Origin: a virus
Reading direction: 5' to 3' (one strand)
IMG/VR virus record: IMGVR_UViG_3300047666_000499
Coordinates: 1-64,000 of that record
DNA length: 64,000 nt
Below are positions 1 through 64,000 of this stretch, piece by piece. Under the pieces are notes generated by a model. It saw only the letters and a list, made by a program, of their open reading frames with translations. It was not told the DNA's origin and searched no databases. The first letter of the stretch is position 1, and each line of letters opens with the position of its first letter. Position numbers and translations under genes: made by a program.

Positions 1-70
1 TGGGAAGCTCAACTGGACGAGCAGCGGATTCCAAATCCGCCGGCTGTGGGTTCGAACCCCACCCCTCGTG
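1..70 (+). tRNA. tRNA-Trp (anticodon CCA), 5' end missing
   Basis: The D stem GCTC/GAGC, the anticodon stem GCGGA/TCCGC with loop TTCCAAA (anticodon CCA), and the T arm GTGGG-TTCGAAC-CCCAC are all visible. The 3' acceptor strand CCCTCGT ends at 69, with discriminator G at 70. No CCA tail is encoded. Only the last four bases of the 5' acceptor strand (TGGG) are in the window, so about three bases lie upstream. The first visible base would form a T-T mismatch. Confidence 0.88.
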
Positions 71-82
71 CAAAAGATAAAC

Positions 83-154
83 GTTAGAGTGGCCGAGCGG
101 CTGAGGCGGTGGATTGCAAATCCATTTACGGGGGTTCGAATCCCTCCTCTAACT
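83..154 (+). tRNA. tRNA-Cys (anticodon GCA)
   Basis: The acceptor stem GTTAGAG/CTCTAAC pairs perfectly. The anticodon stem GTGGA/TCCAT holds the loop TTGCAAA (anticodon GCA). The T arm is GGGGG-TTCGAAT-CCCTC. The long D arm (TGGCCGAGCGGCTGAGGC) resembles that of bacterial tRNA-Cys. The discriminator is T154 and CCA is not encoded. Confidence 0.93.
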
Positions 155-160
155 CAACAT

Positions 161-233
161 AGCTCCGTAGCTCAATGGATAGAGCACCTGACTACGAATC
201 AGGAGGTTGAAGGTTCGAGTCCTTCCGGGGCTA
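161..233 (+). tRNA. tRNA-Arg (anticodon ACG)
   Basis: The acceptor AGCTCCG pairs with CGGGGCT with one G-T pair. The anticodon stem CCTGA/TCAGG carries loop CTACGAA (anticodon ACG). The T arm is GAAGG-TTCGAGT-CCTTC. The discriminator is A233 and CCA is not encoded. The three tRNA genes lie 6-12 bases apart and probably share a transcript. Confidence 0.94.
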
Positions 234-275
234 CTTTACTTGGCTAGTAAAAGCTTTTATGTGATTAATTGCGGC

Positions 276-347
276 ATGAAAAGATTAATAGTAAGATTCC
301 GAAAGTGGTTCCGCCGAATGAACGGCATTCTCCCAACAGAGAAGTAA
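276..347 (+). CDS. possible 23-residue basic micro-protein
   Basis: A short reading frame lies between the tRNA cluster and the first clear gene. It starts MKRLIVRFRKWFRRM and ends TEK, with a strongly basic, amphipathic N-terminal half. No family is recognised. Nothing beyond the intact frame and its composition supports it, and chance is a fair alternative. The rest of 234-413 holds only AT-rich sequence and a weak promoter-like motif. Confidence 0.2.
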   Translation: MKRLIVRFRKWFRRMNGILPTEK

Positions 348-379
348 CCTGAGCGCTTTAGATTAAACTCTTATATTTT

Positions 380-412
380 CCCTTATACAATAAGAAAATT
401 AAAATAAGAGAA
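380..412 (+). promoter_or_regulatory. weak promoter candidate upstream of the packaging operon
   Basis: CCCTTA (380-385) is followed after 19 bases by TAAGAGAA (405-412). The first box matches the other promoters in this window. The second keeps only the TA and abuts the ATG at 414, so it would give an almost leaderless transcript. Confidence 0.25.
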
Positions 413-413
413 T

Positions 414-641
414 ATGTCAAGACACATTTATTTCCACGAGGGTGATAAAGTTCAGATCAAACATGATCTAAACAACAAGCCCGAAATGCTCGTAAAGAAA
501 GTGCAAAAAGCACGAGTAGGACGAGACGAAGAAGAAGAATCCAAATCTGTATTATTGGGCGTAACCTGTTTTTGGTTCACCGATACACTTCTTTACCAAC
601 AACAAACTTTCAATTCTAAGGATCTCGAAAAACTAGACTAA
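414..641 (+). CDS. small hypothetical protein at the head of the packaging operon
   Basis: This 75-residue protein is not recognised. It has a basic N-terminal half with a Lys/Arg/Glu-rich stretch at residues 27-45 and a more hydrophobic C-terminal third with several aromatic residues. No signal peptide or membrane segment is visible. It ends two bases before the next gene, a probable small terminase subunit, so it is likely translated in the same operon. By position it could be a packaging accessory or DNA-binding factor, but nothing in the sequence proves this. Confidence 0.7.
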   Translation: MSRHIYFHEGDKVQIKHDLNNKPEMLVKKVQKARVGRDEEEESKSVLLGVTCFWFTDTLLYQQQTFNSKDLEKLD

Positions 642-643
642 TT

Positions 644-1246
644 ATGTTGAAATTCACTGTAAACAATGATAACGTTTGCATCGATCCCAACATAAAGATT
701 ATCCAAGAGTTCAATAATATATTGAAGCACGGGAAATCTATAGAGGACGAGGATCATGCTCTGCGTATGTTACTGTACGTATTCTATTGCTGCGACCTTA
801 CGGAAGATAACGTTATGCGTGATCTTGATTTCCGTATGAAGGAAGAGCAATCTATGGTACGTGCCTTCCGCAACAAGAAGACAGAATTCACCAAGCGTGA
901 ACGCGAGCTAATAGAGGCGGCCATCGATGCCTACAACTTTTTCAACGAGACTTCTGCAGAACGAGCTATTTTGTCTATAGATGCCAAGATTGATGAGGCC
1001 CGTAGTGAGCTGGATGACTTCAAGATAGAAAGAGTCCGAAACGTTAACGAGGGCACCGGGGTAGTAACCTTTGCTTCCAACATAAGCGAGATGGGTACCC
1101 TAACGAAGCAGATCGGCGAGATGATGACCTTAAAAGTTAGTATAACCAACGCCGCTAAGAAACTGGAGAACTCTGGTAGAGTGCGCGGCGGTAAAGGATC
1201 ATCCCTGATAGAACGAGGGAACTTGGTTCGTAAGAACGAAGAGTAA
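644..1246 (+). CDS. putative small terminase subunit
   Basis: This 200-residue, largely helical protein lies immediately upstream of the large terminase, with the stop and next start overlapping by one base (taATGg). Its centre (about residues 70-135) is rich in charged helices that could form an oligomeric coiled coil, and the C-terminus is basic (RVRGGKGSS). Small terminase subunits are typically helical oligomers encoded directly before TerL and recognise the packaging start. The call therefore rests on position and composition, since I see no diagnostic motif. It could be another packaging accessory. Confidence 0.45.
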   Translation: MLKFTVNNDNVCIDPNIKIIQEFNNILKHGKSIEDEDHALRMLLYVFYCCDLTEDNVMRDLDFRMKEEQSMVRAFRNKKTEFTKRERELIEAAIDAYNFFNETSAERAILSIDAKIDEARSELDDFKIERVRNVNEGTGVVTFASNISEMGTLTKQIGEMMTLKVSITNAAKKLENSGRVRGGKGSSLIERGNLVRKNEE

Positions 1247-3534
1247 TGGCAATATCCAAAAAGAAAATAGACGTATCCAAGCAGCCCGAGTTATTCGGCG
1301 TGAAGAACAATTATGATCCTTTCGATCTGAAGTTTTTGCGCACAGACGAACATGGGGAAATTTGGAACGGTGAGTTCAAGGTCACAGGAGCACCCCAGAA
1401 GCTGAGGGGAGTACCCACAGGCGAGGAAGAGATCAGGTTGACTGATTATTTAGTGCACAGACCTGTTCCCAAGGAAGTTATCGCGTGGCAAAACATACCG
1501 AACTACCACCCCGACTCCTTGGATATGGAGAACTGGTATCAACCCTTAGCGGATTACTGCTATGATGGGGTGTGGGTAGACGGGGAGTACTGGAACCCAT
1601 ACATGATGTATTGGTTGAACATATTTGTTTTCCCAGTTCCTATCTATGACGAACATGGAGATCCCACTGAGGATTTCGAAACTAGCTACGCAACCTACTG
1701 CAATATTGACAGATACTTCTTTGACTACTGCTGGAAGGCGGAGCTCATGCGTTTAGATTGTGCTATCATGGGAGGTCGTGGGGTTGGTAAGTCCTACATG
1801 TACAACTGCATCCTTGACAGGGAATACAGATTGTTCCCGGGGGCGGTAAATGTCGTATCTTCTACAAACGAGGATACAACAAATGAGGCATGGGATAAAA
1901 TTGAGAAAGGTATGGAAGCCATAGAGGCCAAGCACCGTGCTCTTAAATACAAAAGATTAACGGACTCTTCCACAAGAAAAGAGGCCGGAGAAATAGTTGA
2001 ACTACCAGACGGTACCACAGAGAAGCGTGGCCACTTGGCAGTATTTGAAAAGATTATATACGGTAAGAACGCCGGTAAGACAAGGGGTAAGCGTCCACGA
2101 AAACAATTGTTCGAGGAGTTTGCAGCCTTTCCACCGTCACACCAAAAGGGTTCGTTACGAGCTTGTATGCGTGAGAGTCGTGGTTCTTGGTGGGTAATGG
2201 GATCGATTAAGAAATGTACAGTGCTTTACTCTGGTACAGGTGGAACCGTTGAAAACGATGAAGCTGAAGGAGTGTTCTGTAACCCAAAATCAAACGGTAT
2301 CTTGCCAACGCACGATTTCCCGGATGCGCCAAACGGTTCAGGCTTCTTCTGCCCTACTCACATTAAGCGAGCGGGTACTTGGGAGAAAACGGGTTGCCCT
2401 GATGTTACTCAGGCTACGTTAGAAGTAAAAGAAGAAAGAGAGGCCGCTAAGGGCGACACCGAATCTTACATGGGATTACTACAAGAGTACCCTATGAACA
2501 TTAGAGAGGTGTTTACTAGACGTGGTGTTAACATATTTAATCAAGAACGTATTGCTGCTCAACGTATTAGAATAGAGCACGAGAAAGATTGTCCAAAGCC
2601 CGAACGCGGATTCCTTAAGTGGTTGAAGAACGAGGCTGGCAAGAATCTATCTGTTGTATGGGAACCTAGCACGGTTGGTGATATTGAAATTATTGAGCAC
2701 CCATACTGGTTGACTGAGCAGAGTAGAGAAGACGAGAAAGCACCTATGAACAATCTTTACGTCGGAGGATGTGATAGTATTGACCAAGGGACAATGGATT
2801 CTTCCTACGCGACAGACAGCCGTAGAGGTTCTGAGCTAGGTATACTGATCAAGAAGCGTGTCGTGGATGGGAACTACTGGGGAACTACCTCAAACATTTA
2901 CGTTGCAAAATACGTAAAACGTTCTGCCAACGTTCGTTCTGACTGGGATAACGCTCTGAAGCTTGCTGTGTATTACAACGCAGAGGTGAATATAGAGTAT
3001 ACCAAGATTGGTATTGTAGGTTGGTTCAGAGACCAAGGTTACTACCGCCTGCTAAAGAAAAGACCAACAATCAACCTGACAAGTGGGGATCCGTCCAAAC
3101 TGTCACACTTGGTTGGTACAACCGCCGCCGGGCCTATTATTGATCACCAAGATCAAAAGATCGCTGCATATCTAGAAGATTACAGCGACGAAATTTGGTT
3201 CCCGGACATTCTACAACAACTACAGGATTACAATCGTGAGGACAGAACTAAGTTTGATTTAGTCATAGCGATGGGGTTATGTGAGCTTGCAGATGAGGAT
3301 TTGATGGGTAAAGCCGCAAAGCCGCCGTCTAAGGCTACTGAGGGGTTCCAACTATATGGTTGTTATACTGACCCGGTAACAGGTTATAAGAAGCATGGTC
3401 TGATACCAGACAAGAAGAGTGGTAAAGACGAATTAGATACGATTTTGAAGGAAGCTGCTGAGTTCAGAGCGCGCGGAAGTGTGCGTTGGATAGATGCCAG
3501 TGACCCGGACAACGTTGAGGTACATTATCAATAG
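1246..3534 (+). CDS. terL: terminase large subunit (packaging ATPase and nuclease)
   Basis: TerL powers DNA translocation into the prohead and cuts the genome concatemer. The 762-residue protein has a Walker A motif GGRGVGKS at residues 176-183 and a Walker B-like strand LFEEFA at 288-293. The C-terminal RNase H-like nuclease has candidate metal ligands D510 and D513 in GGCDSIDQG, an acidic strand NIEYTKIGI, and a late aspartate near D671 (KFDLVIAMG). The length and the roughly 170-residue extension before the ATPase are usual for TerL of crAss-like and other Bacteroidota phages. It starts one base inside the stop of the preceding gene and is followed by a 65-base gap holding a promoter. Confidence 0.95.
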   Translation: MAISKKKIDVSKQPELFGVKNNYDPFDLKFLRTDEHGEIWNGEFKVTGAPQKLRGVPTGEEEIRLTDYLVHRPVPKEVIAWQNIPNYHPDSLDMENWYQPLADYCYDGVWVDGEYWNPYMMYWLNIFVFPVPIYDEHGDPTEDFETSYATYCNIDRYFFDYCWKAELMRLDCAIMGGRGVGKSYMYNCILDREYRLFPGAVNVVSSTNEDTTNEAWDKIEKGMEAIEAKHRALKYKRLTDSSTRKEAGEIVELPDGTTEKRGHLAVFEKIIYGKNAGKTRGKRPRKQLFEEFAAFPPSHQKGSLRACMRESRGSWWVMGSIKKCTVLYSGTGGTVENDEAEGVFCNPKSNGILPTHDFPDAPNGSGFFCPTHIKRAGTWEKTGCPDVTQATLEVKEEREAAKGDTESYMGLLQEYPMNIREVFTRRGVNIFNQERIAAQRIRIEHEKDCPKPERGFLKWLKNEAGKNLSVVWEPSTVGDIEIIEHPYWLTEQSREDEKAPMNNLYVGGCDSIDQGTMDSSYATDSRRGSELGILIKKRVVDGNYWGTTSNIYVAKYVKRSANVRSDWDNALKLAVYYNAEVNIEYTKIGIVGWFRDQGYYRLLKKRPTINLTSGDPSKLSHLVGTTAAGPIIDHQDQKIAAYLEDYSDEIWFPDILQQLQDYNREDRTKFDLVIAMGLCELADEDLMGKAAKPPSKATEGFQLYGCYTDPVTGYKKHGLIPDKKSGKDELDTILKEAAEFRARGSVRWIDASDPDNVEVHYQ

Positions 3535-3538
3535 TACC

Positions 3539-3568
3539 TTGACAAATAGTTTGCTTTTCGTATTATTA
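3539..3568 (+). promoter_or_regulatory. promoter, TTG-N19-TATTATTA
   Basis: CCTTG (TTG 3539-3541) is followed after 19 bases by TATTATTA (3561-3568). This matches the Bacteroidota -33/-7 arrangement. The start codon of the tandem-GroES gene lies 32 bases downstream. Confidence 0.6.
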
Positions 3569-3599
3569 GCGCTATAAGTAATAAGTAAATAAGAACAAT

Positions 3600-4193
3600 A
3601 TGGAGAAAATGAAAGTTACGCCTCACTACGTAAATGTGCTGGCAGAAGTTACCGTATTACCAACAGAAGTTAATGGTGTATATGTAGGTGAACAGTCCGA
3701 GGGGACAATGACAAGAGCAGAGTTCTATTACGGAACAGCTTTGAAGAAAGGCCCTTTAGCGAACGAAAAAGATCAGTGTCCTGAACTAGAAGAAGGAGAT
3801 GGGATCATTTTTAACCAGTTTGCTGGACACCACGTTGCAACAGACGACGGTTTTTGTAAAGTCTTAAGAGGACATGATATAGTAGCAATTGTAAGTGATT
3901 TAACGAATATGAACGAGGAAACAATTAAACCGACAGGTGACAGAATTTTAGTTAGAATTATTGGCGAGGAGCTAATCAGTGAGGATGGTGTGTATGATGA
4001 CACATCGGAAGATCCTAGAGATTTAGCAACACAGAAGGGATTAGTAATCTCTTGTGGGCCGAACGCAGAGCAAATTGAGGCAGGGACAACTATTTGTTTC
4101 GACCCATACTGCGGGAACTTAATCGTTAACGAAGCGAATAAGCAATTGAAAACTATAAATAGTTTTGATGTACTGTTTTCACTAGGTAAGTAA
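3600..4193 (+). CDS. tandem GroES-like co-chaperonin domain protein
   Basis: This 197-residue protein reads as two consecutive GroES-like (Cpn10) domains. The C-terminal copy (about residues 108-196) has the family start GDRILVRI and continues through GLVISCGPNAEQIEAG, a Phe-Asp-Pro-Tyr segment, and a closing strand SFDVLFSL like the GroES SDILAI end. The N-terminal copy (about 5-100) has the same order: an ALKKGP turn, ELEEGDGIIFNQ, and a closing HDIVAIV. GroES caps GroEL during folding, and phage versions such as T4 gp31 support capsid folding. It has its own promoter and sits between terL and portal, one base overlapping the portal gene. A role in capsid folding or a purely structural role are both inference. 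Confidence 0.72.
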   Translation: MEKMKVTPHYVNVLAEVTVLPTEVNGVYVGEQSEGTMTRAEFYYGTALKKGPLANEKDQCPELEEGDGIIFNQFAGHHVATDDGFCKVLRGHDIVAIVSDLTNMNEETIKPTGDRILVRIIGEELISEDGVYDDTSEDPRDLATQKGLVISCGPNAEQIEAGTTICFDPYCGNLIVNEANKQLKTINSFDVLFSLGK

Positions 4194-6553
4194 TGAGTGT
4201 ATTTGTAAACAACTATTATAACGTAGAAGATCTCTACACCACAGAGAAGGAAAAGAACACGTTCGATTACCTTAGCAAGTCTGTGGACTACTATATTACG
4301 TCGCTGGTCAACGAGAAACCGAGGATCAAGAAGGCGCGTAATCTGTATGAGGGTATTCGCGACAGAGAAGAGTTCAGGTACTTAGAGGAAACTTTTGGTA
4401 TTGAGACTCCTATTGCTGTCAAGATGACTCCCCTTATTAAGACACGGATCGACGTGTTGTTAGGTCTTCTTCTTGATGAAGTGTTTACATACAGAGTGTC
4501 AGTCAATGATAACAACACTCTAACCGATATTGAAAACAAAAAGAAGAACGAGAGAGCCGAGCGTATTATCGCTGGTTATCGTAAGCAAATGAACGGTAAC
4601 ATAAACAAGCTGAAGCAGGGCCAACCGCCTGTAGCCGATGTTGTTACACAGAAGTTCTTGGATCGTATAGAGAAATCTATCAACGACGAGTTCATCAGCC
4701 AGTTCGAGATTGCCTGCCAGTCTCTTCTACAATTTTTTGAACAAGATAACACAATAGACCTCAAGCAAAAGGTCAAGCAATTCTTCTTAGATCTATTAAT
4801 CTCTGGTGAGGCGTTTTATCGCACTTACGTAGACCGATTGGGTGAAGATCCTAAGATAGAAATTTGCAAACCAGAGAACATATTCTTCTCTAAACGTACT
4901 GACCATCAGTTCCTATCTTCGGGTACACAGCCAAATGTAAACGCGGTCGTGCACCGTACCTACATGAAGCGTTCTGAGATCCTTAACAAATGGGGTCACT
5001 TGATGAATGAGACTGATAAGAAGCGCATCTTCGGGGATTACGACGGCACGGCCAGTCATAACCTCTATGATCCTAGAGCTTTAGATTACGTTTACAGGCA
5101 GGATAGCACTTCTGAAAGCATTCATAATCAGCATACGAATAACGACTTAGACACGCTGCCGGTTTACCACACAGAGTGGTTGGCTAACAACGTTGTCGAG
5201 CTCACTGATGATCGTAAGGACAGCCTGCGTAACGTGGAAGGTTCTACCATTTCTAAGAAGTGGTCTGACACACACGGTAAAGGAGCGGGTTCTGGTGCGG
5301 CTAAAAAGCACGGTTACAGATTAGATCGCTACGAGGGAGTTCGTATAGGTGATGACATTTACCTGAACATGGGAAAGAGCCGTTGGACACCACGTTCTAT
5401 CGGCCAGCCTTGGGTAACTACACTATCTTACAACGGCGTAGCGTACAACGACAGAAACGGAACTCCGTATTCTATCACGTTAGCCTTGAAAGATTTACAA
5501 GATTCATATGACATTATACATTTTTTCCGTGATAATCTTATTGCTAATTCCGGCGTTGATGGTTCGCGTATTAACCTTGCGGCTATTCCAAAGGTACTTG
5601 GCCAAGATTATATGGAGCGTATCCTTAAGTTCATGGCTTTCCGTAAGCAGGGTGTCGAACTATATGACCCCACAGAAGACGGGGCGCACTTGTTCAACCA
5701 TTACGGTGATTTTAAAGGATCACTCAACGGGCAGATTGTTGAATCTCTTAACTCCGTACTTGAGTCTATCGAAAGACAGGCCGACGTTGTTACCGGGGTC
5801 AATAGACACATGTATGCTGCTGCAGAAGTTAGAGACGCTGTATCCAACGTCAAAGTTGGTCAACAGCAAACTAGTCTCATCACTAAAGATATCTTTGAGT
5901 TAGTCTATACGTCTAGAAAGCACATGCTTACAGACTTGATTAACCAAGCAAAAATTACATACCGTAAAGGTAAACGAGGTTCATATATCGTGGGGCACAG
6001 AACTATCTTGTTCGACGCATTCCCGGAGCACTTCTGTTTCACCGATTACAATATTCATATTATCAACTCTAGCAAGGAAAACCTTAAACTAGAGAAGTTA
6101 AGCGCTATTATTCCTGAACTTGCAGCAGCTGGGGTGTTAGGACACGACGTTATCGTTAAGATGACGATGTCTGAGTCTCCAACTGAGATACTGAAGCTCA
6201 TAGAGGATAGTATGGCCAAGCATGAGGAGTCTAACGACATTGCGGGTCAGTTGCAACAACAACTGGAACAAATGCAGGGCCAGCTCAAAGAAGTCGAAGG
6301 TCAACTGCAACAAGCTCAAAAGCAAGCTGATGCCGCGAGCGAACAAGAGGTGCAGCTTAAGGTTCAGAACCAAGAGATGCAAACTTACGAGAGCAGAAAC
6401 AGAGTTCGCCAAGGGGACGAAAGGTTGGATCTGGATCGCTATTCTACCACAGAGGAGGTTAAGAAAGACCAAGAGATTGTACAACTGGAACGCGAGCAGC
6501 TGTATGCTGAGAACGCGCAAGGTAATTCCAAAGAAGTCAGAAATAATTTCTAA
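4193..6553 (+). CDS. portal protein
   Basis: The portal forms the dodecameric ring at the capsid vertex through which DNA is packaged and ejected. The 786-residue size, position after terL, and mixed alpha/beta body (about residues 20-640) fit crAss-like portals. The C-terminal part (about 680-786) is a long Gln/Glu-rich coiled coil (QLQQQLEQMQGQLKEVEGQL), consistent with a portal barrel or a tail reaching into the capsid. The start overlaps the preceding stop by one base and the end overlaps the next start by one base. No single catalytic motif exists for this family, so the call depends on context, length and overall look. Confidence 0.85.
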   Translation: MSVFVNNYYNVEDLYTTEKEKNTFDYLSKSVDYYITSLVNEKPRIKKARNLYEGIRDREEFRYLEETFGIETPIAVKMTPLIKTRIDVLLGLLLDEVFTYRVSVNDNNTLTDIENKKKNERAERIIAGYRKQMNGNINKLKQGQPPVADVVTQKFLDRIEKSINDEFISQFEIACQSLLQFFEQDNTIDLKQKVKQFFLDLLISGEAFYRTYVDRLGEDPKIEICKPENIFFSKRTDHQFLSSGTQPNVNAVVHRTYMKRSEILNKWGHLMNETDKKRIFGDYDGTASHNLYDPRALDYVYRQDSTSESIHNQHTNNDLDTLPVYHTEWLANNVVELTDDRKDSLRNVEGSTISKKWSDTHGKGAGSGAAKKHGYRLDRYEGVRIGDDIYLNMGKSRWTPRSIGQPWVTTLSYNGVAYNDRNGTPYSITLALKDLQDSYDIIHFFRDNLIANSGVDGSRINLAAIPKVLGQDYMERILKFMAFRKQGVELYDPTEDGAHLFNHYGDFKGSLNGQIVESLNSVLESIERQADVVTGVNRHMYAAAEVRDAVSNVKVGQQQTSLITKDIFELVYTSRKHMLTDLINQAKITYRKGKRGSYIVGHRTILFDAFPEHFCFTDYNIHIINSSKENLKLEKLSAIIPELAAAGVLGHDVIVKMTMSESPTEILKLIEDSMAKHEESNDIAGQLQQQLEQMQGQLKEVEGQLQQAQKQADAASEQEVQLKVQNQEMQTYESRNRVRQGDERLDLDRYSTTEEVKKDQEIVQLEREQLYAENAQGNSKEVRNNF

Positions 6554-6702
6554 TGGAAGACAAGAGGTACATAATCAAGATCGATCGCAGAACCGAATAC
6601 AAGGTAATTGAGCATCAACTGTACAAGCCGAAATGGCTAGCGTACTTTGGTGGTATAGAGGGAGTGAGAGAATTTATTAAAAACTACGATAACGAAAAGT
6701 AA
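6553..6702 (+). CDS. 49-residue hypothetical protein between portal and structural gene
   Basis: This short intact frame begins MEDKRYIIKIDRRTEYKVIE and ends NYDNEK. Both of its ends overlap neighbouring genes by one base in the taATGg arrangement used throughout this operon, which is strong support that it is translated. The composition is charged and beta-rich, then helical, with no membrane segment. No family is recognised. Confidence 0.7.
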   Translation: MEDKRYIIKIDRRTEYKVIEHQLYKPKWLAYFGGIEGVREFIKNYDNEK

Positions 6703-7853
6703 TGGACGTAAGAATTATAGAAACAGTAGCGACTAGCGGGGGATTGAACGACGCAGGATTCAGAGTTGATGGATCTGTGGAGAACATCTCCTTAGACTGG
6801 GATCACGCTAACCAGAGACTATCTGTTGTGGATTACAACATGAACTACAGCATCCTCCCTATACAGCTGTATAACGAGGGGGTAAAAAAAGTATTCTTAA
6901 CCTACAACGGTAAGAGTTGTGACACCGGCCAGTTTTTAGAGACTGTGGTTATGGAGTCCAGCGATGAAGATGATGTGAATCAGATTCCTTGTTATAACAA
7001 CTCAAACGAGTGGTGGTATTCTCCGGCGGAGTTTACTTACCCAGATGAGGTTAGACAATTAACAAACCCTGCTGACTACGCAACAAAGCCGTATGATTAC
7101 AGAGAAGGGTTCACCGTAGTAAAGCAGTTCTTAACGTCTCAGGCAAACTTGTGTTTGTCAGAACAGGTAGAATACACAGCTTTCTACAGGGCACCGACCT
7201 TGACATCGTTCATACCAGCTAACGTGGAAGCCAACCGAATCTACAAAGACGGGTGGTACACTTCTTATGCGTGTGTGGTTAGGGCACTTGAGACAGTAAC
7301 AACCACGGTTGGTACCGTCACTACAACGACATTGGTTACCCCGACTAACAGCGGTGGTACATTAGGTGTGGACACAGGAGACATCTTCTACTACGCACCT
7401 ACAAAGAGCTTCTACATAAACCTAACAGGTGCCATTGGTACCCTAGAGTTGTACAACACGACGTCAACGTTAGTGCATCCGGACTCAACGAACTGGATGA
7501 TAAACCCTACGTTCGACATGTGGCAAACTCTTATGAGAAACAACATAGGCCCTGCAATGGCAGATGATCCTATTTATTTCGCTGAGTCTCAACATTTGGT
7601 TACTTGCGACATGAATATGGCTATCCGTAATGAGGTCAAAAACATCTGCGGTTGCTGTGACAGCACTACGTTCGGTGTTAGTAGAGTTATGAACTACCAG
7701 AAACTAATGCAAAAACGCTTAGGGGCTTGGGTTAACTTCAACGAAGGCCTGTTCCATGAAGCAGCTTGCATACTACAGAACTCACGTAAGCTTTGCTACC
7801 AGTGTTTATACCACGGTGGTGAGTGTTTAACTAAACCTTCAGCATCATGCTAA
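6702..7853 (+). CDS. structural protein of unknown role (head or neck), Cys-rich C-terminus
   Basis: This 383-residue protein is not recognised by motif. It is mostly beta-rich, with a Thr/Val-rich stretch around residues 198-215. Its C-terminal quarter carries a cluster of cysteines (CGCC near 322, CYQC near 367, then two more before the end) that could bind metal or form disulfides. It sits in the portal-to-capsid operon and overlaps the next gene by seven bases, so a virion role (head completion, fibre or neck) is the natural inference. Confidence 0.65.
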   Translation: MDVRIIETVATSGGLNDAGFRVDGSVENISLDWDHANQRLSVVDYNMNYSILPIQLYNEGVKKVFLTYNGKSCDTGQFLETVVMESSDEDDVNQIPCYNNSNEWWYSPAEFTYPDEVRQLTNPADYATKPYDYREGFTVVKQFLTSQANLCLSEQVEYTAFYRAPTLTSFIPANVEANRIYKDGWYTSYACVVRALETVTTTVGTVTTTTLVTPTNSGGTLGVDTGDIFYYAPTKSFYINLTGAIGTLELYNTTSTLVHPDSTNWMINPTFDMWQTLMRNNIGPAMADDPIYFAESQHLVTCDMNMAIRNEVKNICGCCDSTTFGVSRVMNYQKLMQKRLGAWVNFNEGLFHEAACILQNSRKLCYQCLYHGGECLTKPSASC

Positions 7854-8275
7854 TACGATTTACAGATGACTACGTGGCCTTGATAAATTTGGGCTACGCA
7901 AAGATCGCGGATATCCACTGCACCCTTCACATGAAGGAGCCGTATGTGGGTGGTTCGCCAGCGTTGGATGGGTTATATGCCCATTCTATTGCTATCTCCG
8001 CTATTATCGATACTTTGTGTAACGATGATAACAGTGATCCCAAGTTCAACGAGGGCTTGTGGACATGTCTACGAGGTCTTGTAGCTAAGAACATCTGTTC
8101 CCCTCGTAAGAAGATATTAAAGAACGTAAGAAATTTACACGAGACTTCCCCAGTGAACGTCACAAGCACCGACGCTACAGGCCTCGTAAACGTATTCCCT
8201 TCCCAGCCTACAACGCCGGGTGAGGACACACCGTATATAGACGGTAATTCAGTATACCAACAAAATCAGAACTAA
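7847..8275 (+). CDS. small structural-operon protein, unknown function
   Basis: This 142-residue protein has a helical first two thirds with four cysteines and a Pro/Thr/Asn-rich, probably disordered C-terminal tail (about residues 104-142). It overlaps the previous gene by seven bases and the next start by one base, so its translation is probably coupled to both. It might be a partner of the Cys-rich protein before it. No family is recognised. Confidence 0.6.
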   Translation: MLIRFTDDYVALINLGYAKIADIHCTLHMKEPYVGGSPALDGLYAHSIAISAIIDTLCNDDNSDPKFNEGLWTCLRGLVAKNICSPRKKILKNVRNLHETSPVNVTSTDATGLVNVFPSQPTTPGEDTPYIDGNSVYQQNQN

Positions 8276-8748
8276 TGACACAAATCTTTGGAAATCAAAT
8301 GCCTAATAATGTTTTAGGGACATCGACTACTAACCCAAACGCGTTAGTGAATGATGATGCACCGGATACTGACAGCCGTCTAGTTAAGGTAACAAACGGA
8401 ATTACAGAAGTTACACCAAACTTCATGCATGACCACACGCGTTATGAATACATCTCGCCGACCGGTAATTCGCAGACTGTGAACTGGTACGCTCCTTTGA
8501 ACCAAGAGGATCGTAGCTTACACTGGTTGACCTTGGATAACTCTAACAACAGCACTGGTAAGTCCTTCGTATTCTCGGCGGATTACGTGTTTTTAGATGA
8601 CTCTGATGTAGCTATCATACCGAACGTGAACACATTGACACTGAACACATACACTCTCCCTGCTGGGGAAGTTTACGTTTGGTGGGCGACTGTCGTGGAC
8701 GGCAAGGTGTACCTAAGAGTTGCATCGTCAAGTGACCTAGCAATTTAA
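8275..8748 (+). CDS. small beta-rich structural protein, possible decoration or fibre base
   Basis: This 157-residue protein has a Gly/Asn/Ser-rich N-terminus (about 1-50) followed by a beta-strand-rich domain (about 55-157) containing NWYAPLNQ and EVYVWWATVVDGKVYLRV. This resembles small capsid-decoration or fibre-attachment domains in general style. It is the last gene before a 68-base non-coding gap. The function is inferred from position only. Confidence 0.55.
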   Translation: MTQIFGNQMPNNVLGTSTTNPNALVNDDAPDTDSRLVKVTNGITEVTPNFMHDHTRYEYISPTGNSQTVNWYAPLNQEDRSLHWLTLDNSNNSTGKSFVFSADYVFLDDSDVAIIPNVNTLTLNTYTLPAGEVYVWWATVVDGKVYLRVASSSDLAI

Positions 8749-8816
8749 GATTTTTTCTTTATATTTAAAAAATGTCCCAAAAAGAGGGCGATATATTAAT
8801 AAGTAAATAGAATGAT
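8749..8816 (+). promoter_or_regulatory. AT-rich leader of the scaffold-like gene
   Basis: The gap contains a T run and TATATTTA (8760-8767) but no TTG/TTA at the 19-20 base spacing seen elsewhere. A box reading AATAAGTAAATA just before the ATG also occurs before the gene at 3600, with a similar one before 11747. It may be a translation-initiation leader, because no Shine-Dalgarno sequence is present. Confidence 0.3.
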
Positions 8817-10085
8817 ATGGCTGAAGAGCAAACACTAGACACGTTGCATGACGACACAGAAGACACGCAACCAACAGGTACCGGGACGGGATCTGAAGGA
8901 GCGGACGGAAAAGAAGGGGCAGATGGTATTGAACCAACTGGATCCGGAGCAGGAGCACCTAGCCCCAGAGCTGGCGGCGAACCCGCGCCAGAACCTACAG
9001 CAGAAGATTTAGCGGCCACAGCGGCAGCGACATTAGAGGCTGAAACAGCAGCAGCAGCTACGACGGCGGCGGCAGAAGGAGGAGGAGAACCAGCACCAAC
9101 AGATGGGGCGGAAGGTTCAGATCCACCAGTAGTTGCGTCAGGGGTAGAGCAATTCTTAGCACAGTTCGGTATTGCCGATGGGTTAATAACTTTTGAAGCT
9201 GAAGAAGGTGTAGAGGGTTCGGTTGCGCAAACAAAACACTATAACGATTTAACACAAGAAGAGCAGTTCAACATACTGTCTGACCTCGCTGAAGCGGGAG
9301 CTCCCTCTGCAGAAGAGAAGTACGGTTTGGAGCAGTCTGAAATAGGCCTGATCAATTTCGTAAGGGAGAATGGCGGAACCGTTGAGGAGGCTTTGAACAA
9401 GATGGCCCAAGAGCGTGTGGACCAGCTGCGTACGATGGAGACAGCGTCCGGGGTGGATTACGATGCGATGGGCAATGACTCTATGATGGCCCGTTACTTG
9501 AAAGATCAAGATCCTGAAGCTTCAGAGCAAGAGGTTACGGAAGAGGTCGCCAGAAGAAAGGAAGGAAGGTTCTACGAGAAGGATGTTGAATCTATCAGAG
9601 GAAGCTACAAAACGGAGGCCTTGGCCAAAGCTAATGAAGCTGAGAACACAGAGACCCTGGCTTTTGAAGCTGAGTTGGAAGTTCAGAGAGGTGTCATTGC
9701 TACAGCCGTAAATGAGGTTGAAAGCGTTGCCGGCTGGAAAGTTAATAACGACCAAAAGAATGAAGTATTGTCTGATTTGTTGGAGACCAACGATGACGGT
9801 GATTCCAAGTTCATGGCCGACGTGTTCTCTGACCCCAAAGAGCTATTTAGAGTAGCTTGGTTGGCCAAGAACGCTGAGGCGTACATTGACGAATTAGAGA
9901 AACACTACAAGCGTGAAAACGCAAACGAATATCAACGAGGGAAAGAGCATGGTATCAACGGATTGCCGTCTACACCGATCGGTAGCGGATCTTCTGCACC
10001 CAGCGGAACAGCGGCACCTGAAGCGCCCGCGGCCTCTCGTGAAGAAAAGGTGACTTCCACTTCAAACTTGTGGGATAACGATTAG
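8817..10085 (+). CDS. putative scaffolding protein
   Basis: This 422-residue acidic protein lies directly upstream of the major capsid gene. Residues 1-120 are low complexity (Ala, Glu, Gly, Thr, Pro), probably disordered. Residues about 125-375 are helical and strongly acidic. The C-terminus is Ser/Ala/Pro-rich. An acidic, helical, partly disordered protein encoded immediately before the capsid gene is the usual profile of a phage scaffold, which guides prohead assembly and then leaves. No protease domain is visible in it. Function is inferred from composition and position. Confidence 0.6.
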   Translation: MAEEQTLDTLHDDTEDTQPTGTGTGSEGADGKEGADGIEPTGSGAGAPSPRAGGEPAPEPTAEDLAATAAATLEAETAAAATTAAAEGGGEPAPTDGAEGSDPPVVASGVEQFLAQFGIADGLITFEAEEGVEGSVAQTKHYNDLTQEEQFNILSDLAEAGAPSAEEKYGLEQSEIGLINFVRENGGTVEEALNKMAQERVDQLRTMETASGVDYDAMGNDSMMARYLKDQDPEASEQEVTEEVARRKEGRFYEKDVESIRGSYKTEALAKANEAENTETLAFEAELEVQRGVIATAVNEVESVAGWKVNNDQKNEVLSDLLETNDDGDSKFMADVFSDPKELFRVAWLAKNAEAYIDELEKHYKRENANEYQRGKEHGINGLPSTPIGSGSSAPSGTAAPEAPAASREEKVTSTSNLWDND

Positions 10086-10094
10086 AAAACTTTA

Positions 10095-10145
10095 TCGACT
10101 TCCCCTTATGAATAGAAATCTATTTGGTATAGATGGGGAAGTTGA
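10095..10145 (+). promoter_or_regulatory. major-capsid promoter bracketed by an inverted repeat
   Basis: The arms TCGACTTCCCC (10095-10105) and GGGGAAGTTGA (10135-10145) pair over 11 positions with one G-T. Between them, TTA (10106-10108) and TATAGATG (10128-10135) sit 19 bases apart, the promoter spacing used elsewhere here. A smaller hairpin ATAGA-AA-TCTAT (10112-10123) lies inside. The element could be an operator around the promoter, or a terminator-like hairpin for the scaffold gene. The 60 bases after it form an unusually long leader before the capsid start. Confidence 0.5.
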
Positions 10146-10206
10146 TTAAAATTTAGTACCAATAACCAAGGGAGGGAAGCCTTCCATAAAACAAAAACAG
10201 GAACAT

Positions 10207-11619
10207 ATGAAAATTGTAGACAGAAATACGGTATCTCAGCATTTGTCTGACACAAAGACCGTACAAAACTTTGGCCGCCTTTTAGGAGACAAGCCGCACA
10301 AGTTGGGACAGGTGGTAACACTTTACCCTCACTTAGCGATTTCGACACTGACGGATGCCTTGAAAAACGTGTATTACAATCCTAAAAAGGATGCTAATTC
10401 ATTCTCACCGATTAACTCAATGTGTATTGAGTGGAACATCGATGTTAACTTCATTAAGACAGTTAAGATTGTAGCGGATATTTCGGGAACTGGATACCGT
10501 AAGCACGTTGAAACGTTAATATTAGAAGAAAGATATTACGATCAAAACGACACATTCACTTTAGAGAACAAGCAACAACTATTCGTAGTTCAAGCTCCTC
10601 GTAAGATCTCTCAAAAGAGATGGGAATACCAAGTTCGTTTAGTTGGTAATGACTTGAACAAAGAAATAGATGTTAATTACGCTACGAACGGGAAGAAAAC
10701 TCGTTACAGAAGTAATTACCACCCAGAGCTTTCTGAAAGAGGGTACACTAAGTGGATCTCAAACTCTGAGACTCACCGTAACTACCTTTCTCGCCATAGA
10801 GCGTCTGTAGATTGGTCAGCTGACTTCGCGATGAAAGAAGAAATGTTCATCCAAATCGGTAAAGATCCTAAGTCTACTGCGTCTTACTACAAGATGACGA
10901 AGAAAGAAAAAGAATGTATGGACGTTTTCTTGTTGTCAAGAGAGCAAGCTTGCCTCTTTGGTGAAACAAACTACGATGTAAACGGTAAGTGTTTAGATCA
11001 AGATGATCATGGTCGTGATATCCCTATGGGAGACGGTGTGATTTCTCAGATCGAGCGTTACTGTGATAAGTTCTCTTACTCGTACTTAAACTCTTATGTA
11101 TTTGATGATGTTATGTCAGCTATGCGTGAGAAGTCTGATATGCCTACTGGAAACATGTATGCAGTTGTATGTAATGAGAGACTATACGATCAAATCCAAC
11201 GTACTCTTCGTGAGGACGTAAGATTCCAAGCTAGTAATGATTCAGCTTACTTCTGGTCAAAATCTGCTGGTAAAGTTAAAGTTGGTGCAGAATTCAATGC
11301 ATACACTTTCTCAGGTAACACTGTGACTTTCATGCCAGACAGAGCGTTGTCTCAAGAGTACCCTGATCACGGTTACGGTATCTTCTTGGATACAGGAGCT
11401 GATTTAGCTTCAGGTCGTCCAAACGTTGCAATGTTCACATTAGAGGGATCTGAAATCGTTTCAGGTAACTTGAAAGGAATGGGTCAAATGGATGGTAAAT
11501 CTTCAGGAGACGTTGCTACATCTGTACACGGATCTCAATACCACTTACTAGGTTACTCTGGTGCTTGTGTATTCAACCCTTACAAATCATTCATCCTAGA
11601 AGAAGCGAGAGTTCTCTAA
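10207..11619 (+). CDS. major capsid protein (HK97-like, crAss type)
   Basis: This 470-residue protein builds the icosahedral shell. It matches crAss-like capsid proteins in length and in the central segment with SNYHPELSERGYTKW and the following HRNYLSRHRA stretch (about residues 178-205). The gene stands alone between the bracketed promoter and a strong terminator, which suits a very abundant product, and its later part uses T-ending codons heavily. I see no obvious cleavage site. The HK97 fold is inferred from family resemblance. Confidence 0.85.
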   Translation: MKIVDRNTVSQHLSDTKTVQNFGRLLGDKPHKLGQVVTLYPHLAISTLTDALKNVYYNPKKDANSFSPINSMCIEWNIDVNFIKTVKIVADISGTGYRKHVETLILEERYYDQNDTFTLENKQQLFVVQAPRKISQKRWEYQVRLVGNDLNKEIDVNYATNGKKTRYRSNYHPELSERGYTKWISNSETHRNYLSRHRASVDWSADFAMKEEMFIQIGKDPKSTASYYKMTKKEKECMDVFLLSREQACLFGETNYDVNGKCLDQDDHGRDIPMGDGVISQIERYCDKFSYSYLNSYVFDDVMSAMREKSDMPTGNMYAVVCNERLYDQIQRTLREDVRFQASNDSAYFWSKSAGKVKVGAEFNAYTFSGNTVTFMPDRALSQEYPDHGYGIFLDTGADLASGRPNVAMFTLEGSEIVSGNLKGMGQMDGKSSGDVATSVHGSQYHLLGYSGACVFNPYKSFILEEARVL

Positions 11620-11640
11620 TAGGAAGATAGAAATATTTGG

Positions 11641-11673
11641 AACCCCTTGGCTTAATTGTCAGGGGGTTTTTTA
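11641..11673 (+). terminator. terminator after the capsid gene
   Basis: A hairpin with arms AACCCC and GGGGTT and a loop of roughly ten bases is followed by a run of T. It lies 21 bases after the capsid stop codon. Confidence 0.8.
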
Positions 11674-11680
11674 TTTTCCC

Positions 11681-11711
11681 TTGAAATTTCCAAAGGGTAT
11701 TCTTATCATTG
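11681..11711 (+). promoter_or_regulatory. promoter, TTG-N20-TATCATTG
   Basis: CCCTTG (TTG 11681-11683) is followed after 20 bases by TATCATTG (11704-11711), close to TAnnTTTG. The next start codon is 36 bases downstream. Confidence 0.6.
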
Positions 11712-11746
11712 GGGTACACAATATGTTTAATAATAAATAAGTAGAT

Positions 11747-12640
11747 ATGAACAGAAAAGGACACAACCGCTTCGAGGAGATCGAGCAGTTAGAAAACGGT
11801 AAAAGTACCGACAAAGTGGTTACACTGAAACAAGTATTTAAGCAAGGGAAGCACATCGTGCAGCCAGCTTACAACCCCGCACTATCTTGGTTCGCCGGTG
11901 TTGCTAGATTAAGCGACGAGGAGAAGAAAGAGAAGGCTTACTTTGTAACAGTCAGTAACGACCCGTTAAAAGCGCATTTGAATACAAAGTTCACCCTGAT
12001 TGATGGGATTGAGTTTGATTTGAATGACGAGATACAAGCGATCAACTGGGCGTGGATCAAACATCTACCCTGCGTTGCAATGTCGTTTGAAGAAGCACAG
12101 AGAGGTAAAGCTCTTTTCTACGTTCACATCGAGGGTAGAGAAGCAGAGAAAGATAACCAGAAGACTGAGTTAGCGTTTGATGCGCTTGCTTGCATCATGA
12201 ATGATCCTATGACAAACTACGAGAACCGTGCGTTGTTACTAGGTACAGACATGGCAGGTGATACTCCAGCGAACGTTAAAAAGTTCCTCATGAACGAGGC
12301 TAAGAAAAACCCATCAAAGGTTTTGGCTGTTTACCGTAGCAAGTCTATGAAGATCAACCTTCTTTATGTGAAGGCAAAACAAATGGGACTTGTTACCCAA
12401 GGTTCAGACAACGTTGTGAAATACGGTGTTAATATCTTAGGTATGTCTGACGACCAAGCTATTGCTTACTTGCAGTTGCATGAGGACGTTATGATGCTTC
12501 TTGAGAGAGAGGTTAATCCTGACTACTTCACAATGAGCACTCCGAACCCGGTTACAGCAGAGACTGTAGATACAGGGGACGACGAGGAAACCCCGGCTGC
12601 TAAAATGGCGAGAGTTCGTGACGCGAAGAAAAAAGACTAA
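11747..12640 (+). CDS. capsid-proximal protein of unknown function
   Basis: This 297-residue soluble protein has an alpha/beta N-terminal part (about 1-150) and a helical C-terminal part (about 150-260). It ends in a charged tail rich in Thr, Asp and Lys. No enzyme motif is recognised. It begins a transcription unit with its own promoter straight after the capsid terminator and precedes a neck-type gene by ten bases. It could be an auxiliary capsid or assembly factor, but I cannot support a specific role. Confidence 0.6.
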   Translation: MNRKGHNRFEEIEQLENGKSTDKVVTLKQVFKQGKHIVQPAYNPALSWFAGVARLSDEEKKEKAYFVTVSNDPLKAHLNTKFTLIDGIEFDLNDEIQAINWAWIKHLPCVAMSFEEAQRGKALFYVHIEGREAEKDNQKTELAFDALACIMNDPMTNYENRALLLGTDMAGDTPANVKKFLMNEAKKNPSKVLAVYRSKSMKINLLYVKAKQMGLVTQGSDNVVKYGVNILGMSDDQAIAYLQLHEDVMMLLEREVNPDYFTMSTPNPVTAETVDTGDDEETPAAKMARVRDAKKKD

Positions 12641-12650
12641 AACATAAACG

Positions 12651-13430
12651 ATGACTGACAAAGGCTGTTACGAGAATACATTACGCGAGTTGAGAAAGGT
12701 TAAATCCGCTTCTCTTCACTTGTCTGACTACAACTACTGGGGCAGTAAAGCCATTCAGGAGCTAGCAAACGAGCGTTACAATATTTTCGAAACTACCCAG
12801 CAGTTGTCTGATGACTTACAAGCACTCACTACTTCGGCGTCCTTCACTGTGACGTCGGGGTTAGGAGGCTTACAAGGAGCTTGGACAGGTGGATACACAG
12901 AAACTCCCGTAGGAATTGTCACTGGACAACGATACGGTTCTGGCTTCTACCAATTCTCCTCACCAGCGGACTACTGGCACATGCTAGGATCCCATGTTGG
13001 TGTGGTAAACCTACGTCCGCACAAATGCTATCCAGCAGGATACGAGATCAGCACGGTCTCTAAGAGACTGACAAGAGACATAGGAAATGGTATCATAAAC
13101 AACGCTTATTTGAAGCCCGACTTTAAGAGACCTTACCACCAGTTTATCGACGGCTCAGGGGGACAGGTTAAACCTGATCTTATCTACTTTGCTGGGGACT
13201 TGAACCAGTACGCTATTGGTTCCGTATACATTGATTACTTAAAAGAGCCCAGAGGTATAAACCTCACGGTTGCACAAAGAGACTTGCCACTAGACACTTC
13301 AGATGTTATGGAGTGGCCAGAGTACGTATGCCAAGAGATTGTCAAACGTATAGTCAAGCTAGTTCTAGAAGCTAGCTCTGACCCAAGATTGAACACACAC
13401 ATACCCGTGAATCAGTCGATACAACCCTAG
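12651..13430 (+). CDS. putative head-tail adaptor or neck ring protein
   Basis: The 259-residue protein begins with a helical segment (about 1-60), continues through a beta-rich middle, and ends with a helix around EYVCQEIVKRIVKLVLEA (about 225-243). This layout and its place after the capsid gene suit head-completion or ring proteins of crAss-like phages, which join portal to tail. No diagnostic motif is visible. It ends ten bases or so before an AT-rich region that holds a promoter-like box and overlapping hairpins. Confidence 0.5.
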   Translation: MTDKGCYENTLRELRKVKSASLHLSDYNYWGSKAIQELANERYNIFETTQQLSDDLQALTTSASFTVTSGLGGLQGAWTGGYTETPVGIVTGQRYGSGFYQFSSPADYWHMLGSHVGVVNLRPHKCYPAGYEISTVSKRLTRDIGNGIINNAYLKPDFKRPYHQFIDGSGGQVKPDLIYFAGDLNQYAIGSVYIDYLKEPRGINLTVAQRDLPLDTSDVMEWPEYVCQEIVKRIVKLVLEASSDPRLNTHIPVNQSIQP

Positions 13431-13442
13431 AAATTAACAACT

Positions 13443-13474
13443 TTACCTGACTATATTAGTATAAATTAATATTC
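13443..13474 (+). promoter_or_regulatory. possible promoter with TTA-N21-TAATATTC
   Basis: TTA (13443-13445) and TAATATTC (13467-13474) are 21 bases apart. The stretch TATAAATT at 13460, found in two stronger promoters of this window, also lies here but without a correctly spaced partner. The match is weak. Confidence 0.3.
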
Positions 13475-13530
13475 ATGGTGAGACCATAACGGTCAAAGGC
13501 GGCGGATACCAGCTGTGGCCTTATTTTTTA
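13475..13530 (+). promoter_or_regulatory. overlapping hairpins and terminator-like stem in a leader
   Basis: ATGGT-GAG-ACCAT (13475-13487) and GACC-ATAAC-GGTC (13482-13494) share bases and cannot form together. A third stem AAGGC...GCCTT (13496-13522) is followed by six T (13524-13529). It could simply terminate the upstream unit. If transcription starts at the AT-rich boxes just upstream, it would be an attenuator for the next gene. Confidence 0.4.
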
Positions 13531-13580
13531 TAAAACTGTAATATTACACTGGTTTAAGTATTACTAAAACAAATTAAATT

Positions 13581-14654
13581 ATGTTTACATTATCTGAAAA
13601 AATTAGAGTGATGAACTCTGCAGACGAGATCAAGGTATTAGACCCTGCTGTCGCTGAAACTGCTGCTGTACCGGGTGTACCTAGAGTAGCTGGAGCTTCT
13701 GCCGCTGGAGATAGATTACTCGTTGAAGGATTCGGAGATTTTGATACCGCGCGTATTAAGAAATTCAAGATGAGAAGAGCTACTATTGCTGTTCAAGATT
13801 CTAGCGACTACACTACTGTAGCGCCTGCTGGCCTTGCTATTGGTGATGTTATCGAGGTTATTGTTACTATCGATACTGGCCGTCAATCTGCTGAAGTATT
13901 AGCTGCTAACCGTATTAACGGTGGTCGTTCTTTCGTGTTCCAAACTGCTGCTCTTACGGTTACCACTCCTACTGCCATTGCTGCGGCAATCGTTGCTGGT
14001 ATGGTTGCTTGGAAAGCACTTTTCAACATTGGTAACCCATTGATCAACGTGATCGCCGGGGCTGCTCCTACTGATATCATGGTAAATGGTAACGTTGGCG
14101 GAGACATCGATATTGATCGTGTTGAGTTACGTAGAATCACACAAGGGGCTGCATTCGTTACTGCGCCAGTTACTTTGGCTGAGTCTGTAGTTAACGCTAT
14201 TGGTTCTGAAGGGCATGGTACAGGTAAATTCCTTGAGGAGTCTATCAGAATGGCTAACGGTCTTAATACTGACATTTACGGAGTAGATAACGCTACTACA
14301 CAAGTTGACATTAGAGGTTCTTACACAGAGCTATCTTTTGAATACGCGTCTAGCTACAGCTCAAACCTTGCAACTAATGCTGCCGATTACGGTAACAGTG
14401 GTTTAGGTGGGCCTGCTGTTGGTGGAGTTGGTGCTTGTCACTCATTCACATTGTTTGTCAACGAGACTACAATGGCTAGCTCTATGGAGATTTTAGCTGA
14501 TCTTATGATCGCTAACCAAGCTGTTGCACCATTGTTGACTAACACGACATTGAACGTTATTGCTGCACCATTGACTGGGGCTCAAGAGCTTATTGAAGGA
14601 CTTATCATCACTGATAACAGTTCAGTTGCTACTTCTGCTGCTTTCATCGCGTAA
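13581..14654 (+). CDS. probably abundant structural protein of unknown type
   Basis: This 357-residue Ala/Thr/Val/Gly-rich protein stands alone between a hairpin-rich leader and a strong terminator and uses T-ending codons (GCT, GTT, ACT) much as the capsid gene does. Those signs suggest high expression. N-terminal residues 1-70 include a charged segment FDTARIKKFKMRRAT, and the remainder looks beta-rich with conserved-looking Gly turns. It could be an auxiliary capsid protein or a tail component. I do not recognise a family and infer only that it is a virion part. Confidence 0.6.
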   Translation: MFTLSEKIRVMNSADEIKVLDPAVAETAAVPGVPRVAGASAAGDRLLVEGFGDFDTARIKKFKMRRATIAVQDSSDYTTVAPAGLAIGDVIEVIVTIDTGRQSAEVLAANRINGGRSFVFQTAALTVTTPTAIAAAIVAGMVAWKALFNIGNPLINVIAGAAPTDIMVNGNVGGDIDIDRVELRRITQGAAFVTAPVTLAESVVNAIGSEGHGTGKFLEESIRMANGLNTDIYGVDNATTQVDIRGSYTELSFEYASSYSSNLATNAADYGNSGLGGPAVGGVGACHSFTLFVNETTMASSMEILADLMIANQAVAPLLTNTTLNVIAAPLTGAQELIEGLIITDNSSVATSAAFIA

Positions 14655-14675
14655 GACTTACAATTTTCATTACAA

Positions 14676-14706
14676 AGAAGGCTGCCCATTGGGTGGCCTT
14701 TTTTAC
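14676..14706 (+). terminator. strong intrinsic terminator
   Basis: The arms AAGGCTGCCCA and GGGTGGCCTT pair with minor wobble around a TT loop, followed by six T. It lies about 20 bases after the preceding stop. Confidence 0.88.
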
Positions 14707-14707
14707 T

Positions 14708-14737
14708 TTACAGAGAAAATTTTTTTCCTTATAATTA
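14708..14737 (+). promoter_or_regulatory. promoter, TTA-N19-TATAATTA
   Basis: TTA (14708-14710) is followed after 19 bases by TATAATTA (14730-14737). The start codon lies 17 bases downstream, and this begins the tail operon. Confidence 0.55.
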
Positions 14738-14753
14738 GTCAAACTCAAGACAC

Positions 14754-15458
14754 ATGACTCACAATGAAATGGCTTCGGCTATCCGTAATAGAATAGCAGA
14801 CGGTCTGGATGGTAACATCGGAGATCAGGCTTTTAGCTTGGAGCAGCTGTACGCTGAGATTGATTTGCAACGAGCAGATTTTGCTCATAAGTACGCTCTC
14901 TCTAAAAAACTTAATCCTAAGTTCTTAGTACAAGAATTGCCCTTGCAGCACCTAGTATGTGATAACCTAACGCCCGCTGTGGATTGTGTGGAAGACTTCT
15001 TGAAGGACCCAGACGCATCTATACCGCGTATCGAGATCCCTAAAGTATCTTCCCTGTTTGGCGTTGACCCTATCGAGTATATCGGTCTAAACAACATGCG
15101 CCAATCGTTTAAGGTGTACTATCATCCGAACGAGATTCGCACACACAGCTTCCGAGTGAGGACAGGTGCTAAACCTTTTGTGTGGATTGACTTGGCCCCA
15201 AATATCAACGATAAGTTTGATGTGTGGTTCTTTAACATGAACCCTTACGACCCCTTAAAGTTTGTGAAGGTTAGAGCTATTTTTGATTCACCTAGTTACG
15301 TGGATCCAAACAACCCAGCTCACCTAGAGGAGGAGTACCCTGCCCCTGCGCACATGCAGATGGCTATCATAGATGCTCTAACAGAAAAATGGGTTAGATA
15401 CTACCGCCAGCTTCAGATACCGAAGATGCCAAATACTCAAGAAGATAAAGTAACATAA
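14754..15458 (+). CDS. putative ring or tail-tube protein, first of the tail operon
   Basis: The 234-residue protein has helical ends (residues 1-55 and about 200-225) around a beta-rich centre with PFVWIDLAP and DVWFFNMNPYD. It starts an operon with the next three genes, with spacings of 1 to -17 bases, that runs into the giant tail stabilisation protein. In crAss-like phages several ring proteins are encoded here and stack below the portal. The role is inferred from this context, since no specific motif is known to me. Confidence 0.5.
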   Translation: MTHNEMASAIRNRIADGLDGNIGDQAFSLEQLYAEIDLQRADFAHKYALSKKLNPKFLVQELPLQHLVCDNLTPAVDCVEDFLKDPDASIPRIEIPKVSSLFGVDPIEYIGLNNMRQSFKVYYHPNEIRTHSFRVRTGAKPFVWIDLAPNINDKFDVWFFNMNPYDPLKFVKVRAIFDSPSYVDPNNPAHLEEEYPAPAHMQMAIIDALTEKWVRYYRQLQIPKMPNTQEDKVT

Positions 15459-15459
15459 T

Positions 15460-16227
15460 ATGTCTCAAGAACAAGCAGCAAACCCTTTTTACGATTTCAT
15501 GTACGGCAAGTATCTTATCCAAGATTACTTTGACCTACAGATGCACGAAGATGATTACGTGGAACGCGCTTACAATATCTTCCGGGATATTGGTAACATC
15601 GCTACTGCTATTCATGCCTTTGAGTTCGAGATTGGTAACTCTTGTGTTGTGGATCTACCATGTAACGTGGAGTTCATAGAGGCGGTTAGCACTGGCCAAG
15701 AGTGGCGAGACGACTGCGGTGACAATATCATTCTGTTTCACGCGGATCATATGAACACACCTAATAACAACTTCTTTGCTGACGCTATAAGCAACCCTAG
15801 CGCCTCTCGTGTAAACCTGAGCACACAGACCAGCAACTTGCACCCTAAAGGGGAATTCATTCCGTATGAGCTCCAAGGTTCTGCAGGAGGAAGACGCTTG
15901 TCTTTCACTCAAGATTGTATTGGTACTAAGGGTGTAGTCATCTACAGAGGTATTTGTGTTGACCACGACGGCAACCCGCTTTTGGCCCGTAAAGAAGCTG
16001 AGGCTATAGCGTACAAACTGCAGTTCATGGATGTGCAAAAGAAGTCGTTTATGGGCGATCCTAACGCCAAGAGTATGTTGGAGTACATTAAGACAGAAAG
16101 TGGTAGAAAGATGGCTGCCGCGAAGATACCAGAGTACATAACTCAAAATCACCTGAACCGCATGCTTTCTGCTATGACGAGACACGATAGAAAAGTGTTC
16201 GATTCTAGCTACAAGTCGATGCAATAA
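15460..16227 (+). CDS. putative tail tubular or ring protein
   Basis: This 255-residue protein has an N-terminal helical part, a beta-rich middle (about 55-165), and a helix with RKEAEAIAYKLQFMDVQKKS (about 177-196), a pattern seen in crAss-like tail tubular proteins. It starts one base after the previous stop and overlaps the next start by one base, so expression is coupled to its neighbours. It probably forms part of the connector between portal and tail. The function is by resemblance and context. Confidence 0.55.
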   Translation: MSQEQAANPFYDFMYGKYLIQDYFDLQMHEDDYVERAYNIFRDIGNIATAIHAFEFEIGNSCVVDLPCNVEFIEAVSTGQEWRDDCGDNIILFHADHMNTPNNNFFADAISNPSASRVNLSTQTSNLHPKGEFIPYELQGSAGGRRLSFTQDCIGTKGVVIYRGICVDHDGNPLLARKEAEAIAYKLQFMDVQKKSFMGDPNAKSMLEYIKTESGRKMAAAKIPEYITQNHLNRMLSAMTRHDRKVFDSSYKSMQ

Positions 16228-17000
16228 TGGGTAGATACAAGTTCAACAAGAAGACTGGGAAGAGCACACGGGTAGCCGAGTATGATACTACTCTGATGAT
16301 GACTCTCAAGGACGTCCTACCGGATGATCCTGCTATAGCTAGAAAATACCTAGAAAAGAAATCGAACGCCCCCAAGGGGAAACTTCAGCATTTGTACCAC
16401 ACACAGAGCAACAGCTCTTTGGTACGCAAAATATTCGTGACCTACATGAAAGCTGTCCTTATGGAAGTAGTCATGGGTCAGGGCAAATTTGTAATCCCTA
16501 ACACCAGTGTTAACAAGCCTGAGATTTATATGGGCTGGATTGATGACAAAGCTGCCAAGGGTTTCCGTAAGAGCTACAAGTACCAGAAGTTTGATCTAAT
16601 GCAGACGGACTACAAGATACCGATGGTGAAGTACAAAATAAAGGACTCCAAACAGGATCTGGGTGTTTATGTCAACAAACAGATTTTCGCTAAGTTACTG
16701 AAGCGCTCGAACTCCGGGAAAGGATTTAGCAAACTACCACGGGAGATAGAATATTTCTTGCCTGTAGTTTACGAGGAATTTTCCTATATTAACGAGCGTA
16801 AGCTTCAGTCACTGATAAGACACTGCTTAAGAAGATTACACTACCACCTAAGACGTGGGGAAGAAGTACGCATTCTAGATGGGGACGGAGAGATAAGATT
16901 CTACCGCCCTTTAGGACGTAAACACGACGAAATTATGAGGTCAGTTGTAAGAAAGCGAATGGCCCGCGATAGAAATAGAAAATATGGCAAACTCAGTTAA
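16227..17000 (+). CDS. basic tail-operon protein, possible HU/IHF-like repeats
   Basis: The 257-residue protein is strongly basic, ending in a Lys/Arg-rich helix (about 232-255). Two segments share a helix-then-strand pattern. One, near 68-100, has VRKIFVTYMKAVLMEVV followed by GQGKFVIPN. The other, near 190-225, has LQSLIRHCLRRLHYHLRRG followed by EEVRILDGDGEIRF. This resembles half of an HU/IHF fold, and IHF-like genes are reported in crAss-like structural blocks, but the match is weak. It overlaps the next gene by 17 bases. Confidence 0.5.
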   Translation: MGRYKFNKKTGKSTRVAEYDTTLMMTLKDVLPDDPAIARKYLEKKSNAPKGKLQHLYHTQSNSSLVRKIFVTYMKAVLMEVVMGQGKFVIPNTSVNKPEIYMGWIDDKAAKGFRKSYKYQKFDLMQTDYKIPMVKYKIKDSKQDLGVYVNKQIFAKLLKRSNSGKGFSKLPREIEYFLPVVYEEFSYINERKLQSLIRHCLRRLHYHLRRGEEVRILDGDGEIRFYRPLGRKHDEIMRSVVRKRMARDRNRKYGKLS

Positions 17001-20000
17001 TACATTTACGGAATTAAATACTGATTCCCACCCGGTTAACACACAACCCACTGTGATGACGGATGCGATCAACGCTACCCTTACAACGAAGGGTGAGAAT
17101 CAATTGATCCTGCAGAACATGGAGGGTAACCATCAAGTGGCCTCTCTTACAACCGGTTTCAGGCCGCTTGGTGTTGCGGTATTCAACGACATCACATATA
17201 TCGTGTCAGGTAATTTCGACGACGAGGGTGGTTTCTTGCGAGGAGAGGTAGGTACTTTCCCATCACCAGACTGGGCTAATTTGCTCGCTGGAACCAACTT
17301 GGATCCAAATAACTACTTACCGCTACAAAACGTTTACTCGCCGCTGTACAATTTTTCTACATCTACAGATGAGACAATATTGGATAGTGACTTGAACTAC
17401 GAGGAGCCATTCCGCACGCAGTTACTAAATTTCCGATCTGACCGGTTAATAGAAGTGGAGCTACAACCATCTTACGATGAGTCTGTTAACATTGTGTTCA
17501 CAGATGATTTCAACAACGTGCGACTAGTGAACAGCCGGTTCCGACTGGATGACTCAGGAAAGAACGCTTCCATAGCTGATCGTAGACAAGACAGAGACAC
17601 GAACGTCTATTCTGAGCTCAGGTTTGGGTACACAAGGTTGATTAGACAAGCACAAAAAATTGTTAACCTAGAATACTTAGGTGTGAATTCCGGTGGGCAA
17701 CTAGATGCTGGTGGTTACAGATTTTACTTCAGATACACAGACAGTGATGGAGCCATCACAGATGTTGTTGAGGAGTCAAGGTTAGTTTCCGTAGGTTACA
17801 ACGACCACGGTGGTATCACAGGGGAGATTACTGACAAGCTTGTGTCATTCCGATTAAGTAACCTAGACCGCAGCTTTAGTGGTGTTAGAGTGTACTACTC
17901 GGTCGCTAGTGGACAAACAGCTGCCTCGACAACAGTCAAAGAAATAGAAAACATTTACGATATCACAGGTGACTCTATTGAGATCACCATATCTGGTATA
18001 GAAACAACAATAGATATTGATAGCGCGACGTTGAACCTAGACTACTCTAGCATCGACACGGTAAAGACTATAACACAGTACAACGACAGGCTGCTGTTGG
18101 GTAACATCACAAACGCTGCCCATGACTACACTGAACTTCAGGAGTTGTCTCAAAGGCTAAGAGTGCAGGAGTACACTGAGGATATGGCGATCAAGGAGTT
18201 AGGCTCTGGTTACGCCACGGCCGACAATGTGTACCACAAGCTGGGCTACTGGGCGGGGGAGACTTACGAACTTGCCATTGTCTATATATTGAAAGACGGT
18301 CAGGGTACAACACCAGCTTTCCCTATCAGGGGTGGGGACAACTACGCGAACAACTTCAGCTACTCAGGTATAAACCCAATCACAACCGCAGATGGTTTTG
18401 TTAGTGGGGCTTCCTCAGAAAACAGATTAGGTGTCTACCGTACAGACAAGGACAGACGCAAACTAAAGGGTGTTGACAACCACATCACAGAGGTAAGATA
18501 TTTCAAAATAAACGTCTCTTCTATAAAGAACCAAGCGTACATAACAGCAAACACAGACGGCTTCTTCTTTGTTCGTAAAGAGCGTAAGAAAGATTGTGTC
18601 GTACAGGGCTACATCTGTAACGCACTCAAGGAGCCTATATCGCAAGGTATAATATCTAACCCGCCAAATTTAATAGTAGCTAACCCTACTTATGACGGAT
18701 CACCTAGAAACGATTGGCATGCAGCTCGTGCTACAATCACTCCCCTTTGGGAAGGTTTGGGTGTTTACGGCAAGGGTGGGTTAAACCATGTTTACGCGGG
18801 GACAACCGCTTTTGCTGAGTACCCAATTGGTGACTGCAAAATATTACCGGCACCGGGCCGAGCTTGGGACTTCATTCAGTACGAAGAGGACATAAAGCCT
18901 ACGCCTAAAACGTACCAAGGCGGCATTAACGGCCTTACGCTGAGTAACCCTATTGGGAATGAGTCAGATATAGGCATGTTCTGGTCGTTTTATGCGTCAG
19001 ACATGTTGTGCGACGCCCCTTTGTTTGCATCGATTTTTAACAACGGGTCTAAAGGTATGATGGTAGATTCCGATCCTGTCATCGCTAAAGCCCAATTCCC
19101 CGGGGTAACAATCTCCGGTCAAATATACGAAGTGCAAACCTTTGACCAGATGTTGACAGGCTTCGACTCCACCAACGCTGACCCGTTAAACCCAAACGGC
19201 TACCTATTCACAGTAGAATTGGTTTCTTCTACTGACACCCCAAACAACCTTGGGGGTGACATACTTTACACATTTACACCGCAGTCGGGTAACCCTGACA
19301 TTTTGGAGGGAACTATAAGAGTCAGAGTGCTCGGGGTAGACCCAAACATAGCTGGCTTGGAGGTGTTTACTGACATGGATGTCATTGTTGACATCTCCGA
19401 TTTAAGCAACGTTTTGGTGACCTTCGCCATTTTACCCGTGGTAGGTGTTGATTTAACCATTCTTGTGGGTGGTACCGCGACAGGCACAATGTCACCAGGC
19501 TCCCTGACGCCAAACCCTGCTACTTGGGTTGATGCAAATCACCCTACCAGTCTTGCGTGGCGTACTTTCAACGTAGGCCCGTTCAACGGCATATCGGTGG
19601 AGAATAACACAATAAACATACCAGTTATAGAGAATGGCATGAATCTTGAGTGGCAAGAGTCCTCTTGGGATTTGACCGGAAACATAACAATATCGGGGGG
19701 TGACGTTTGTTCAGTAAAACAAGTGGAGATGGAAGCTCACTATTTCAGACCGGCGCCGATGACGGAGCCCAGCTCTGTAGACCCAGACGAGACAATCCGA
19801 AGAAGTTACATGCAGTACGTACTGCACGGCCAAGACGGCTACTCAAACGATCAGTTTGCTAGTAGAGCAGACCGAAACTTGTTCTACGGCTTTGGTGGCT
19901 CTTACTTCGACCCTGTTGCCGGCGCTGCTGGTGCTGCCAATGGCGGCTATTTATGGGATCCAACTGTGCTGTTTACTCAGGACAATTTAGCGGCTGGTTT

Positions 20001-22548
20001 CAACCCAACAGGCTATGGTTCAGCCGTAGGTGTAGTAGAGTTTGATCCAACTACAGTCGCGCCATCCTTGATGACACAAATGTGGCAAACAAACGTAAAC
20101 TTTGAGGACTACGTTGGTGTTAGATTGTCAGTATTTGAGCCTAAGTTCACGTTTGGGCTGCACAACGACTGGGCTGGGCACGCCCTAGATCAGGGCACAC
20201 AAAACACACAAAACGGTATGGTTCAGAGATGGACTGTTGATGGTGTGAGATGGGCTGTTCAAACGAACATTTACAACGGGCAGTACGGCGCTTTGGACGC
20301 AGGAGAATGGAAAGTGAAGTACAACAACTTAAACACAAACGAGTCTTACCACGCGATCACAAAGAGATTCAGATGGGAAGACGTGTCGAACAACAATATT
20401 GATATATACGCGGGAGATTGCTTTATGACATACACATACAAGAGAGTACAACGCCCTCTTGGCATCAGTGGTGTAGACACAGCTTCAGACTGGAGATTAT
20501 ATAATTCCAACAACAGAGCGGCGGGACTGGTGGAGCACGGTATTTGCTTCCCCATGATTTTAGAATGTAACTACAACACGGCTCAGAGAGCTTTTGAGGA
20601 AGTAGACGCAGTTGAAAGTCTGCTGTACGGAAAGGACAGATCGTTCTTCCCGGTGGATGACATCGACGACTTACGCTCTTCCAAACAGCCGGAATCGCAT
20701 GGCTACAACCACGGCTACAGCTGGGGAGGGAGTGATAGAGTTTTCGCGGGTCTTAATGATCGCGCCCCTTCGCTGAACATAAACTACGGAAACCGTGTTA
20801 TGGTATCAGCGCCGTCAGTTTCTGGTAACTTCTTCAACGGTTACACAGACTTCAGCGGGTTGAACTTTAGAGACTACAACAAACAGCTAGGTGAGATCAC
20901 ATCGATCATCTCCCATAACGACGTTTGTTATGCCATATTTGAGACTGGTGTGGGTGTTGTCCCAGTGAACCAGCGTACCATGATCTCAGAGCAGACTGGG
21001 GGTGTGTTCTTAGATGATGCCCAGGTGTTGGCACAGAAAATGCAGGTGATATCTACTGAGTACGGTAGTGACCAGCAGTTCTCTATTATCAAAACAGACG
21101 AGTACGTCTACGGGGTGGATTTTAGTAAGAACAAGATCTGGCGTATTGTGTCAGGTGGTGGAGGGCACAGGTTAGAACTTATCTCTGACTTTGCTATACA
21201 GTCGATACTAAATGTATTCAAGACTAGACTACGTAGCAACCAGCTACGCGATGTGGTCAAATCTAACTACGATCGCAACAGGAATAATGTCATCTTCTCG
21301 TACTACAACGAAGTATTCGGGCAGTACTTGACAGATTTCTACGACATTATAGTTGTGCCAGATGACCCAACTACCCCTGATCCAGACGACCCGACTGATG
21401 TTAACGCTTTTAGTAAGTATGTAAACGACCAAGTTGACCCAGACGGATCCCAAGCTTCGGCGAGAGCTAGCTACTTGGACAAAACTCCAGCGGTGCCGGG
21501 CAGAACACCTTCAGGCACAGTCCCAGTGGTGGTTATCATAACCGATCCAGAAGACCCTAATGTGGGCCAGCCTGCTACTAGCAACGATGATGGTACACTA
21601 GTGCCTATCAATCAAATTGATAATTTTGGCAACGACATATTCCAACTTATAAGGTCTAACGACCTAGGTTCAGTTTACTGGAACGAAACTTTGGGTAAAT
21701 GGATCTCGAGATTGTCTTGGAATCCTATCTGGACTTTCAATGTAGAGAGCAACCTGTACAGTTTCAATTCTAACGCCGACCGTGAGATTATTTGGGAGCA
21801 CTTCTCTGCGATAGTACCTTGGTGTCATTTCTACGGTAGACAGGAGAAATTCGTGTTTGAATTTATGATCGTGGATAATGCCAGTGCTCAAAAGATACTC
21901 GACAACATGATGTTTATTTGCAACAGAGCGTTCCCGGGCCGTGTAGACTACAATCTACTAGAAAACGATTTCGACTTTGAGCTTCAGGATGCTACAACAG
22001 CTGCCGGTGCCGGAGGAGTCGATAACGGTTACAGAGAACTTCTTAAGCAGAGACATGAGGCTAACCCCGCAACCGTTATGGGCAACAGCGAGATAAACGC
22101 TTGGGACATTGTGACTACCACAGAGGTGGACATCGGCGGTTTGGGTACTCTCGTTACATCTTTCACTATGTCGGCCACCAACGGTGATCCTATTTCGCAG
22201 TGCGAAAGTGAGAGAATAGCTGGAGGATATGTCACTTGGAACGGAGTTATATACATAATTGGCCCTAGCTTTGAAAATAACGGTATATTTTACAACGAGG
22301 TTTGGGATCAAAATGGTAATAATATCGTTGGTCCACTTCCAGCAACTTGGGATTTCGATTCATTGGACTTTGGTATTATCCAGCAAAACATGGAGTATAT
22401 TGAAGACCATTTATACGTTGAAGTTGGACAAGATGAAGACGAATCCAGAGTTCGCGATAAGGCAATAAGAGTAAGAGTTACGTATGAGGGGTATGATTAT
22501 TATACTATTCAATCAGTAATATCAAGTTTTGTTTATTCATTCGGCTAA
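16984..22548 (+). CDS. giant tail stabilisation / tail hub protein
   Basis: The 1854-residue protein resembles crAss-like tail stabilisation proteins, beta-propeller-like proteins at the base of the short tail. Near residues 230-310 it has an Ig-like segment with YRFYFRYTDSDGAITDV. Near 360 it has TITQYNDRLLLGN. In the C-terminal half it has a propeller-like run with DVCYAIFETGVGVVPVNQ and STEYGSDQQFSIIKTDEYVY (about 1310-1380). A Pro/Asp-rich linker (about 1455-1530) separates a final domain. A middle region of about 700-900 may be an insertion, being Thr/Asn/Gly-rich. It starts within the previous gene and is followed by fibre genes. Confidence 0.75.
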   Translation: MANSVNTFTELNTDSHPVNTQPTVMTDAINATLTTKGENQLILQNMEGNHQVASLTTGFRPLGVAVFNDITYIVSGNFDDEGGFLRGEVGTFPSPDWANLLAGTNLDPNNYLPLQNVYSPLYNFSTSTDETILDSDLNYEEPFRTQLLNFRSDRLIEVELQPSYDESVNIVFTDDFNNVRLVNSRFRLDDSGKNASIADRRQDRDTNVYSELRFGYTRLIRQAQKIVNLEYLGVNSGGQLDAGGYRFYFRYTDSDGAITDVVEESRLVSVGYNDHGGITGEITDKLVSFRLSNLDRSFSGVRVYYSVASGQTAASTTVKEIENIYDITGDSIEITISGIETTIDIDSATLNLDYSSIDTVKTITQYNDRLLLGNITNAAHDYTELQELSQRLRVQEYTEDMAIKELGSGYATADNVYHKLGYWAGETYELAIVYILKDGQGTTPAFPIRGGDNYANNFSYSGINPITTADGFVSGASSENRLGVYRTDKDRRKLKGVDNHITEVRYFKINVSSIKNQAYITANTDGFFFVRKERKKDCVVQGYICNALKEPISQGIISNPPNLIVANPTYDGSPRNDWHAARATITPLWEGLGVYGKGGLNHVYAGTTAFAEYPIGDCKILPAPGRAWDFIQYEEDIKPTPKTYQGGINGLTLSNPIGNESDIGMFWSFYASDMLCDAPLFASIFNNGSKGMMVDSDPVIAKAQFPGVTISGQIYEVQTFDQMLTGFDSTNADPLNPNGYLFTVELVSSTDTPNNLGGDILYTFTPQSGNPDILEGTIRVRVLGVDPNIAGLEVFTDMDVIVDISDLSNVLVTFAILPVVGVDLTILVGGTATGTMSPGSLTPNPATWVDANHPTSLAWRTFNVGPFNGISVENNTINIPVIENGMNLEWQESSWDLTGNITISGGDVCSVKQVEMEAHYFRPAPMTEPSSVDPDETIRRSYMQYVLHGQDGYSNDQFASRADRNLFYGFGGSYFDPVAGAAGAANGGYLWDPTVLFTQDNLAAGFNPTGYGSAVGVVEFDPTTVAPSLMTQMWQTNVNFEDYVGVRLSVFEPKFTFGLHNDWAGHALDQGTQNTQNGMVQRWTVDGVRWAVQTNIYNGQYGALDAGEWKVKYNNLNTNESYHAITKRFRWEDVSNNNIDIYAGDCFMTYTYKRVQRPLGISGVDTASDWRLYNSNNRAAGLVEHGICFPMILECNYNTAQRAFEEVDAVESLLYGKDRSFFPVDDIDDLRSSKQPESHGYNHGYSWGGSDRVFAGLNDRAPSLNINYGNRVMVSAPSVSGNFFNGYTDFSGLNFRDYNKQLGEITSIISHNDVCYAIFETGVGVVPVNQRTMISEQTGGVFLDDAQVLAQKMQVISTEYGSDQQFSIIKTDEYVYGVDFSKNKIWRIVSGGGGHRLELISDFAIQSILNVFKTRLRSNQLRDVVKSNYDRNRNNVIFSYYNEVFGQYLTDFYDIIVVPDDPTTPDPDDPTDVNAFSKYVNDQVDPDGSQASARASYLDKTPAVPGRTPSGTVPVVVIITDPEDPNVGQPATSNDDGTLVPINQIDNFGNDIFQLIRSNDLGSVYWNETLGKWISRLSWNPIWTFNVESNLYSFNSNADREIIWEHFSAIVPWCHFYGRQEKFVFEFMIVDNASAQKILDNMMFICNRAFPGRVDYNLLENDFDFELQDATTAAGAGGVDNGYRELLKQRHEANPATVMGNSEINAWDIVTTTEVDIGGLGTLVTSFTMSATNGDPISQCESERIAGGYVTWNGVIYIIGPSFENNGIFYNEVWDQNGNNIVGPLPATWDFDSLDFGIIQQNMEYIEDHLYVEVGQDEDESRVRDKAIRVRVTYEGYDYYTIQSVISSFVYSFG

Positions 22549-22558
22549 AACATAAAAA

Positions 22559-23296
22559 ATGGCTAAAAGTAATATATACGATTTACATCTTAGTGAAATT
22601 CTACTAAGAACGTGCTGTGATTTCAGCGGCAACGCTGGGGCTGGGGCTGCAGGGGCTAATGTGCCGAGTTTGGCACTATCAAGTTCCATAGGAGCAACTA
22701 TGCCCGCCAGTCTAAGTACTCAGGCGTCCTTCACTTCAGAGGTTATAGGAATGCCCGCGTTTTACACTGTTCAAGGTGTAACCCATGTCATCACCTACCC
22801 GGATTTGACCACTACGGTTGGATCTAGTACCCCTCTAACCGGCGCTCTGCAGACGGTGGTGTCAGGCCTTGTGGGCACAACTTACACGGTGACTTCAACA
22901 GTAGTTATCGAGGACTTGGTCAACGCAATACCGGGGGTGGATATTACGCTTACAGCCACTATGGTGATCACAGCGGTCTTGCCTACATACTACGGTGTAA
23001 AGGTGAGTGAAGCGATCCCCACGATCACGAGTCTATACCAGATCAGTAGCAGTAGCACTCAGTTCTCAATGACGACTTCGGTTGTCGGGCGTATGTACGT
23101 GGTTATACCAACCGCTATTTCGTCTGTTACACCTATGCTGACGTTGGCAGGGCCAAACGGATTGACTTACCCAGCCAGTGACTTCGCTGTGTCTACTTTC
23201 GCCGTGGGAGCAAACAGCTATGATTACTACATTTTGAACTACGATACTCAGCTTACTGGAACGAACGTAAAAACATTCACGATTAATTTCTCTTAA
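22559..23296 (+). CDS. fibre-type protein with shared C-terminal domain (type A)
   Basis: This 245-residue Ser/Thr/Ala/Val-rich beta protein begins ten bases after the tail hub gene. The N-terminal part is low complexity. The C-terminal 105 residues look like a beta-sandwich containing GRMYVVIPTAI and ending in a VKTFTINFS strand. The same pattern (GRLVIIVPYAIG, ending YTYKVV) recurs in the gene at 24885, so the two look like paralogues with different N-termini. Such domains are frequent at the tips of Bacteroidota phage fibres, and a receptor-binding or adhesin role is inferred. Confidence 0.6.
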   Translation: MAKSNIYDLHLSEILLRTCCDFSGNAGAGAAGANVPSLALSSSIGATMPASLSTQASFTSEVIGMPAFYTVQGVTHVITYPDLTTTVGSSTPLTGALQTVVSGLVGTTYTVTSTVVIEDLVNAIPGVDITLTATMVITAVLPTYYGVKVSEAIPTITSLYQISSSSTQFSMTTSVVGRMYVVIPTAISSVTPMLTLAGPNGLTYPASDFAVSTFAVGANSYDYYILNYDTQLTGTNVKTFTINFS

Positions 23297-23341
23297 GGAG
23301 TCAGCTGTTTTTATTATAGTTAACACAACAAAAAATTAAAT

Positions 23342-24883
23342 ATGTCAGTAGAAATTTACGATAATTACAAGGTTCAAAAGGCGGAGCATATTGATGCAAA
23401 GCTGGTATCTGCAGCCTCCGTGGCTAATCTGCCAGATCCTACGGTTGCTGGTAATTTCCTATACTTAGGCGCTTTAGCTTACGTGATTAATGAGAACGCT
23501 CATTATCGTGTAGAGCTGGTTGCTGCTGTTTGGACCTGGGTTTACTTCGCGGGTGCAGGGAACAACCTGATCACAGGTTACATGAACATCACTCCTTCAA
23601 CCACAACATTAGATTTATCCCTAGTTACTTCAGACGCCGCCGGCCTAGTTCCAGTGCCTGTGAGCACTTGTTACACCATAAAGGTGATCATAACTTCCAC
23701 AGGTGGGGGTACAACCGGTGCAACAATAGGGGCTATAACCAACTTCCCTTCTGGGGCGGACAGATTGTTGTCTTTCACCACAGAAGTTAATAATGTGCTG
23801 ACATTCACACACACAGGTTACGCTTCCGCCATAGCAACACAGGTTGTTATAGAGGACGGCTTTGACATGTCCTTAACCGGCAGATTAATAGGTAACGAGT
23901 GCTTGACATTAAAAGATCACTCAGGTGCGTTGTGCCAACATACTTCTGTGCAGTTTGTGGCGGCCTCTGAATGGCTGAACACAATCGCTTCAGCCTTAGT
24001 TTACAACGGCTTGGATTCAACAGACGGAACTATAGCCCTGTCAGCCCACCAAGGTAACATATTGAACCAACTTTTAGACACAAAGCAACAGCAACTAGTA
24101 GCAGGGGATAACATCACTTTGACCGCCGGCGCAACAACGACTTTAATAAAGGCAGACCCTTGGGCTTGGGTTCAAACTACGTATGACTCAACCGTGGCAA
24201 ATTTGTCCACAGCATTGGTATGGTTAGGCACTAACCCCTTTGGCGCAACAGCGGTGAATTACTTTCGTGTAATAGCTAGAAACGATGCGGGAGCACCAAC
24301 TTTCTTGTTACCCCCGGGTTTAGCACCTGACATTTTGGGTAACTGGGTGTTGATATCAGAGGCGACGGTAAGAACTCAACACACTAAGTTCGGGCTGAAC
24401 GCTCAAAACTTGGGGAGTAGCCCAGTTCTAACTGCACAGCACTTTGTGGAAATGGGGGTGTCCAACTACGTTGGTGACTTTTTCCCAACTTCTATAAACA
24501 CAGGTTCCAACAACTTAAACGCAGTATCCGTTTTCTTCGCGGACGGTTTGTACAAGGTGGACATGACCTTGGTGGTTTTTACCACTAACCTTTCCGTGTT
24601 TAATGATATTGCGGCGACCTTATATTTAGTGTCAAGCGATGCCACTAACATAAACCCTTTGGGGACGGCGGCCGTCATGCCTATTTCATCAGACCACGGG
24701 ACTTACGATGCCAACGCAACAGCGGGGCAACAAACTTTTCACCTTACGGGAACATTTGAGGTAGGCAATACTGCTTACTCAGGATTTGCTGCCGCTTTTA
24801 ACACACTCGGTGGAGCAGCTAGTCTGTCAGACTTCGACATGTTGAGCAGCGTGAGCAGTATACAAGTAACAAAAATTAGATAA
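23342..24883 (+). CDS. tail fibre or appendage protein
   Basis: The 513-residue protein starts with a short adaptor-like region (residues 1-70) whose pattern (a run of small residues, then GNFLYLGALAYVI and an aromatic VWTWVYF) recurs in the fibre genes at 26221 and 33043. Such N-terminal modules probably dock fibres to a common base. The remainder is beta-rich, with a short linker around residues 228-260, and a C-terminal domain (about 360-513) resembling trimeric C1q/TNF-like sandwiches in outline only. Spacing to the next gene is one base. Confidence 0.6.
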   Translation: MSVEIYDNYKVQKAEHIDAKLVSAASVANLPDPTVAGNFLYLGALAYVINENAHYRVELVAAVWTWVYFAGAGNNLITGYMNITPSTTTLDLSLVTSDAAGLVPVPVSTCYTIKVIITSTGGGTTGATIGAITNFPSGADRLLSFTTEVNNVLTFTHTGYASAIATQVVIEDGFDMSLTGRLIGNECLTLKDHSGALCQHTSVQFVAASEWLNTIASALVYNGLDSTDGTIALSAHQGNILNQLLDTKQQQLVAGDNITLTAGATTTLIKADPWAWVQTTYDSTVANLSTALVWLGTNPFGATAVNYFRVIARNDAGAPTFLLPPGLAPDILGNWVLISEATVRTQHTKFGLNAQNLGSSPVLTAQHFVEMGVSNYVGDFFPTSINTGSNNLNAVSVFFADGLYKVDMTLVVFTTNLSVFNDIAATLYLVSSDATNINPLGTAAVMPISSDHGTYDANATAGQQTFHLTGTFEVGNTAYSGFAAAFNTLGGAASLSDFDMLSSVSSIQVTKIR

Positions 24884-24884
24884 A

Positions 24885-25595
24885 ATGGCCATTAACGCAA
24901 GACAAGTTCACAACATATTAGTAAATAGTGTGGGTACAGATTCATCTTCTGCCAGAGCAGGGTTCATCTCGCCGATCGCTGCCTTTACTGTGTCACCAAA
25001 CGGTTACAGCACAGTGCCAGCATCACTGTCGTTAGGTGGTACTATTGATTACAATAGCGCACAAAACCTAACATGGACGGTTACTTCTGATTTCTCTGCT
25101 AACATCTTAGCGAGCGGGACGAGTAATGTGGTTGCGGGTACAATTTTGGCCCCGGATATACCTAGTGCTCTAGGCAGTCACAACCATTATTTAAATTTAA
25201 CATACCAAGATTCTTCAGGTAACACTTATAATGTGTCCTACATAGCGGTTGTGACAATGAGCGCAGAAGCTACAGCGGGGCAGTTACCGTTTAGTATTGA
25301 TGTCTCCGCTGGTGATTTCGGCACTATCATCCCTCTTTACGAGGGCACGTTTGCGCCAGTGACGGAAACAGATTTGTTAACACAGTTCGACATTGTGACC
25401 ACAGTTCTCTCTACGGGTAGACTGGTTATCATTGTGCCTTACGCTATTGGAGCGGTTATCGATATAGAAGATAACACTAACGCTACCGTGTTGAACGAGT
25501 TCAGCAGATTCGCGGATATAGCAAACAGCAGAGAGATCTTCGTAACCACAGCTTCTGTAACACCGGGCACATACACTTATAAAGTTGTAGTATAA
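24885..25595 (+). CDS. fibre-type protein, paralogue of the gene at 22559 (type A domain)
   Basis: This 236-residue beta-rich protein has an Ig-like middle part (about 45-125, with LTYQDSSGNTYNVSYIAVVT) and a C-terminal domain (about 135-236) with the pattern GRLVIIVPYAIG that matches the C-terminus of the gene at 22559. It overlaps the next start by one base. The shared tip suggests the same attachment surface or receptor function with a different shaft. Confidence 0.6.
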   Translation: MAINARQVHNILVNSVGTDSSSARAGFISPIAAFTVSPNGYSTVPASLSLGGTIDYNSAQNLTWTVTSDFSANILASGTSNVVAGTILAPDIPSALGSHNHYLNLTYQDSSGNTYNVSYIAVVTMSAEATAGQLPFSIDVSAGDFGTIIPLYEGTFAPVTETDLLTQFDIVTTVLSTGRLVIIVPYAIGAVIDIEDNTNATVLNEFSRFADIANSREIFVTTASVTPGTYTYKVVV

Positions 25596-26155
25596 TGGGA
25601 CACATGACTAACAAGAAGGCCTTATCAGAGGGATTCAGCGTCAGATCGCAGTCTCCTATTGATGACAGGTTAGTGATCAGCACCGCTGCTGATGTAGCTA
25701 CTTTAGGTAGCTCAGACCCTTATCGGTTTTACGAGGGTATGCGTGTTTGGGTTATGGACACCAACACGGAGTACGTTTGGCGGGAGGTAATTGGTGGTGA
25801 GACAGGTGGTCTTGTGACGGTCGATTTCACCTACCCAGTTAGTGTGGAGGAAGCTGGTGTAATATACGATGGCCGAGTATTCAACTTCTTCGCTACAGGC
25901 ACTGTTAGTGTACCGGTTGTCGGCACAGTAGCCGTTTTCGTGGCCACGGTGGCGCTGACTAACAATGTTGTCTTTCCCGTTGTAATGGGGGCAATAGGTA
26001 CCGAAATAGTAAGTGTGGCGTTGTACGACTCAACTAATAAAGACATTTCCAATGGGGTTGATATAGAAATAGTTGACACTGGTTTAACAGTGAATCTAGA
26101 ATCTAATGTCGACCTTGTGGGTATACAAGTAAAGGTAAGCTACGTGCCCCTATAG
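25595..26155 (+). CDS. fibre-type protein with shared C-terminal domain (type B)
   Basis: The 186-residue protein has an N-terminal region with the adaptor-like pattern RFYEGMRVWVMDTNTEYVW (residues about 46-64) and a C-terminal region containing VALYDSTNKDISNGVDIE followed by VESN/LESN-type strands. The C-terminal module recurs at the ends of the products at 26221 and, more distantly, 33800. The start at 25595 overlaps the previous stop by one base. A second ATG at 25604 is possible. Confidence 0.6.
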   Translation: MGHMTNKKALSEGFSVRSQSPIDDRLVISTAADVATLGSSDPYRFYEGMRVWVMDTNTEYVWREVIGGETGGLVTVDFTYPVSVEEAGVIYDGRVFNFFATGTVSVPVVGTVAVFVATVALTNNVVFPVVMGAIGTEIVSVALYDSTNKDISNGVDIEIVDTGLTVNLESNVDLVGIQVKVSYVPL

Positions 26156-26166
26156 TACAAAGAACT

Positions 26167-26180
26167 GCGGTACCAACCGC
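26167..26180 (+). repeat. perfect hairpin GCGGT-ACCA-ACCGC
   Basis: A five-base-pair stem lies in the gap before the next fibre gene. It is not followed by T, so it is not a normal terminator. A run of 13 A then ends six bases before the ATG at 26221. Confidence 0.5.
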
Positions 26181-26220
26181 GTATTAATCGACTAATAATT
26201 TTTAAAAAAAAAAAAACAAG

Positions 26221-27348
26221 ATGGCAACTAAAGACATTTACGTACATCAGAATCACAACGCGCAAGAGATACAAAATGTATCATTAGAGAGATTAACAAC
26301 AGCAGCAATCGTGGCTTTAGCCGGCGCTGGCCTGTTTGACGGGCGTATCGTTTATGACACTGACAAAAATCAAATTGTAACTTACAACGGGGCTATTTGG
26401 CAAGCAATTGCAAATTCTTCTGATTTAAATAAATTTGGGGCGCAAATTGGAGCTGTAAGTGCGGCTGCAGGATTACCTGATGGTGTCACTGTTGGCCAAG
26501 TTGGTTCTGGTGTTGATGAATTGGACGTACCTTTAACTACTGTCGCATCTATCCAAACAGGAGATACATGGATCGTTACTGCTGCTGGTGTAATTGCTGG
26601 TATTGCTGGTAGTGATACATTGGGTGTAGGAGATTTATTGATGGCTACTGCCGATGGGGCAGTTGTTGCTGCTGACTGGGTAGGTATTCAAATGAATATT
26701 AATGACCTTAACTTAGGCATCAATAACTGGTCTGCGTCCACTGTTTATGAAGCTAGCGCTGTTGTAACTGCAGTTTCACCTACAACTGGCCACCAAACGA
26801 TCTACCGTAGAATTGCCGCTGGTACTTCTACTGGTACATTCACAGCTGTTGAAGAAGCATTGCACTTAACTCTGTCTACTGCCGGTAAAACTGAGCACCA
26901 TGTTGATAATACGTCATTGGCTGCTTTAGGGCTAGCAACTGCTGGTAATCCAACTATAGCTGAAATCGAAGCATGGGTAGCTTTAGCTGCTAATGTGATC
27001 GCTGATGGTATCTTGTACTATACAGGCGATGATTTAACTGTATCCACCCCTACTTATGTTTACTGGATTGATGCTGCAGGTTCTGCGATAAAGTTATCAG
27101 GAGGTGCAAGTGGAGTGTTTGCTGCAGTTTTAGCCGCGCCGCTAGTTCCTGTAACACCGCTATCGTTTGCTGCTGCTATGGCTGCTACGACTCCTTTTGC
27201 TATGACGACTTTACGCTCAGTGCAGGTAATCAATGATGCTACTGGTGAGGACATTACTTCAGGAGTAAGAATTGATTGGACTGCTTTTGAAGTAGAATCT
27301 AACGTTGCAATTGCTGGCGTCACTATTACGATCCTGGGGGAGGATTAA
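26221..27348 (+). CDS. tail fibre protein with shared C-terminal domain (type B)
   Basis: The 375-residue protein starts with a docking-like module (residues 1-70, with GRIVYDTDKNQIVTYNGAIW). This tab-like segment is common at the start of phage fibre proteins. The middle is Ala/Gly/Val-rich and beta-rich. The C-terminal 45 residues contain VQVINDATGEDITSGVRIDW and a VESNVAIAG strand, matching the end of the gene at 25595. It is preceded by a 13-base A run and followed by a terminator. A receptor-facing tip is inferred. Confidence 0.65.
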   Translation: MATKDIYVHQNHNAQEIQNVSLERLTTAAIVALAGAGLFDGRIVYDTDKNQIVTYNGAIWQAIANSSDLNKFGAQIGAVSAAAGLPDGVTVGQVGSGVDELDVPLTTVASIQTGDTWIVTAAGVIAGIAGSDTLGVGDLLMATADGAVVAADWVGIQMNINDLNLGINNWSASTVYEASAVVTAVSPTTGHQTIYRRIAAGTSTGTFTAVEEALHLTLSTAGKTEHHVDNTSLAALGLATAGNPTIAEIEAWVALAANVIADGILYYTGDDLTVSTPTYVYWIDAAGSAIKLSGGASGVFAAVLAAPLVPVTPLSFAAAMAATTPFAMTTLRSVQVINDATGEDITSGVRIDWTAFEVESNVAIAGVTITILGED

Positions 27349-27369
27349 TAAACCTATAATTATCAAACA

Positions 27370-27398
27370 GGTCACATTCTTCGGGGTGTGGCCTTTTT
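27370..27398 (+). terminator. intrinsic terminator
   Basis: AGGTCACA pairs with TGTGGCCT over eight positions (one G-T) around a loop containing TTCGGGG and is followed by five T. It closes the fibre unit from 26221. Confidence 0.85.
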
Positions 27399-27429
27399 GT
27401 GGTACAGAATGAAATTAAAATTTATCTTG

Positions 27430-29508
27430 ATGGCTGAGAAAAATCATTATATAGACATAGTACAGCATGACACGGCTGATACTACCACTATTTCTACAAG
27501 CACAGCTAATGCTGTGTTCAAAATATTATCCACTACTACGAGAATAGCTATAGGTAGTGGGACAGTTGTAGCAGGAGCAAATAGTGCTATAGCCATTGGA
27601 ACTAGTGCATCTGTAGCAGGGAATAGTGGTGTTGGTATTGGGAGAGTAGTAAATGCTTCTGGTACAAACACAGTAGCTATTGGAACACAGGCTGCAGTGA
27701 CTGGTGGGTCTAGTGGGGTAGCTATAGGAAATACTGCTAATGTAAACGAATCACAAGCAGTTGCCGTTGGTAACGCTGCAACAACAATCGGAGCTTCAGC
27801 TACAGCACTTGGGGATCAAGCCAAAGCAGGTGCAGCTCAAGGAGTCTCTATAGGATACAGAGCAGGACTTTCCACTGGAACCATAAACATAAGATCAGTT
27901 TCTATAGGTCCAGATGCAAATCAAGGGGCAGCAGATATAGGGAGTGGTGCTGTAGCTATAGGATACAGTTCACAATCGGCTGCAGGCAACTCGGTAGCAC
28001 TAGGTTCATTCGCAGGAGCAACTACAGGAACATCTAATCAGGAATCAATATCAATTGGCCTTCAAGCCAACCAAGGAACATCTATTATAGGTAGATACGG
28101 AATAGCTATTGGAAATGGATCAAAGAGTCAAGGGACTGGTGAGATATCCATGGGCCGTCTTGCAGCAGCAACAACTGGCACAGTTGGAGTTCAGTCAACA
28201 TCAATAGGATACTTAGCTAACTCTGGGACAGGTGATGTAGGATATCAATCAATCGCAATAGGTGCAAATGCTATGACTCGTGGAGCACTTAGTATCTCAA
28301 TGGGTTTGAATGCAGGTAGTACTACTGGGACAGACGGAATAGGTGTTGTATCAATAGGACCATACGCAAACAATGGAACTCACAATATTGGCGCTGACTC
28401 TTGTGCCGTTGGATATTCGGCTGATAGTATTGGAGCGCAGAGTATTGCTATAGGTCGTGAAGCTGTTGGTGGAGGGTCCGGATCAGTATCCATGGGATAT
28501 AGATCAGGAAACACAACAGGCACTCAGGGATCCTATGCCATACAAATAGGTAGAGATGTAAATCAAGGATCAGGAGCAGTTGGCCCAGATTCTGTAGGCA
28601 TAGGTCGTTCTGCTAAGTCTCCTTTGACTGGTTGTATTGCCATAGGATTACTAGCTGGCAACACCTCTGGCTCTGATGGGACTTTCTCAGTGTCAATGGG
28701 ATATGGTGCTAACAGTGGTATTCACAACATAGGTTACGCTTCCTTAGCTATGGGATATTCGGCTGATAGTGCGGGAGGTAGTTCTGTTGCTTTAGGTGAC
28801 ACTGCCGTCTCCTCTGGTGCTTATGCCGTTGCAATAGGTCAAAACACCTCTGCTAGTGGTAATGGTACCATTGCGATAGGACAACAATCTGTTGCGAGTG
28901 GTATCACTAACGGGTCTGTTGCTATCGGTCGCCTAACCACAGCTTCTGGTTCTGGTGGTCTTGCCCTAGGTGGAGATTCCCGAGCTACTGCTGATAGCAC
29001 AACTGCTATCGGGACAAGCTCTCGTGCTGAAGCTAATCAAGCTCTTGCGATAGGCTATAGAGCAGGAAACACCTCTGGAACCAAAGGTACTGCATCAGTC
29101 TCTATTGGACCAGATGCCAATCAAGGAACACAAGATATAGGATTTGAGTCAATCGGCATAGGCCTCAGTGCTGATAGTATAGGAGATAGTTCAGTAGCAT
29201 TGGGAACATATACACAATCAATAGCTGATAACTGTATGATAGTATCAACTGCTGGTGCAACACCTACATCAAATACAATTGCTAATACACACACATTTCA
29301 CACAACTGATGCCAATGCAGACTTCGGCATAAGAGCAGGAGTACCTGAAGCAACCGAATACACAGTAGCGACATTACCTGCAGTTGCTAACAGTAGAGTT
29401 AGTTTATCTGGATTCATTGTAGTATCGGATGAGATAGGTGGACGTACAATGGCTACTAGTGATGGAACAAATTGGAGAAGAGTGTCGGACGGTGCTATTG
29501 TATCATAG
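27430..29508 (+). CDS. YadA-like beta-roll fibre
   Basis: This protein of about 692 residues is built of YadA/Hia head-type repeats (units like SVAIGxxAxAxG), which form a trimeric left-handed beta roll in bacterial trimeric autotransporter adhesins. Short 14-15 residue units occupy residues about 30-144. Residues 145-344, 359-458 and 545-594 follow an exact 50-residue superrepeat. The C-terminal 90 residues (about 600-692) are a non-repeat cap. The start at 27430 (MAEKNHYID) follows the terminator. An earlier GTG frame lies inside the terminator hairpin, and ATG 27409 is an alternative. It is probably a long trimeric fibre or adhesin on the particle. Confidence 0.82.
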   Translation: MAEKNHYIDIVQHDTADTTTISTSTANAVFKILSTTTRIAIGSGTVVAGANSAIAIGTSASVAGNSGVGIGRVVNASGTNTVAIGTQAAVTGGSSGVAIGNTANVNESQAVAVGNAATTIGASATALGDQAKAGAAQGVSIGYRAGLSTGTINIRSVSIGPDANQGAADIGSGAVAIGYSSQSAAGNSVALGSFAGATTGTSNQESISIGLQANQGTSIIGRYGIAIGNGSKSQGTGEISMGRLAAATTGTVGVQSTSIGYLANSGTGDVGYQSIAIGANAMTRGALSISMGLNAGSTTGTDGIGVVSIGPYANNGTHNIGADSCAVGYSADSIGAQSIAIGREAVGGGSGSVSMGYRSGNTTGTQGSYAIQIGRDVNQGSGAVGPDSVGIGRSAKSPLTGCIAIGLLAGNTSGSDGTFSVSMGYGANSGIHNIGYASLAMGYSADSAGGSSVALGDTAVSSGAYAVAIGQNTSASGNGTIAIGQQSVASGITNGSVAIGRLTTASGSGGLALGGDSRATADSTTAIGTSSRAEANQALAIGYRAGNTSGTKGTASVSIGPDANQGTQDIGFESIGIGLSADSIGDSSVALGTYTQSIADNCMIVSTAGATPTSNTIANTHTFHTTDANADFGIRAGVPEATEYTVATLPAVANSRVSLSGFIVVSDEIGGRTMATSDGTNWRRVSDGAIVS
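27862..28461 (+). repeat. four tandem 150-bp (50-residue) coding superrepeats
   Basis: Four adjacent copies each begin with AGxTTGT or a close variant and contain VSIGPxAN, an xIGxxSxAIG unit, and a SxALG or IxMG end, all with identical spacing of 50 residues. The DNA copies have diverged, so this is an old protein repeat maintained at constant length. A 42-base insertion of one 14-residue unit follows. Confidence 0.85.
28504..28803 (+). repeat. two further 150-bp superrepeats
   Basis: Two more copies of the 50-residue unit start at SGNTTGT and AGNTSGS, with the same internal spacing as the first block. They are separated from it by one 14-residue unit. Confidence 0.8.
29062..29211 (+). repeat. 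seventh copy of the 150-bp superrepeat
   Basis: This isolated copy (AGNTSGTKG ... SVALGTY) has all landmarks at the same spacing. It is separated from the sixth by shorter YadA-type units. Confidence 0.8.
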
Positions 29509-29526
29509 AACAAAAAAATCATAAAT

Positions 29527-29607
29527 ATGCTAAAAACAAATTCAGAAATCATTATGCTAAAAACAAAGTCAGAAATCAGTATTCTAAAACCGGGAGCAGT
29601 CCTTCCG
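29527..29607 (+). repeat. 27-base tandem repeat at the gene start
   Basis: Two adjacent 27-base units beginning ATGCTAAAAACAAA differ at two positions (codons AAT/AAG and ATT/AGT). A third unit begins ATTCTAAAACC and then diverges. The copies remain in frame. Confidence 0.75.
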
Positions 29608-29934
29608 TCGGACACTCAACTAAGAGTGGTGCACGGTAAAATCACTAGAGTAGAGAATTCTTTTGAAGAGTTCATGGAGGGAGTCACTGTAACTTACTCT
29701 TACTTCGTTCTGGATGTTATCAATGGGGGGGATAAAGAGGAGTACCGAGAAGTTACAATAGCGAGTGGGTTAAAAACTTTCTCTTTCGAGGAAGCACAAG
29801 CCATCAAAGACACTTTAACTATTCCTGAAGGGCTTAGTGAGAAGGACGAGATCTTATACAAATACAGTGAAGCACTTCGCATGAAGATGGCAGAAAGATT
29901 CCTTGTAGACGTGAAGGACATAATCGGCACATAA
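29527..29934 (+). CDS. small protein with duplicated N-terminus, unknown function
   Basis: The 135-residue protein begins with two nearly identical nine-residue units (MLKTNSEII, MLKTKSEIS) and a third decayed copy (ILKPGAVLP), encoded by a 27-base tandem repeat. The rest is an alpha/beta domain with charged helices near the C-terminus (about 85-130). The original start was possibly ATG 29554. It lies just after the YadA-like fibre gene and is followed by a terminator. It could be a fibre chaperone or attachment factor, but no family is recognised. Confidence 0.6.
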   Translation: MLKTNSEIIMLKTKSEISILKPGAVLPSDTQLRVVHGKITRVENSFEEFMEGVTVTYSYFVLDVINGGDKEEYREVTIASGLKTFSFEEAQAIKDTLTIPEGLSEKDEILYKYSEALRMKMAERFLVDVKDIIGT

Positions 29935-29961
29935 CACACGTTCAGGTTTTATCCACAAGTG

Positions 29962-29986
29962 CTGCCCTAGGGTGGCATTTTTTATA
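29962..29986 (+). terminator. intrinsic terminator
   Basis: TGCTGCCC and GGGTGGCA pair with two G-T contacts around a TA loop and are followed by six T. Confidence 0.8.
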
Positions 29987-29989
29987 TCC

Positions 29990-30019
29990 TTATGTTATGG
30001 AACAATATTCATATATATA
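29990..30019 (+). promoter_or_regulatory. promoter, TTA-N19-TATATATA
   Basis: CCTTA (TTA 29990-29992) is followed after 19 bases by TATATATA (30012-30019). The next start codon lies 23 bases downstream. The first box begins right after the terminator's T run. Confidence 0.6.
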
Positions 30020-30041
30020 GGTTACAACAAATTTCGAAATT

Positions 30042-31292
30042 ATGTTAAGAGTAAACTCACCGTCACGTACTGGACAAGATTCATATGGCAACTGGAATAG
30101 TAGCCTAGTTCCCAAGGGAAAAGTGAAATCAGCAACCGATTTAGTGGCGAAGCAAAAAGCAAAGAACTTTTCTAAGAGCTTAGACAACGCTGCGAACGCG
30201 GGTCGAACAGTTGGCGGCAACTCCGCTTTAGCTACTTCACAGGCTTATGATCAAATTCAGATCAACTCAGCCCAAATATCAAACAAGGAATACGGGGCTA
30301 GTGACTTCATGGCGAGCGCCCCCGGAGCGGCCGCAGCGGGAATAAGCATGGCTACTGATCTCAAGGGTGCTGGCGTGGGCAAAACTGAGGCAGGCCTTAT
30401 TGGCGGAGCCACAGCAGCTGCTGCTATAGGTGGGGACGCCTTAAACAAAACTGGAAACGAGACTGCTGGTGGTGCATTGAAAGGTGCTGCTACAGGCGCT
30501 AGCTTAGGTATGGCCGCAGGTCCTTTGGGTGCTTTGGTTGGTGCTGGGGTTGGTGCTGTTGCGGGTGGATTATCTGGCAACAAAAAAGAGAAAGAGCGTG
30601 AAGCCTTTGAGAAATCAGAAAAAGAACGTGTTGATAAGGAAACAAAAGCATTCGATAAGGCGAGAACAGTGGCTATAGGTCAAGCAGCTGATGTCGATAA
30701 GATGTATAGTCTAAACAAGGCAGCAGGGCGCAAACGTGGTCTTCTGTACAGGTCAGGCGGCAAGGTGGAAACACCAGAGGTAGAGGGCAAAGAAGAGGGT
30801 AAGCTCTCAGGCATGCCGTTTTTCCTTGGGGGAGGTGTGATGGATGTTTCTTTGAAAGAGCCGTCTAAGCAGCACAAGAAAACCAAAACACCGAAAATCT
30901 TCAAGAGAAAGAAGGGCGGCAAAGTTACTAGCTGCTCATCGGGTTGCAAGTGCACAAAATGTGGTAAGAAGCCAACTAACATACAAACAATCTTCCGTAG
31001 AGGTGGAGAGATCGACCTGTCTAAGGAGAATGTTATCGTGGACGGGGCTAGCCATGACGAGCTAAACAACACTGGCATAAAGGGGGACAAAGGTTTGCCC
31101 GTTGTTCAAAACGGCATAAAAGTTGCTGAGATTGAAAGTGACGAACTAGTCTTGAACTTGGCGGCTGTTGTGAAGATCGATGATTTAAGAAAGAAAGCCT
31201 CTACTGGGGACAAAGAAGCTGAGAAGAAACTCGGCGAGGTTTTGTCTGCAGAATTAGAGAACAACACATACGACTACTCAAACGTAATGTAA
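30042..31292 (+). CDS. internal virion protein with glycine zipper and Lys-Gly-Gly motifs
   Basis: The 416-residue protein has an Ala/Gly-rich membrane-type segment (about residues 105-180) with a glycine zipper (AAGPLGALVGAGVGAVAGG). A charged helix (about 183-225) follows. Then come RSGG near 236, KKGG near 288 and RRGG near 318, and a Cys cluster (CSSGCKCTKCG near 295-305) that could bind zinc. The C-terminal 90 residues include VVQNGIKVAEIESDELVLN, a segment I associate with Bacteroidota phage virion proteins. Glycine zippers can insert into membranes, so a role in DNA ejection is plausible but inferred. It has its own promoter and ends right before the DUF192 gene. Confidence 0.6.
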   Translation: MLRVNSPSRTGQDSYGNWNSSLVPKGKVKSATDLVAKQKAKNFSKSLDNAANAGRTVGGNSALATSQAYDQIQINSAQISNKEYGASDFMASAPGAAAAGISMATDLKGAGVGKTEAGLIGGATAAAAIGGDALNKTGNETAGGALKGAATGASLGMAAGPLGALVGAGVGAVAGGLSGNKKEKEREAFEKSEKERVDKETKAFDKARTVAIGQAADVDKMYSLNKAAGRKRGLLYRSGGKVETPEVEGKEEGKLSGMPFFLGGGVMDVSLKEPSKQHKKTKTPKIFKRKKGGKVTSCSSGCKCTKCGKKPTNIQTIFRRGGEIDLSKENVIVDGASHDELNNTGIKGDKGLPVVQNGIKVAEIESDELVLNLAAVVKIDDLRKKASTGDKEAEKKLGEVLSAELENNTYDYSNVM

Positions 31293-31952
31293 ATGAAATT
31301 ATTTCCAGTTGATATACGAGGTAAAAGCTTTAAGGTGGCCATGGCCGACTCTGAGAGCTCACGCCATAAGGGTTTATCAGGTTTAGCTCGTTTAGCTCCT
31401 AACAGGGGTATGCTGTTTGTCTACCCTGAGAAGACACGTATGTACATGGTCATGCGAGACATGAATTTCGGTTTGGACTTCTTGTTCTTAGACGAGAACT
31501 TCGAGATCGTGCAACTTGGTACAATGGAGGCTGATGACACCAGAGGGCTTGTAGCCCTGACGCCTTGTGTTATGGTGCTAGAGCTACCAAAGGGTACAAT
31601 AAAAGAATTACAGCTATCAACGGATATGCGTATCGAACCTTCTGCACATTTGCATACTCACAGTAAGGGTGTTTCAAAGTTCAAGAGAGGTGGCCGCTTT
31701 GAGATGATAGGGGACAAAGTTTACCGCATAAAGGTGGACGATGTAAAACCTGAAGAGGGACGATTACAGATCCTGAACGAGGACGGGGAAGTTGTTGCGA
31801 ATATCGACAGCGGGAGCCGTATATTCTCTAGGGAACACACGAAAGAATTAATCAAGCTGCACAAAGGTGGTGACATCACTGCCTTAGCCCAGTCTATGAT
31901 AAAGATATTAGATATACAGGACTCACAAAAACAAGAACACGTAGATGGCTAG
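31293..31952 (+). CDS. DUF192 protein with phage-specific C-terminal extension
   Basis: Residues about 1-110 match the DUF192 family: RHKGLSGLARLAPNRGMLFV, then a MVMRDMNFGLDFLFLDE segment, and a closing CVMVLELPKGTI strand. The family has no settled general function. The extension (about 125-219) carries FKRGGRFEMIGDKVYRIK and HKGGD, so it shares the Lys-Gly-Gly theme with the upstream gene. It starts directly after the previous stop and overlaps the next gene by eight bases. Association with a wall hydrolase suggests a structural or ejection role. Confidence 0.75.
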   Translation: MKLFPVDIRGKSFKVAMADSESSRHKGLSGLARLAPNRGMLFVYPEKTRMYMVMRDMNFGLDFLFLDENFEIVQLGTMEADDTRGLVALTPCVMVLELPKGTIKELQLSTDMRIEPSAHLHTHSKGVSKFKRGGRFEMIGDKVYRIKVDDVKPEEGRLQILNEDGEVVANIDSGSRIFSREHTKELIKLHKGGDITALAQSMIKILDIQDSQKQEHVDG

Positions 31953-32685
31953 TTTCAAGAACCCCTTTGTTAGACCCAGATCTGGCCAAGGACTTCTTTA
32001 CGGAGGTCCGAGAAAAGCACAGCACAACGATAAGTTTGTTGAACGTCTTATAGGCGGAACTGGTGCTGCGGACTCTTCCCAGTTTAATGTGGATAACATC
32101 CCGGCCAAATTCAACGGCTACACACCCACGGGTAACACGGCTATAGAAAAGCTTGTGAATGGTGCCCAAAAGGAGTGGAAAGCTTGGAGAGGCGATGGCG
32201 GTAAAGAGATCATAAAAGAAGGTGACAGCAGAACAGCAGGGCGTTTGAACTATTACTGGAGAACCGGTGGTTTGAAAACTAGCGACTGGGGCGGCGATGA
32301 AGACCAATGGAGCGCCGCGTTTGTGTCCGCAATGGTTAAGCAAGCTGGAATCGGTGATTTCAAGTTTTCGGCCTCACACAGTGATTACATACGTCAAGGT
32401 GTTAAGAATAGAAAAAATGAAACAGGTAGCTTCAAGACTTACAAACCTTCGGAGGTTACAGTGGCGGTCGGGGATATCATAGGATACCCCAGAAAAGAGG
32501 GAGTTACATACGACACCGACGAGTACTACCCAAGTCATTCTGATATTGTGGTGGAAGTTGGTGAGGGCTATGTGAAGACAATAGGCGGGAATCTCGGTAA
32601 TTCCGTTTCTACTACAAAGGTAAGCATAGGGGCTGACGGTAAGATCACTGATAAGAAGTATCACGCTGTTATAAAGTTCGACTAA
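31945..32685 (+). CDS. DUF2272-type cell-wall hydrolase (putative endolysin)
   Basis: The 246-residue protein matches DUF2272, a papain-like (NlpC/P60-related) family in phage and bacterial wall enzymes. Visible family features are WSAAF (residues 122-126), HSDYI (145-149), VGDIIGYPRK, HSDIVVEV (198-205) and IGGN (213-216). The position normally holding a catalytic cysteine reads Ser in W-S-A-A, as is usual in this family, so the nucleophile is uncertain. No signal peptide is present. It may digest peptidoglycan at lysis or during DNA entry. It is the last gene of its unit, and a promoter follows immediately. Confidence 0.68.
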   Translation: MASFKNPFVRPRSGQGLLYGGPRKAQHNDKFVERLIGGTGAADSSQFNVDNIPAKFNGYTPTGNTAIEKLVNGAQKEWKAWRGDGGKEIIKEGDSRTAGRLNYYWRTGGLKTSDWGGDEDQWSAAFVSAMVKQAGIGDFKFSASHSDYIRQGVKNRKNETGSFKTYKPSEVTVAVGDIIGYPRKEGVTYDTDEYYPSHSDIVVEVGEGYVKTIGGNLGNSVSTTKVSIGADGKITDKKYHAVIKFD

Positions 32686-32688
32686 CCC

Positions 32689-32718
32689 TTATTATTAGGA
32701 AAAAATTTAGTATAAATT
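32689..32718 (+). promoter_or_regulatory. promoter, TTA-N19-TATAAATT
   Basis: ACCCTTA (TTA 32689-32691) is followed after 19 bases by TATAAATT (32711-32718). The sequence between also resembles the promoter at 41002. The start codon lies 24 bases downstream. Confidence 0.68.
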
Positions 32719-32741
32719 TACAAAATTTAATACACAAGCAA

Positions 32742-33041
32742 ATGAGTTTAAATAGCATATTACTGGAGCTTAGAAAGCAAGGCACACCGCCACTAGCTGT
32801 CCATGTTAATGGTACAGTTACTTACGTGATTTACGGGGCTACAACTATTTCTTCGAGCACCGGCTACCCAGTGTTACGAATTACAGAGCCCTCTGCAACA
32901 CAAGTATACTTGGACAACGGATTTTTATCGGAAGCTGATAGGGTTGCCGGATCTAACGGATCTGCGCCTGGCGCGGACGTTAAAGTAGATTACGCTGATG
33001 CTATTCTGCTGCTTACTGACCCTTTACTAACATACGGATAA
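32742..33041 (+). CDS. small fibre-region protein, unknown function
   Basis: The 99-residue protein is beta-rich in its first half (VHVNGTVTYVIYGATTISS) and contains a Gly/Ser/Ala linker before a final strand. It leads a unit of fibre genes behind a good promoter and ends one base before the next gene. It might be an adaptor for the fibre that follows. No family is recognised. Confidence 0.6.
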   Translation: MSLNSILLELRKQGTPPLAVHVNGTVTYVIYGATTISSSTGYPVLRITEPSATQVYLDNGFLSEADRVAGSNGSAPGADVKVDYADAILLLTDPLLTYG

Positions 33042-33042
33042 T

Positions 33043-33786
33043 ATGGGATTAGTTAAATTTGATTATATATTAGGGAAACTTAGGTTAAACGATAATCCTG
33101 CGGCTGTTGCGCCCAGCACAATAAATTTAGTTGGGTTGAGCGCCACCTACGCAGGATTACCCGCTGTAGCTGACCCATTAAACGTAGGTAAGGTTGCTTT
33201 TCTTACCCAAGATGATGGGCTTAACGAGTCAGGGTTTTACATGTCTAACGGTGTAACTTGGTCTTTTGTTAATATTGATTTAACAGCTGTGTCTAGTACT
33301 ATAGACCCAACTGTCAATGATGACGGCGCAGGCGGATACTTTGTGGGCCAATCTTGGATTAATACTACAGACGGCGCGGTTTTTATATCAACAGACATAT
33401 CTACTGGGGCGGCTAATTGGCAACCAGTCACTAATAACTTGGTAGATATTAAATCGGCATATGCTTCATTTGTGCCTGCTGCAAGTTATTCAGGCAAATT
33501 CGCAATACTAGACACAAGAGATGGTGTATATCCTTCCGGATTATACCAATCTAATGGAACTATATGGGAATACAAACCATTCTACTCTCATACATATTCC
33601 GCTGTTACTTCACCATTAATTGTTAATGATAATGCTAATGGATACTATGTAAACGATTTATGGAATGATACAGTGCTGAAGAAATCACATATACTGACAG
33701 ACAGTACTACTGGAGCTGCTGTATGGACGGAAATAGGGTCAAGTACTATTAAAAATGAAATGCTTTGGGGCGGTTACCCGGGTTAA
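33043..33786 (+). CDS. fibre protein with two tandem docking-type repeats
   Basis: In this 247-residue protein, residues about 35-75 (GKVAFLTQDDGLNESGFYMS then NGVTW) and about 150-185 (GKFAILDTRDGVYPSGLYQS then NGTIWEY) are repeats of one short beta module. Between and after them are matching segments with NDDGAGGYFVGQSWINTT and NDNANGYYVNDLWNDT. The protein is therefore an internal duplication of about 110 residues. Such modules are typical of phage fibre shafts and attachment tabs. The product is probably a fibre base or neck appendage. Confidence 0.68.
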   Translation: MGLVKFDYILGKLRLNDNPAAVAPSTINLVGLSATYAGLPAVADPLNVGKVAFLTQDDGLNESGFYMSNGVTWSFVNIDLTAVSSTIDPTVNDDGAGGYFVGQSWINTTDGAVFISTDISTGAANWQPVTNNLVDIKSAYASFVPAASYSGKFAILDTRDGVYPSGLYQSNGTIWEYKPFYSHTYSAVTSPLIVNDNANGYYVNDLWNDTVLKKSHILTDSTTGAAVWTEIGSSTIKNEMLWGGYPG

Positions 33787-33799
33787 AAATAAAAAAGAA

Positions 33800-34435
33800 A
33801 TGTATACATTATTTAGCACAAATACTTTAAAATTCAACTTAGGGGCCGCAATCACCACTAATCAACTATCTTTCTCAGCTACTTATGCTGATATAACGGT
33901 AGCTGACAACGTGTGGAATGGCTTAACTACTGTAAAAGGTAATTCTAATAGTACTACTTTAGTAGACTTGGTTGCTGCACCTGCTGCAACTAATAGATTA
34001 GACATTAAAACTCTGTCTCTACACAACTTAGATACAGTTGATCAAACAATAAACATTGAATTTGATGCTACTACAGTTATTAAATTAATTCTAAAGGCTG
34101 GCTATACTTTCCTTTATAATGATGGAATAGCTAGAGTTTTAAACAACTACGGTGTAGAAGATTCTTATGTGCAATCAACTTCATTTAGTAAAGCATTTGA
34201 TGCTACTACAGATTGGGGAACTGCTGCTGGAGGTTACTACACATTAACTGTGTTAGAATCTGAGCACCAAATGGGTATTGCACCTAGCTCTGTTCAGTTG
34301 TTTGATACTACTACAGGAAACTCTGTAGATGTTGATGCTGATTCATTGAGTATTAATGGTACTGGAGATATAGATATAGTAGTAGTAGAGATACCTGATG
34401 GTAGGTTTACTGGAAAAATAAACATTATAAAATAA
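33800..34435 (+). CDS. fibre-region beta protein with C-terminal module related to type B
   Basis: From ATG 33800 the protein has about 211 residues (MYTLFSTNTLKF). The in-frame ATG at 33755 lies inside the previous gene and gives an unlikely basic leader. The first 100 residues are a beta domain with DLVAAPAATNRLDIKTLSL and HNLDTVDQTINIEF. The C-terminal part contains SVQLFDTTTGNSVDVDADS, like the ends of the genes at 25595 and 26221, and a final strand FTGKINIIK. A fibre or decoration role is inferred. Confidence 0.6.
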   Translation: MYTLFSTNTLKFNLGAAITTNQLSFSATYADITVADNVWNGLTTVKGNSNSTTLVDLVAAPAATNRLDIKTLSLHNLDTVDQTINIEFDATTVIKLILKAGYTFLYNDGIARVLNNYGVEDSYVQSTSFSKAFDATTDWGTAAGGYYTLTVLESEHQMGIAPSSVQLFDTTTGNSVDVDADSLSINGTGDIDIVVVEIPDGRFTGKINIIK

Positions 34436-34483
34436 TAAATAGCTGGGGAGACCCTGTTGGCTTCGGCCTGTTAAAATTTAATT
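34436..34483 (+). promoter_or_regulatory. short leader with a TTCG-loop hairpin
   Basis: GGC-TTCG-GCC (with an extra T-G pair) lies in the 48-base gap, followed by TTAAAATTTAATT before the next ATG. There is no T run, so it is not a clear terminator. No promoter pair at 19-20 bases is seen. Confidence 0.35.
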
Positions 34484-37400
34484 ATGGCAAGAAATATAAA
34501 AGGTGATTTAAACATTACAAGAGATTTAACAGCTGGTAGAAGAATCTCAGCTGATTTAGCATTAAATGCAACTGACTGGGCAACTGGAACAGATTACTTG
34601 GTTAACGATTTAATTATAGACGGAGGATCTATATACATCTGTAAGGCCACACACACCTCAGCTGCTGCTTTGTCTACTGATATTAATAGTTGGGATGTGG
34701 TAGGGTCTAACAAGATTGTAGATCACTTGTTTGCTACAGGTGTAGGGTATGTGTTTGATGGAGACATTATGGACACTTTAATAGTTGAATCTACTTCAGC
34801 ATCAACAGGTAACGTGCTATCTGGGTCACCAACTAATATTACGGAGGGTAAAAGTTACATACTACACTTTAAAAACACAGACTCAGTTTCAAGGTCTATC
34901 GTACTCAGTGGTGCATACAGAGCTATAGGTGAAGATACTGGTATAGCATCTTTTGATATTGTTGCTGGTTATGAAAGAGTTATAGAGTTTGTTGGGTTAG
35001 TAGGCGGTTCTATGCAAGCACTAGCGGATAGTGGGTATTCAAATGTGTCGGGTATAGATGATGTATTGGCATTGGCACAACCTCTAACTACAAGCAGGAC
35101 AGTTACACTAGCTGGGTCTACATGGAATTTTAGTGGTACTTCTATTACTAAGATTAAAGATAACGCATTAAATACAGCGGTAGAGTGGCAAAAAGAACAG
35201 ACCACTCATGAAACTTCTGTAAGCGGATTAACCGTGAATATTGATTTGGCTCTGGAAGGGTTCAAAGTAATAAAGACTAATGATGCCAACACAGGGGATG
35301 TTATAATTAACGAACCTACTAATAACGGAGCTAATAAGTTAAGTATAGGTATTGTCAATGAGGATTCTGTAAGTAGGAATTACATTTTTGATACATCTTA
35401 CAAGGTAGAAGGAGGTTCATCAGACATAGGTACTATAACATTAGCGGCAGGAGAACTAAGATATATAGAACTGCAGGCGTTAGCAATTACTTCCCCATAT
35501 AAATTAGTATCTATATACGATACTGGGGCAGTAGCCTCAACAGGAGAATCAGTTCAAGAATTAACTGCTGTAGCTAATGTTATTGATTGGGACGTATCCA
35601 ATGGTGGTTACGCTTTTCATGATGTTTCAGGAGGAACAACAACGATTAATACTCCTACAAATATGGAGAAGGGTAGATTATATACTCTAAATATAATAAA
35701 TACATTTAACAACCCTACTATAAGCTTTAGCTCTGCCTACAGGGATTCTAGTGGAAATAGTTTAGTCAGTATTTCCCCAGAAAGCGGGCAAGACTATACT
35801 TATCTATTTGCGGCTGTATCTACATCAGAGCTACAGACTTTAAATTACTCTAGCGATTTTCAATCTGTGGTTACAGGTTCTAGTATAGACCCCTCTTTTG
35901 GACGTGTTACAACTGTTTCTGCTTCGACAGGTACAGGTGGGTCAACCTTTCCCGTGGATAACGCATTTACTAAATACAGGTCTAGCAAAAATAGTGGTAA
36001 GACCGTGCATCTTTATATAGAAGAAACTGAAGGGATAAACAAGACTATTACTTGGGGCAATGAATACATTGGTGTAGATGGTTCACAGAAGACTGATGAC
36101 GTATTGCTTACAGGTACGACTAAGTTCTTTAGGTTAATACCTAATAAAGACAATAATAAATTCATAGTAACCGATTTAGATGCTCCTAGTGATGGTCTAG
36201 CTCAACAAGGTATCTTGGTAGCAACACTTACTGGTAAAGGTATTTACACAGCAGAGGGTACAAATGCAGCCTCAGCTTTATATGCAGCATCAGGTTCACA
36301 AGATAGAGTTTTAGTTAGCTCTACTTTAGCAGGTGTAGGAGCAGTGATTTCTGTGCAAGCGGGTGATTACTTAAACGGTATTCTTAACGGTACTTATACT
36401 ACCCAATCTGACGGGGAATTATTAGAATTCTTTGATAATGAAGCAGGTAAATGGGCTGTTCAAGTTATTGGCGCAAGTAAAGCTAATGGTTTAGTAATTT
36501 CTACATTGACTGTACCAGATACAAACTCATCTTTACAGACTTTAACTTCGGGTACTTCAGGTACTACTTACGCTGGAGCAAGAGTAATGACTTTTGGTAA
36601 TACAGGAGAAGTTACAAATGATACTACAGGAATATTTGATGTAGTAAATGATTATATTGAATTTAAAAAAGCTGGTACATATAGAATTACAGCTAGAATA
36701 GACATAGAAGACGCGGGAGGTTCGGCGACATCAGGTTATATGTTCGTGGGAGATCAAACTAATATGGTTAGAACTTCTATTCTTACGACAGATACTAACT
36801 GGTGGGGTAGATATTCATTTGACTTTATTGAAACTTATGCAATTGGAGATAAGTTAGACTTCAGGGCAACTCATAATGCCGGTGAAAATCACGATTTGCG
36901 GAACATGGATATTATCGTTACTGAATTACCTACTACTGAAACAGTAATGGCAGGAATGGTTATTGCTAAAACACTAGCTTATACAGAAGTTGGAGTTACA
37001 AGTCCAACTGATGCAATTATAGCTCCTTTAGATACAATAGTTAGAGAAGATGTTGCAGGAGCAATATCTACAGATGGTTCAACACTTACAGTAAATGTTA
37101 CAGGTGCTTTTGATATTGATGTTCACGCACCAGTAATAGCACTTGATCCTAACATTGTAATTAAAGTTAACGGTACAGTTGTCAAAACTTATGTTGATAG
37201 CTCGCATCAAGGTAGAATGGTTCCATTTAGACACAACTTCACAACAGGAGATACATTAACAGTTGAAGATGGTGGTGGAGCACTTGCTAATTGGAATAGT
37301 GGAGCAAATAATCCAACTACAGATGCTAATTATACTCGAATTATTTTAAAACAATCAGGGACTCAAACAGTAATTAATACTGCTGACGTAGCTGTAAATG

Positions 37401-37687
37401 ACCAAGCAGCTTCAGGTTACTTTGACATAGGGACTATGAGGATGCAATTTGGAGAAGCAGCAGCAGGTACAGCAGGAGTAGTTTCTGTCACACTTCCGAT
37501 AGCAATGGGTAATGCAAATTACAACATTCAATTCCAAACAACTGGAACTAACACAGCAGGTACATTTGCTTTTACTGATCCAATAAGAACAACTACAGGG
37601 TTTACAATCAATAAAAGATTCAATAACTCATCTACTGTAGTTGATGCGGGTGAAGGCTTTATGTGGTCAGTTAAGGGGCTTCATTAA
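34484..37687 (+). CDS. large tail fibre or receptor-binding protein
   Basis: The 1067-residue protein starts with a docking region (residues 1-80, with DYLVNDLIIDGGSIYICK and THTS, a carbohydrate-binding-like turn common in fibres). Residues about 80-560 contain several repeated beta modules, each with IxxPTN, GxxYxLxxxNxD and a YR or YK turn. Around 640-820 is a C1q/TNF-like trimer domain (YIEFKKAGTYRITARIDIED, then GDKLDFRATHN). The last 75 residues (IQFQTTGTNTAGTFAFTD ... TTGFTINKR ... WSVKGLH) are a fibre-tip domain of the type that often ends phage tail fibres. It is probably a main host-recognition fibre. Confidence 0.75.
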   Translation: MARNIKGDLNITRDLTAGRRISADLALNATDWATGTDYLVNDLIIDGGSIYICKATHTSAAALSTDINSWDVVGSNKIVDHLFATGVGYVFDGDIMDTLIVESTSASTGNVLSGSPTNITEGKSYILHFKNTDSVSRSIVLSGAYRAIGEDTGIASFDIVAGYERVIEFVGLVGGSMQALADSGYSNVSGIDDVLALAQPLTTSRTVTLAGSTWNFSGTSITKIKDNALNTAVEWQKEQTTHETSVSGLTVNIDLALEGFKVIKTNDANTGDVIINEPTNNGANKLSIGIVNEDSVSRNYIFDTSYKVEGGSSDIGTITLAAGELRYIELQALAITSPYKLVSIYDTGAVASTGESVQELTAVANVIDWDVSNGGYAFHDVSGGTTTINTPTNMEKGRLYTLNIINTFNNPTISFSSAYRDSSGNSLVSISPESGQDYTYLFAAVSTSELQTLNYSSDFQSVVTGSSIDPSFGRVTTVSASTGTGGSTFPVDNAFTKYRSSKNSGKTVHLYIEETEGINKTITWGNEYIGVDGSQKTDDVLLTGTTKFFRLIPNKDNNKFIVTDLDAPSDGLAQQGILVATLTGKGIYTAEGTNAASALYAASGSQDRVLVSSTLAGVGAVISVQAGDYLNGILNGTYTTQSDGELLEFFDNEAGKWAVQVIGASKANGLVISTLTVPDTNSSLQTLTSGTSGTTYAGARVMTFGNTGEVTNDTTGIFDVVNDYIEFKKAGTYRITARIDIEDAGGSATSGYMFVGDQTNMVRTSILTTDTNWWGRYSFDFIETYAIGDKLDFRATHNAGENHDLRNMDIIVTELPTTETVMAGMVIAKTLAYTEVGVTSPTDAIIAPLDTIVREDVAGAISTDGSTLTVNVTGAFDIDVHAPVIALDPNIVIKVNGTVVKTYVDSSHQGRMVPFRHNFTTGDTLTVEDGGGALANWNSGANNPTTDANYTRIILKQSGTQTVINTADVAVNDQAASGYFDIGTMRMQFGEAAAGTAGVVSVTLPIAMGNANYNIQFQTTGTNTAGTFAFTDPIRTTTGFTINKRFNNSSTVVDAGEGFMWSVKGLH

Positions 37688-37701
37688 AAGCATAAAAAAT
37701 A

Positions 37702-37734
37702 AATAACACCATCCTTAATTGGGTGGTGTTTATT
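37702..37734 (+). terminator. terminator whose loop carries a promoter box
   Basis: AACACCATCC pairs with GGGTGGTGTT around TTAATT and is followed by a T-rich run. The CCTTA at the top of the left arm and loop is also the -33 box of the downstream promoter. Confidence 0.75.
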
Positions 37735-37745
37735 AACTATAATAA
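37715..37745 (+). promoter_or_regulatory. promoter, TTA-N20-TATAATAA
   Basis: TTA (37715-37717) inside the terminator loop is followed after 20 bases by TATAATAA (37738-37745). The start codon is 12 bases downstream. Confidence 0.48.
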
Positions 37746-37756
37746 TTTATAACAAC

Positions 37757-38956
37757 ATGCCAGCAGCAATTACAAATGGTTCAGTGGTATTAAATATCGC
37801 TGTAGATTATACAGAAGTAGATTTAGCAACTTTAACTGCATTAGTAGCGGGAGCTCCCGGAACATACAGTAAAAAAGTATTTAAAGCACTAGACACTGGC
37901 ATTTACCATTATGTTGATGGACAAGATAATGTTGGTGTTTACGCAAATGTAGCTAATGCGTCACACTTTTTTGCTCCTTACAACGAGTCTTTAGATGCTG
38001 ACGCTTTTCCTACATTTGACACGGCAGTAGTTTTATCAGATTTGAATTTGATAATTACAGACTTAGAAGCCTTACCAACAACTCCCCATGCAAACGCTTT
38101 TCTTACGGAAACTTTATCTCCTGGTTCTTACATAACACCCGGAGCAGCAACACTGGCAGGGACGTTAACTTTAAACGGTGGGGGCATTACAGGAGCTACA
38201 TTTGTAATAAGATCACCTGCAGCTATAACACCAGCAGCATCAGTAAATATTGTTTTAACAGGAGGTACACTTCCTGAAAATGTACATTTTTTAGCGACAG
38301 GCGCAATGGCTGTAGGCGCGGGATGTACAATAAATGGTAATATAATTTGTAAGGCTGGAGCGCCATCATTAGGTGTAGGATGTACATTAGTGGGTAGAAT
38401 GTTGACATTAGCGGGAGCCGCTTCATCTGCTTCAAGTAACGCAACTTTACCAACAAGTGCTGGGGTTATAGATTATAGATCTTGTGCTGATATGATTATG
38501 TTTACTGGAACAACTCCAGCAACAAATACAGGAGGAGCAGCGTCTTACTATGAAGGGGGTATCGCTAGTCATACTGGAACTGTAACTGGGTTTGGGTTAG
38601 CAGGAGGCGTATTTACTACCTACCCTAGCGGTAGTTCAATCCCACCTCAAAACAACTACCTACCTACTGAAACATCTGGGAGCGTAACATTTGGGAATGC
38701 TAATATTGTTTATATTTTCCCAGCTGCTAATCTAGATATTACAGGGTTTGACGCGGCAGGGTTTACAAATAATCAAATAATCACTATTGTTAATTTGGGC
38801 GCAGGAGATGCGACCTTAAAAACATTAAGCCCGAACAGTACTAATGATAATAAAATAGCAGCCAACACCGATATAGTAATAAAGCAGTACCAAAGTAAAG
38901 ATGTTACTAGAATAAATGGTGTTTTGAATAAATGGATAGTAAAAGGAAATAATTAG
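37757..38956 (+). CDS. fibre-region protein with DUF3494 (ice-binding-like) domain
   Basis: Residues about 82-235 of 399 match the later two thirds of DUF3494, the beta-solenoid of bacterial ice-binding proteins and adhesins. ETLSPGSY near 118 corresponds to the family LxPGVY. It continues with LAGTLTLNGGG, ATFVIRSPAAIT (family FIFQ region), LPENVHFLATGAMAVGAGC (family NVFWQVGGSATLG) and LVGRMLTLAGAASS (family NGRALALNGA). The first solenoid turns appear to be missing. Residues about 240-399 form a separate beta region. There is no signal peptide, so it is probably a particle part. It may bind ice, glycans or simply serve as a rigid adhesin. Confidence 0.75.
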   Translation: MPAAITNGSVVLNIAVDYTEVDLATLTALVAGAPGTYSKKVFKALDTGIYHYVDGQDNVGVYANVANASHFFAPYNESLDADAFPTFDTAVVLSDLNLIITDLEALPTTPHANAFLTETLSPGSYITPGAATLAGTLTLNGGGITGATFVIRSPAAITPAASVNIVLTGGTLPENVHFLATGAMAVGAGCTINGNIICKAGAPSLGVGCTLVGRMLTLAGAASSASSNATLPTSAGVIDYRSCADMIMFTGTTPATNTGGAASYYEGGIASHTGTVTGFGLAGGVFTTYPSGSSIPPQNNYLPTETSGSVTFGNANIVYIFPAANLDITGFDAAGFTNNQIITIVNLGAGDATLKTLSPNSTNDNKIAANTDIVIKQYQSKDVTRINGVLNKWIVKGNN

Positions 38957-38959
38957 ATT

Positions 38960-39358
38960 ATGGCACGAAATTTTTATATACAAGACACCGCAATTGCACC
39001 TTCAGTAGTTTTTGAAAACTTCCACCCTGAAGGGTATTTATTAATAGGGGTAGATAGCCCTCTGATTGATAACTTAATTCAAAAAAAATATGATGAGTAC
39101 GCGCTTGCTGGTACAAAATACTTTAAGGATACAAGAGTAATGTTTGTTAAAATGCGAATGTTATCACAAATTACAGCAGATTATATTATTGAAATAGAAG
39201 GTGCACTAAAAGATGTTAAGTCAAATCTTGTTAGCGGTGATTGGAAAACTGCGGAACTAATTTTAATAAACCATATTACAAAAGGTGCGGTGGTATCAAA
39301 TGAATTATACGATAAACTTTTATTTGATTTTCAAAAATACATACTAGATAATTATTAA
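38960..39358 (+). CDS. small helical protein after the DUF3494 gene, possible fibre assembly factor
   Basis: The 132-residue protein is mostly helical (about residues 35-130) with a short beta start and no membrane segment. It begins three bases after the stop of the DUF3494 gene, in the position where fibre chaperones are commonly encoded. That placement is the only clue, as no family is recognised. Confidence 0.55.
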   Translation: MARNFYIQDTAIAPSVVFENFHPEGYLLIGVDSPLIDNLIQKKYDEYALAGTKYFKDTRVMFVKMRMLSQITADYIIEIEGALKDVKSNLVSGDWKTAELILINHITKGAVVSNELYDKLLFDFQKYILDNY

Positions 39359-39494
39359 CAAATAATTATAAGCTTGGGTACTTACTAGTAAATGGTGGTT
39401 CTTGTGTAAGAGATAAACAACAAAAAGGTGTTTAGGTTAAAGGGGGAAAAAAGGAATGATACACATAGCCTTACGAATAAAGGCCTACAGACCC

Positions 39495-39524
39495 TTGGGG
39501 TATGATTAATAAGTGGTATAAGTG
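39495..39524 (+). promoter_or_regulatory. promoter, TTG-N19-TATAAGTG
   Basis: ACCCTTG (TTG 39495-39497) is followed after 19 bases by TATAAGTG (39517-39524). The start codon is 32 bases downstream. The preceding part of the gap (39359-39490) shows no clear terminator or gene. Confidence 0.6.
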
Positions 39525-39555
39525 TAAAAACAATTTCAACACAAACACAACTTAG

Positions 39556-39924
39556 ATGATTTTAGAAGCAGCAGTAACAGGTATGGATTGGGTGAGCATC
39601 ATAGCTGCCGTAGGTGGAATAGGCCTAGGTGGTTTCTTGCTTAAGTTCTACAACTCTTGGAAGGACAAACGTGACAAAGACAGAGCACATGAGGACGAGC
39701 CGGAGCAATTTATTCGTAACCTGTTAACAGACCAAGTAGATGACCTTATAGCAGATGTCAAGGACATGCGCGCACGCATGGAAGAATTGTTAGTGTCTAA
39801 TGCACAGTTGGATTCAGAGAACAGAGCTTTGTTGTTGGCCAACCATGAGTTGATCAATAAAAATACCGAGCTTATAGAGATGAACCAGAAGCTTTTAGAC
39901 AAAATTGATAGTCTAACATTGTAA
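39556..39924 (+). CDS. membrane-anchored coiled-coil protein (holin or inner-spanin candidate)
   Basis: The 122-residue protein has one hydrophobic segment near the N-terminus (about residues 9-30, WVSIIAAVGGIGLGGFLLKF), then a charged stretch and a long coiled coil (about 55-120) rich in Leu, Glu and Asn. A single N-terminal anchor plus coiled coil resembles i-spanin-like or holin-like lysis proteins. The same layout is also used by membrane structural proteins. It starts a block of four small genes with its own promoter. Confidence 0.5.
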   Translation: MILEAAVTGMDWVSIIAAVGGIGLGGFLLKFYNSWKDKRDKDRAHEDEPEQFIRNLLTDQVDDLIADVKDMRARMEELLVSNAQLDSENRALLLANHELINKNTELIEMNQKLLDKIDSLTL

Positions 39925-39929
39925 AATAT

Positions 39930-40124
39930 ATGGGATTTTTCTTTAAACGTAAAAAGGTTACAGCCGAAGCTATCGTCGATATACAAGCGAAGATCAATGG
40001 CATGGCAGACTGCATAGAGGTTATGAACGCCAAAATGGATGTTGTCTTGACAAAAGAAGCTTGTGGTCAGAACTGTGCAACCTGTACGAACAAAGACTGT
40101 CCTAAGCGAACAACGTCAGCTTAA
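39930..40124 (+). CDS. small Cys-rich protein, possible zinc-binding
   Basis: The 64-residue protein has a basic start (MGFFFKRKKV), a short amphipathic helix, and a C-terminal CGQNCATCTNKDC motif (cysteines near residues 49-60). Four closely spaced cysteines suggest a small metal site. It begins five bases after the preceding gene. No family is recognised. Confidence 0.55.
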   Translation: MGFFFKRKKVTAEAIVDIQAKINGMADCIEVMNAKMDVVLTKEACGQNCATCTNKDCPKRTTSA

Positions 40125-40128
40125 CCCC

Positions 40129-40158
40129 TTGTGGTTACAATTTTTATTTCTATTTTTG
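40129..40158 (+). promoter_or_regulatory. promoter, TTG-N19-TATTTTTG (near-perfect Bacteroidota consensus)
   Basis: CCCCTTG (TTG 40129-40131) and TATTTTTG (40151-40158) are 19 bases apart. The second box matches TAnnTTTG exactly. The start codon is 38 bases downstream. Confidence 0.78.
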
Positions 40159-40195
40159 ACGAAGCAATATTGCGGATAACACAATAGATTTGAAT

Positions 40196-40402
40196 ATGAC
40201 AGCAGACGAACAATTGGCTTTACCACTCAACATCACTTTAACAGTGGCTGAGGTAAACGCTATAATCAACGCTATGGACGAGATGGTACACAGAGTTGCC
40301 AGACCGATTATTGATTCCCTAAAGGCGCAAGCACAACCGCAGATACACAAAGCTGTGGAGGGGGCCAACGCTAAACCCAAGGTTGTAGAACCAGAATTAT
40401 GA
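40196..40402 (+). CDS. small helical protein, unknown function
   Basis: From ATG 40196 the protein has 68 residues (MTADEQLALPLNITLTV), with one or two helices (about 18-50) and a Pro/Ala/Lys-rich tail. A TTG six bases upstream is in frame but less likely. Its stop overlaps the next start (ATGA), so translation is coupled to the following membrane protein. A role in lysis or membrane attachment is possible but unsupported by motif. Confidence 0.55.
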   Translation: MTADEQLALPLNITLTVAEVNAIINAMDEMVHRVARPIIDSLKAQAQPQIHKAVEGANAKPKVVEPEL

Positions 40403-40995
40403 AGAACACATTAATAAAGATATCAACAGGTATAGTGCTAGGAGTTTTCTTGGTGCTATTCTTCCGTTGTGACCCTAAATGCCCAGAGGTAAGCACTAAG
40501 ACTGCGACCGTGGTGGAAACAGATACTGTTTCAACGCGGGACATACAGATACAGTACGTACCGGGGCCAGAAAGGATTGTTTACATCACCGAGCCTGTTT
40601 ACATAGAAGTGACAGAGAGCGGTGTATACCAAGAATTTAAGATCGATGAAGAGGACTTGCAAGCCACGGCCAGCATGATTTCCGTTGACACAGTTTCTGA
40701 TTTCAAGCTGGACTACTCAGTCACAGCAAAAGAGACTTTGATTACAGATACCATTACAATCAACAACACTGTTACACACACAATCACCAACACGATAGAG
40801 GCTAAGAGGAAAATGAATTTGTACTTAGGTACTAATGTCATATTCTCACCTAACAGCTTCAACGGGGTCAACTTTAATGTTGGCTTGAAGACCAGAAAGG
40901 ACTTCGTTTTTGAGGTGGGTTACAACGCCAGTTTCACAGGCGGGGACAGTTACGAAGCGGGTATAAAAATACCTCTCTTCCATAAGAAGAAATAA
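40399..40995 (+). CDS. membrane-anchored envelope protein, possible spanin-like
   Basis: The 198-residue protein has an N-terminal hydrophobic segment (about 8-23) ending LFFRCDPKC. The Cys resembles a lipoprotein site, but the residues before it (F-F-R) do not fit the lipobox. Residues about 30-140 are Thr/Val/Glu-rich and probably periplasmic. The last 60 residues (LYLGTNVIFSPN ... FVFEVGYNASFTG ... GIKIPLF) look like beta strands. It overlaps the preceding gene by four bases. It could be an envelope-spanning lysis protein. Confidence 0.5.
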   Translation: MKNTLIKISTGIVLGVFLVLFFRCDPKCPEVSTKTATVVETDTVSTRDIQIQYVPGPERIVYITEPVYIEVTESGVYQEFKIDEEDLQATASMISVDTVSDFKLDYSVTAKETLITDTITINNTVTHTITNTIEAKRKMNLYLGTNVIFSPNSFNGVNFNVGLKTRKDFVFEVGYNASFTGGDSYEAGIKIPLFHKKK

Positions 40996-41001
40996 TTACC
41001 C

Positions 41002-41031
41002 TTAGTTATTAGGGATTTATTGATATAAATT
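41002..41031 (+). promoter_or_regulatory. promoter, TTA-N19-TATAAATT
   Basis: ACCCTTA (TTA 41002-41004) is followed after 19 bases by TATAAATT (41024-41031). It is nearly a copy of the promoter at 32689. The start codon is 32 bases downstream and opens the cargo-protein unit. Confidence 0.72.
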
Positions 41032-41062
41032 TTTACATTAGTTATTTAACAAAACAAAGAAG

Positions 41063-41380
41063 ATGAAAAATTATCTAGAACAGTACGTTAAAGCTCCTGT
41101 TACTAAGCACCAAATGGGTGGAGAAGTTCCTGCTGGAGCTCCTGCTGCGCCTGCTGAAGGCGGAAGTGGCGGAGGTGACATGGCGTCTATGCTTGAGCAA
41201 TTTGCACAAACGCAAGATCCTCAATTAGCAGTTCAAATCGCTAACATGTTATTAGAACAGTTAGGTGCTCAAGGTGGTGGAGGTGCCCCAGAAGGACAGC
41301 CTATGCCCGCCCAAGGTTACGGGGGTAGAGTCGCTATGAACAAACCTATGTTCCGTAAAGGAGGTAGATTAGCGGTATAA
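41063..41380 (+). CDS. small Gly/Ala-rich virion-type protein with Lys-Gly-Gly ends
   Basis: The 105-residue protein has KHQMGG near residues 15-20 and FRKGGRLAV at the C-terminus, with a helical core (about 40-70) between Gly/Ala/Pro-rich stretches. It is probably abundant, because it has a good promoter. Its two ends share the motif seen in the neighbouring cargo proteins. No family is recognised. Confidence 0.6.
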   Translation: MKNYLEQYVKAPVTKHQMGGEVPAGAPAAPAEGGSGGGDMASMLEQFAQTQDPQLAVQIANMLLEQLGAQGGGGAPEGQPMPAQGYGGRVAMNKPMFRKGGRLAV

Positions 41381-41392
41381 TACTATTCTTGA

Positions 41393-44389
41393 ATGTATAG
41401 ATTAATTAAGAAATATCAGACTGGGGGGTTGATTGACACGGATGCTATGACGGCTGACGTTAAGAACGATTCTACATTTTTCAAAGATGGCGCATATACT
41501 GCCTCGGGACGTAAGCGCCTTACGGCTATTGTGCAGATCCAAGAAAACCAAGGACAAGGTCTTAGATATAACATTAATGACGATTCCAGTAGATTCGAGA
41601 TAGTAGATCCCACTGGCAAACAAGTAATTGACAGCGAGGGTAGAGGTATAGGGACTGCGGAAAACGCGGGAATATTCTATGGAACAGTTAATCGTTACAA
41701 GAAATCCAAAAAAGAAGTATCCAAAGCCATCTCTACAGCCGGAAATTACATTATACAGCCAGCTGATACATTAAAACCTAAAGTCGCGACCCCTCAGAAG
41801 TCTGTTGAAACTCCCAACGATCCGGTGGAAACACCAGAATCGTCGAGTGATGCACCTAAGAGTTACGCTTCAGGTAGACTGGGCACACAAGTTACACCAG
41901 CAAGTACATTCCGCGCGAGTGGTTTGAAAGGAGCTACGCCTCATGACCTTTTAGGTACTTGGCAAGGTTTTGGTACAGGTAATGCTGGCGGAGCGGGAGG
42001 TGCAGGAGGCCCTGATGAAGTTCAATTGGATCCTGAGACTGGTCAACCAATACAGGTTGTTCAAGCTTTTGATTACACGATCTCGGAGGATATGAAGCCT
42101 TGGGAGGAAAAAGTGAACACTAACATCAGTGGGCTACTTACAACTAACTGGAATCACAACATTAAGGACAGTGGTGGTTGGGGTAAGTTTGATGAAACTT
42201 TCTTAAACGAAAGTCTTGTTCCCTTGAACGAAGTTTTACGTTTAAGAAACATAGGTGAACAAGATTTGAAGTTAGAGAAAAGTCTAGGGCTTGCGGAAGA
42301 TCTTACTGACGAGGGCCTGTTGAAGGACATAGAGGGTAAAAAGACTTACCACACAAATGTGTACCGCAACCAGTTGTCTCACAACGTCACAGATGCTACA
42401 ACGTACATCGATGATGAGATAAAACGTCTGCAAGACACATCTTGGGCCAACGATTCTGACAGGCTTGCTGCTATACAGCACTTGCAGAAAAACCGTCAGG
42501 ACATAACAGATCGCTACGACAAGGCCTACGAAGCCGGCAACTCCAAGGGGTTCAGAGAATTCTACGGCGAGGATCTTCCTACACACTACAATACTTACTA
42601 CGATACGACTAAGAAAGAGATCCACGGATCTTGGGCGTCTTACAATGGTTCTAAGAAGGAGCAGCAAACTATTGTTGATGCTGAAAAATTAGTAGGCTAC
42701 CAGAAGGTTTTAACAAGCCAACTGGTCCACGGTACATCTGGTTTTAATGGTAATGGAAACATGCCAGCGGCTCTACTTGAGAATGGCTCTCGGGTGGATT
42801 TGTACATGATTCGTGACGCTATAGACGCAGCTACGACTGACGAGGAGCTTAAAAAGATCTACGTGCCAGTCCTTGTAAAGGGCACTAAGAGCAGCAACGG
42901 ATCGGGAGCGGAGTACAAGCTTCAAACAGCGTACAACTTCGTGAACGGCAACCCGTGGTATGTGCATGTGAATTCAGAAACCAATAAGGGTGATATCAAG
43001 AAGTTCCTTTGGAACTACGGGTACAACTCAGGTAAGAACAGCTATAAAGAGGGAGGAACTTTGAGAGTACCAAAAGCACAATCAGGCATGAACCTGAACG
43101 TGGGCAGCATACAAGCTATCCAAGAACTGATCAGACAGCAGAAAGCCGGTGAGGTTATAAATCCTCCATCCGCTGGATCATGGTCAGACACACCTAACAC
43201 TGGGCCGTCTAACCCTTATGCTACCGGCACACCAGCTTACAACATTACAAGTCCTACTAGCCCATCACCAGCTTCGGCTTTGGTGGCTAAACCAAGGTAT
43301 AACCCAATAAGTGTAACTTCGACGAGTACAGCGGATTATGCGGGCTCACCTAGACCAGCAGACAGCAGGGTAACAGCAGTTAATGCGGTTGGGTCACCAA
43401 ACAGATTCGCGTCAACAGGTACCGGCTCTGTAGGAGTGGGGACACCAGAAAAGACGGATGGGGATCAAATTAGTTTGGAAGGCACTGTCTACAGACAGGA
43501 CGATGATATGCCGGTCAACACAAACAAGATCTCAACAAACGGGCCTATTATCTCCCGTACAGGAATAAACACGCCTATTGGCGAAGTGCAGTACAATGAC
43601 ATCCTTCAGTTAGGATTAGCACATAAAGCGTACAAAGAAAAAATTACGGAGATCCAGCCTTTCCAAAAGAAGTTCCAGCCCAAAGGGGCTAGACATGTTC
43701 TCGCGGCAAGAGATTTGGACGCCGGTACCATAAATAAGGTGCAGAATGACATTGCTACAATGAGAAGCGGTTACCGTGGATCTGACCCAGTGATGAGCGC
43801 GTTGTCAACTCTTATGACAAACGATCAAAGAGGTGTTGCTAAACGTGACTTCTTAGTTAAGCGTGGAGCTTACAGAAGAGAAGAAGAAGATCGTGTGGCA
43901 AACCAAATGGAAGAAAGAAGAGTACAATTATCAGCAGACACACAAGGTCAGCATATCACAAACGAAGAGAATCGATTCTTACGCTACCAAGGAGACTTGC
44001 AAGCGGCATCAGAAGAGAAACGTCGTAAAGATGAGTGGAGAGCTAACCTTGGGTCAACAGGCGCTGCCGTTCAGAGTAGATGGAATGGTGAAGCTGCGGC
44101 TGATAAACAATATAGAACTGGTCTTGTAGTGCAGGAACACCAACAAAAGGTGAACCAAGCTCAATCGGCCTACCAGATGGCTAAGAACTATTTGACGGAT
44201 TACCAAGGTAATGGTCAAGCAGGAGTTTACGGTCAGGTAGATCCAACTGAGTTACAGTCTGCACAGCAAGCCGTACAGGATGCTTACAAGGCATTAAACG
44301 AAATACAGACCACAAATATTTCCGACGCAGGGGCTGAGGCCGACAAGATAAATGCAGGAAGATCTATTATGAGGTGGCGGAGAGGATAA
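41393..44389 (+). CDS. large internal virion (cargo-type) protein
   Basis: The 998-residue protein starts MYRLIKKYQTGG, sharing the Lys-x-x-x-Gly-Gly start with its neighbours. Residues about 130-225 are Pro/Ser/Thr/Gly-rich and disordered, and about 230-530 are mixed and helical. A second motif (KEGGTLRVPKAQSGM) lies near 551. Another disordered region follows (about 585-700), and the last 270 residues are long charged helices and coiled coils. Crassvirales particles carry several large proteins of this kind inside the head or tail. That identity is inferred from position before the giant genes and from the composition. The gene ends just before a terminator. Confidence 0.55.
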   Translation: MYRLIKKYQTGGLIDTDAMTADVKNDSTFFKDGAYTASGRKRLTAIVQIQENQGQGLRYNINDDSSRFEIVDPTGKQVIDSEGRGIGTAENAGIFYGTVNRYKKSKKEVSKAISTAGNYIIQPADTLKPKVATPQKSVETPNDPVETPESSSDAPKSYASGRLGTQVTPASTFRASGLKGATPHDLLGTWQGFGTGNAGGAGGAGGPDEVQLDPETGQPIQVVQAFDYTISEDMKPWEEKVNTNISGLLTTNWNHNIKDSGGWGKFDETFLNESLVPLNEVLRLRNIGEQDLKLEKSLGLAEDLTDEGLLKDIEGKKTYHTNVYRNQLSHNVTDATTYIDDEIKRLQDTSWANDSDRLAAIQHLQKNRQDITDRYDKAYEAGNSKGFREFYGEDLPTHYNTYYDTTKKEIHGSWASYNGSKKEQQTIVDAEKLVGYQKVLTSQLVHGTSGFNGNGNMPAALLENGSRVDLYMIRDAIDAATTDEELKKIYVPVLVKGTKSSNGSGAEYKLQTAYNFVNGNPWYVHVNSETNKGDIKKFLWNYGYNSGKNSYKEGGTLRVPKAQSGMNLNVGSIQAIQELIRQQKAGEVINPPSAGSWSDTPNTGPSNPYATGTPAYNITSPTSPSPASALVAKPRYNPISVTSTSTADYAGSPRPADSRVTAVNAVGSPNRFASTGTGSVGVGTPEKTDGDQISLEGTVYRQDDDMPVNTNKISTNGPIISRTGINTPIGEVQYNDILQLGLAHKAYKEKITEIQPFQKKFQPKGARHVLAARDLDAGTINKVQNDIATMRSGYRGSDPVMSALSTLMTNDQRGVAKRDFLVKRGAYRREEEDRVANQMEERRVQLSADTQGQHITNEENRFLRYQGDLQAASEEKRRKDEWRANLGSTGAAVQSRWNGEAAADKQYRTGLVVQEHQQKVNQAQSAYQMAKNYLTDYQGNGQAGVYGQVDPTELQSAQQAVQDAYKALNEIQTTNISDAGAEADKINAGRSIMRWRRG

Positions 44390-44420
44390 TTGATTGTTGA
44401 TTGTTGTTTACCCCGTGAGA

Positions 44421-44453
44421 ACCCGTTTGCTTGATTGCGATCGGGTTTTTACA
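44421..44453 (+). terminator. intrinsic terminator
   Basis: AACCCG and CGGGTT pair around a loop of about 15 bases (with a possible inner GATTGCGATC stem), followed by five T. Short TTGATTG direct repeats lie just upstream. Confidence 0.78.
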
Positions 44454-44483
44454 TTAATACTCTAGATTATTTTCTTATTATTA
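44454..44483 (+). promoter_or_regulatory. promoter, TTA-N19-TATTATTA
   Basis: TTA (44454-44456) is followed after 19 bases by TATTATTA (44476-44483), the same second box as the promoter at 3539. The start codon is 22 bases downstream, and the box begins right at the end of the terminator. Confidence 0.52.
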
Positions 44484-44504
44484 CACTATCAAAATTTTTG
44501 AAAT

Positions 44505-46541
44505 ATGCCAATTTTATATACTCCCAGCAGATTAAAGGCTTCCCGAATTGTCAAGAGACAGGACGGAGGTGTCATTCCAGTATACGGAACCTACCAAGTG
44601 CAACACGCGCAGCAAGCCCCTTATAACCCAGCTGGGTTGTTAGCGAAGTATCAAACCCCACAAGCTGCACCGGGCGCAAAAGCTGCACCTGAGCCAGCGG
44701 AGTGGAGGAATGAGAATGAGATTGAGGGCCTAATTGGTGACTCTTCTAACTACATGGCCGAGCTTGAGCAGATCGAGGGAACTATAAGACAAGGTTTGTC
44801 TCGTAACCCAGACTTCTTCAACACAGAGTACGGCGCGGCGATCAAGAGTAAGTATGACCATTGGACTACCCACGAGTTGCACACTCTCAAAAAGAATGAG
44901 GAGCTCTACAAGGATGCTGTTTCTTCTATGAAGGAGAACAAATCAGATGAGAACTGGGTGTACGACAACGGCAAGGGCTATGTGTACCGCTACGGCCAAG
45001 AAGGTAAGCTGGAAATTGAGGCTATGTCTCCATTGCAGCTGAAGGACGAGGTTGATGACGCGGGCAGACCAAAGTGGGAGCGACTTACTTACGGTGAATT
45101 GGCTAAATTTCGTAGTAACTACGACTCAGATTCCTTTATAAAGAACCCTTATTTGGCCCAACTAATCGGAGACGGTATTGGTATGGCCAAGGTTCGTAAG
45201 GACTATGTGGAAAACGCATTCAACAGTATTGGGTACAACGCCCAAGACAACACTATCGAGACCGGTGGTCAAGTCATAGATGGCGAGACTATCGAGAAAA
45301 TGATGAGAGGTGACGCTAGTAAATCTAACGAACGCCAGCTTATAAACGCGGTGAACAGTCTTAAACGAGAAATAAAACACACACCAGCTTGGAACACTTT
45401 AGAGTCTGAAGCTTGGCAAGATCCGTCGGTGAACACAGCTGAGGATGCTTCAAAGTGGATCGATAATTACTTCTTAGATGTTATGTATTCTAAGCTTATC
45501 GGTGAGGAGTCTTACAAGCGCGCGGACATTTTGGATCGTGATGCTATTGACCCTTTAACTGGGGAGGGAGGGCCAGCCATAAAGCTAAAGGAACTAAGCG
45601 AGTACAACTTTGCCCCGTTGGGTATAGGTACAGAAGTCGATTTCAAACTTGAAGCATGGCTAGGTAAAGTAAATGGACAGTACAAGACTTCTACACAAAA
45701 GATTAAAGCTGTGGAAGCCAAGTATGTTTCTTCAGATATAAACGCGGCTATCAAGAAGGAGGACAAATCTAAGTTCCACGATGACCACCAAGTTAAGTTC
45801 AAGTCTTTCAACAAGCTCGGGTCGAGTCTGGGGAAACTGGCTGTGATGTCGGAGGCTCAACTTGCTTCTGGTAAAAAACTGAGTGAAACAACGATTGCGT
45901 TCGAGAAGACCAGTGTACCAGCTGATGAGGCCATGGTAGTTTTCGAGGGTTCAGCTCATGTTGTTACAGCCTATGTTAACAAAGGGAATGGCGAGATTGT
46001 GCAATTGAAAGATCAGGACAAGTACAACAAGGAGGTAGAAAAACTCACAGGGCAATACAACAGCGGTTCAACATACCAAGAGTTTGCCGTAAAAGACAGC
46101 GATGTCGCGGAGCAAAAGTATATAGCTCTTGCCAACGCAATCTGGGACAAGCACTACGGTGACTTAGCAGAGAAGATCGAGAAGAGGCAGTTTTACACAG
46201 TCGAGGCAGTATTCCCTGCTATGAACTCTGAGAAAGATTATGTTTCCAGTTCGTCTTATCTAAACAACTTGCCTAAGCAAACGGTTTCCTTGGGCCAGCA
46301 GAACTCTTACTACTACAGTGATCAGTTCAAATCCAACATGGATTTCGATTTAAGTTTCAATAGAACAAACATATTTATACCAGTGGATCATGCTATGTAC
46401 GCACAGGCCGCCGGAGCCAACGTTTACACTCAGGACGAAAATGTTAGAGATGTGAATATTATCAAAAACCTACAAGGTGCATCTAGTGTGGCAACACGAG
46501 CGGAACTGCAACAAGCAATTAACAAAAACTTTACACAATAG
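44505..46541 (+). CDS. internal virion protein preceding the giant cargo genes
   Basis: The 678-residue protein has the N-terminal motif VKRQDGGVIPV (about 16-26) and a Pro/Ala-rich stretch (about 40-70). The rest is a largely alpha/beta charged body with helices about 75-160 and 235-320 and strand-rich parts after 360. It ends two bases before the 3404-residue gene, so the two are likely made together. No enzyme motif is seen. It is probably part of the ejected protein set. Confidence 0.55.
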   Translation: MPILYTPSRLKASRIVKRQDGGVIPVYGTYQVQHAQQAPYNPAGLLAKYQTPQAAPGAKAAPEPAEWRNENEIEGLIGDSSNYMAELEQIEGTIRQGLSRNPDFFNTEYGAAIKSKYDHWTTHELHTLKKNEELYKDAVSSMKENKSDENWVYDNGKGYVYRYGQEGKLEIEAMSPLQLKDEVDDAGRPKWERLTYGELAKFRSNYDSDSFIKNPYLAQLIGDGIGMAKVRKDYVENAFNSIGYNAQDNTIETGGQVIDGETIEKMMRGDASKSNERQLINAVNSLKREIKHTPAWNTLESEAWQDPSVNTAEDASKWIDNYFLDVMYSKLIGEESYKRADILDRDAIDPLTGEGGPAIKLKELSEYNFAPLGIGTEVDFKLEAWLGKVNGQYKTSTQKIKAVEAKYVSSDINAAIKKEDKSKFHDDHQVKFKSFNKLGSSLGKLAVMSEAQLASGKKLSETTIAFEKTSVPADEAMVVFEGSAHVVTAYVNKGNGEIVQLKDQDKYNKEVEKLTGQYNSGSTYQEFAVKDSDVAEQKYIALANAIWDKHYGDLAEKIEKRQFYTVEAVFPAMNSEKDYVSSSSYLNNLPKQTVSLGQQNSYYYSDQFKSNMDFDLSFNRTNIFIPVDHAMYAQAAGANVYTQDENVRDVNIIKNLQGASSVATRAELQQAINKNFTQ

Positions 46542-46543
46542 TA

Positions 46544-49500
46544 ATGGCCGAAACAACTACAACTAAGGAGAGACCATTGTATGGTTCAGACCCAGACGCA
46601 ACAAACGTTGACTGGTTCAAAGCTCGTAAAGACGGAACAATCCAAGGTTCGGATTACAAGGACATTTTCACTCAGATGGGTGGACAAAAAACTGAACTTA
46701 AGACGTCTGCGGAATACTGGAATGACACTGGTCTTCGTACACAGTATGAAGAGCAGTATGGTGACAAGGCCAAAGAAGTCTTTGACAAGGAGTACACTGT
46801 TACGGCTGCTGACTTTCAGCAGTTCAACCAGTTTGATCACGGTATAAAGCAGTTTGCTACAAACCAAAGGAGACAATCGGCTAACGTAGTAGGAGGAGAA
46901 TCTTGGGGTTACGATCCTGAGAATTTGAAGACTATGAGTCCTTCATTTGAAGAGCGTTATATGCGTTCAGACGGTGCTATGGATCAGGGTCTTGGTATGT
47001 CCGAGGCTGACAGAGATCCGAGAGAACTAGCTATGGAGTCCAGAAAGTTTCAGTCTTACGATGGTTCTATTCGTGACATGCCTACTTGGGATGAAGTTCA
47101 CGCCCAGTCAAACGGTACCGATTACGCGGAGGATTACCTTTCTTGGGGAGACTCATGGGGTAACAATGCCATGGCGTTCAATAATAATTACACAGACGAC
47201 AAAGGAAACCACATCACAGGATTTGGTTATCCACCGGAAATGCTCCAAGGAGACTACCGTGGGCCTCGTTACATCAAGGCTTTGTACGAAGGAGGTTACA
47301 GAGATTCTTTAGACTACGAAATAGTTAGTAAGTTTGATTATGCTGGTTTCACCAGTATGGATCGTAATGCAGGTTGGACATCTTTTGTTCCTCGTGTATT
47401 GGCTAACGGTATTACAAACATGTACAAAGGTGTTGGTACTCTAGCGGCAGCAGGATCTGCTATGTTAGGATGGAACGACTCAAAAGAATGGGTTGAAGAT
47501 CACTGGTTGATGGGGGCTAATTCAGCCAAAGTTTCTGAGTACCTTAGTACACAGGAGAACGGTCTAGCGTCTTGGGATGGGGCTATGGGGTTCGTCGGAG
47601 ACACACTTATGCAATTATTTGTGGGTGCTGGTATCGGTAAGGCCGGTGCAGCTAGTTCCACAGTGTTAGGTGCTGGTGTTAAGATGTCCGGCAAAGTAGG
47701 TAAATACTCATCTTTGATGGCTATGACAGCATACGGGGCGGCTGATTCTTATGACAGTGCTCTAAGAGCGGGTTATACAGACAAGCAAGCTGGTGTATTC
47801 TACATGACCAATATGGCGGCATTATTCGCTGTGAACAAACGATTTAACGTGTTGGAGGACGCTTTTGCGACTAACAAGATGATGAAAGAGTCTAGCAAGC
47901 TATGGACTAAAAATATGGCATACGCTGCCCCGGCCCTTAAGAAGGCTGTTGCTGCTGGGGACGATAAAGCGGCTCAGACCATCATGAAAACGTATACACA
48001 AAAGATGTATAACGGCCTTTCAAAAGTGGCTACAAAAATTAAGAAATTAGAGGGATACCCTAAAGCTATGCTTACTGAAGCGGCTGAAGAGATTGCAGAA
48101 ACAGTATCACAGAAGACTTTAGAACAGGCTTTCAACGCTACAACTGCAATGGGTATCACAGACGGTAACTTCAAGTCTATGTACGATGAAGGCTACTGGG
48201 AAGAATATGGGCAGGAGTTGTTACTATCTGCTGCTGGTGGTGCTCTAGGTGGGGCATTCGCTAAGACGTTCTACCACAAAAGAGATGACGGCAAGAAGCG
48301 TGAGTTCCTTGACATGGTGATGGATGATGACGGGTCTATGTTAGACCAGTTGGATGAGTTACACAAATCAGGGGCTTTAGGTTCTTTCGTTGATTCCACT
48401 GAGTGGGACGCTGATGAAAAGAGATACAAAACTATGGTAGAGGCAGGCGAAACCGCTATGTCTATGGCTGACGCTAACAAGCAAGTTTTACAACAAGAGT
48501 ACGCTTACGTAAAGGGTATTGTTGACACATTAGGGTCAAAAGATGCTGTGAAAAACATGACTGAGAAGCACCCGGGATTAGCGAGTGCTATCAACAACAT
48601 GCAAGTAGTAAACGACGTCAAAGCGCTTACGAAGCAATACACCGACTTGCACGGGGAACATGAGAACATGGCCACAGAAGCTATACCTAGAACTCCGGAA
48701 GATATGGAGGAAGGTAGTGAGGAAGAGGCTAAGTTCATCAAGAAGGAATCAGATAACTCTGGTTTAACTCCTGAAGTTACTAAGCAAGTAGCAGATATAA
48801 AGGCCAAGATTGACGACATATCATCTGGTAAATCTGCGGAGAAATACTTCATGAAAGCCGCTGCCCGTGGCACTTTGTTTGACACAGAGAGCGACTTGGG
48901 TCGTGCTTACGCGGAATACGGTGACGATTTCTTACACGAGCTGATGAAGGTGAGTGGGGAATCATCTGTTGATGTAGAAGAGAAATCAAAGAAGAACCTT
49001 GAGAGAATAGGGGAAAGCGGTAAAGTGCTTGCTTCTTTGGAGAAGGATCTCAGCAACATCGACGAAGTAGCCGACAAGCTTATGTCTGGTGATCGTATGT
49101 ACATCTCAGACCAAGTAAAAGAGAAAATAGAGAAGTTGTACGAGGAACAAAAGGTCCCAAACGACAAGCTCTCGGAGCTTCAAAAGAAGATACAGGAGCA
49201 AGTGGTTGCTGATGGTAAGTATGAACTGTCTACGATCGTTAGCTCAGAGGAGTTTAAGGCTCTACGTAAGACCAACCCCGAGAAGGCAGACAAATACGCA
49301 GCATTCCTATCGTCGTTCTTGAAGACCAAGTTCGATGAGAAGCTTAACGCGGTTAAGACTATGGATGATATCCGTAACCTTGACTTTGAGTCTAACATAT
49401 CTTTGGAGGACATCTTATATACAATACAAGAGCAAGAATTCGATTTCTCCTTGGAATCAATGACAGGTGGGGAACAAGACATCCACGGTCACTTTGATGC

Positions 49501-52500
49501 TAAGACAGAGGAAGAATTAGTAGTTATAGGTGAAAAACTAGGGAAGATCTTCGCTCAAAACGAGGATGCTTACAAGTTTGATATCGGGTCGGAGTCTTTC
49601 TCTAACCTTACAACTTCTGAATTTAGCGAGCATGTTGCAGATCTAATGAAGAACTTCAACAAACTTTCTGAGCTGTATGACCTGTCTAAGAATGCACCTA
49701 CTGAAGAGGAAGTGGCATTTGACAGAACAAAGGCTGATTTCTTGTTGAACGGGTTTGCCCAAGACGAGCATGCTGGCCTTATGGACAGTGGTAATCTAGG
49801 GAACCAGATGGCTGCTATACTCTATCAAATCGAGAAACAAAAGCTTAGTGATGATGACGACTTTGGTACGTACAACAATTCAGATGAGCCTGAGAACATT
49901 CTTAAGCAAGCTGAGGCCCGTGCCAAACAAATTGACATGCTGTTGTTCGCCTTAAGAGTGGACAATAAAGACGGTGGTGTTTCTTACAACCCTCTAGTAG
50001 AGCAATCAGGAGCAGCAGATATCGCTGCTCTTAGAGTAAGACAAGAACGTATTAATTCAAAACCGAAAGCGAAATCGAGGGACATTATTCTTGGTGCTGT
50101 TACTGCGGCCGAAACATCTGGAACACATTCTGAGTTCTTTAACAAAATGGGGTTAAACCCGGTTATGTGGAGAGACTTGAATTCTCGTAAAGATGAGTTG
50201 AGCGCAGAAGAGGTGGAAATGCACAAGGAGTACAGTGACACCTTGGGTAACGTTATTGAAGCTAAAGTTGCTCTAGAAGGTATCGTAACAGACGCTAAGA
50301 AAGCGATCAGCATTGCGAAACACAACCAAGATTCAAAGAACATTGTTAACAACCAACGTGAGGCTATATCTGCGAACATCAAGCATGAAGCTGACATCTT
50401 GGACAAAGTTATCAACCACGCTGATATGGAGGATGTAGAGGAATTAGAATTCTTCCACACTCACAACTTCAACGATAGTTCAGATGCTGGTGTGGTGAAA
50501 TCTTTCAACGTCCTATTGGACGCTAAGAGGCTCATATACTCAGCTTTAAAAGATAAAGACGACAAAATAGAAGAGATATTAGACGCCCTGTTTGCTAACC
50601 TGAATGGTATTGCGAACGGCCGCCGTGTAGCTAATGATGTTTCCAGAGCGGCAACTATGCTTACTTTTGACGAGGCATCATTCTACGCTAGATACAAATC
50701 AATATTAGCTGACTTCGACCTAGGTGGTTCACCTACAGTGGAGCAGGAACAAGTTGGTTTGTCTATCATGTCTCACATGATGGGTAACGGATCCAACGTT
50801 GTGAACGACGTGCTGGGAGCGAATGTTACTAACACAGTGGTTATCAATGGCCGTCAAGGTACGGGTAAATCAACATTCGCCTTAGGGGTGGGTGTGGCTA
50901 GTGGTCAGGCCGAACAAATCGAAAAGTTCGGCGAGGACAAGTCTCGAGTTCTGCTTTCAGCAAACACACCGAAGCAAGTTTCCACGTTAGTGAAGACAGC
51001 CGAGAAGTTTGGTATCAACATAAAGAGATTTGGGACTGCAAACGGGTTAACTTCTGTTAGGGAGTCTGACTCTTCTATGCAGAGACCACTGGATCTTATA
51101 CAGAAACTAGAGGAGAATAAAGACATTGATGATGTGAGTACAATCGTATTCGATGAGGCATCATTTATACAATATGAAGGCTCTGAGCCATCTGACTTGA
51201 AACGTATCATGGATGCGATCAGTAAGATAAACAAGGGCAGAGACGGTATCAACACGCCTAAAATGAGCCTAGTGCTTATGGGGGACAGCGGGCAAAACGG
51301 CCACCGTGATGCAGATGGGGCTGTTAGTAACATCTTCGTGGAAGATCGTGTATACGGACCGAGAGAATTAACTTTGAGCCATAGAGCCAAGGTTTTGGCT
51401 ATTACAGACGCTACTGCGCAGATTGAGAAGGACAGACGTAATTTGAAGATCAAGACGGAGTGGGGGACAGCTGATGAGGTTTCCAAGGGTCTCTTGGCGG
51501 GTGTACGAGTTAGACCGACTTCGGACAACGTGTTTGATGACAACGATTTGGTTAGCAACATTCGCCAGCAAATCGAAGAAAGAATAGGGTTACCTAACAC
51601 AGATCCTTTTGAGGTGGGTGTTATATTGCCAGCTGGTGAGGTTATGCCAACAGGTAGTTTGATGGAAGTGCTAAGAGTACAATACCCAGATAACTTCCGT
51701 GTGACTGACCACGTTGACGTACAAGGTGATGAGTTCGACTATGTTATCGCAAGAATGACAGCCAACGAGATTGGTGAGAGCGCAGAACAGTACGGGGCTA
51801 AACAGCACCTTATGGTAGCTGCTGCTAACAAACTGTCCACAACTATAGGTCGTGGGAGATACTTTATTACACTTATCAACGACACACAGCGTCCTCTATC
51901 TAGCGATGGCCCTACGAAGATAACAATCGTGGAGTCAGCTATGAACGAGATCGTAGCGGCACAGGTGCTTGAACTTAAGATGGAAATGTTAGGTTTGGAA
52001 GCTAAGCCAGTTGACAAAGAGGTGTTAGAGAAGACTGATAAAGAATTAGAACGTAAAGCCCGCGTTGACCAAGACGAGGTTGACGAGGTTGCCAAGCGTG
52101 TTGAAGAAGACAAAGACAGAAACATTATCCTTAAAGAGGAAGAAGGTGACGCCGTGAATATCGAAAACGTTCGAGTGGCCGGTTTGTACGAGCTGTTGCT
52201 GTTCAACCACAAGGACAAAGTGCATGAGTTTCAAACGGCAGAAGAGCAATCTGAGTACATAAACCGTATGGCTCCTGTGGACAACCCAGAGCAGGCAAAA
52301 GGGATCAACGAATTAGCTGATGCAAAATTGGCATTGTTAGATTCTCAGGATTACGCTACTTTGGTTGCGGCCACTATGAAGTATGAGGACTCTGATAATG
52401 CGGAATTTAACGATGACGTCATCAGCTCTGTTCAGCAGACTATAGACACCCACTTTGAGGGTGTTCCAGTGGGGACAGACATTACTGAAGCTGGTGAAGA

Positions 52501-55500
52501 GGTGTTCAACTTAAAACGAATTTATGATTCTGTTTCTAAGAAAATAAACACAGATTCTGTTGTTCAGGATATCAACATTGCTACCCCGGAACAACAAGAG
52601 AGTCTGGACAAGGCTGTGCTGAATAAGGCGGCCGAAACAGTTGCGCACCTACAAGACAGTGTTGAGCTTACAAGCAAAGATGTCACTGACCTGAAGGAGC
52701 AAGCTACAATTATAGCTAACAAAATTGAGAGCAAAGAGGCTACCAAGGAAGACCTTATCGATCTTATGGAGCAGATAGCTCTATTAGAGTCTGGTGAGAT
52801 AATGGATGCCGCTGAAGATAAAGACGACGTTACGCCGGATCACAACCCTGTATTTGCTGAGTCAATGGCTAGCAAGAATAAGGTTGCACCAGAAAACGAA
52901 ACATGGGAACAAAGAAGAACACGTACAAATAAGGAACGTGAGATGGCAGTTCAAATTTTGGAAACTGCTGGTTACCTCATGGCTTACCCTAACAACGATG
53001 GTAACTTCGAAGGCAAGAAGGGCTACGAGTTAGAGAAAGCAAATGTGGCTCGATTATTCCCGGGAGAACCTACTCCTACTACCAAGGAAGCTTACGACCT
53101 TGAGCAACTTAGAGCGTTAGACCTTAAGAACGGCTATAGCGTGGGTGACTACGATTACTCTTTGGTTGCTACGAAACGAGGTTCGTTTGTGGAAATGCTG
53201 GTTACTGCTAAGAACCGAAAAACGAAAGAGCGTGAGCGTGTTGTTGTGGGTGGTGTTTACTACATACAATTACTACGTGACAACGGTAGAGCGGGTGGAG
53301 ACATGCTGGCACAATTGGAAAACGCTATCAGCCAAACAGCTGTGAATCGTATTGATCTTGCCATAGATGACCCGAGAATTTTGTTGAACTTGAAGTCATT
53401 GTCACCGGGTTCTCTTACAGACAACAAGGCTAAAAAGGTTGTGTTGTCAGACTGGAGAAAAGAAGTAGATTTGGGTACCGCTAAGGTGTCAAAGAAAGTG
53501 TTCATCGATACTCGTAAGAATCTTGAGGATGGAACATTGAACCCGCACAGGGGAGATGCTTTCCTTTTGTATTCACACGATGACAAGATGCAATTCACTG
53601 AGAGAGATGTTAGAGAGATCTTGGCAACTGGTTTACCATTGCACGGAGATGCTGCCTTGTCAGGATTTAAGAGAGGGATCGGTATCCTTCACTTGGATAA
53701 CAAGCCTTCGTCTCTTACGCAGTTAGTTGACTTGTTCAACGACGAGGTTTTCAGCCGTGCTACAGAATTGTATAAAGTTGTCAACCCAAATAAGGGGCAG
53801 GATCGAATGGTTACTGCTATAGCGCAAATGCGTGAGGTTTTAGCTGGGGTGGAAGGTCTACCTATGCCGGGCAGAATGGCTAATTTCTTGGAGGGCAACA
53901 AAAAGTTAGAATACTCAAAAGAGTCTGACGGGGAAGACCCTTCTCCTTATGATGTTCTGTACGACGAGATAGCAGCTTTCAAAGAGCTCGAATCGAAAGA
54001 TCCTAAAGATCCTAGTAAGCCGGGGGCTTATCAGGCGTTTGTAGAGATCATAAAAACTATCACAGACGAGAGATCCTTGGGCCAGTTTGGTCGCACAGCG
54101 GATAACAACTTTTCGGTGAAGACAAATGAGACCACCGGTAAAGAGAGACCAGTAGCTGTTAATGATCGTGCTAATCCTATCACCCTATTAAACAGTAAAG
54201 ATCTAACAGACTCTGTAACAGAATTGCCAGAGGGGGCTGAGATTGAAGACACAATTCAGTTCAACATGGACAGCTTCATAGAGGTGATACAAAGTATTTC
54301 TAAATTCAATGGTATAAACCCAAAGTCTATCACTGCCCTTATGGACGGTATGTTGGGCAAATCCCAGCACTTCAAATCAGGTTTCTTTATGAGACCATTG
54401 ATTGCATCACGCACAGGATCACAGAGAGACTTCGCTACGTTGGAGCCAATCCCGGGGTTAGAAGACAACTTCCTTACCAATGTAATTGGTATTAAACCGC
54501 CAGTGATTCGCTTTGATATTGCGAGCATGAGTGGACTTATAGAGAACGGTAAAGCTCCAGCGGATGACACTCCTTTCAACCCGTTTGGGAACGAAAAGAG
54601 CACCGTTGTTTTAGCAGAAGAGATCACTAAGGAAATTAAGGACACTAGTGTTTTCACAGCTCCTTTTGTTGAGGCTAAGACTGAGGCGCAGGCCCGTAAA
54701 GCTTACGCGGAATTCAAGACAGCCTTTGCTAGACTTACAACTCTTGCTAGAGACGTGCGTGGATCAGAGGGTACTAAGGTCAAAAATGCCTTGAGTAACA
54801 TCAAGAAAATGACCGATTCTGCCTACAAGATTTCAAAGAAACGTATCAAGGAGTCTACTCCTGATCGTGTGGAGAACACAAAGGAATCATTACAGCTGAG
54901 TATCGCTGACCTAGTGAACAACGAAGCAAGCGTGATAGCAGAAATGGAAGTTATCAAGAAACAAGCTGCCAAGGACAAGAACTTCATGAAAGCACCAAAC
55001 GGCCAGCCTACCAAGTTGTCGGAAGAACAATGGTTGTACTCACGTACGAGCACCTTCAAAAACTGGGTTGGGGACTGGGATACTGCGGACGCCCGTGATA
55101 TCTCTACTCTTTTGGATGCAGAGACTAAGGAGCCTGTTGTTTTCTTCTACGGATCATTGAAAGGTGAGGAAGATCCATTCACTACCCAAGAGGAAGTTAT
55201 CTTCACAAACAACAAGGTGGTTGCAGACAGTCGTGTGAACGAGGGTGGCATATTGTACTCTATGTTTGTTAGAACTGAGGATTCTCAGTCTGTGAAGTAT
55301 GGTGAAATGGCAGAACCGTTCGAGGAAACTCAGGACAGCTGGCATACTGTACACCCGGACGGATCCTTGACTATCTCTGTGCCAACCTCTGATCAGCTTA
55401 GAGTTATGGAAGGTGATGATTATCTACGCGCAGAAACTAACCCAGACGAGAGCCCAGAGATGACCGAGCTTAAGAAGAGTTTAGCTGACTTGAGCAACAT

Positions 55501-56758
55501 GTTTGTTCAAAGAAGCCCATTCGTGTTCTCGCAAGTTGACCTAGATGATTTCCACTTACAACTGCAAACGCTGACGAAATCGGATGCTGCGGCTATCGTG
55601 GAGATTCTGGAAGCGGACTCAGATGACAAATTGGCTAGTGACAAGGTTATATCTAACCTTAAGGCTGCTATAGACGAGCTAGAGAAAAGAGTAGCTGCTC
55701 CGGCAGAAGAAATAGAGAAGGCTATAAAAGAGAATATGGCCCGAGAGTACAAAGAGAGTGATCTACCTACGTCTATCCCAGCTGTTTTGGCTACAGATAG
55801 CTTAAGCGGATTGCTAGTGAAATTCCATGTGGCAAAAGCTGGTGGTTCTGATGTAACACCGTACGAGCAAGAAATAGGAAGACGTTACCTTTCTGAGTCT
55901 AAATCTGACGTAACACAAGTGAAGGAGAGTTTAATCGCCACTCCTATTACTTCAAACGAAGATTACAAGGCCAGAGCGGAGCAACTGAGGGCTTTGAAGC
56001 TACCTACTAACGAGGCTGCAGAAGTAGCGCGTGAGCTAGTACAGTTGAGAAAAGAATCTAAGGAGTACGCTAAAATAGCATCTCTGGCTGCAGAGGCGGG
56101 ACTCACTATCGAGGATGTCAATGAGTTAAAAGATTCTGACTTCAAAACTTTGCTAACAGATTCGTTAAGTGAAGAGGGTGAGACTTTAGATGGTAGTTTA
56201 ACACCGGATGCCCAAAAAATTATCGATAGTACATGGAGCGACGTAGAAAATTTATTATCATTGCCATTAGATAATTCAGCGTCTATTGCCAAAGTAGCGG
56301 AGAGTTTAGAACAAACTTTAGCTGCGACGGATGCACGTATGAGTTTGATGAAACAGTTTATAACTGACAGTTTCAAGAAGCAAGTAATAGATACCAAATA
56401 CGACGAAATGAAGACACAAGTTTTAGAAAGAGTAGCAGAGGCACAAGCAGAAAACGCTGCCCAAGCTGCTAACGTTGACACCACAATTGCATCAAAGGAG
56501 AATCTTTTCCCTACGTTTGTGGACTCAACATTGAAAGTTGCATTAGACCCAGCGGTTGAAGAAGCTGTTAGAGGTTTGGAGGCATCAGAGATTTCTACTT
56601 GGGTTGAACTAGTTAACGGTATGTTGCTGGATCCTTCTACAGAATCAACAAAGGGTAAATTGTACTCTGCGTTACGTAAGAAGGTATCTCGTGATGCTTA
56701 CAAGACTGCGTTAGACTATATGACTAAGAAACAAAAAGATTCAATATGTAGAGGCTAG
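46544..56758 (+). CDS. giant virion-type protein with SF1 helicase and degenerate ADP-ribosyltransferase domain
   Basis: This is a 3404-residue protein. Residues about 345-385 and 559-578 hold Ala/Gly-rich hydrophobic segments that might touch membrane. Residues about 580-1400 are mainly helical. Residues about 1425-1800 are a complete SF1 helicase core: Walker A GRQGTGKST (1436-1444), Walker B VFDEAS (1535-1540), motif III VLMGDSGQ (1577-1584), a motif IV-like LSHRA (1611-1615), motif V VQGDEFDYVIA (1726-1736), and motif VI KLSTTIGRGR (1763-1772). Residues about 2825-2955 match the polyvalent-protein ART domain (FKNWVGDWD, EPVVFFYGS, VIFTNNK, TSDQL) but lack the usual catalytic His. It is two bases after the preceding gene and 27 bases before the RNA polymerase. 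Confidence 0.85.
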   Translation: MAETTTTKERPLYGSDPDATNVDWFKARKDGTIQGSDYKDIFTQMGGQKTELKTSAEYWNDTGLRTQYEEQYGDKAKEVFDKEYTVTAADFQQFNQFDHGIKQFATNQRRQSANVVGGESWGYDPENLKTMSPSFEERYMRSDGAMDQGLGMSEADRDPRELAMESRKFQSYDGSIRDMPTWDEVHAQSNGTDYAEDYLSWGDSWGNNAMAFNNNYTDDKGNHITGFGYPPEMLQGDYRGPRYIKALYEGGYRDSLDYEIVSKFDYAGFTSMDRNAGWTSFVPRVLANGITNMYKGVGTLAAAGSAMLGWNDSKEWVEDHWLMGANSAKVSEYLSTQENGLASWDGAMGFVGDTLMQLFVGAGIGKAGAASSTVLGAGVKMSGKVGKYSSLMAMTAYGAADSYDSALRAGYTDKQAGVFYMTNMAALFAVNKRFNVLEDAFATNKMMKESSKLWTKNMAYAAPALKKAVAAGDDKAAQTIMKTYTQKMYNGLSKVATKIKKLEGYPKAMLTEAAEEIAETVSQKTLEQAFNATTAMGITDGNFKSMYDEGYWEEYGQELLLSAAGGALGGAFAKTFYHKRDDGKKREFLDMVMDDDGSMLDQLDELHKSGALGSFVDSTEWDADEKRYKTMVEAGETAMSMADANKQVLQQEYAYVKGIVDTLGSKDAVKNMTEKHPGLASAINNMQVVNDVKALTKQYTDLHGEHENMATEAIPRTPEDMEEGSEEEAKFIKKESDNSGLTPEVTKQVADIKAKIDDISSGKSAEKYFMKAAARGTLFDTESDLGRAYAEYGDDFLHELMKVSGESSVDVEEKSKKNLERIGESGKVLASLEKDLSNIDEVADKLMSGDRMYISDQVKEKIEKLYEEQKVPNDKLSELQKKIQEQVVADGKYELSTIVSSEEFKALRKTNPEKADKYAAFLSSFLKTKFDEKLNAVKTMDDIRNLDFESNISLEDILYTIQEQEFDFSLESMTGGEQDIHGHFDAKTEEELVVIGEKLGKIFAQNEDAYKFDIGSESFSNLTTSEFSEHVADLMKNFNKLSELYDLSKNAPTEEEVAFDRTKADFLLNGFAQDEHAGLMDSGNLGNQMAAILYQIEKQKLSDDDDFGTYNNSDEPENILKQAEARAKQIDMLLFALRVDNKDGGVSYNPLVEQSGAADIAALRVRQERINSKPKAKSRDIILGAVTAAETSGTHSEFFNKMGLNPVMWRDLNSRKDELSAEEVEMHKEYSDTLGNVIEAKVALEGIVTDAKKAISIAKHNQDSKNIVNNQREAISANIKHEADILDKVINHADMEDVEELEFFHTHNFNDSSDAGVVKSFNVLLDAKRLIYSALKDKDDKIEEILDALFANLNGIANGRRVANDVSRAATMLTFDEASFYARYKSILADFDLGGSPTVEQEQVGLSIMSHMMGNGSNVVNDVLGANVTNTVVINGRQGTGKSTFALGVGVASGQAEQIEKFGEDKSRVLLSANTPKQVSTLVKTAEKFGINIKRFGTANGLTSVRESDSSMQRPLDLIQKLEENKDIDDVSTIVFDEASFIQYEGSEPSDLKRIMDAISKINKGRDGINTPKMSLVLMGDSGQNGHRDADGAVSNIFVEDRVYGPRELTLSHRAKVLAITDATAQIEKDRRNLKIKTEWGTADEVSKGLLAGVRVRPTSDNVFDDNDLVSNIRQQIEERIGLPNTDPFEVGVILPAGEVMPTGSLMEVLRVQYPDNFRVTDHVDVQGDEFDYVIARMTANEIGESAEQYGAKQHLMVAAANKLSTTIGRGRYFITLINDTQRPLSSDGPTKITIVESAMNEIVAAQVLELKMEMLGLEAKPVDKEVLEKTDKELERKARVDQDEVDEVAKRVEEDKDRNIILKEEEGDAVNIENVRVAGLYELLLFNHKDKVHEFQTAEEQSEYINRMAPVDNPEQAKGINELADAKLALLDSQDYATLVAATMKYEDSDNAEFNDDVISSVQQTIDTHFEGVPVGTDITEAGEEVFNLKRIYDSVSKKINTDSVVQDINIATPEQQESLDKAVLNKAAETVAHLQDSVELTSKDVTDLKEQATIIANKIESKEATKEDLIDLMEQIALLESGEIMDAAEDKDDVTPDHNPVFAESMASKNKVAPENETWEQRRTRTNKEREMAVQILETAGYLMAYPNNDGNFEGKKGYELEKANVARLFPGEPTPTTKEAYDLEQLRALDLKNGYSVGDYDYSLVATKRGSFVEMLVTAKNRKTKERERVVVGGVYYIQLLRDNGRAGGDMLAQLENAISQTAVNRIDLAIDDPRILLNLKSLSPGSLTDNKAKKVVLSDWRKEVDLGTAKVSKKVFIDTRKNLEDGTLNPHRGDAFLLYSHDDKMQFTERDVREILATGLPLHGDAALSGFKRGIGILHLDNKPSSLTQLVDLFNDEVFSRATELYKVVNPNKGQDRMVTAIAQMREVLAGVEGLPMPGRMANFLEGNKKLEYSKESDGEDPSPYDVLYDEIAAFKELESKDPKDPSKPGAYQAFVEIIKTITDERSLGQFGRTADNNFSVKTNETTGKERPVAVNDRANPITLLNSKDLTDSVTELPEGAEIEDTIQFNMDSFIEVIQSISKFNGINPKSITALMDGMLGKSQHFKSGFFMRPLIASRTGSQRDFATLEPIPGLEDNFLTNVIGIKPPVIRFDIASMSGLIENGKAPADDTPFNPFGNEKSTVVLAEEITKEIKDTSVFTAPFVEAKTEAQARKAYAEFKTAFARLTTLARDVRGSEGTKVKNALSNIKKMTDSAYKISKKRIKESTPDRVENTKESLQLSIADLVNNEASVIAEMEVIKKQAAKDKNFMKAPNGQPTKLSEEQWLYSRTSTFKNWVGDWDTADARDISTLLDAETKEPVVFFYGSLKGEEDPFTTQEEVIFTNNKVVADSRVNEGGILYSMFVRTEDSQSVKYGEMAEPFEETQDSWHTVHPDGSLTISVPTSDQLRVMEGDDYLRAETNPDESPEMTELKKSLADLSNMFVQRSPFVFSQVDLDDFHLQLQTLTKSDAAAIVEILEADSDDKLASDKVISNLKAAIDELEKRVAAPAEEIEKAIKENMAREYKESDLPTSIPAVLATDSLSGLLVKFHVAKAGGSDVTPYEQEIGRRYLSESKSDVTQVKESLIATPITSNEDYKARAEQLRALKLPTNEAAEVARELVQLRKESKEYAKIASLAAEAGLTIEDVNELKDSDFKTLLTDSLSEEGETLDGSLTPDAQKIIDSTWSDVENLLSLPLDNSASIAKVAESLEQTLAATDARMSLMKQFITDSFKKQVIDTKYDEMKTQVLERVAEAQAENAAQAANVDTTIASKENLFPTFVDSTLKVALDPAVEEAVRGLEASEISTWVELVNGMLLDPSTESTKGKLYSALRKKVSRDAYKTALDYMTKKQKDSICRG

Positions 56759-56785
56759 CGATTAGCTTCTACTTAAATTTTTATT
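56748..56785 (+). terminator. hairpin overlapping the stop codon, terminator- or attenuator-like
   Basis: GTAGAGGCTA (56748-56757) pairs with TAGCTTCTAC (56763-56772) over ten positions with one G-T, around GCGAT. An AT-rich run with TTTTT follows. The TAG stop lies at the top of the stem. Confidence 0.6.
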
Positions 56786-59700
56786 ATGGCGATTAAATGT
56801 TCTCTAGAGCCTGCTTTGGCAAGTGCTCTTATCAATGACTACCTATACTTCAATCCTAAGCCACAAAGCTTACCGACATTTTACAAAGATATTGCAAAGA
56901 TTCTCTTCGACGCCGAGGGGGATCTTCGTAGTGTTGTAGGCGACTATAAGGTTGGTGACGAAACTTCCAACTTTGGTTCTTACTTGCGCCGCCTTTCGGG
57001 TGTGGTAAAAGGGCAGATCGCAGTGCTCGGATCAGAATTTGAGCGTGGTGAATCTGACTACGATACTGTTGATGTTAACGCTTACACGTTGGCCGATAAT
57101 ATAGGACGCTCAGTGATGGATAAGATCGCTAGAGAGGACGACTCGCTTATATCTGAGGATATCGCTGAATTAGCACAAGAGGAAAAGGCTCCGGTCCCAG
57201 ATCCTATTGAGGCTGTTGAAGTTGTATCTTCACAAAGAGAACACGCTATTAGCTTCGGAAAATCCACTGCTGAATTTTACGACTTCGTTGCTAGTTACAA
57301 AAAGACTAGGCTGCAGAAGGACGACCTAGATTTTGAAACATTCGCGGATACTTACTTTGGTGGGGATCTTATTACATTGTTTGATGACTTCAAGGCTCAC
57401 TTCTTGAACAACTTCTCTGATGCACTTATCGACACCAGAGTTGTGAACGGTCAGGCCCGAGGTTACAATGACAATATTATCTCTGTACTGGAGAACCTTA
57501 AGCTAGCTGTTGAGGACGCAGTGGATGAGGATCTATTAGAGTCTACAGAAGCATCTAGCCTATTGGATACAAATCCAGCAACACGTAGAGCTTACTTTAA
57601 CAAGGTCATCGCAAACAACTTTGATAACGTTGTTAAATTATACTTGGATGGTGTGAACATTGGTGAAGGATTAGACAAAGCTACTTTAGACATCGCTGAG
57701 GGCCGTAAGGGTTTCACTGATTTCGATGGTGGGCACAGTGGTTTGGCTACTGAGTCTGATGCTATGAAAATGTTAATCTACACTACTCCGCGTCTTACAA
57801 AGGATGAGCACGGTAACATTGTTCAGGATGACAACAAACCTACTTTGGGTGACCACGAGGTTAAAGCCGTGGCTAACGTATTGAACTCTTTCCCCAGAAC
57901 TGCGGAAGGATTCAGAGACAAATTAGAGAACAGAATGAACTCAAAGGATATCAATGCTGATATCTACCGTTCTTTACACCACCGTTTCTTCTCAGACGAG
58001 AATTACACAGTTGATGGTGTAACACGTAAATCTGTTTACGCTATATTCCGGGATAACAACGACAAGAACGCCAACAACATGGTGTCTTTGTTAATGACAT
58101 CTTTTCACTCACAACAACACCTTAGTTACATCATCGCTAAAAACGGTAACGTAACAAGAACGAACCCAGCTACGGATCAGTTATCTTCTTCTTTAAAGGA
58201 GGACTTCACTAGGCGCATCTCGGACGTTCATAACAAATCTGAATTAGATCCTACAATAGCAGACAAAATATCTGTGGAAGACGTAGATGGTGTGCCACAC
58301 ATCAAGATAGCTAATGGTAAAGGGCAATTCGTATCTTTCGGGTTTGAAGTTTTATCTACTAAGAAATCTGATGGTATCCCAGTACGTATTGATGAAGAAG
58401 GGTTTAAAGAATACTCTAACGAGACTAAGGCTCTTAATGCTTTGCACATTTTAGGTTTCCCGCCTTCGTTAACTAGTAACTTTATCAAGCACTACAAGCA
58501 GCACATTGGTGCTTATGCGGCTCAGAGTACTATCGGAACGGAAAGAGACTTATCTCTACCTAATATGATCGCGAACATGGCATACATGATCGCTATGAAC
58601 AAGCCGGAAGCTCTCGAAAAGATGGTTGACATGAAAGTGGCCCTTCCAAAGGAACACAAGTCAACAGAAGAAAGCACATTAGCTTTTCCACCTATGGATT
58701 CTGCCCATAGATTTGTAGCTCCTATAAAGGAGTTCATCGCTATTGCAGAAGGCGCGGGTGTGAAGAAAAAGCACATGGATAACAACGGTAACTTCGTGAG
58801 TAACATCGGAGTTAAAGCACGTATCCACGACACAGAAAATAATATCTCAGATATAAGAGACAGATTGAGCAACGGTGAGACCACTGTTCATGCACGAAAC
58901 GTCTTGGTTAGCGAGAAATATGATATCCTAGGCACCAGTTACAAGGATGGTTTTGAAATTATGGGTAACGTACGTAGCAATAGCTCTATGTCGAAGGCGG
59001 AGCAATACCGTTACATCATCGAGGACTTATACGTTAAGATCGGTGCCCAAGAAGGATTTAAGGTGGCTAACTTCCAGTCGGCAGTTATGTCGGATCGTAG
59101 TCGTGTTGAGACAATGATCACACGTAAGAATCAAGGTGAATACTTAGACCCGCACAAATTAGATACTGCTCGTTCTAGTATGATCGAAGCACAAAAGGAT
59201 TTCCATAACGATTTGGCTTCGGCTATAACAACTTCATGGGTTACTCAGTTACAAGAGTGGTCTAAGAAAGGGAATAGCTTTGCTACATGGAACGGTGCTG
59301 AAGTTGATGCTATCTCCACGATCGAAGAGCTTAACACGCACCTTGCGAAGTACCCTGTACCAATTGCTGCTGCTAAAGCTGGTAGACACTTGGCTAACAG
59401 AGTGATGTATGTTGCGGACGAAAACAAGAATGCTAAGATCAAGGATGTGTTCATGTACATGCGTGATACTTTCAATGACCCGAACAGAGCCGATAAGTTC
59501 GTTCAGGATCAGTTGAGAAAGTTCAGAAACCAACTTAAGAAAGAGGGTTACACTCCTAAGACTATGAGTGATGACGTTACAAAGATCCTTAGAAACCGTT
59601 TTGGTCAGTCTAAGAACTACAAGATTTACGACATGATGTTGGAATCATTCTTTTTTGAGTCTAACATCATTGCCAATGCTGCAACATCTCTTTCTATGGG

Positions 59701-62700
59701 ATCTCTGTACCAGTTCAAAGGGGATATGGATCACACAAAAGAGATGGATTTCGCTACGGATCTTGTTCAAAGATTTGCAGAGCGTAATGATGAGCAGTTA
59801 ACTACAGACCAAGTAAGAGAACGTGCTACCGTGAAAGCTAAAGAGATAGCTTCTGGCCGTGCTTTGAACTCTATGTTTGTTGATCAAGCCAAGCGTAATG
59901 CTGGTTTAGGTTCAGGATTCCACCACCCTCGTTTGTTCTCAAGCTTTGAGACAGGCACAGGTCTAGATGAATTCACGAACACAGCTGTTATCGATGACCC
60001 GGAAATAGCGGTTGACATCTTAGGTACACTAGGACAAAATGGACAAGAGGTATACGATGCCGCTCAGTTCGCTCACCCTTTGTACTTCTTGAAACTGAAT
60101 AACTCATTGGGTAACGAAATGTCTCAGTACATGACCCAAGGTGGAGCAGTGAAAGATATTTCTAACGAGCTTGATCCTGTTACAGGTGTTCTTCGTTTCC
60201 AAAAGAAAGCGACGTTCAACCAGTTCTCTACAGAGATGCTGACTAAAGGTACGCCAGAGTTGGCGCGTTTGTTCCGTAAAATGAACTCTTCTATCACATT
60301 CAAGGGGGAGATCACTTACAAGGGAGAGACTATACCGGTTAAGAATTTACAAGAATTATGGGAGCACTTTGGTGCTACTAAAGAATCTCACCCTAACAGA
60401 ATAGGTGAGGATAAATATGCTAACGCTTGGGAGAGTGTTCTAGAAGTTCTAGGGCAAAACCCGGAGAACCGTTCAGCTTACATCGAGAAAGTAGGTTTTA
60501 CTTCTGGTGAAAAGACTGGGTCTCGTGCGTTAAACAAGACTGATGTTTGGTCTACGGACGGTGCGCCATTGAAATACACTAAGTTCTCTAACGAGCAACA
60601 CGGTGTAATTTTGAACGCGGATCACGATCCAGATTCTACACACACAGAACACGGTGAGAAGTCTTTGATGACTCAAGCTATTTCTGCAGCGGTATTCCAA
60701 GGTGAAAGCTTCGGTATAGCTGAGAACATAAACGATGCACTTCTGTCTTTATCAGAAGCGTCCCTAGATCGTATTAAGACTGAGATTGACGAGAAAGCAG
60801 TTGATTTGCTGAGAAAGATGGCGAATACCAACCACCCTACTTTAAAGGGCCAAGGTCTAGCTGTGCAAGCTCTTACAAACAACTCTGACCGTTCAGATGC
60901 TGAGGAGCAACAAGTTCAATCCTTGATCATAGAGACAGGCTTGGATAAGACGGCCATGAAGGAGTACGCTCTGGATTTGACTAAAGATGCTTTGGTTAGT
61001 AAAGACACGTTCAACATTGTTAGTAAAATCGCCAACCACCAAGAGTACGATGGTATGGACACTATGCAATTGCAGAATGAAGTACACAGGGCAGTTATGG
61101 CTCACTTGAACCGCGAAACTGTTCGTATCAAGTTCAAGGGCCAAGAGTTCGTAGTTTCTACTGCGCATGACTTTGCTAAATTATACGAATTACCTAATGG
61201 TAACGTGGTATCCCGTGATGACTTCATGAAGTCCACGCAAGTTAAATTTGATGAGATCACTAACACAGATGATCTTAAGGCCACTACAGATTACGATATC
61301 ATTGAATTCAATGGTGTTGAGATGCAACTGTGGGAGGCAATCGCTATGAAAGGTGACCGCAAGTCGGTTATGGATGGTAACACAGTGGGTATCAAAAGAT
61401 TACCAGCTAAAGACAAACAGCGTAACCTTAAATGGTTGGGTTACAACGGGGTTAGTCCTACAACAGGAGAGCCTGTTAAATTGACAGACACTAGTGAATT
61501 CAAGGATCTTAAAGCTAACGGTAAAGAGTTGGCCAATCGTGAAACCACTACAGAGAGACAAAAAGAATTATTGGCCGACAGAGTTCCTTTGGAATTAGCT
61601 TTCAAAGAACTGATGAACAATACAGCGTACCAGTGGGAAACCGAGGATGCTGAGTTCTACATGCCGCAAACACACATGGCTGCCTTCAACTTGGATATAA
61701 ACTCCAATATCAGCGAGATCATGGGTGACTTGCTTACTGGTGAACAGATTTCTGTTGACGGTGGAGAGGTTGTTTATGAGTCGCAATTAGCAAGCATGAG
61801 AGCTTACTTTGAGGATCAGATTTATGATGTAATAGATACTAAGAAAGAATACAGGGACATCTTCAACTTCACCAAGTCTTACGATGAATTGACTATCGGC
61901 GGGTTAGATAAGATCTCGAGAGCTGCGGCTAGAAAATTGTCAAGCATTGATCCAAACAGCGAGTTAGCTTCCACTCTGGAAGATGAGTTAGAACACGTTA
62001 AGCAGATCATGGCGGAAGCTTTACAAGGGGCTGAAGTAACAGAGGACAACTCGAACGGCAACTTGGATAACAATCTTTTGGATAAGTTCAATACTTTCCG
62101 TGAGAGCAACCGCAAAATGTTTGTTGAGGATTTGGCAAACAGACAAGCTAAGAGTTTCCCGAAAACATTGAAGATACTTGCCGCTCGTATCCCGGGTACA
62201 GGTAAGCAGTCTTATGTTGCTGGTAAAGTGAAGGGCTTTATTACTAGCCAACGTAACGGAATCTGGGGGCCAGCAGAGATGCTGACTATTACAGGGGCGG
62301 ATCATGATATTGATAAGGCTCACGTACTTGTTTACTCTGTGGATTCGGAGGGTGTTGTTTACTCTTACGACAGCTACTTAGATGCTTCTGGTAAAATCTC
62401 TAGAGAGGTATACGGGAAGAACCTAGCAAACAAAATTGAAATTCACAAGAAGCGTCTATCTGAAGCTGGTAAATCACCACGCCAAGTAGATTCTATTATC
62501 AGTGAGTTCCGTAAGAACGAGAACCTTAAATTCAAAGAGGCAATCAAGAACTATATTATCGACGGCCTACGTACAACATCTTTAGATCCTAGAAACGCAG
62601 TAGAATCTGCAACACCGGTATCTTTGGAGAAATTGAAGAAGGCTATCAAGACTATTGAAAAAGAAGAGAAGAGTGAAGAACAAGACGAGGACGGTAGTGT

Positions 62701-64000
62701 TATTACAGGTGGGCAATTCATGTCACCCTTTAATCCAGCTTCGATTCCTAACTTGGAGATCATTAACGCTGTTGGTAAGCAAGCAGTAGGTGTGTACGCT
62801 ACAGGTCTGAAAGGATACGCAGCGATCTACACTGCCTCACTGAAAGACATGACCAGCGAGCATATCAAATTCCCTGACTTCACGCGAGGATTGTTTGCTT
62901 CAGACGACAAAGCTGCCGTTGGCATCGCCCAAGATCTGTTCAAAAAATTCTACGGTAGAGATTCAGAGGGTAACGCTATTTCTAACAACACGTTGAACTT
63001 GTTCGTTACAGATGGTAAGGGTGTAAAAGAACGCCACCACCGTAGCTTGATTGCGAACACAGATAAATGGGCTGAAGGAGTAAACCCAGATGATCCTAAA
63101 TTCAAGGAGCAAGCGCAAGCATGGGCGGATATTTCAGAGCTTACCAATGCTGCGACCGATAACGCCAAAGAGTTGATCTTGGGACGTATTGGAGCGGATG
63201 GTAACACGAACGGTCTTATTGCAGCTGCTGTAACCGCAGGGTTTGATTTAACACATGTGTTGGCTCTTTTACAAGATCCAGATGTTAAAGATGTGTTGAA
63301 AGCAGTTGAGAGAGGTTCAGATACAGTGAACACTCAGCCTGAGCTTCCATTGAAGTTTGCTATCAACGACCACATGAGAAGAAAATTCGGATGGTTCAAC
63401 AAAGGGTTTTACTCTTCTGTTAAGTCTCTACAGGGCACTATAAAAGCCTTAGAGGGAACTAGACCAGACGCGTTCAAATCAGCGGAAATAGCGATATTAG
63501 ATATCGGTACTACAAACATAGAGGATTTAAAGATACTTGCGGGTGGTGCGTATTCAACTAACGATTACGACCTAGCTACAACAAACGTTGAGAGTTCAAC
63601 ACCAACTGACTTGGAGTTAAGCACTCTTCAGAGATTGGCAGCGGCTTCAGGCACTGACTTCAATACTTTAAACAAATCGAAAGCTACAGCTATGTTGCGT
63701 TCGTTCACGGATAGTAAGACTCTTATTATACCAACGGACCAAAACTTAAGCTCAGTAAATATTAGATTGGCTGCGGCTTATGCTGCGTCTACGAAGAAGG
63801 AATTATTCCAAATTCAGCCAGATGGTTCTTGGAGTAAGTTCGATGGGGACATGTTTATGCCCTCTAAGAACACACCTTTGTTCACTAAGAGCACTGCTAT
63901 ATTCACGAACTCTAAGCTGTCGGCTCCGGCCCGCGCTAGCATCAAGAGAGCAATCTCTGAAACTAAGATGGCTATCGCTAACCCAGCGGAGTACAACAAG
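56786..64000 (+). CDS. giant virion DNA-dependent RNA polymerase, open at the window end
   Basis: This reading frame runs 2405 codons without a stop and continues beyond the window. Residues about 1801-1850 hold the hallmark of two-barrel RNA polymerases: RIPGTGKQS (1801-1809), then GADHDIDKAHV, where D1839, D1841 and D1843 form the DxDxD metal-binding loop. A later segment, TDNAKELILGRIGADG (2124-2139), matches a conserved part of crAss-like polymerases. Phage phi14:2 uses a related single-chain enzyme carried in the virion and injected to transcribe early genes. The protein is made from ATG 56786 (MAIKCSLEPALA), 27 bases after the helicase giant and in the same reading frame, separated by TAG and TAA. 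Confidence 0.88.
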   Translation, partial: MAIKCSLEPALASALINDYLYFNPKPQSLPTFYKDIAKILFDAEGDLRSVVGDYKVGDETSNFGSYLRRLSGVVKGQIAVLGSEFERGESDYDTVDVNAYTLADNIGRSVMDKIAREDDSLISEDIAELAQEEKAPVPDPIEAVEVVSSQREHAISFGKSTAEFYDFVASYKKTRLQKDDLDFETFADTYFGGDLITLFDDFKAHFLNNFSDALIDTRVVNGQARGYNDNIISVLENLKLAVEDAVDEDLLESTEASSLLDTNPATRRAYFNKVIANNFDNVVKLYLDGVNIGEGLDKATLDIAEGRKGFTDFDGGHSGLATESDAMKMLIYTTPRLTKDEHGNIVQDDNKPTLGDHEVKAVANVLNSFPRTAEGFRDKLENRMNSKDINADIYRSLHHRFFSDENYTVDGVTRKSVYAIFRDNNDKNANNMVSLLMTSFHSQQHLSYIIAKNGNVTRTNPATDQLSSSLKEDFTRRISDVHNKSELDPTIADKISVEDVDGVPHIKIANGKGQFVSFGFEVLSTKKSDGIPVRIDEEGFKEYSNETKALNALHILGFPPSLTSNFIKHYKQHIGAYAAQSTIGTERDLSLPNMIANMAYMIAMNKPEALEKMVDMKVALPKEHKSTEESTLAFPPMDSAHRFVAPIKEFIAIAEGAGVKKKHMDNNGNFVSNIGVKARIHDTENNISDIRDRLSNGETTVHARNVLVSEKYDILGTSYKDGFEIMGNVRSNSSMSKAEQYRYIIEDLYVKIGAQEGFKVANFQSAVMSDRSRVETMITRKNQGEYLDPHKLDTARSSMIEAQKDFHNDLASAITTSWVTQLQEWSKKGNSFATWNGAEVDAISTIEELNTHLAKYPVPIAAAKAGRHLANRVMYVADENKNAKIKDVFMYMRDTFNDPNRADKFVQDQLRKFRNQLKKEGYTPKTMSDDVTKILRNRFGQSKNYKIYDMMLESFFFESNIIANAATSLSMGSLYQFKGDMDHTKEMDFATDLVQRFAERNDEQLTTDQVRERATVKAKEIASGRALNSMFVDQAKRNAGLGSGFHHPRLFSSFETGTGLDEFTNTAVIDDPEIAVDILGTLGQNGQEVYDAAQFAHPLYFLKLNNSLGNEMSQYMTQGGAVKDISNELDPVTGVLRFQKKATFNQFSTEMLTKGTPELARLFRKMNSSITFKGEITYKGETIPVKNLQELWEHFGATKESHPNRIGEDKYANAWESVLEVLGQNPENRSAYIEKVGFTSGEKTGSRALNKTDVWSTDGAPLKYTKFSNEQHGVILNADHDPDSTHTEHGEKSLMTQAISAAVFQGESFGIAENINDALLSLSEASLDRIKTEIDEKAVDLLRKMANTNHPTLKGQGLAVQALTNNSDRSDAEEQQVQSLIIETGLDKTAMKEYALDLTKDALVSKDTFNIVSKIANHQEYDGMDTMQLQNEVHRAVMAHLNRETVRIKFKGQEFVVSTAHDFAKLYELPNGNVVSRDDFMKSTQVKFDEITNTDDLKATTDYDIIEFNGVEMQLWEAIAMKGDRKSVMDGNTVGIKRLPAKDKQRNLKWLGYNGVSPTTGEPVKLTDTSEFKDLKANGKELANRETTTERQKELLADRVPLELAFKELMNNTAYQWETEDAEFYMPQTHMAAFNLDINSNISEIMGDLLTGEQISVDGGEVVYESQLASMRAYFEDQIYDVIDTKKEYRDIFNFTKSYDELTIGGLDKISRAAARKLSSIDPNSELASTLEDELEHVKQIMAEALQGAEVTEDNSNGNLDNNLLDKFNTFRESNRKMFVEDLANRQAKSFPKTLKILAARIPGTGKQSYVAGKVKGFITSQRNGIWGPAEMLTITGADHDIDKAHVLVYSVDSEGVVYSYDSYLDASGKISREVYGKNLANKIEIHKKRLSEAGKSPRQVDSIISEFRKNENLKFKEAIKNYIIDGLRTTSLDPRNAVESATPVSLEKLKKAIKTIEKEEKSEEQDEDGSVITGGQFMSPFNPASIPNLEIINAVGKQAVGVYATGLKGYAAIYTASLKDMTSEHIKFPDFTRGLFASDDKAAVGIAQDLFKKFYGRDSEGNAISNNTLNLFVTDGKGVKERHHRSLIANTDKWAEGVNPDDPKFKEQAQAWADISELTNAATDNAKELILGRIGADGNTNGLIAAAVTAGFDLTHVLALLQDPDVKDVLKAVERGSDTVNTQPELPLKFAINDHMRRKFGWFNKGFYSSVKSLQGTIKALEGTRPDAFKSAEIAILDIGTTNIEDLKILAGGAYSTNDYDLATTNVESSTPTDLELSTLQRLAAASGTDFNTLNKSKATAMLRSFTDSKTLIIPTDQNLSSVNIRLAAAYAASTKKELFQIQPDGSWSKFDGDMFMPSKNTPLFTKSTAIFTNSKLSAPARASIKRAISETKMAIANPAEYNK

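Follow-up and report, generated by a model that had tools for sequence, protein, structure and literature searches.

The window analysed here is a stretch of 64,000 bases of the IMG/VR virus record IMGVR_UViG_3300047666_000499, the full length of which is 67,492 bases. It contains a crass-like structural block with TerL, a GroES-like protein, the portal and the MCP, followed by tail genes and then, in this order, by two cargo-type genes (encoding 998 and 678 aa), the gene for a giant protein of 3404 aa and an RNA polymerase (RNAP) gene. The window TerL, portal and MCP matched PHROG families 6681, 6547 and 11589, respectively, and the gene order was consistent with Crassvirales; as judged from its sequence, the phage is crAss-like. 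The features of the locus are listed below, with the motifs of the relative G008 in brackets.

41393-44389, + strand: 998-aa protein, first putative ejection/cargo gene (C1 slot), conserved in the clade
44505-46541, + strand: 678-aa protein, second putative cargo gene (C2 slot)
46544-56758, + strand: 3404-aa giant with the predicted helicase core, ATG start, in the slot of phi14:2 gp67 / crAss001 gp47
50732-51865, + strand: predicted SF1 helicase core of the giant, residues 1397-1774, from the Q motif to motif VI
Residue 1397: Q-motif-like PTVEQEQ
50849-50875, + strand: motif I, Walker A, GRQGTGKST, residues 1436-1444 (GVQGSGKSS)
Residue 1470: motif Ia, LLSANTPKQ
51143-51166, + strand: motif II, Walker B, IVFDEASF, residues 1534-1541 (IVFDEATY)
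51275-51301, + strand: motif III, LMGDSGQNG, residues 1578-1586 (FTGDPSQNG)
Residue 1609: motif IV-like LTLSHRAK
51701-51748, + strand: motif V, VTDHVDVQGDEFDYVI, residues 1720-1735 (LTTHNSVQGQEFDYVI)
51839-51865, + strand: motif VI, TTIGRGRYF, residues 1766-1774, with the arginine finger (TTIGRARYF)
56748-56772, + strand: terminator-like hairpin of 11 pairs, then a T-tract, covering the giant's stop codon and the 27-base gap
56786-64000, + strand, continuing to at least position 67492 of the record: giant virion-type RNA polymerase, at least 3569 aa
62300-62314, + strand: catalytic DxDxD motif of the RNAP, DHDID, residues 1839-1843

Both cargo-type genes have homologues in relatives of the phage. 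The 998-aa protein was homologous to L065:2102-4336 (E 4e-37) and L064:9097-10323 (E 6e-16), which occupy an equivalent location in two relatives, and the 678-aa protein to L064:6896-8986 (E 3e-22) and L065:1-1968. No sequence match was found between these window genes and crAss001 gp45/gp46, and the labels C1 and C2 are therefore positional.

A previous sequence-only reading of this DNA had described a 3404-residue protein with the core motifs of an SF1 helicase, and the ORF at 46544-56758 bears this out: motifs Q to VI lie in the correct order within residues 1397-1774, the catalytic K, D and E of Walker A and B are intact, and the SF1-type motifs III (GDxxQ), V (QGxEFDxVI) and VI (arginine) follow one another at 1578, 1720 and 1766. 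Searches with the whole giant passed no Pfam, PHROG or PDB threshold (Pfam DEAD, with E 0.009, stayed below its cut-off), a failure largely attributable to the length and divergence of the protein. The isolated 470-aa core gave 26.3 bits with Pfam AAA_30 (E 7e-6; cut-off 27) and 22.6 bits with the SLFN-g3 helicase (E 7e-5; cut-off 24), and the core of G008 independently scored E 1.8e-4 with the SLFN-g3 helicase. A PDB search by sequence gave nothing usable, and tblastn against 50,697 phage records returned no match for the giant even at E 0.01 and chance matches only for the helicase core (E up to 10). When the giant was searched against Pfam in segments, one recognised domain only was obtained across its 3404 aa. 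The zincin HExxH motif known from some crassvirus giants was absent from both window giants, and a resemblance by eye to an ART/MuF-type C-terminal domain near residue 2790 was dropped, as Pfam found nothing there.

Relatives of the giant were sought in IMG/VR, at the level of protein, alignment and DNA pattern, and in one scan of a genome collection. TerL recruited 38 IMG/VR contigs, most of them short and stopping before the giant gene, and the sole relative of the giant found by these scans was G008 (80.5 kb), reached via TerL. G008 has a matching gene order and, in the equivalent slot, a helicase giant 29-31% identical to that of the window, which aligned to residues 21-1857 (E 1e-137) and has kept motifs I, II, III, V and VI. 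The 100-residue block that contains motifs V and VI (residues 1701-1800) was 44% identical, more than any other block of this length. The giant of this relative also has a second P-loop C-terminal to the helicase (GHPGLGKTTF, then FLVVSD; L064 reverse strand, residues 2000-2100), which is absent from the window giant and gave no Pfam match.

We then compared, profile to profile, the window lineage (two sequences) with crassvirus Dda-like SF1B helicases, represented by nine sequences: six from crAss-like/Flavobacterium phages, one from Aeromonas phage Aeh1 and the domains of cr118_1 and cr50_1 described below. The match was significant (E 9.5e-9, prob 95.7), with an alignment that spans motifs Q to III only, plus a weak, detached segment at motif V, and ten column shuffles and a reversed profile used as controls gave prob ≤0.8. 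An AlphaFold model of the core built from two sequences was of low confidence (pLDDT 46, pTM 0.38; a second model was worse, with pLDDT 36), but its order of secondary-structure elements fits the two RecA-like domains of a helicase and its Foldseek list was headed by SF1/SF2 helicases, Upf1, Dna2, SLFN11 and RecD2 among them, PDB matches that we weighted as consistency only. The sub-threshold whole-protein searches and the poor models would also suit a degenerate remnant or an unrelated P-loop domain devoid of helicase activity. We consider this very improbable: the motifs specific to SF1 (III, V and VI) follow one another correctly and have been retained in a relative only about 30% identical, the profile matches SF1B helicases, and the Foldseek list, even from a weak model, is led by helicases. 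The core of the giant is predicted to be an SF1 helicase whose catalytic residues, both for ATPase and for coupling, are intact; it has diverged further than the crassvirus Dda-like helicase and is apparently active.

The gene downstream of the giant begins after a gap of 27 bases (between the ORFs ending at 56758 and starting at 56786), just as had been stated, and its ORF is open at the window end and runs on without a stop through the remainder of the 67,492-base record. Its identification as a virion-type RNA polymerase also held: hhalign against a profile of six crassvirus RNAPs gave E 2.4e-8 and prob 95.3 at residues 1792-2212, where TGADHDIDKA aligns with the TGSDFDIDK of those six RNAPs, and RIP..GKQS is present as well. 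Significant alignment began at residue 1789, with none N-terminal to it, and the second double-psi beta-barrel was not found by sequence. By tblastn, the window part of this protein matched five records only: RNAP genes of crassviruses, and relatives that were unannotated or carried another name. The predicted product of the gene beside the helicase giant is a crassvirus-type RNAP.

Between the two genes lies the terminator-like hairpin (fold z -2.6). Only three such strong hairpins occur on the + strand of the 64 kb, at 56748-56772, 37705-37730 and 27369-27394, and all are located at gene ends; mononucleotide-shuffled controls yielded 0-1, and a looser consensus scan of the window gave no excess over shuffles. 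Since this hairpin separates the giant from the RNAP, the two may not be co-transcribed at equal levels, and the RNAP is probably expressed by read-through or from a promoter of its own. That both genes sit in a single cargo-gene unit is consequently uncertain.

The slot itself points to the fate of the giant. In phi14:2, with an equivalent gene order, every protein of the block was annotated from MS/MS of virions, and virions of crAss001 contained gp45, gp46, gp47, gp49 and gp50 (PMC10172136). Like the window giant, phi14:2 gp67 and crAss001 gp47 are encoded by a giant gene placed after two C1/C2-type genes, both are virion proteins by MS, and the gp67 gene is, in addition, directly upstream of the RNAP gene. 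They differ from the 3404-aa helicase-bearing protein in size (1797 aa for gp67, 2341 aa for gp47), in that no helicase was found in either, and in strand, as crAss001 gp47 is on the strand opposite its RNAP genes whereas the window giant and RNAP are both on the + strand. Nor is there significant sequence similarity between them: comparisons of the giant N-terminus with gp47/gp67 proteins gave z mostly about 0-2, at best 4 (G008 vs cr8_1). Glycine-rich hydrophobic segments were suggestive of homology, which we do not claim given these low z-scores. We thus infer from position that the giant is packed into the virion, as are gp67 and gp47. Alternatively, the giant would be an unpackaged late intracellular protein (serving, for example, replication, recombination or packaging) that neighbours the RNAP merely through the late block. 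The record ends, at 67,492 bases, before any replication module, and other crassviruses and the relative G021 encode an SF1B helicase separately, in crassviruses as a replication-block gene, which leaves room for such a role; but in two cultured crassviruses the protein encoded in this slot belongs to the virion, and the separate helicase of G021 is of the Dda type, another lineage than that of the window. We regard an unpackaged giant as improbable.

Crassvirus RNAP neighbourhoods were scanned in 16 catalogued crassviruses or related records, two of which were fragmented by an alternative code. Among the 14 readable neighbourhoods, a helicase was present within a cargo or RNAP giant in cr118_1 and cr50_1 only, both Suoliviridae. 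The RNAP giant of cr118_1 (MT774379; 4946 aa, L006:10503-25343) carries a C-terminal SF1B helicase in a single open frame, with the domain at residues 4432-4912 (AAA_30, 94.6 bits; RecD2, E 4e-34), and that of cr50_1 (NC_055868; 4774 aa, L007:10668-24992) a C-terminal RecD2/Dda-like SF1B helicase, again in a single open frame. GenBank annotates these fusions merely as 'DNA helicase' or 'exonuclease V'; neither genome yielded another such helicase and, although both domains also entered our Dda-like profile, Pfam detects them independently. No helicase was found in the cargo or RNAP giants of the sister genera cr114 and cr10. Other crassviruses had an SF1B helicase as a separate gene, several of them beside a uracil-DNA glycosylase, or went without one. 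The comparison of polymerase neighbours that the sequence-only reading had called for thus returned helicases fused to the RNAP in two genomes and none in the other readable neighbourhoods, indicating that the association is sporadic and no standing part of the crassvirus RNAP. As most crassviruses, cr114 and cr10 included, have no helicase in these giants, their RNAPs do not generally need one.

The fusions resemble the window in tying a crassvirus RNAP to an SF1 helicase within the block of virion genes, but there the helicase is fused C-terminally to the RNAP and is clearly a Dda/RecD2 SF1B helicase, whereas in the window it is inside a separate upstream giant and more divergent. The relative G021 encodes a separate 473-aa Dda-type helicase, which scored E 0.05 with the window-lineage profile vs E 1e-64 with the Dda profile. 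The window core gave no NCBIfam RecD2 or Dda match (E 4e-34 with RecD2 in the case of cr118_1) and is not a Dda/RecD2-like member over its whole core; the predicted window helicase belongs to an SF1 lineage other than the crassvirus Dda/RecD2 type. That helicases of two SF1 lineages are joined to the crassvirus RNAP/cargo block, in at least two architectures, supports a functional link, although the sister genera cr114 and cr10 have none there. The pair had been put forward as lacking any known description, which applies in part: the public genomes of cr118_1 and cr50_1 already show a helicase linked to the crassvirus virion RNAP, and the phiKZ virion is a further precedent (PMC13282480). New in the sources searched are the host protein, a cargo giant lying upstream, and the lineage of the helicase, predicted not to be Dda-like. 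The literature covered, which was partial, yielded no text on an RNAP fused to a helicase in a crassvirus, and we do not claim that none exists.

Known systems offer some guidance as to what a packaged helicase might do. The phiKZ virion is reported to hold a multisubunit-type vRNAP and a predicted helicase (PMC13282480), as the window virion may hold a polymerase and a helicase; phiKZ differs in belonging to an unrelated phage group and in that the proteins come from separate genes, and the accessible part of that source gives no function for its helicase. The N4 vRNAP (Schitoviridae), like the window RNAP a giant single-chain polymerase of virion type, is ejected and involved in genome entry (PMC4496689, PMC12633501) and requires host gyrase and SSB for promoter opening (PMC4496689). 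It is, in contrast, a T7-type single-subunit enzyme that relies on those host proteins, and no helicase partner is mentioned in the accessible portions of these two papers. An opener carried by the phage would therefore supply what at least one virion RNAP is known to require. The helicases of cr118_1 and cr50_1, being in the RNAP polypeptide, provide independent support for a link between helicase and polymerase.

We tentatively favour a model, which we rate at slightly below an even chance, in which giant and RNAP are ejected together and the helicase of the giant travels on the incoming DNA, permitting early transcription. The giant would be loaded into the capsid and, judging from its position, enter the cell along with the RNAP. 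The later steps are weaker: inside the cell the helicase might spend ATP to travel along the entering genome, the DNA that it opened or cleared might allow the virion RNAP to start early transcription, and it could possibly aid in drawing the DNA in. Counting against this model are the hairpin between the two genes, the purely positional nature of the slot argument, the lack of a helicase in the cargo or RNAP giants of most crassviruses and the low confidence of the structure models. In the main rival, which we find possible though rather unlikely, giant and RNAP are likewise ejected together, but the helicase acts for the incoming genome apart from transcription, pulling the DNA in or stripping or outrunning host nucleases and restriction enzymes. 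The helicases of injected phage and conjugative polyvalent proteins have been proposed to act on entering DNA (PMC5512222), the window helicase is on a polypeptide separate from the RNAP with a terminator-like hairpin splitting the two genes, and most crassvirus RNAPs manage without a helicase, all of which would agree with such a role; against it, the giant showed no recognisable nuclease, methylase or other domain linked to conflict, and in cr118_1 and cr50_1 the helicase is within the RNAP chain itself. The polyvalent proteins are, like the window giant, large and encoded among virion genes, some have helicase domains and they are thought to be delivered with the DNA, but their helicases are mainly of the SWI2/SNF2 type with methylase partners (PMC5512222), whereas the giant has one recognisable domain. 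Polyvalent status was accordingly rejected for the giant, as several conflict-related enzymatic domains are required and one was recognised in 3404 aa.

Ejection with the RNAP in support of early transcription, our favoured model, touches on two open questions, namely by what means virion RNAPs achieve promoter opening on linear DNA as it comes in, and what drives the later part of genome entry in crassviruses. A motor that travels on or opens DNA may reach the cell alongside the polymerase and, if this is true, a polymerase-borne helicase would be a direct and testable answer to both, and the poorly understood giant cargo proteins would be shown able to carry enzymes. The RNAP-helicase fusions of cr118_1 and cr50_1, single-chain proteins of catalogued gut phages, are suited to testing the idea. 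More broadly, crassvirus-like phages might have tied an SF1 helicase to the virion RNAP more than once, giving an ejected helicase-polymerase machine for promoter opening or DNA entry without host factors, a generalization that we advance as a speculative one, with the chances leaning against it.

Some further features of the window were recorded. The structural block includes an ORF of 1854 aa (window 16984-22548) without a PHROG match. A Shine-Dalgarno-like sequence was found upstream of 2 of the 27 window ORFs; scarcity of Shine-Dalgarno sequences is usual in Bacteroidota and their phages. The GroES-like gene lies at 3600-4193, in the interval between TerL and the portal (Cpn10, E 7e-12), and the relative G021 encodes a GroEL-like chaperonin (L069:4211-5785, - strand; Cpn60, E 1e-45), so that the window phage and G021 may carry a chaperonin system of their own.
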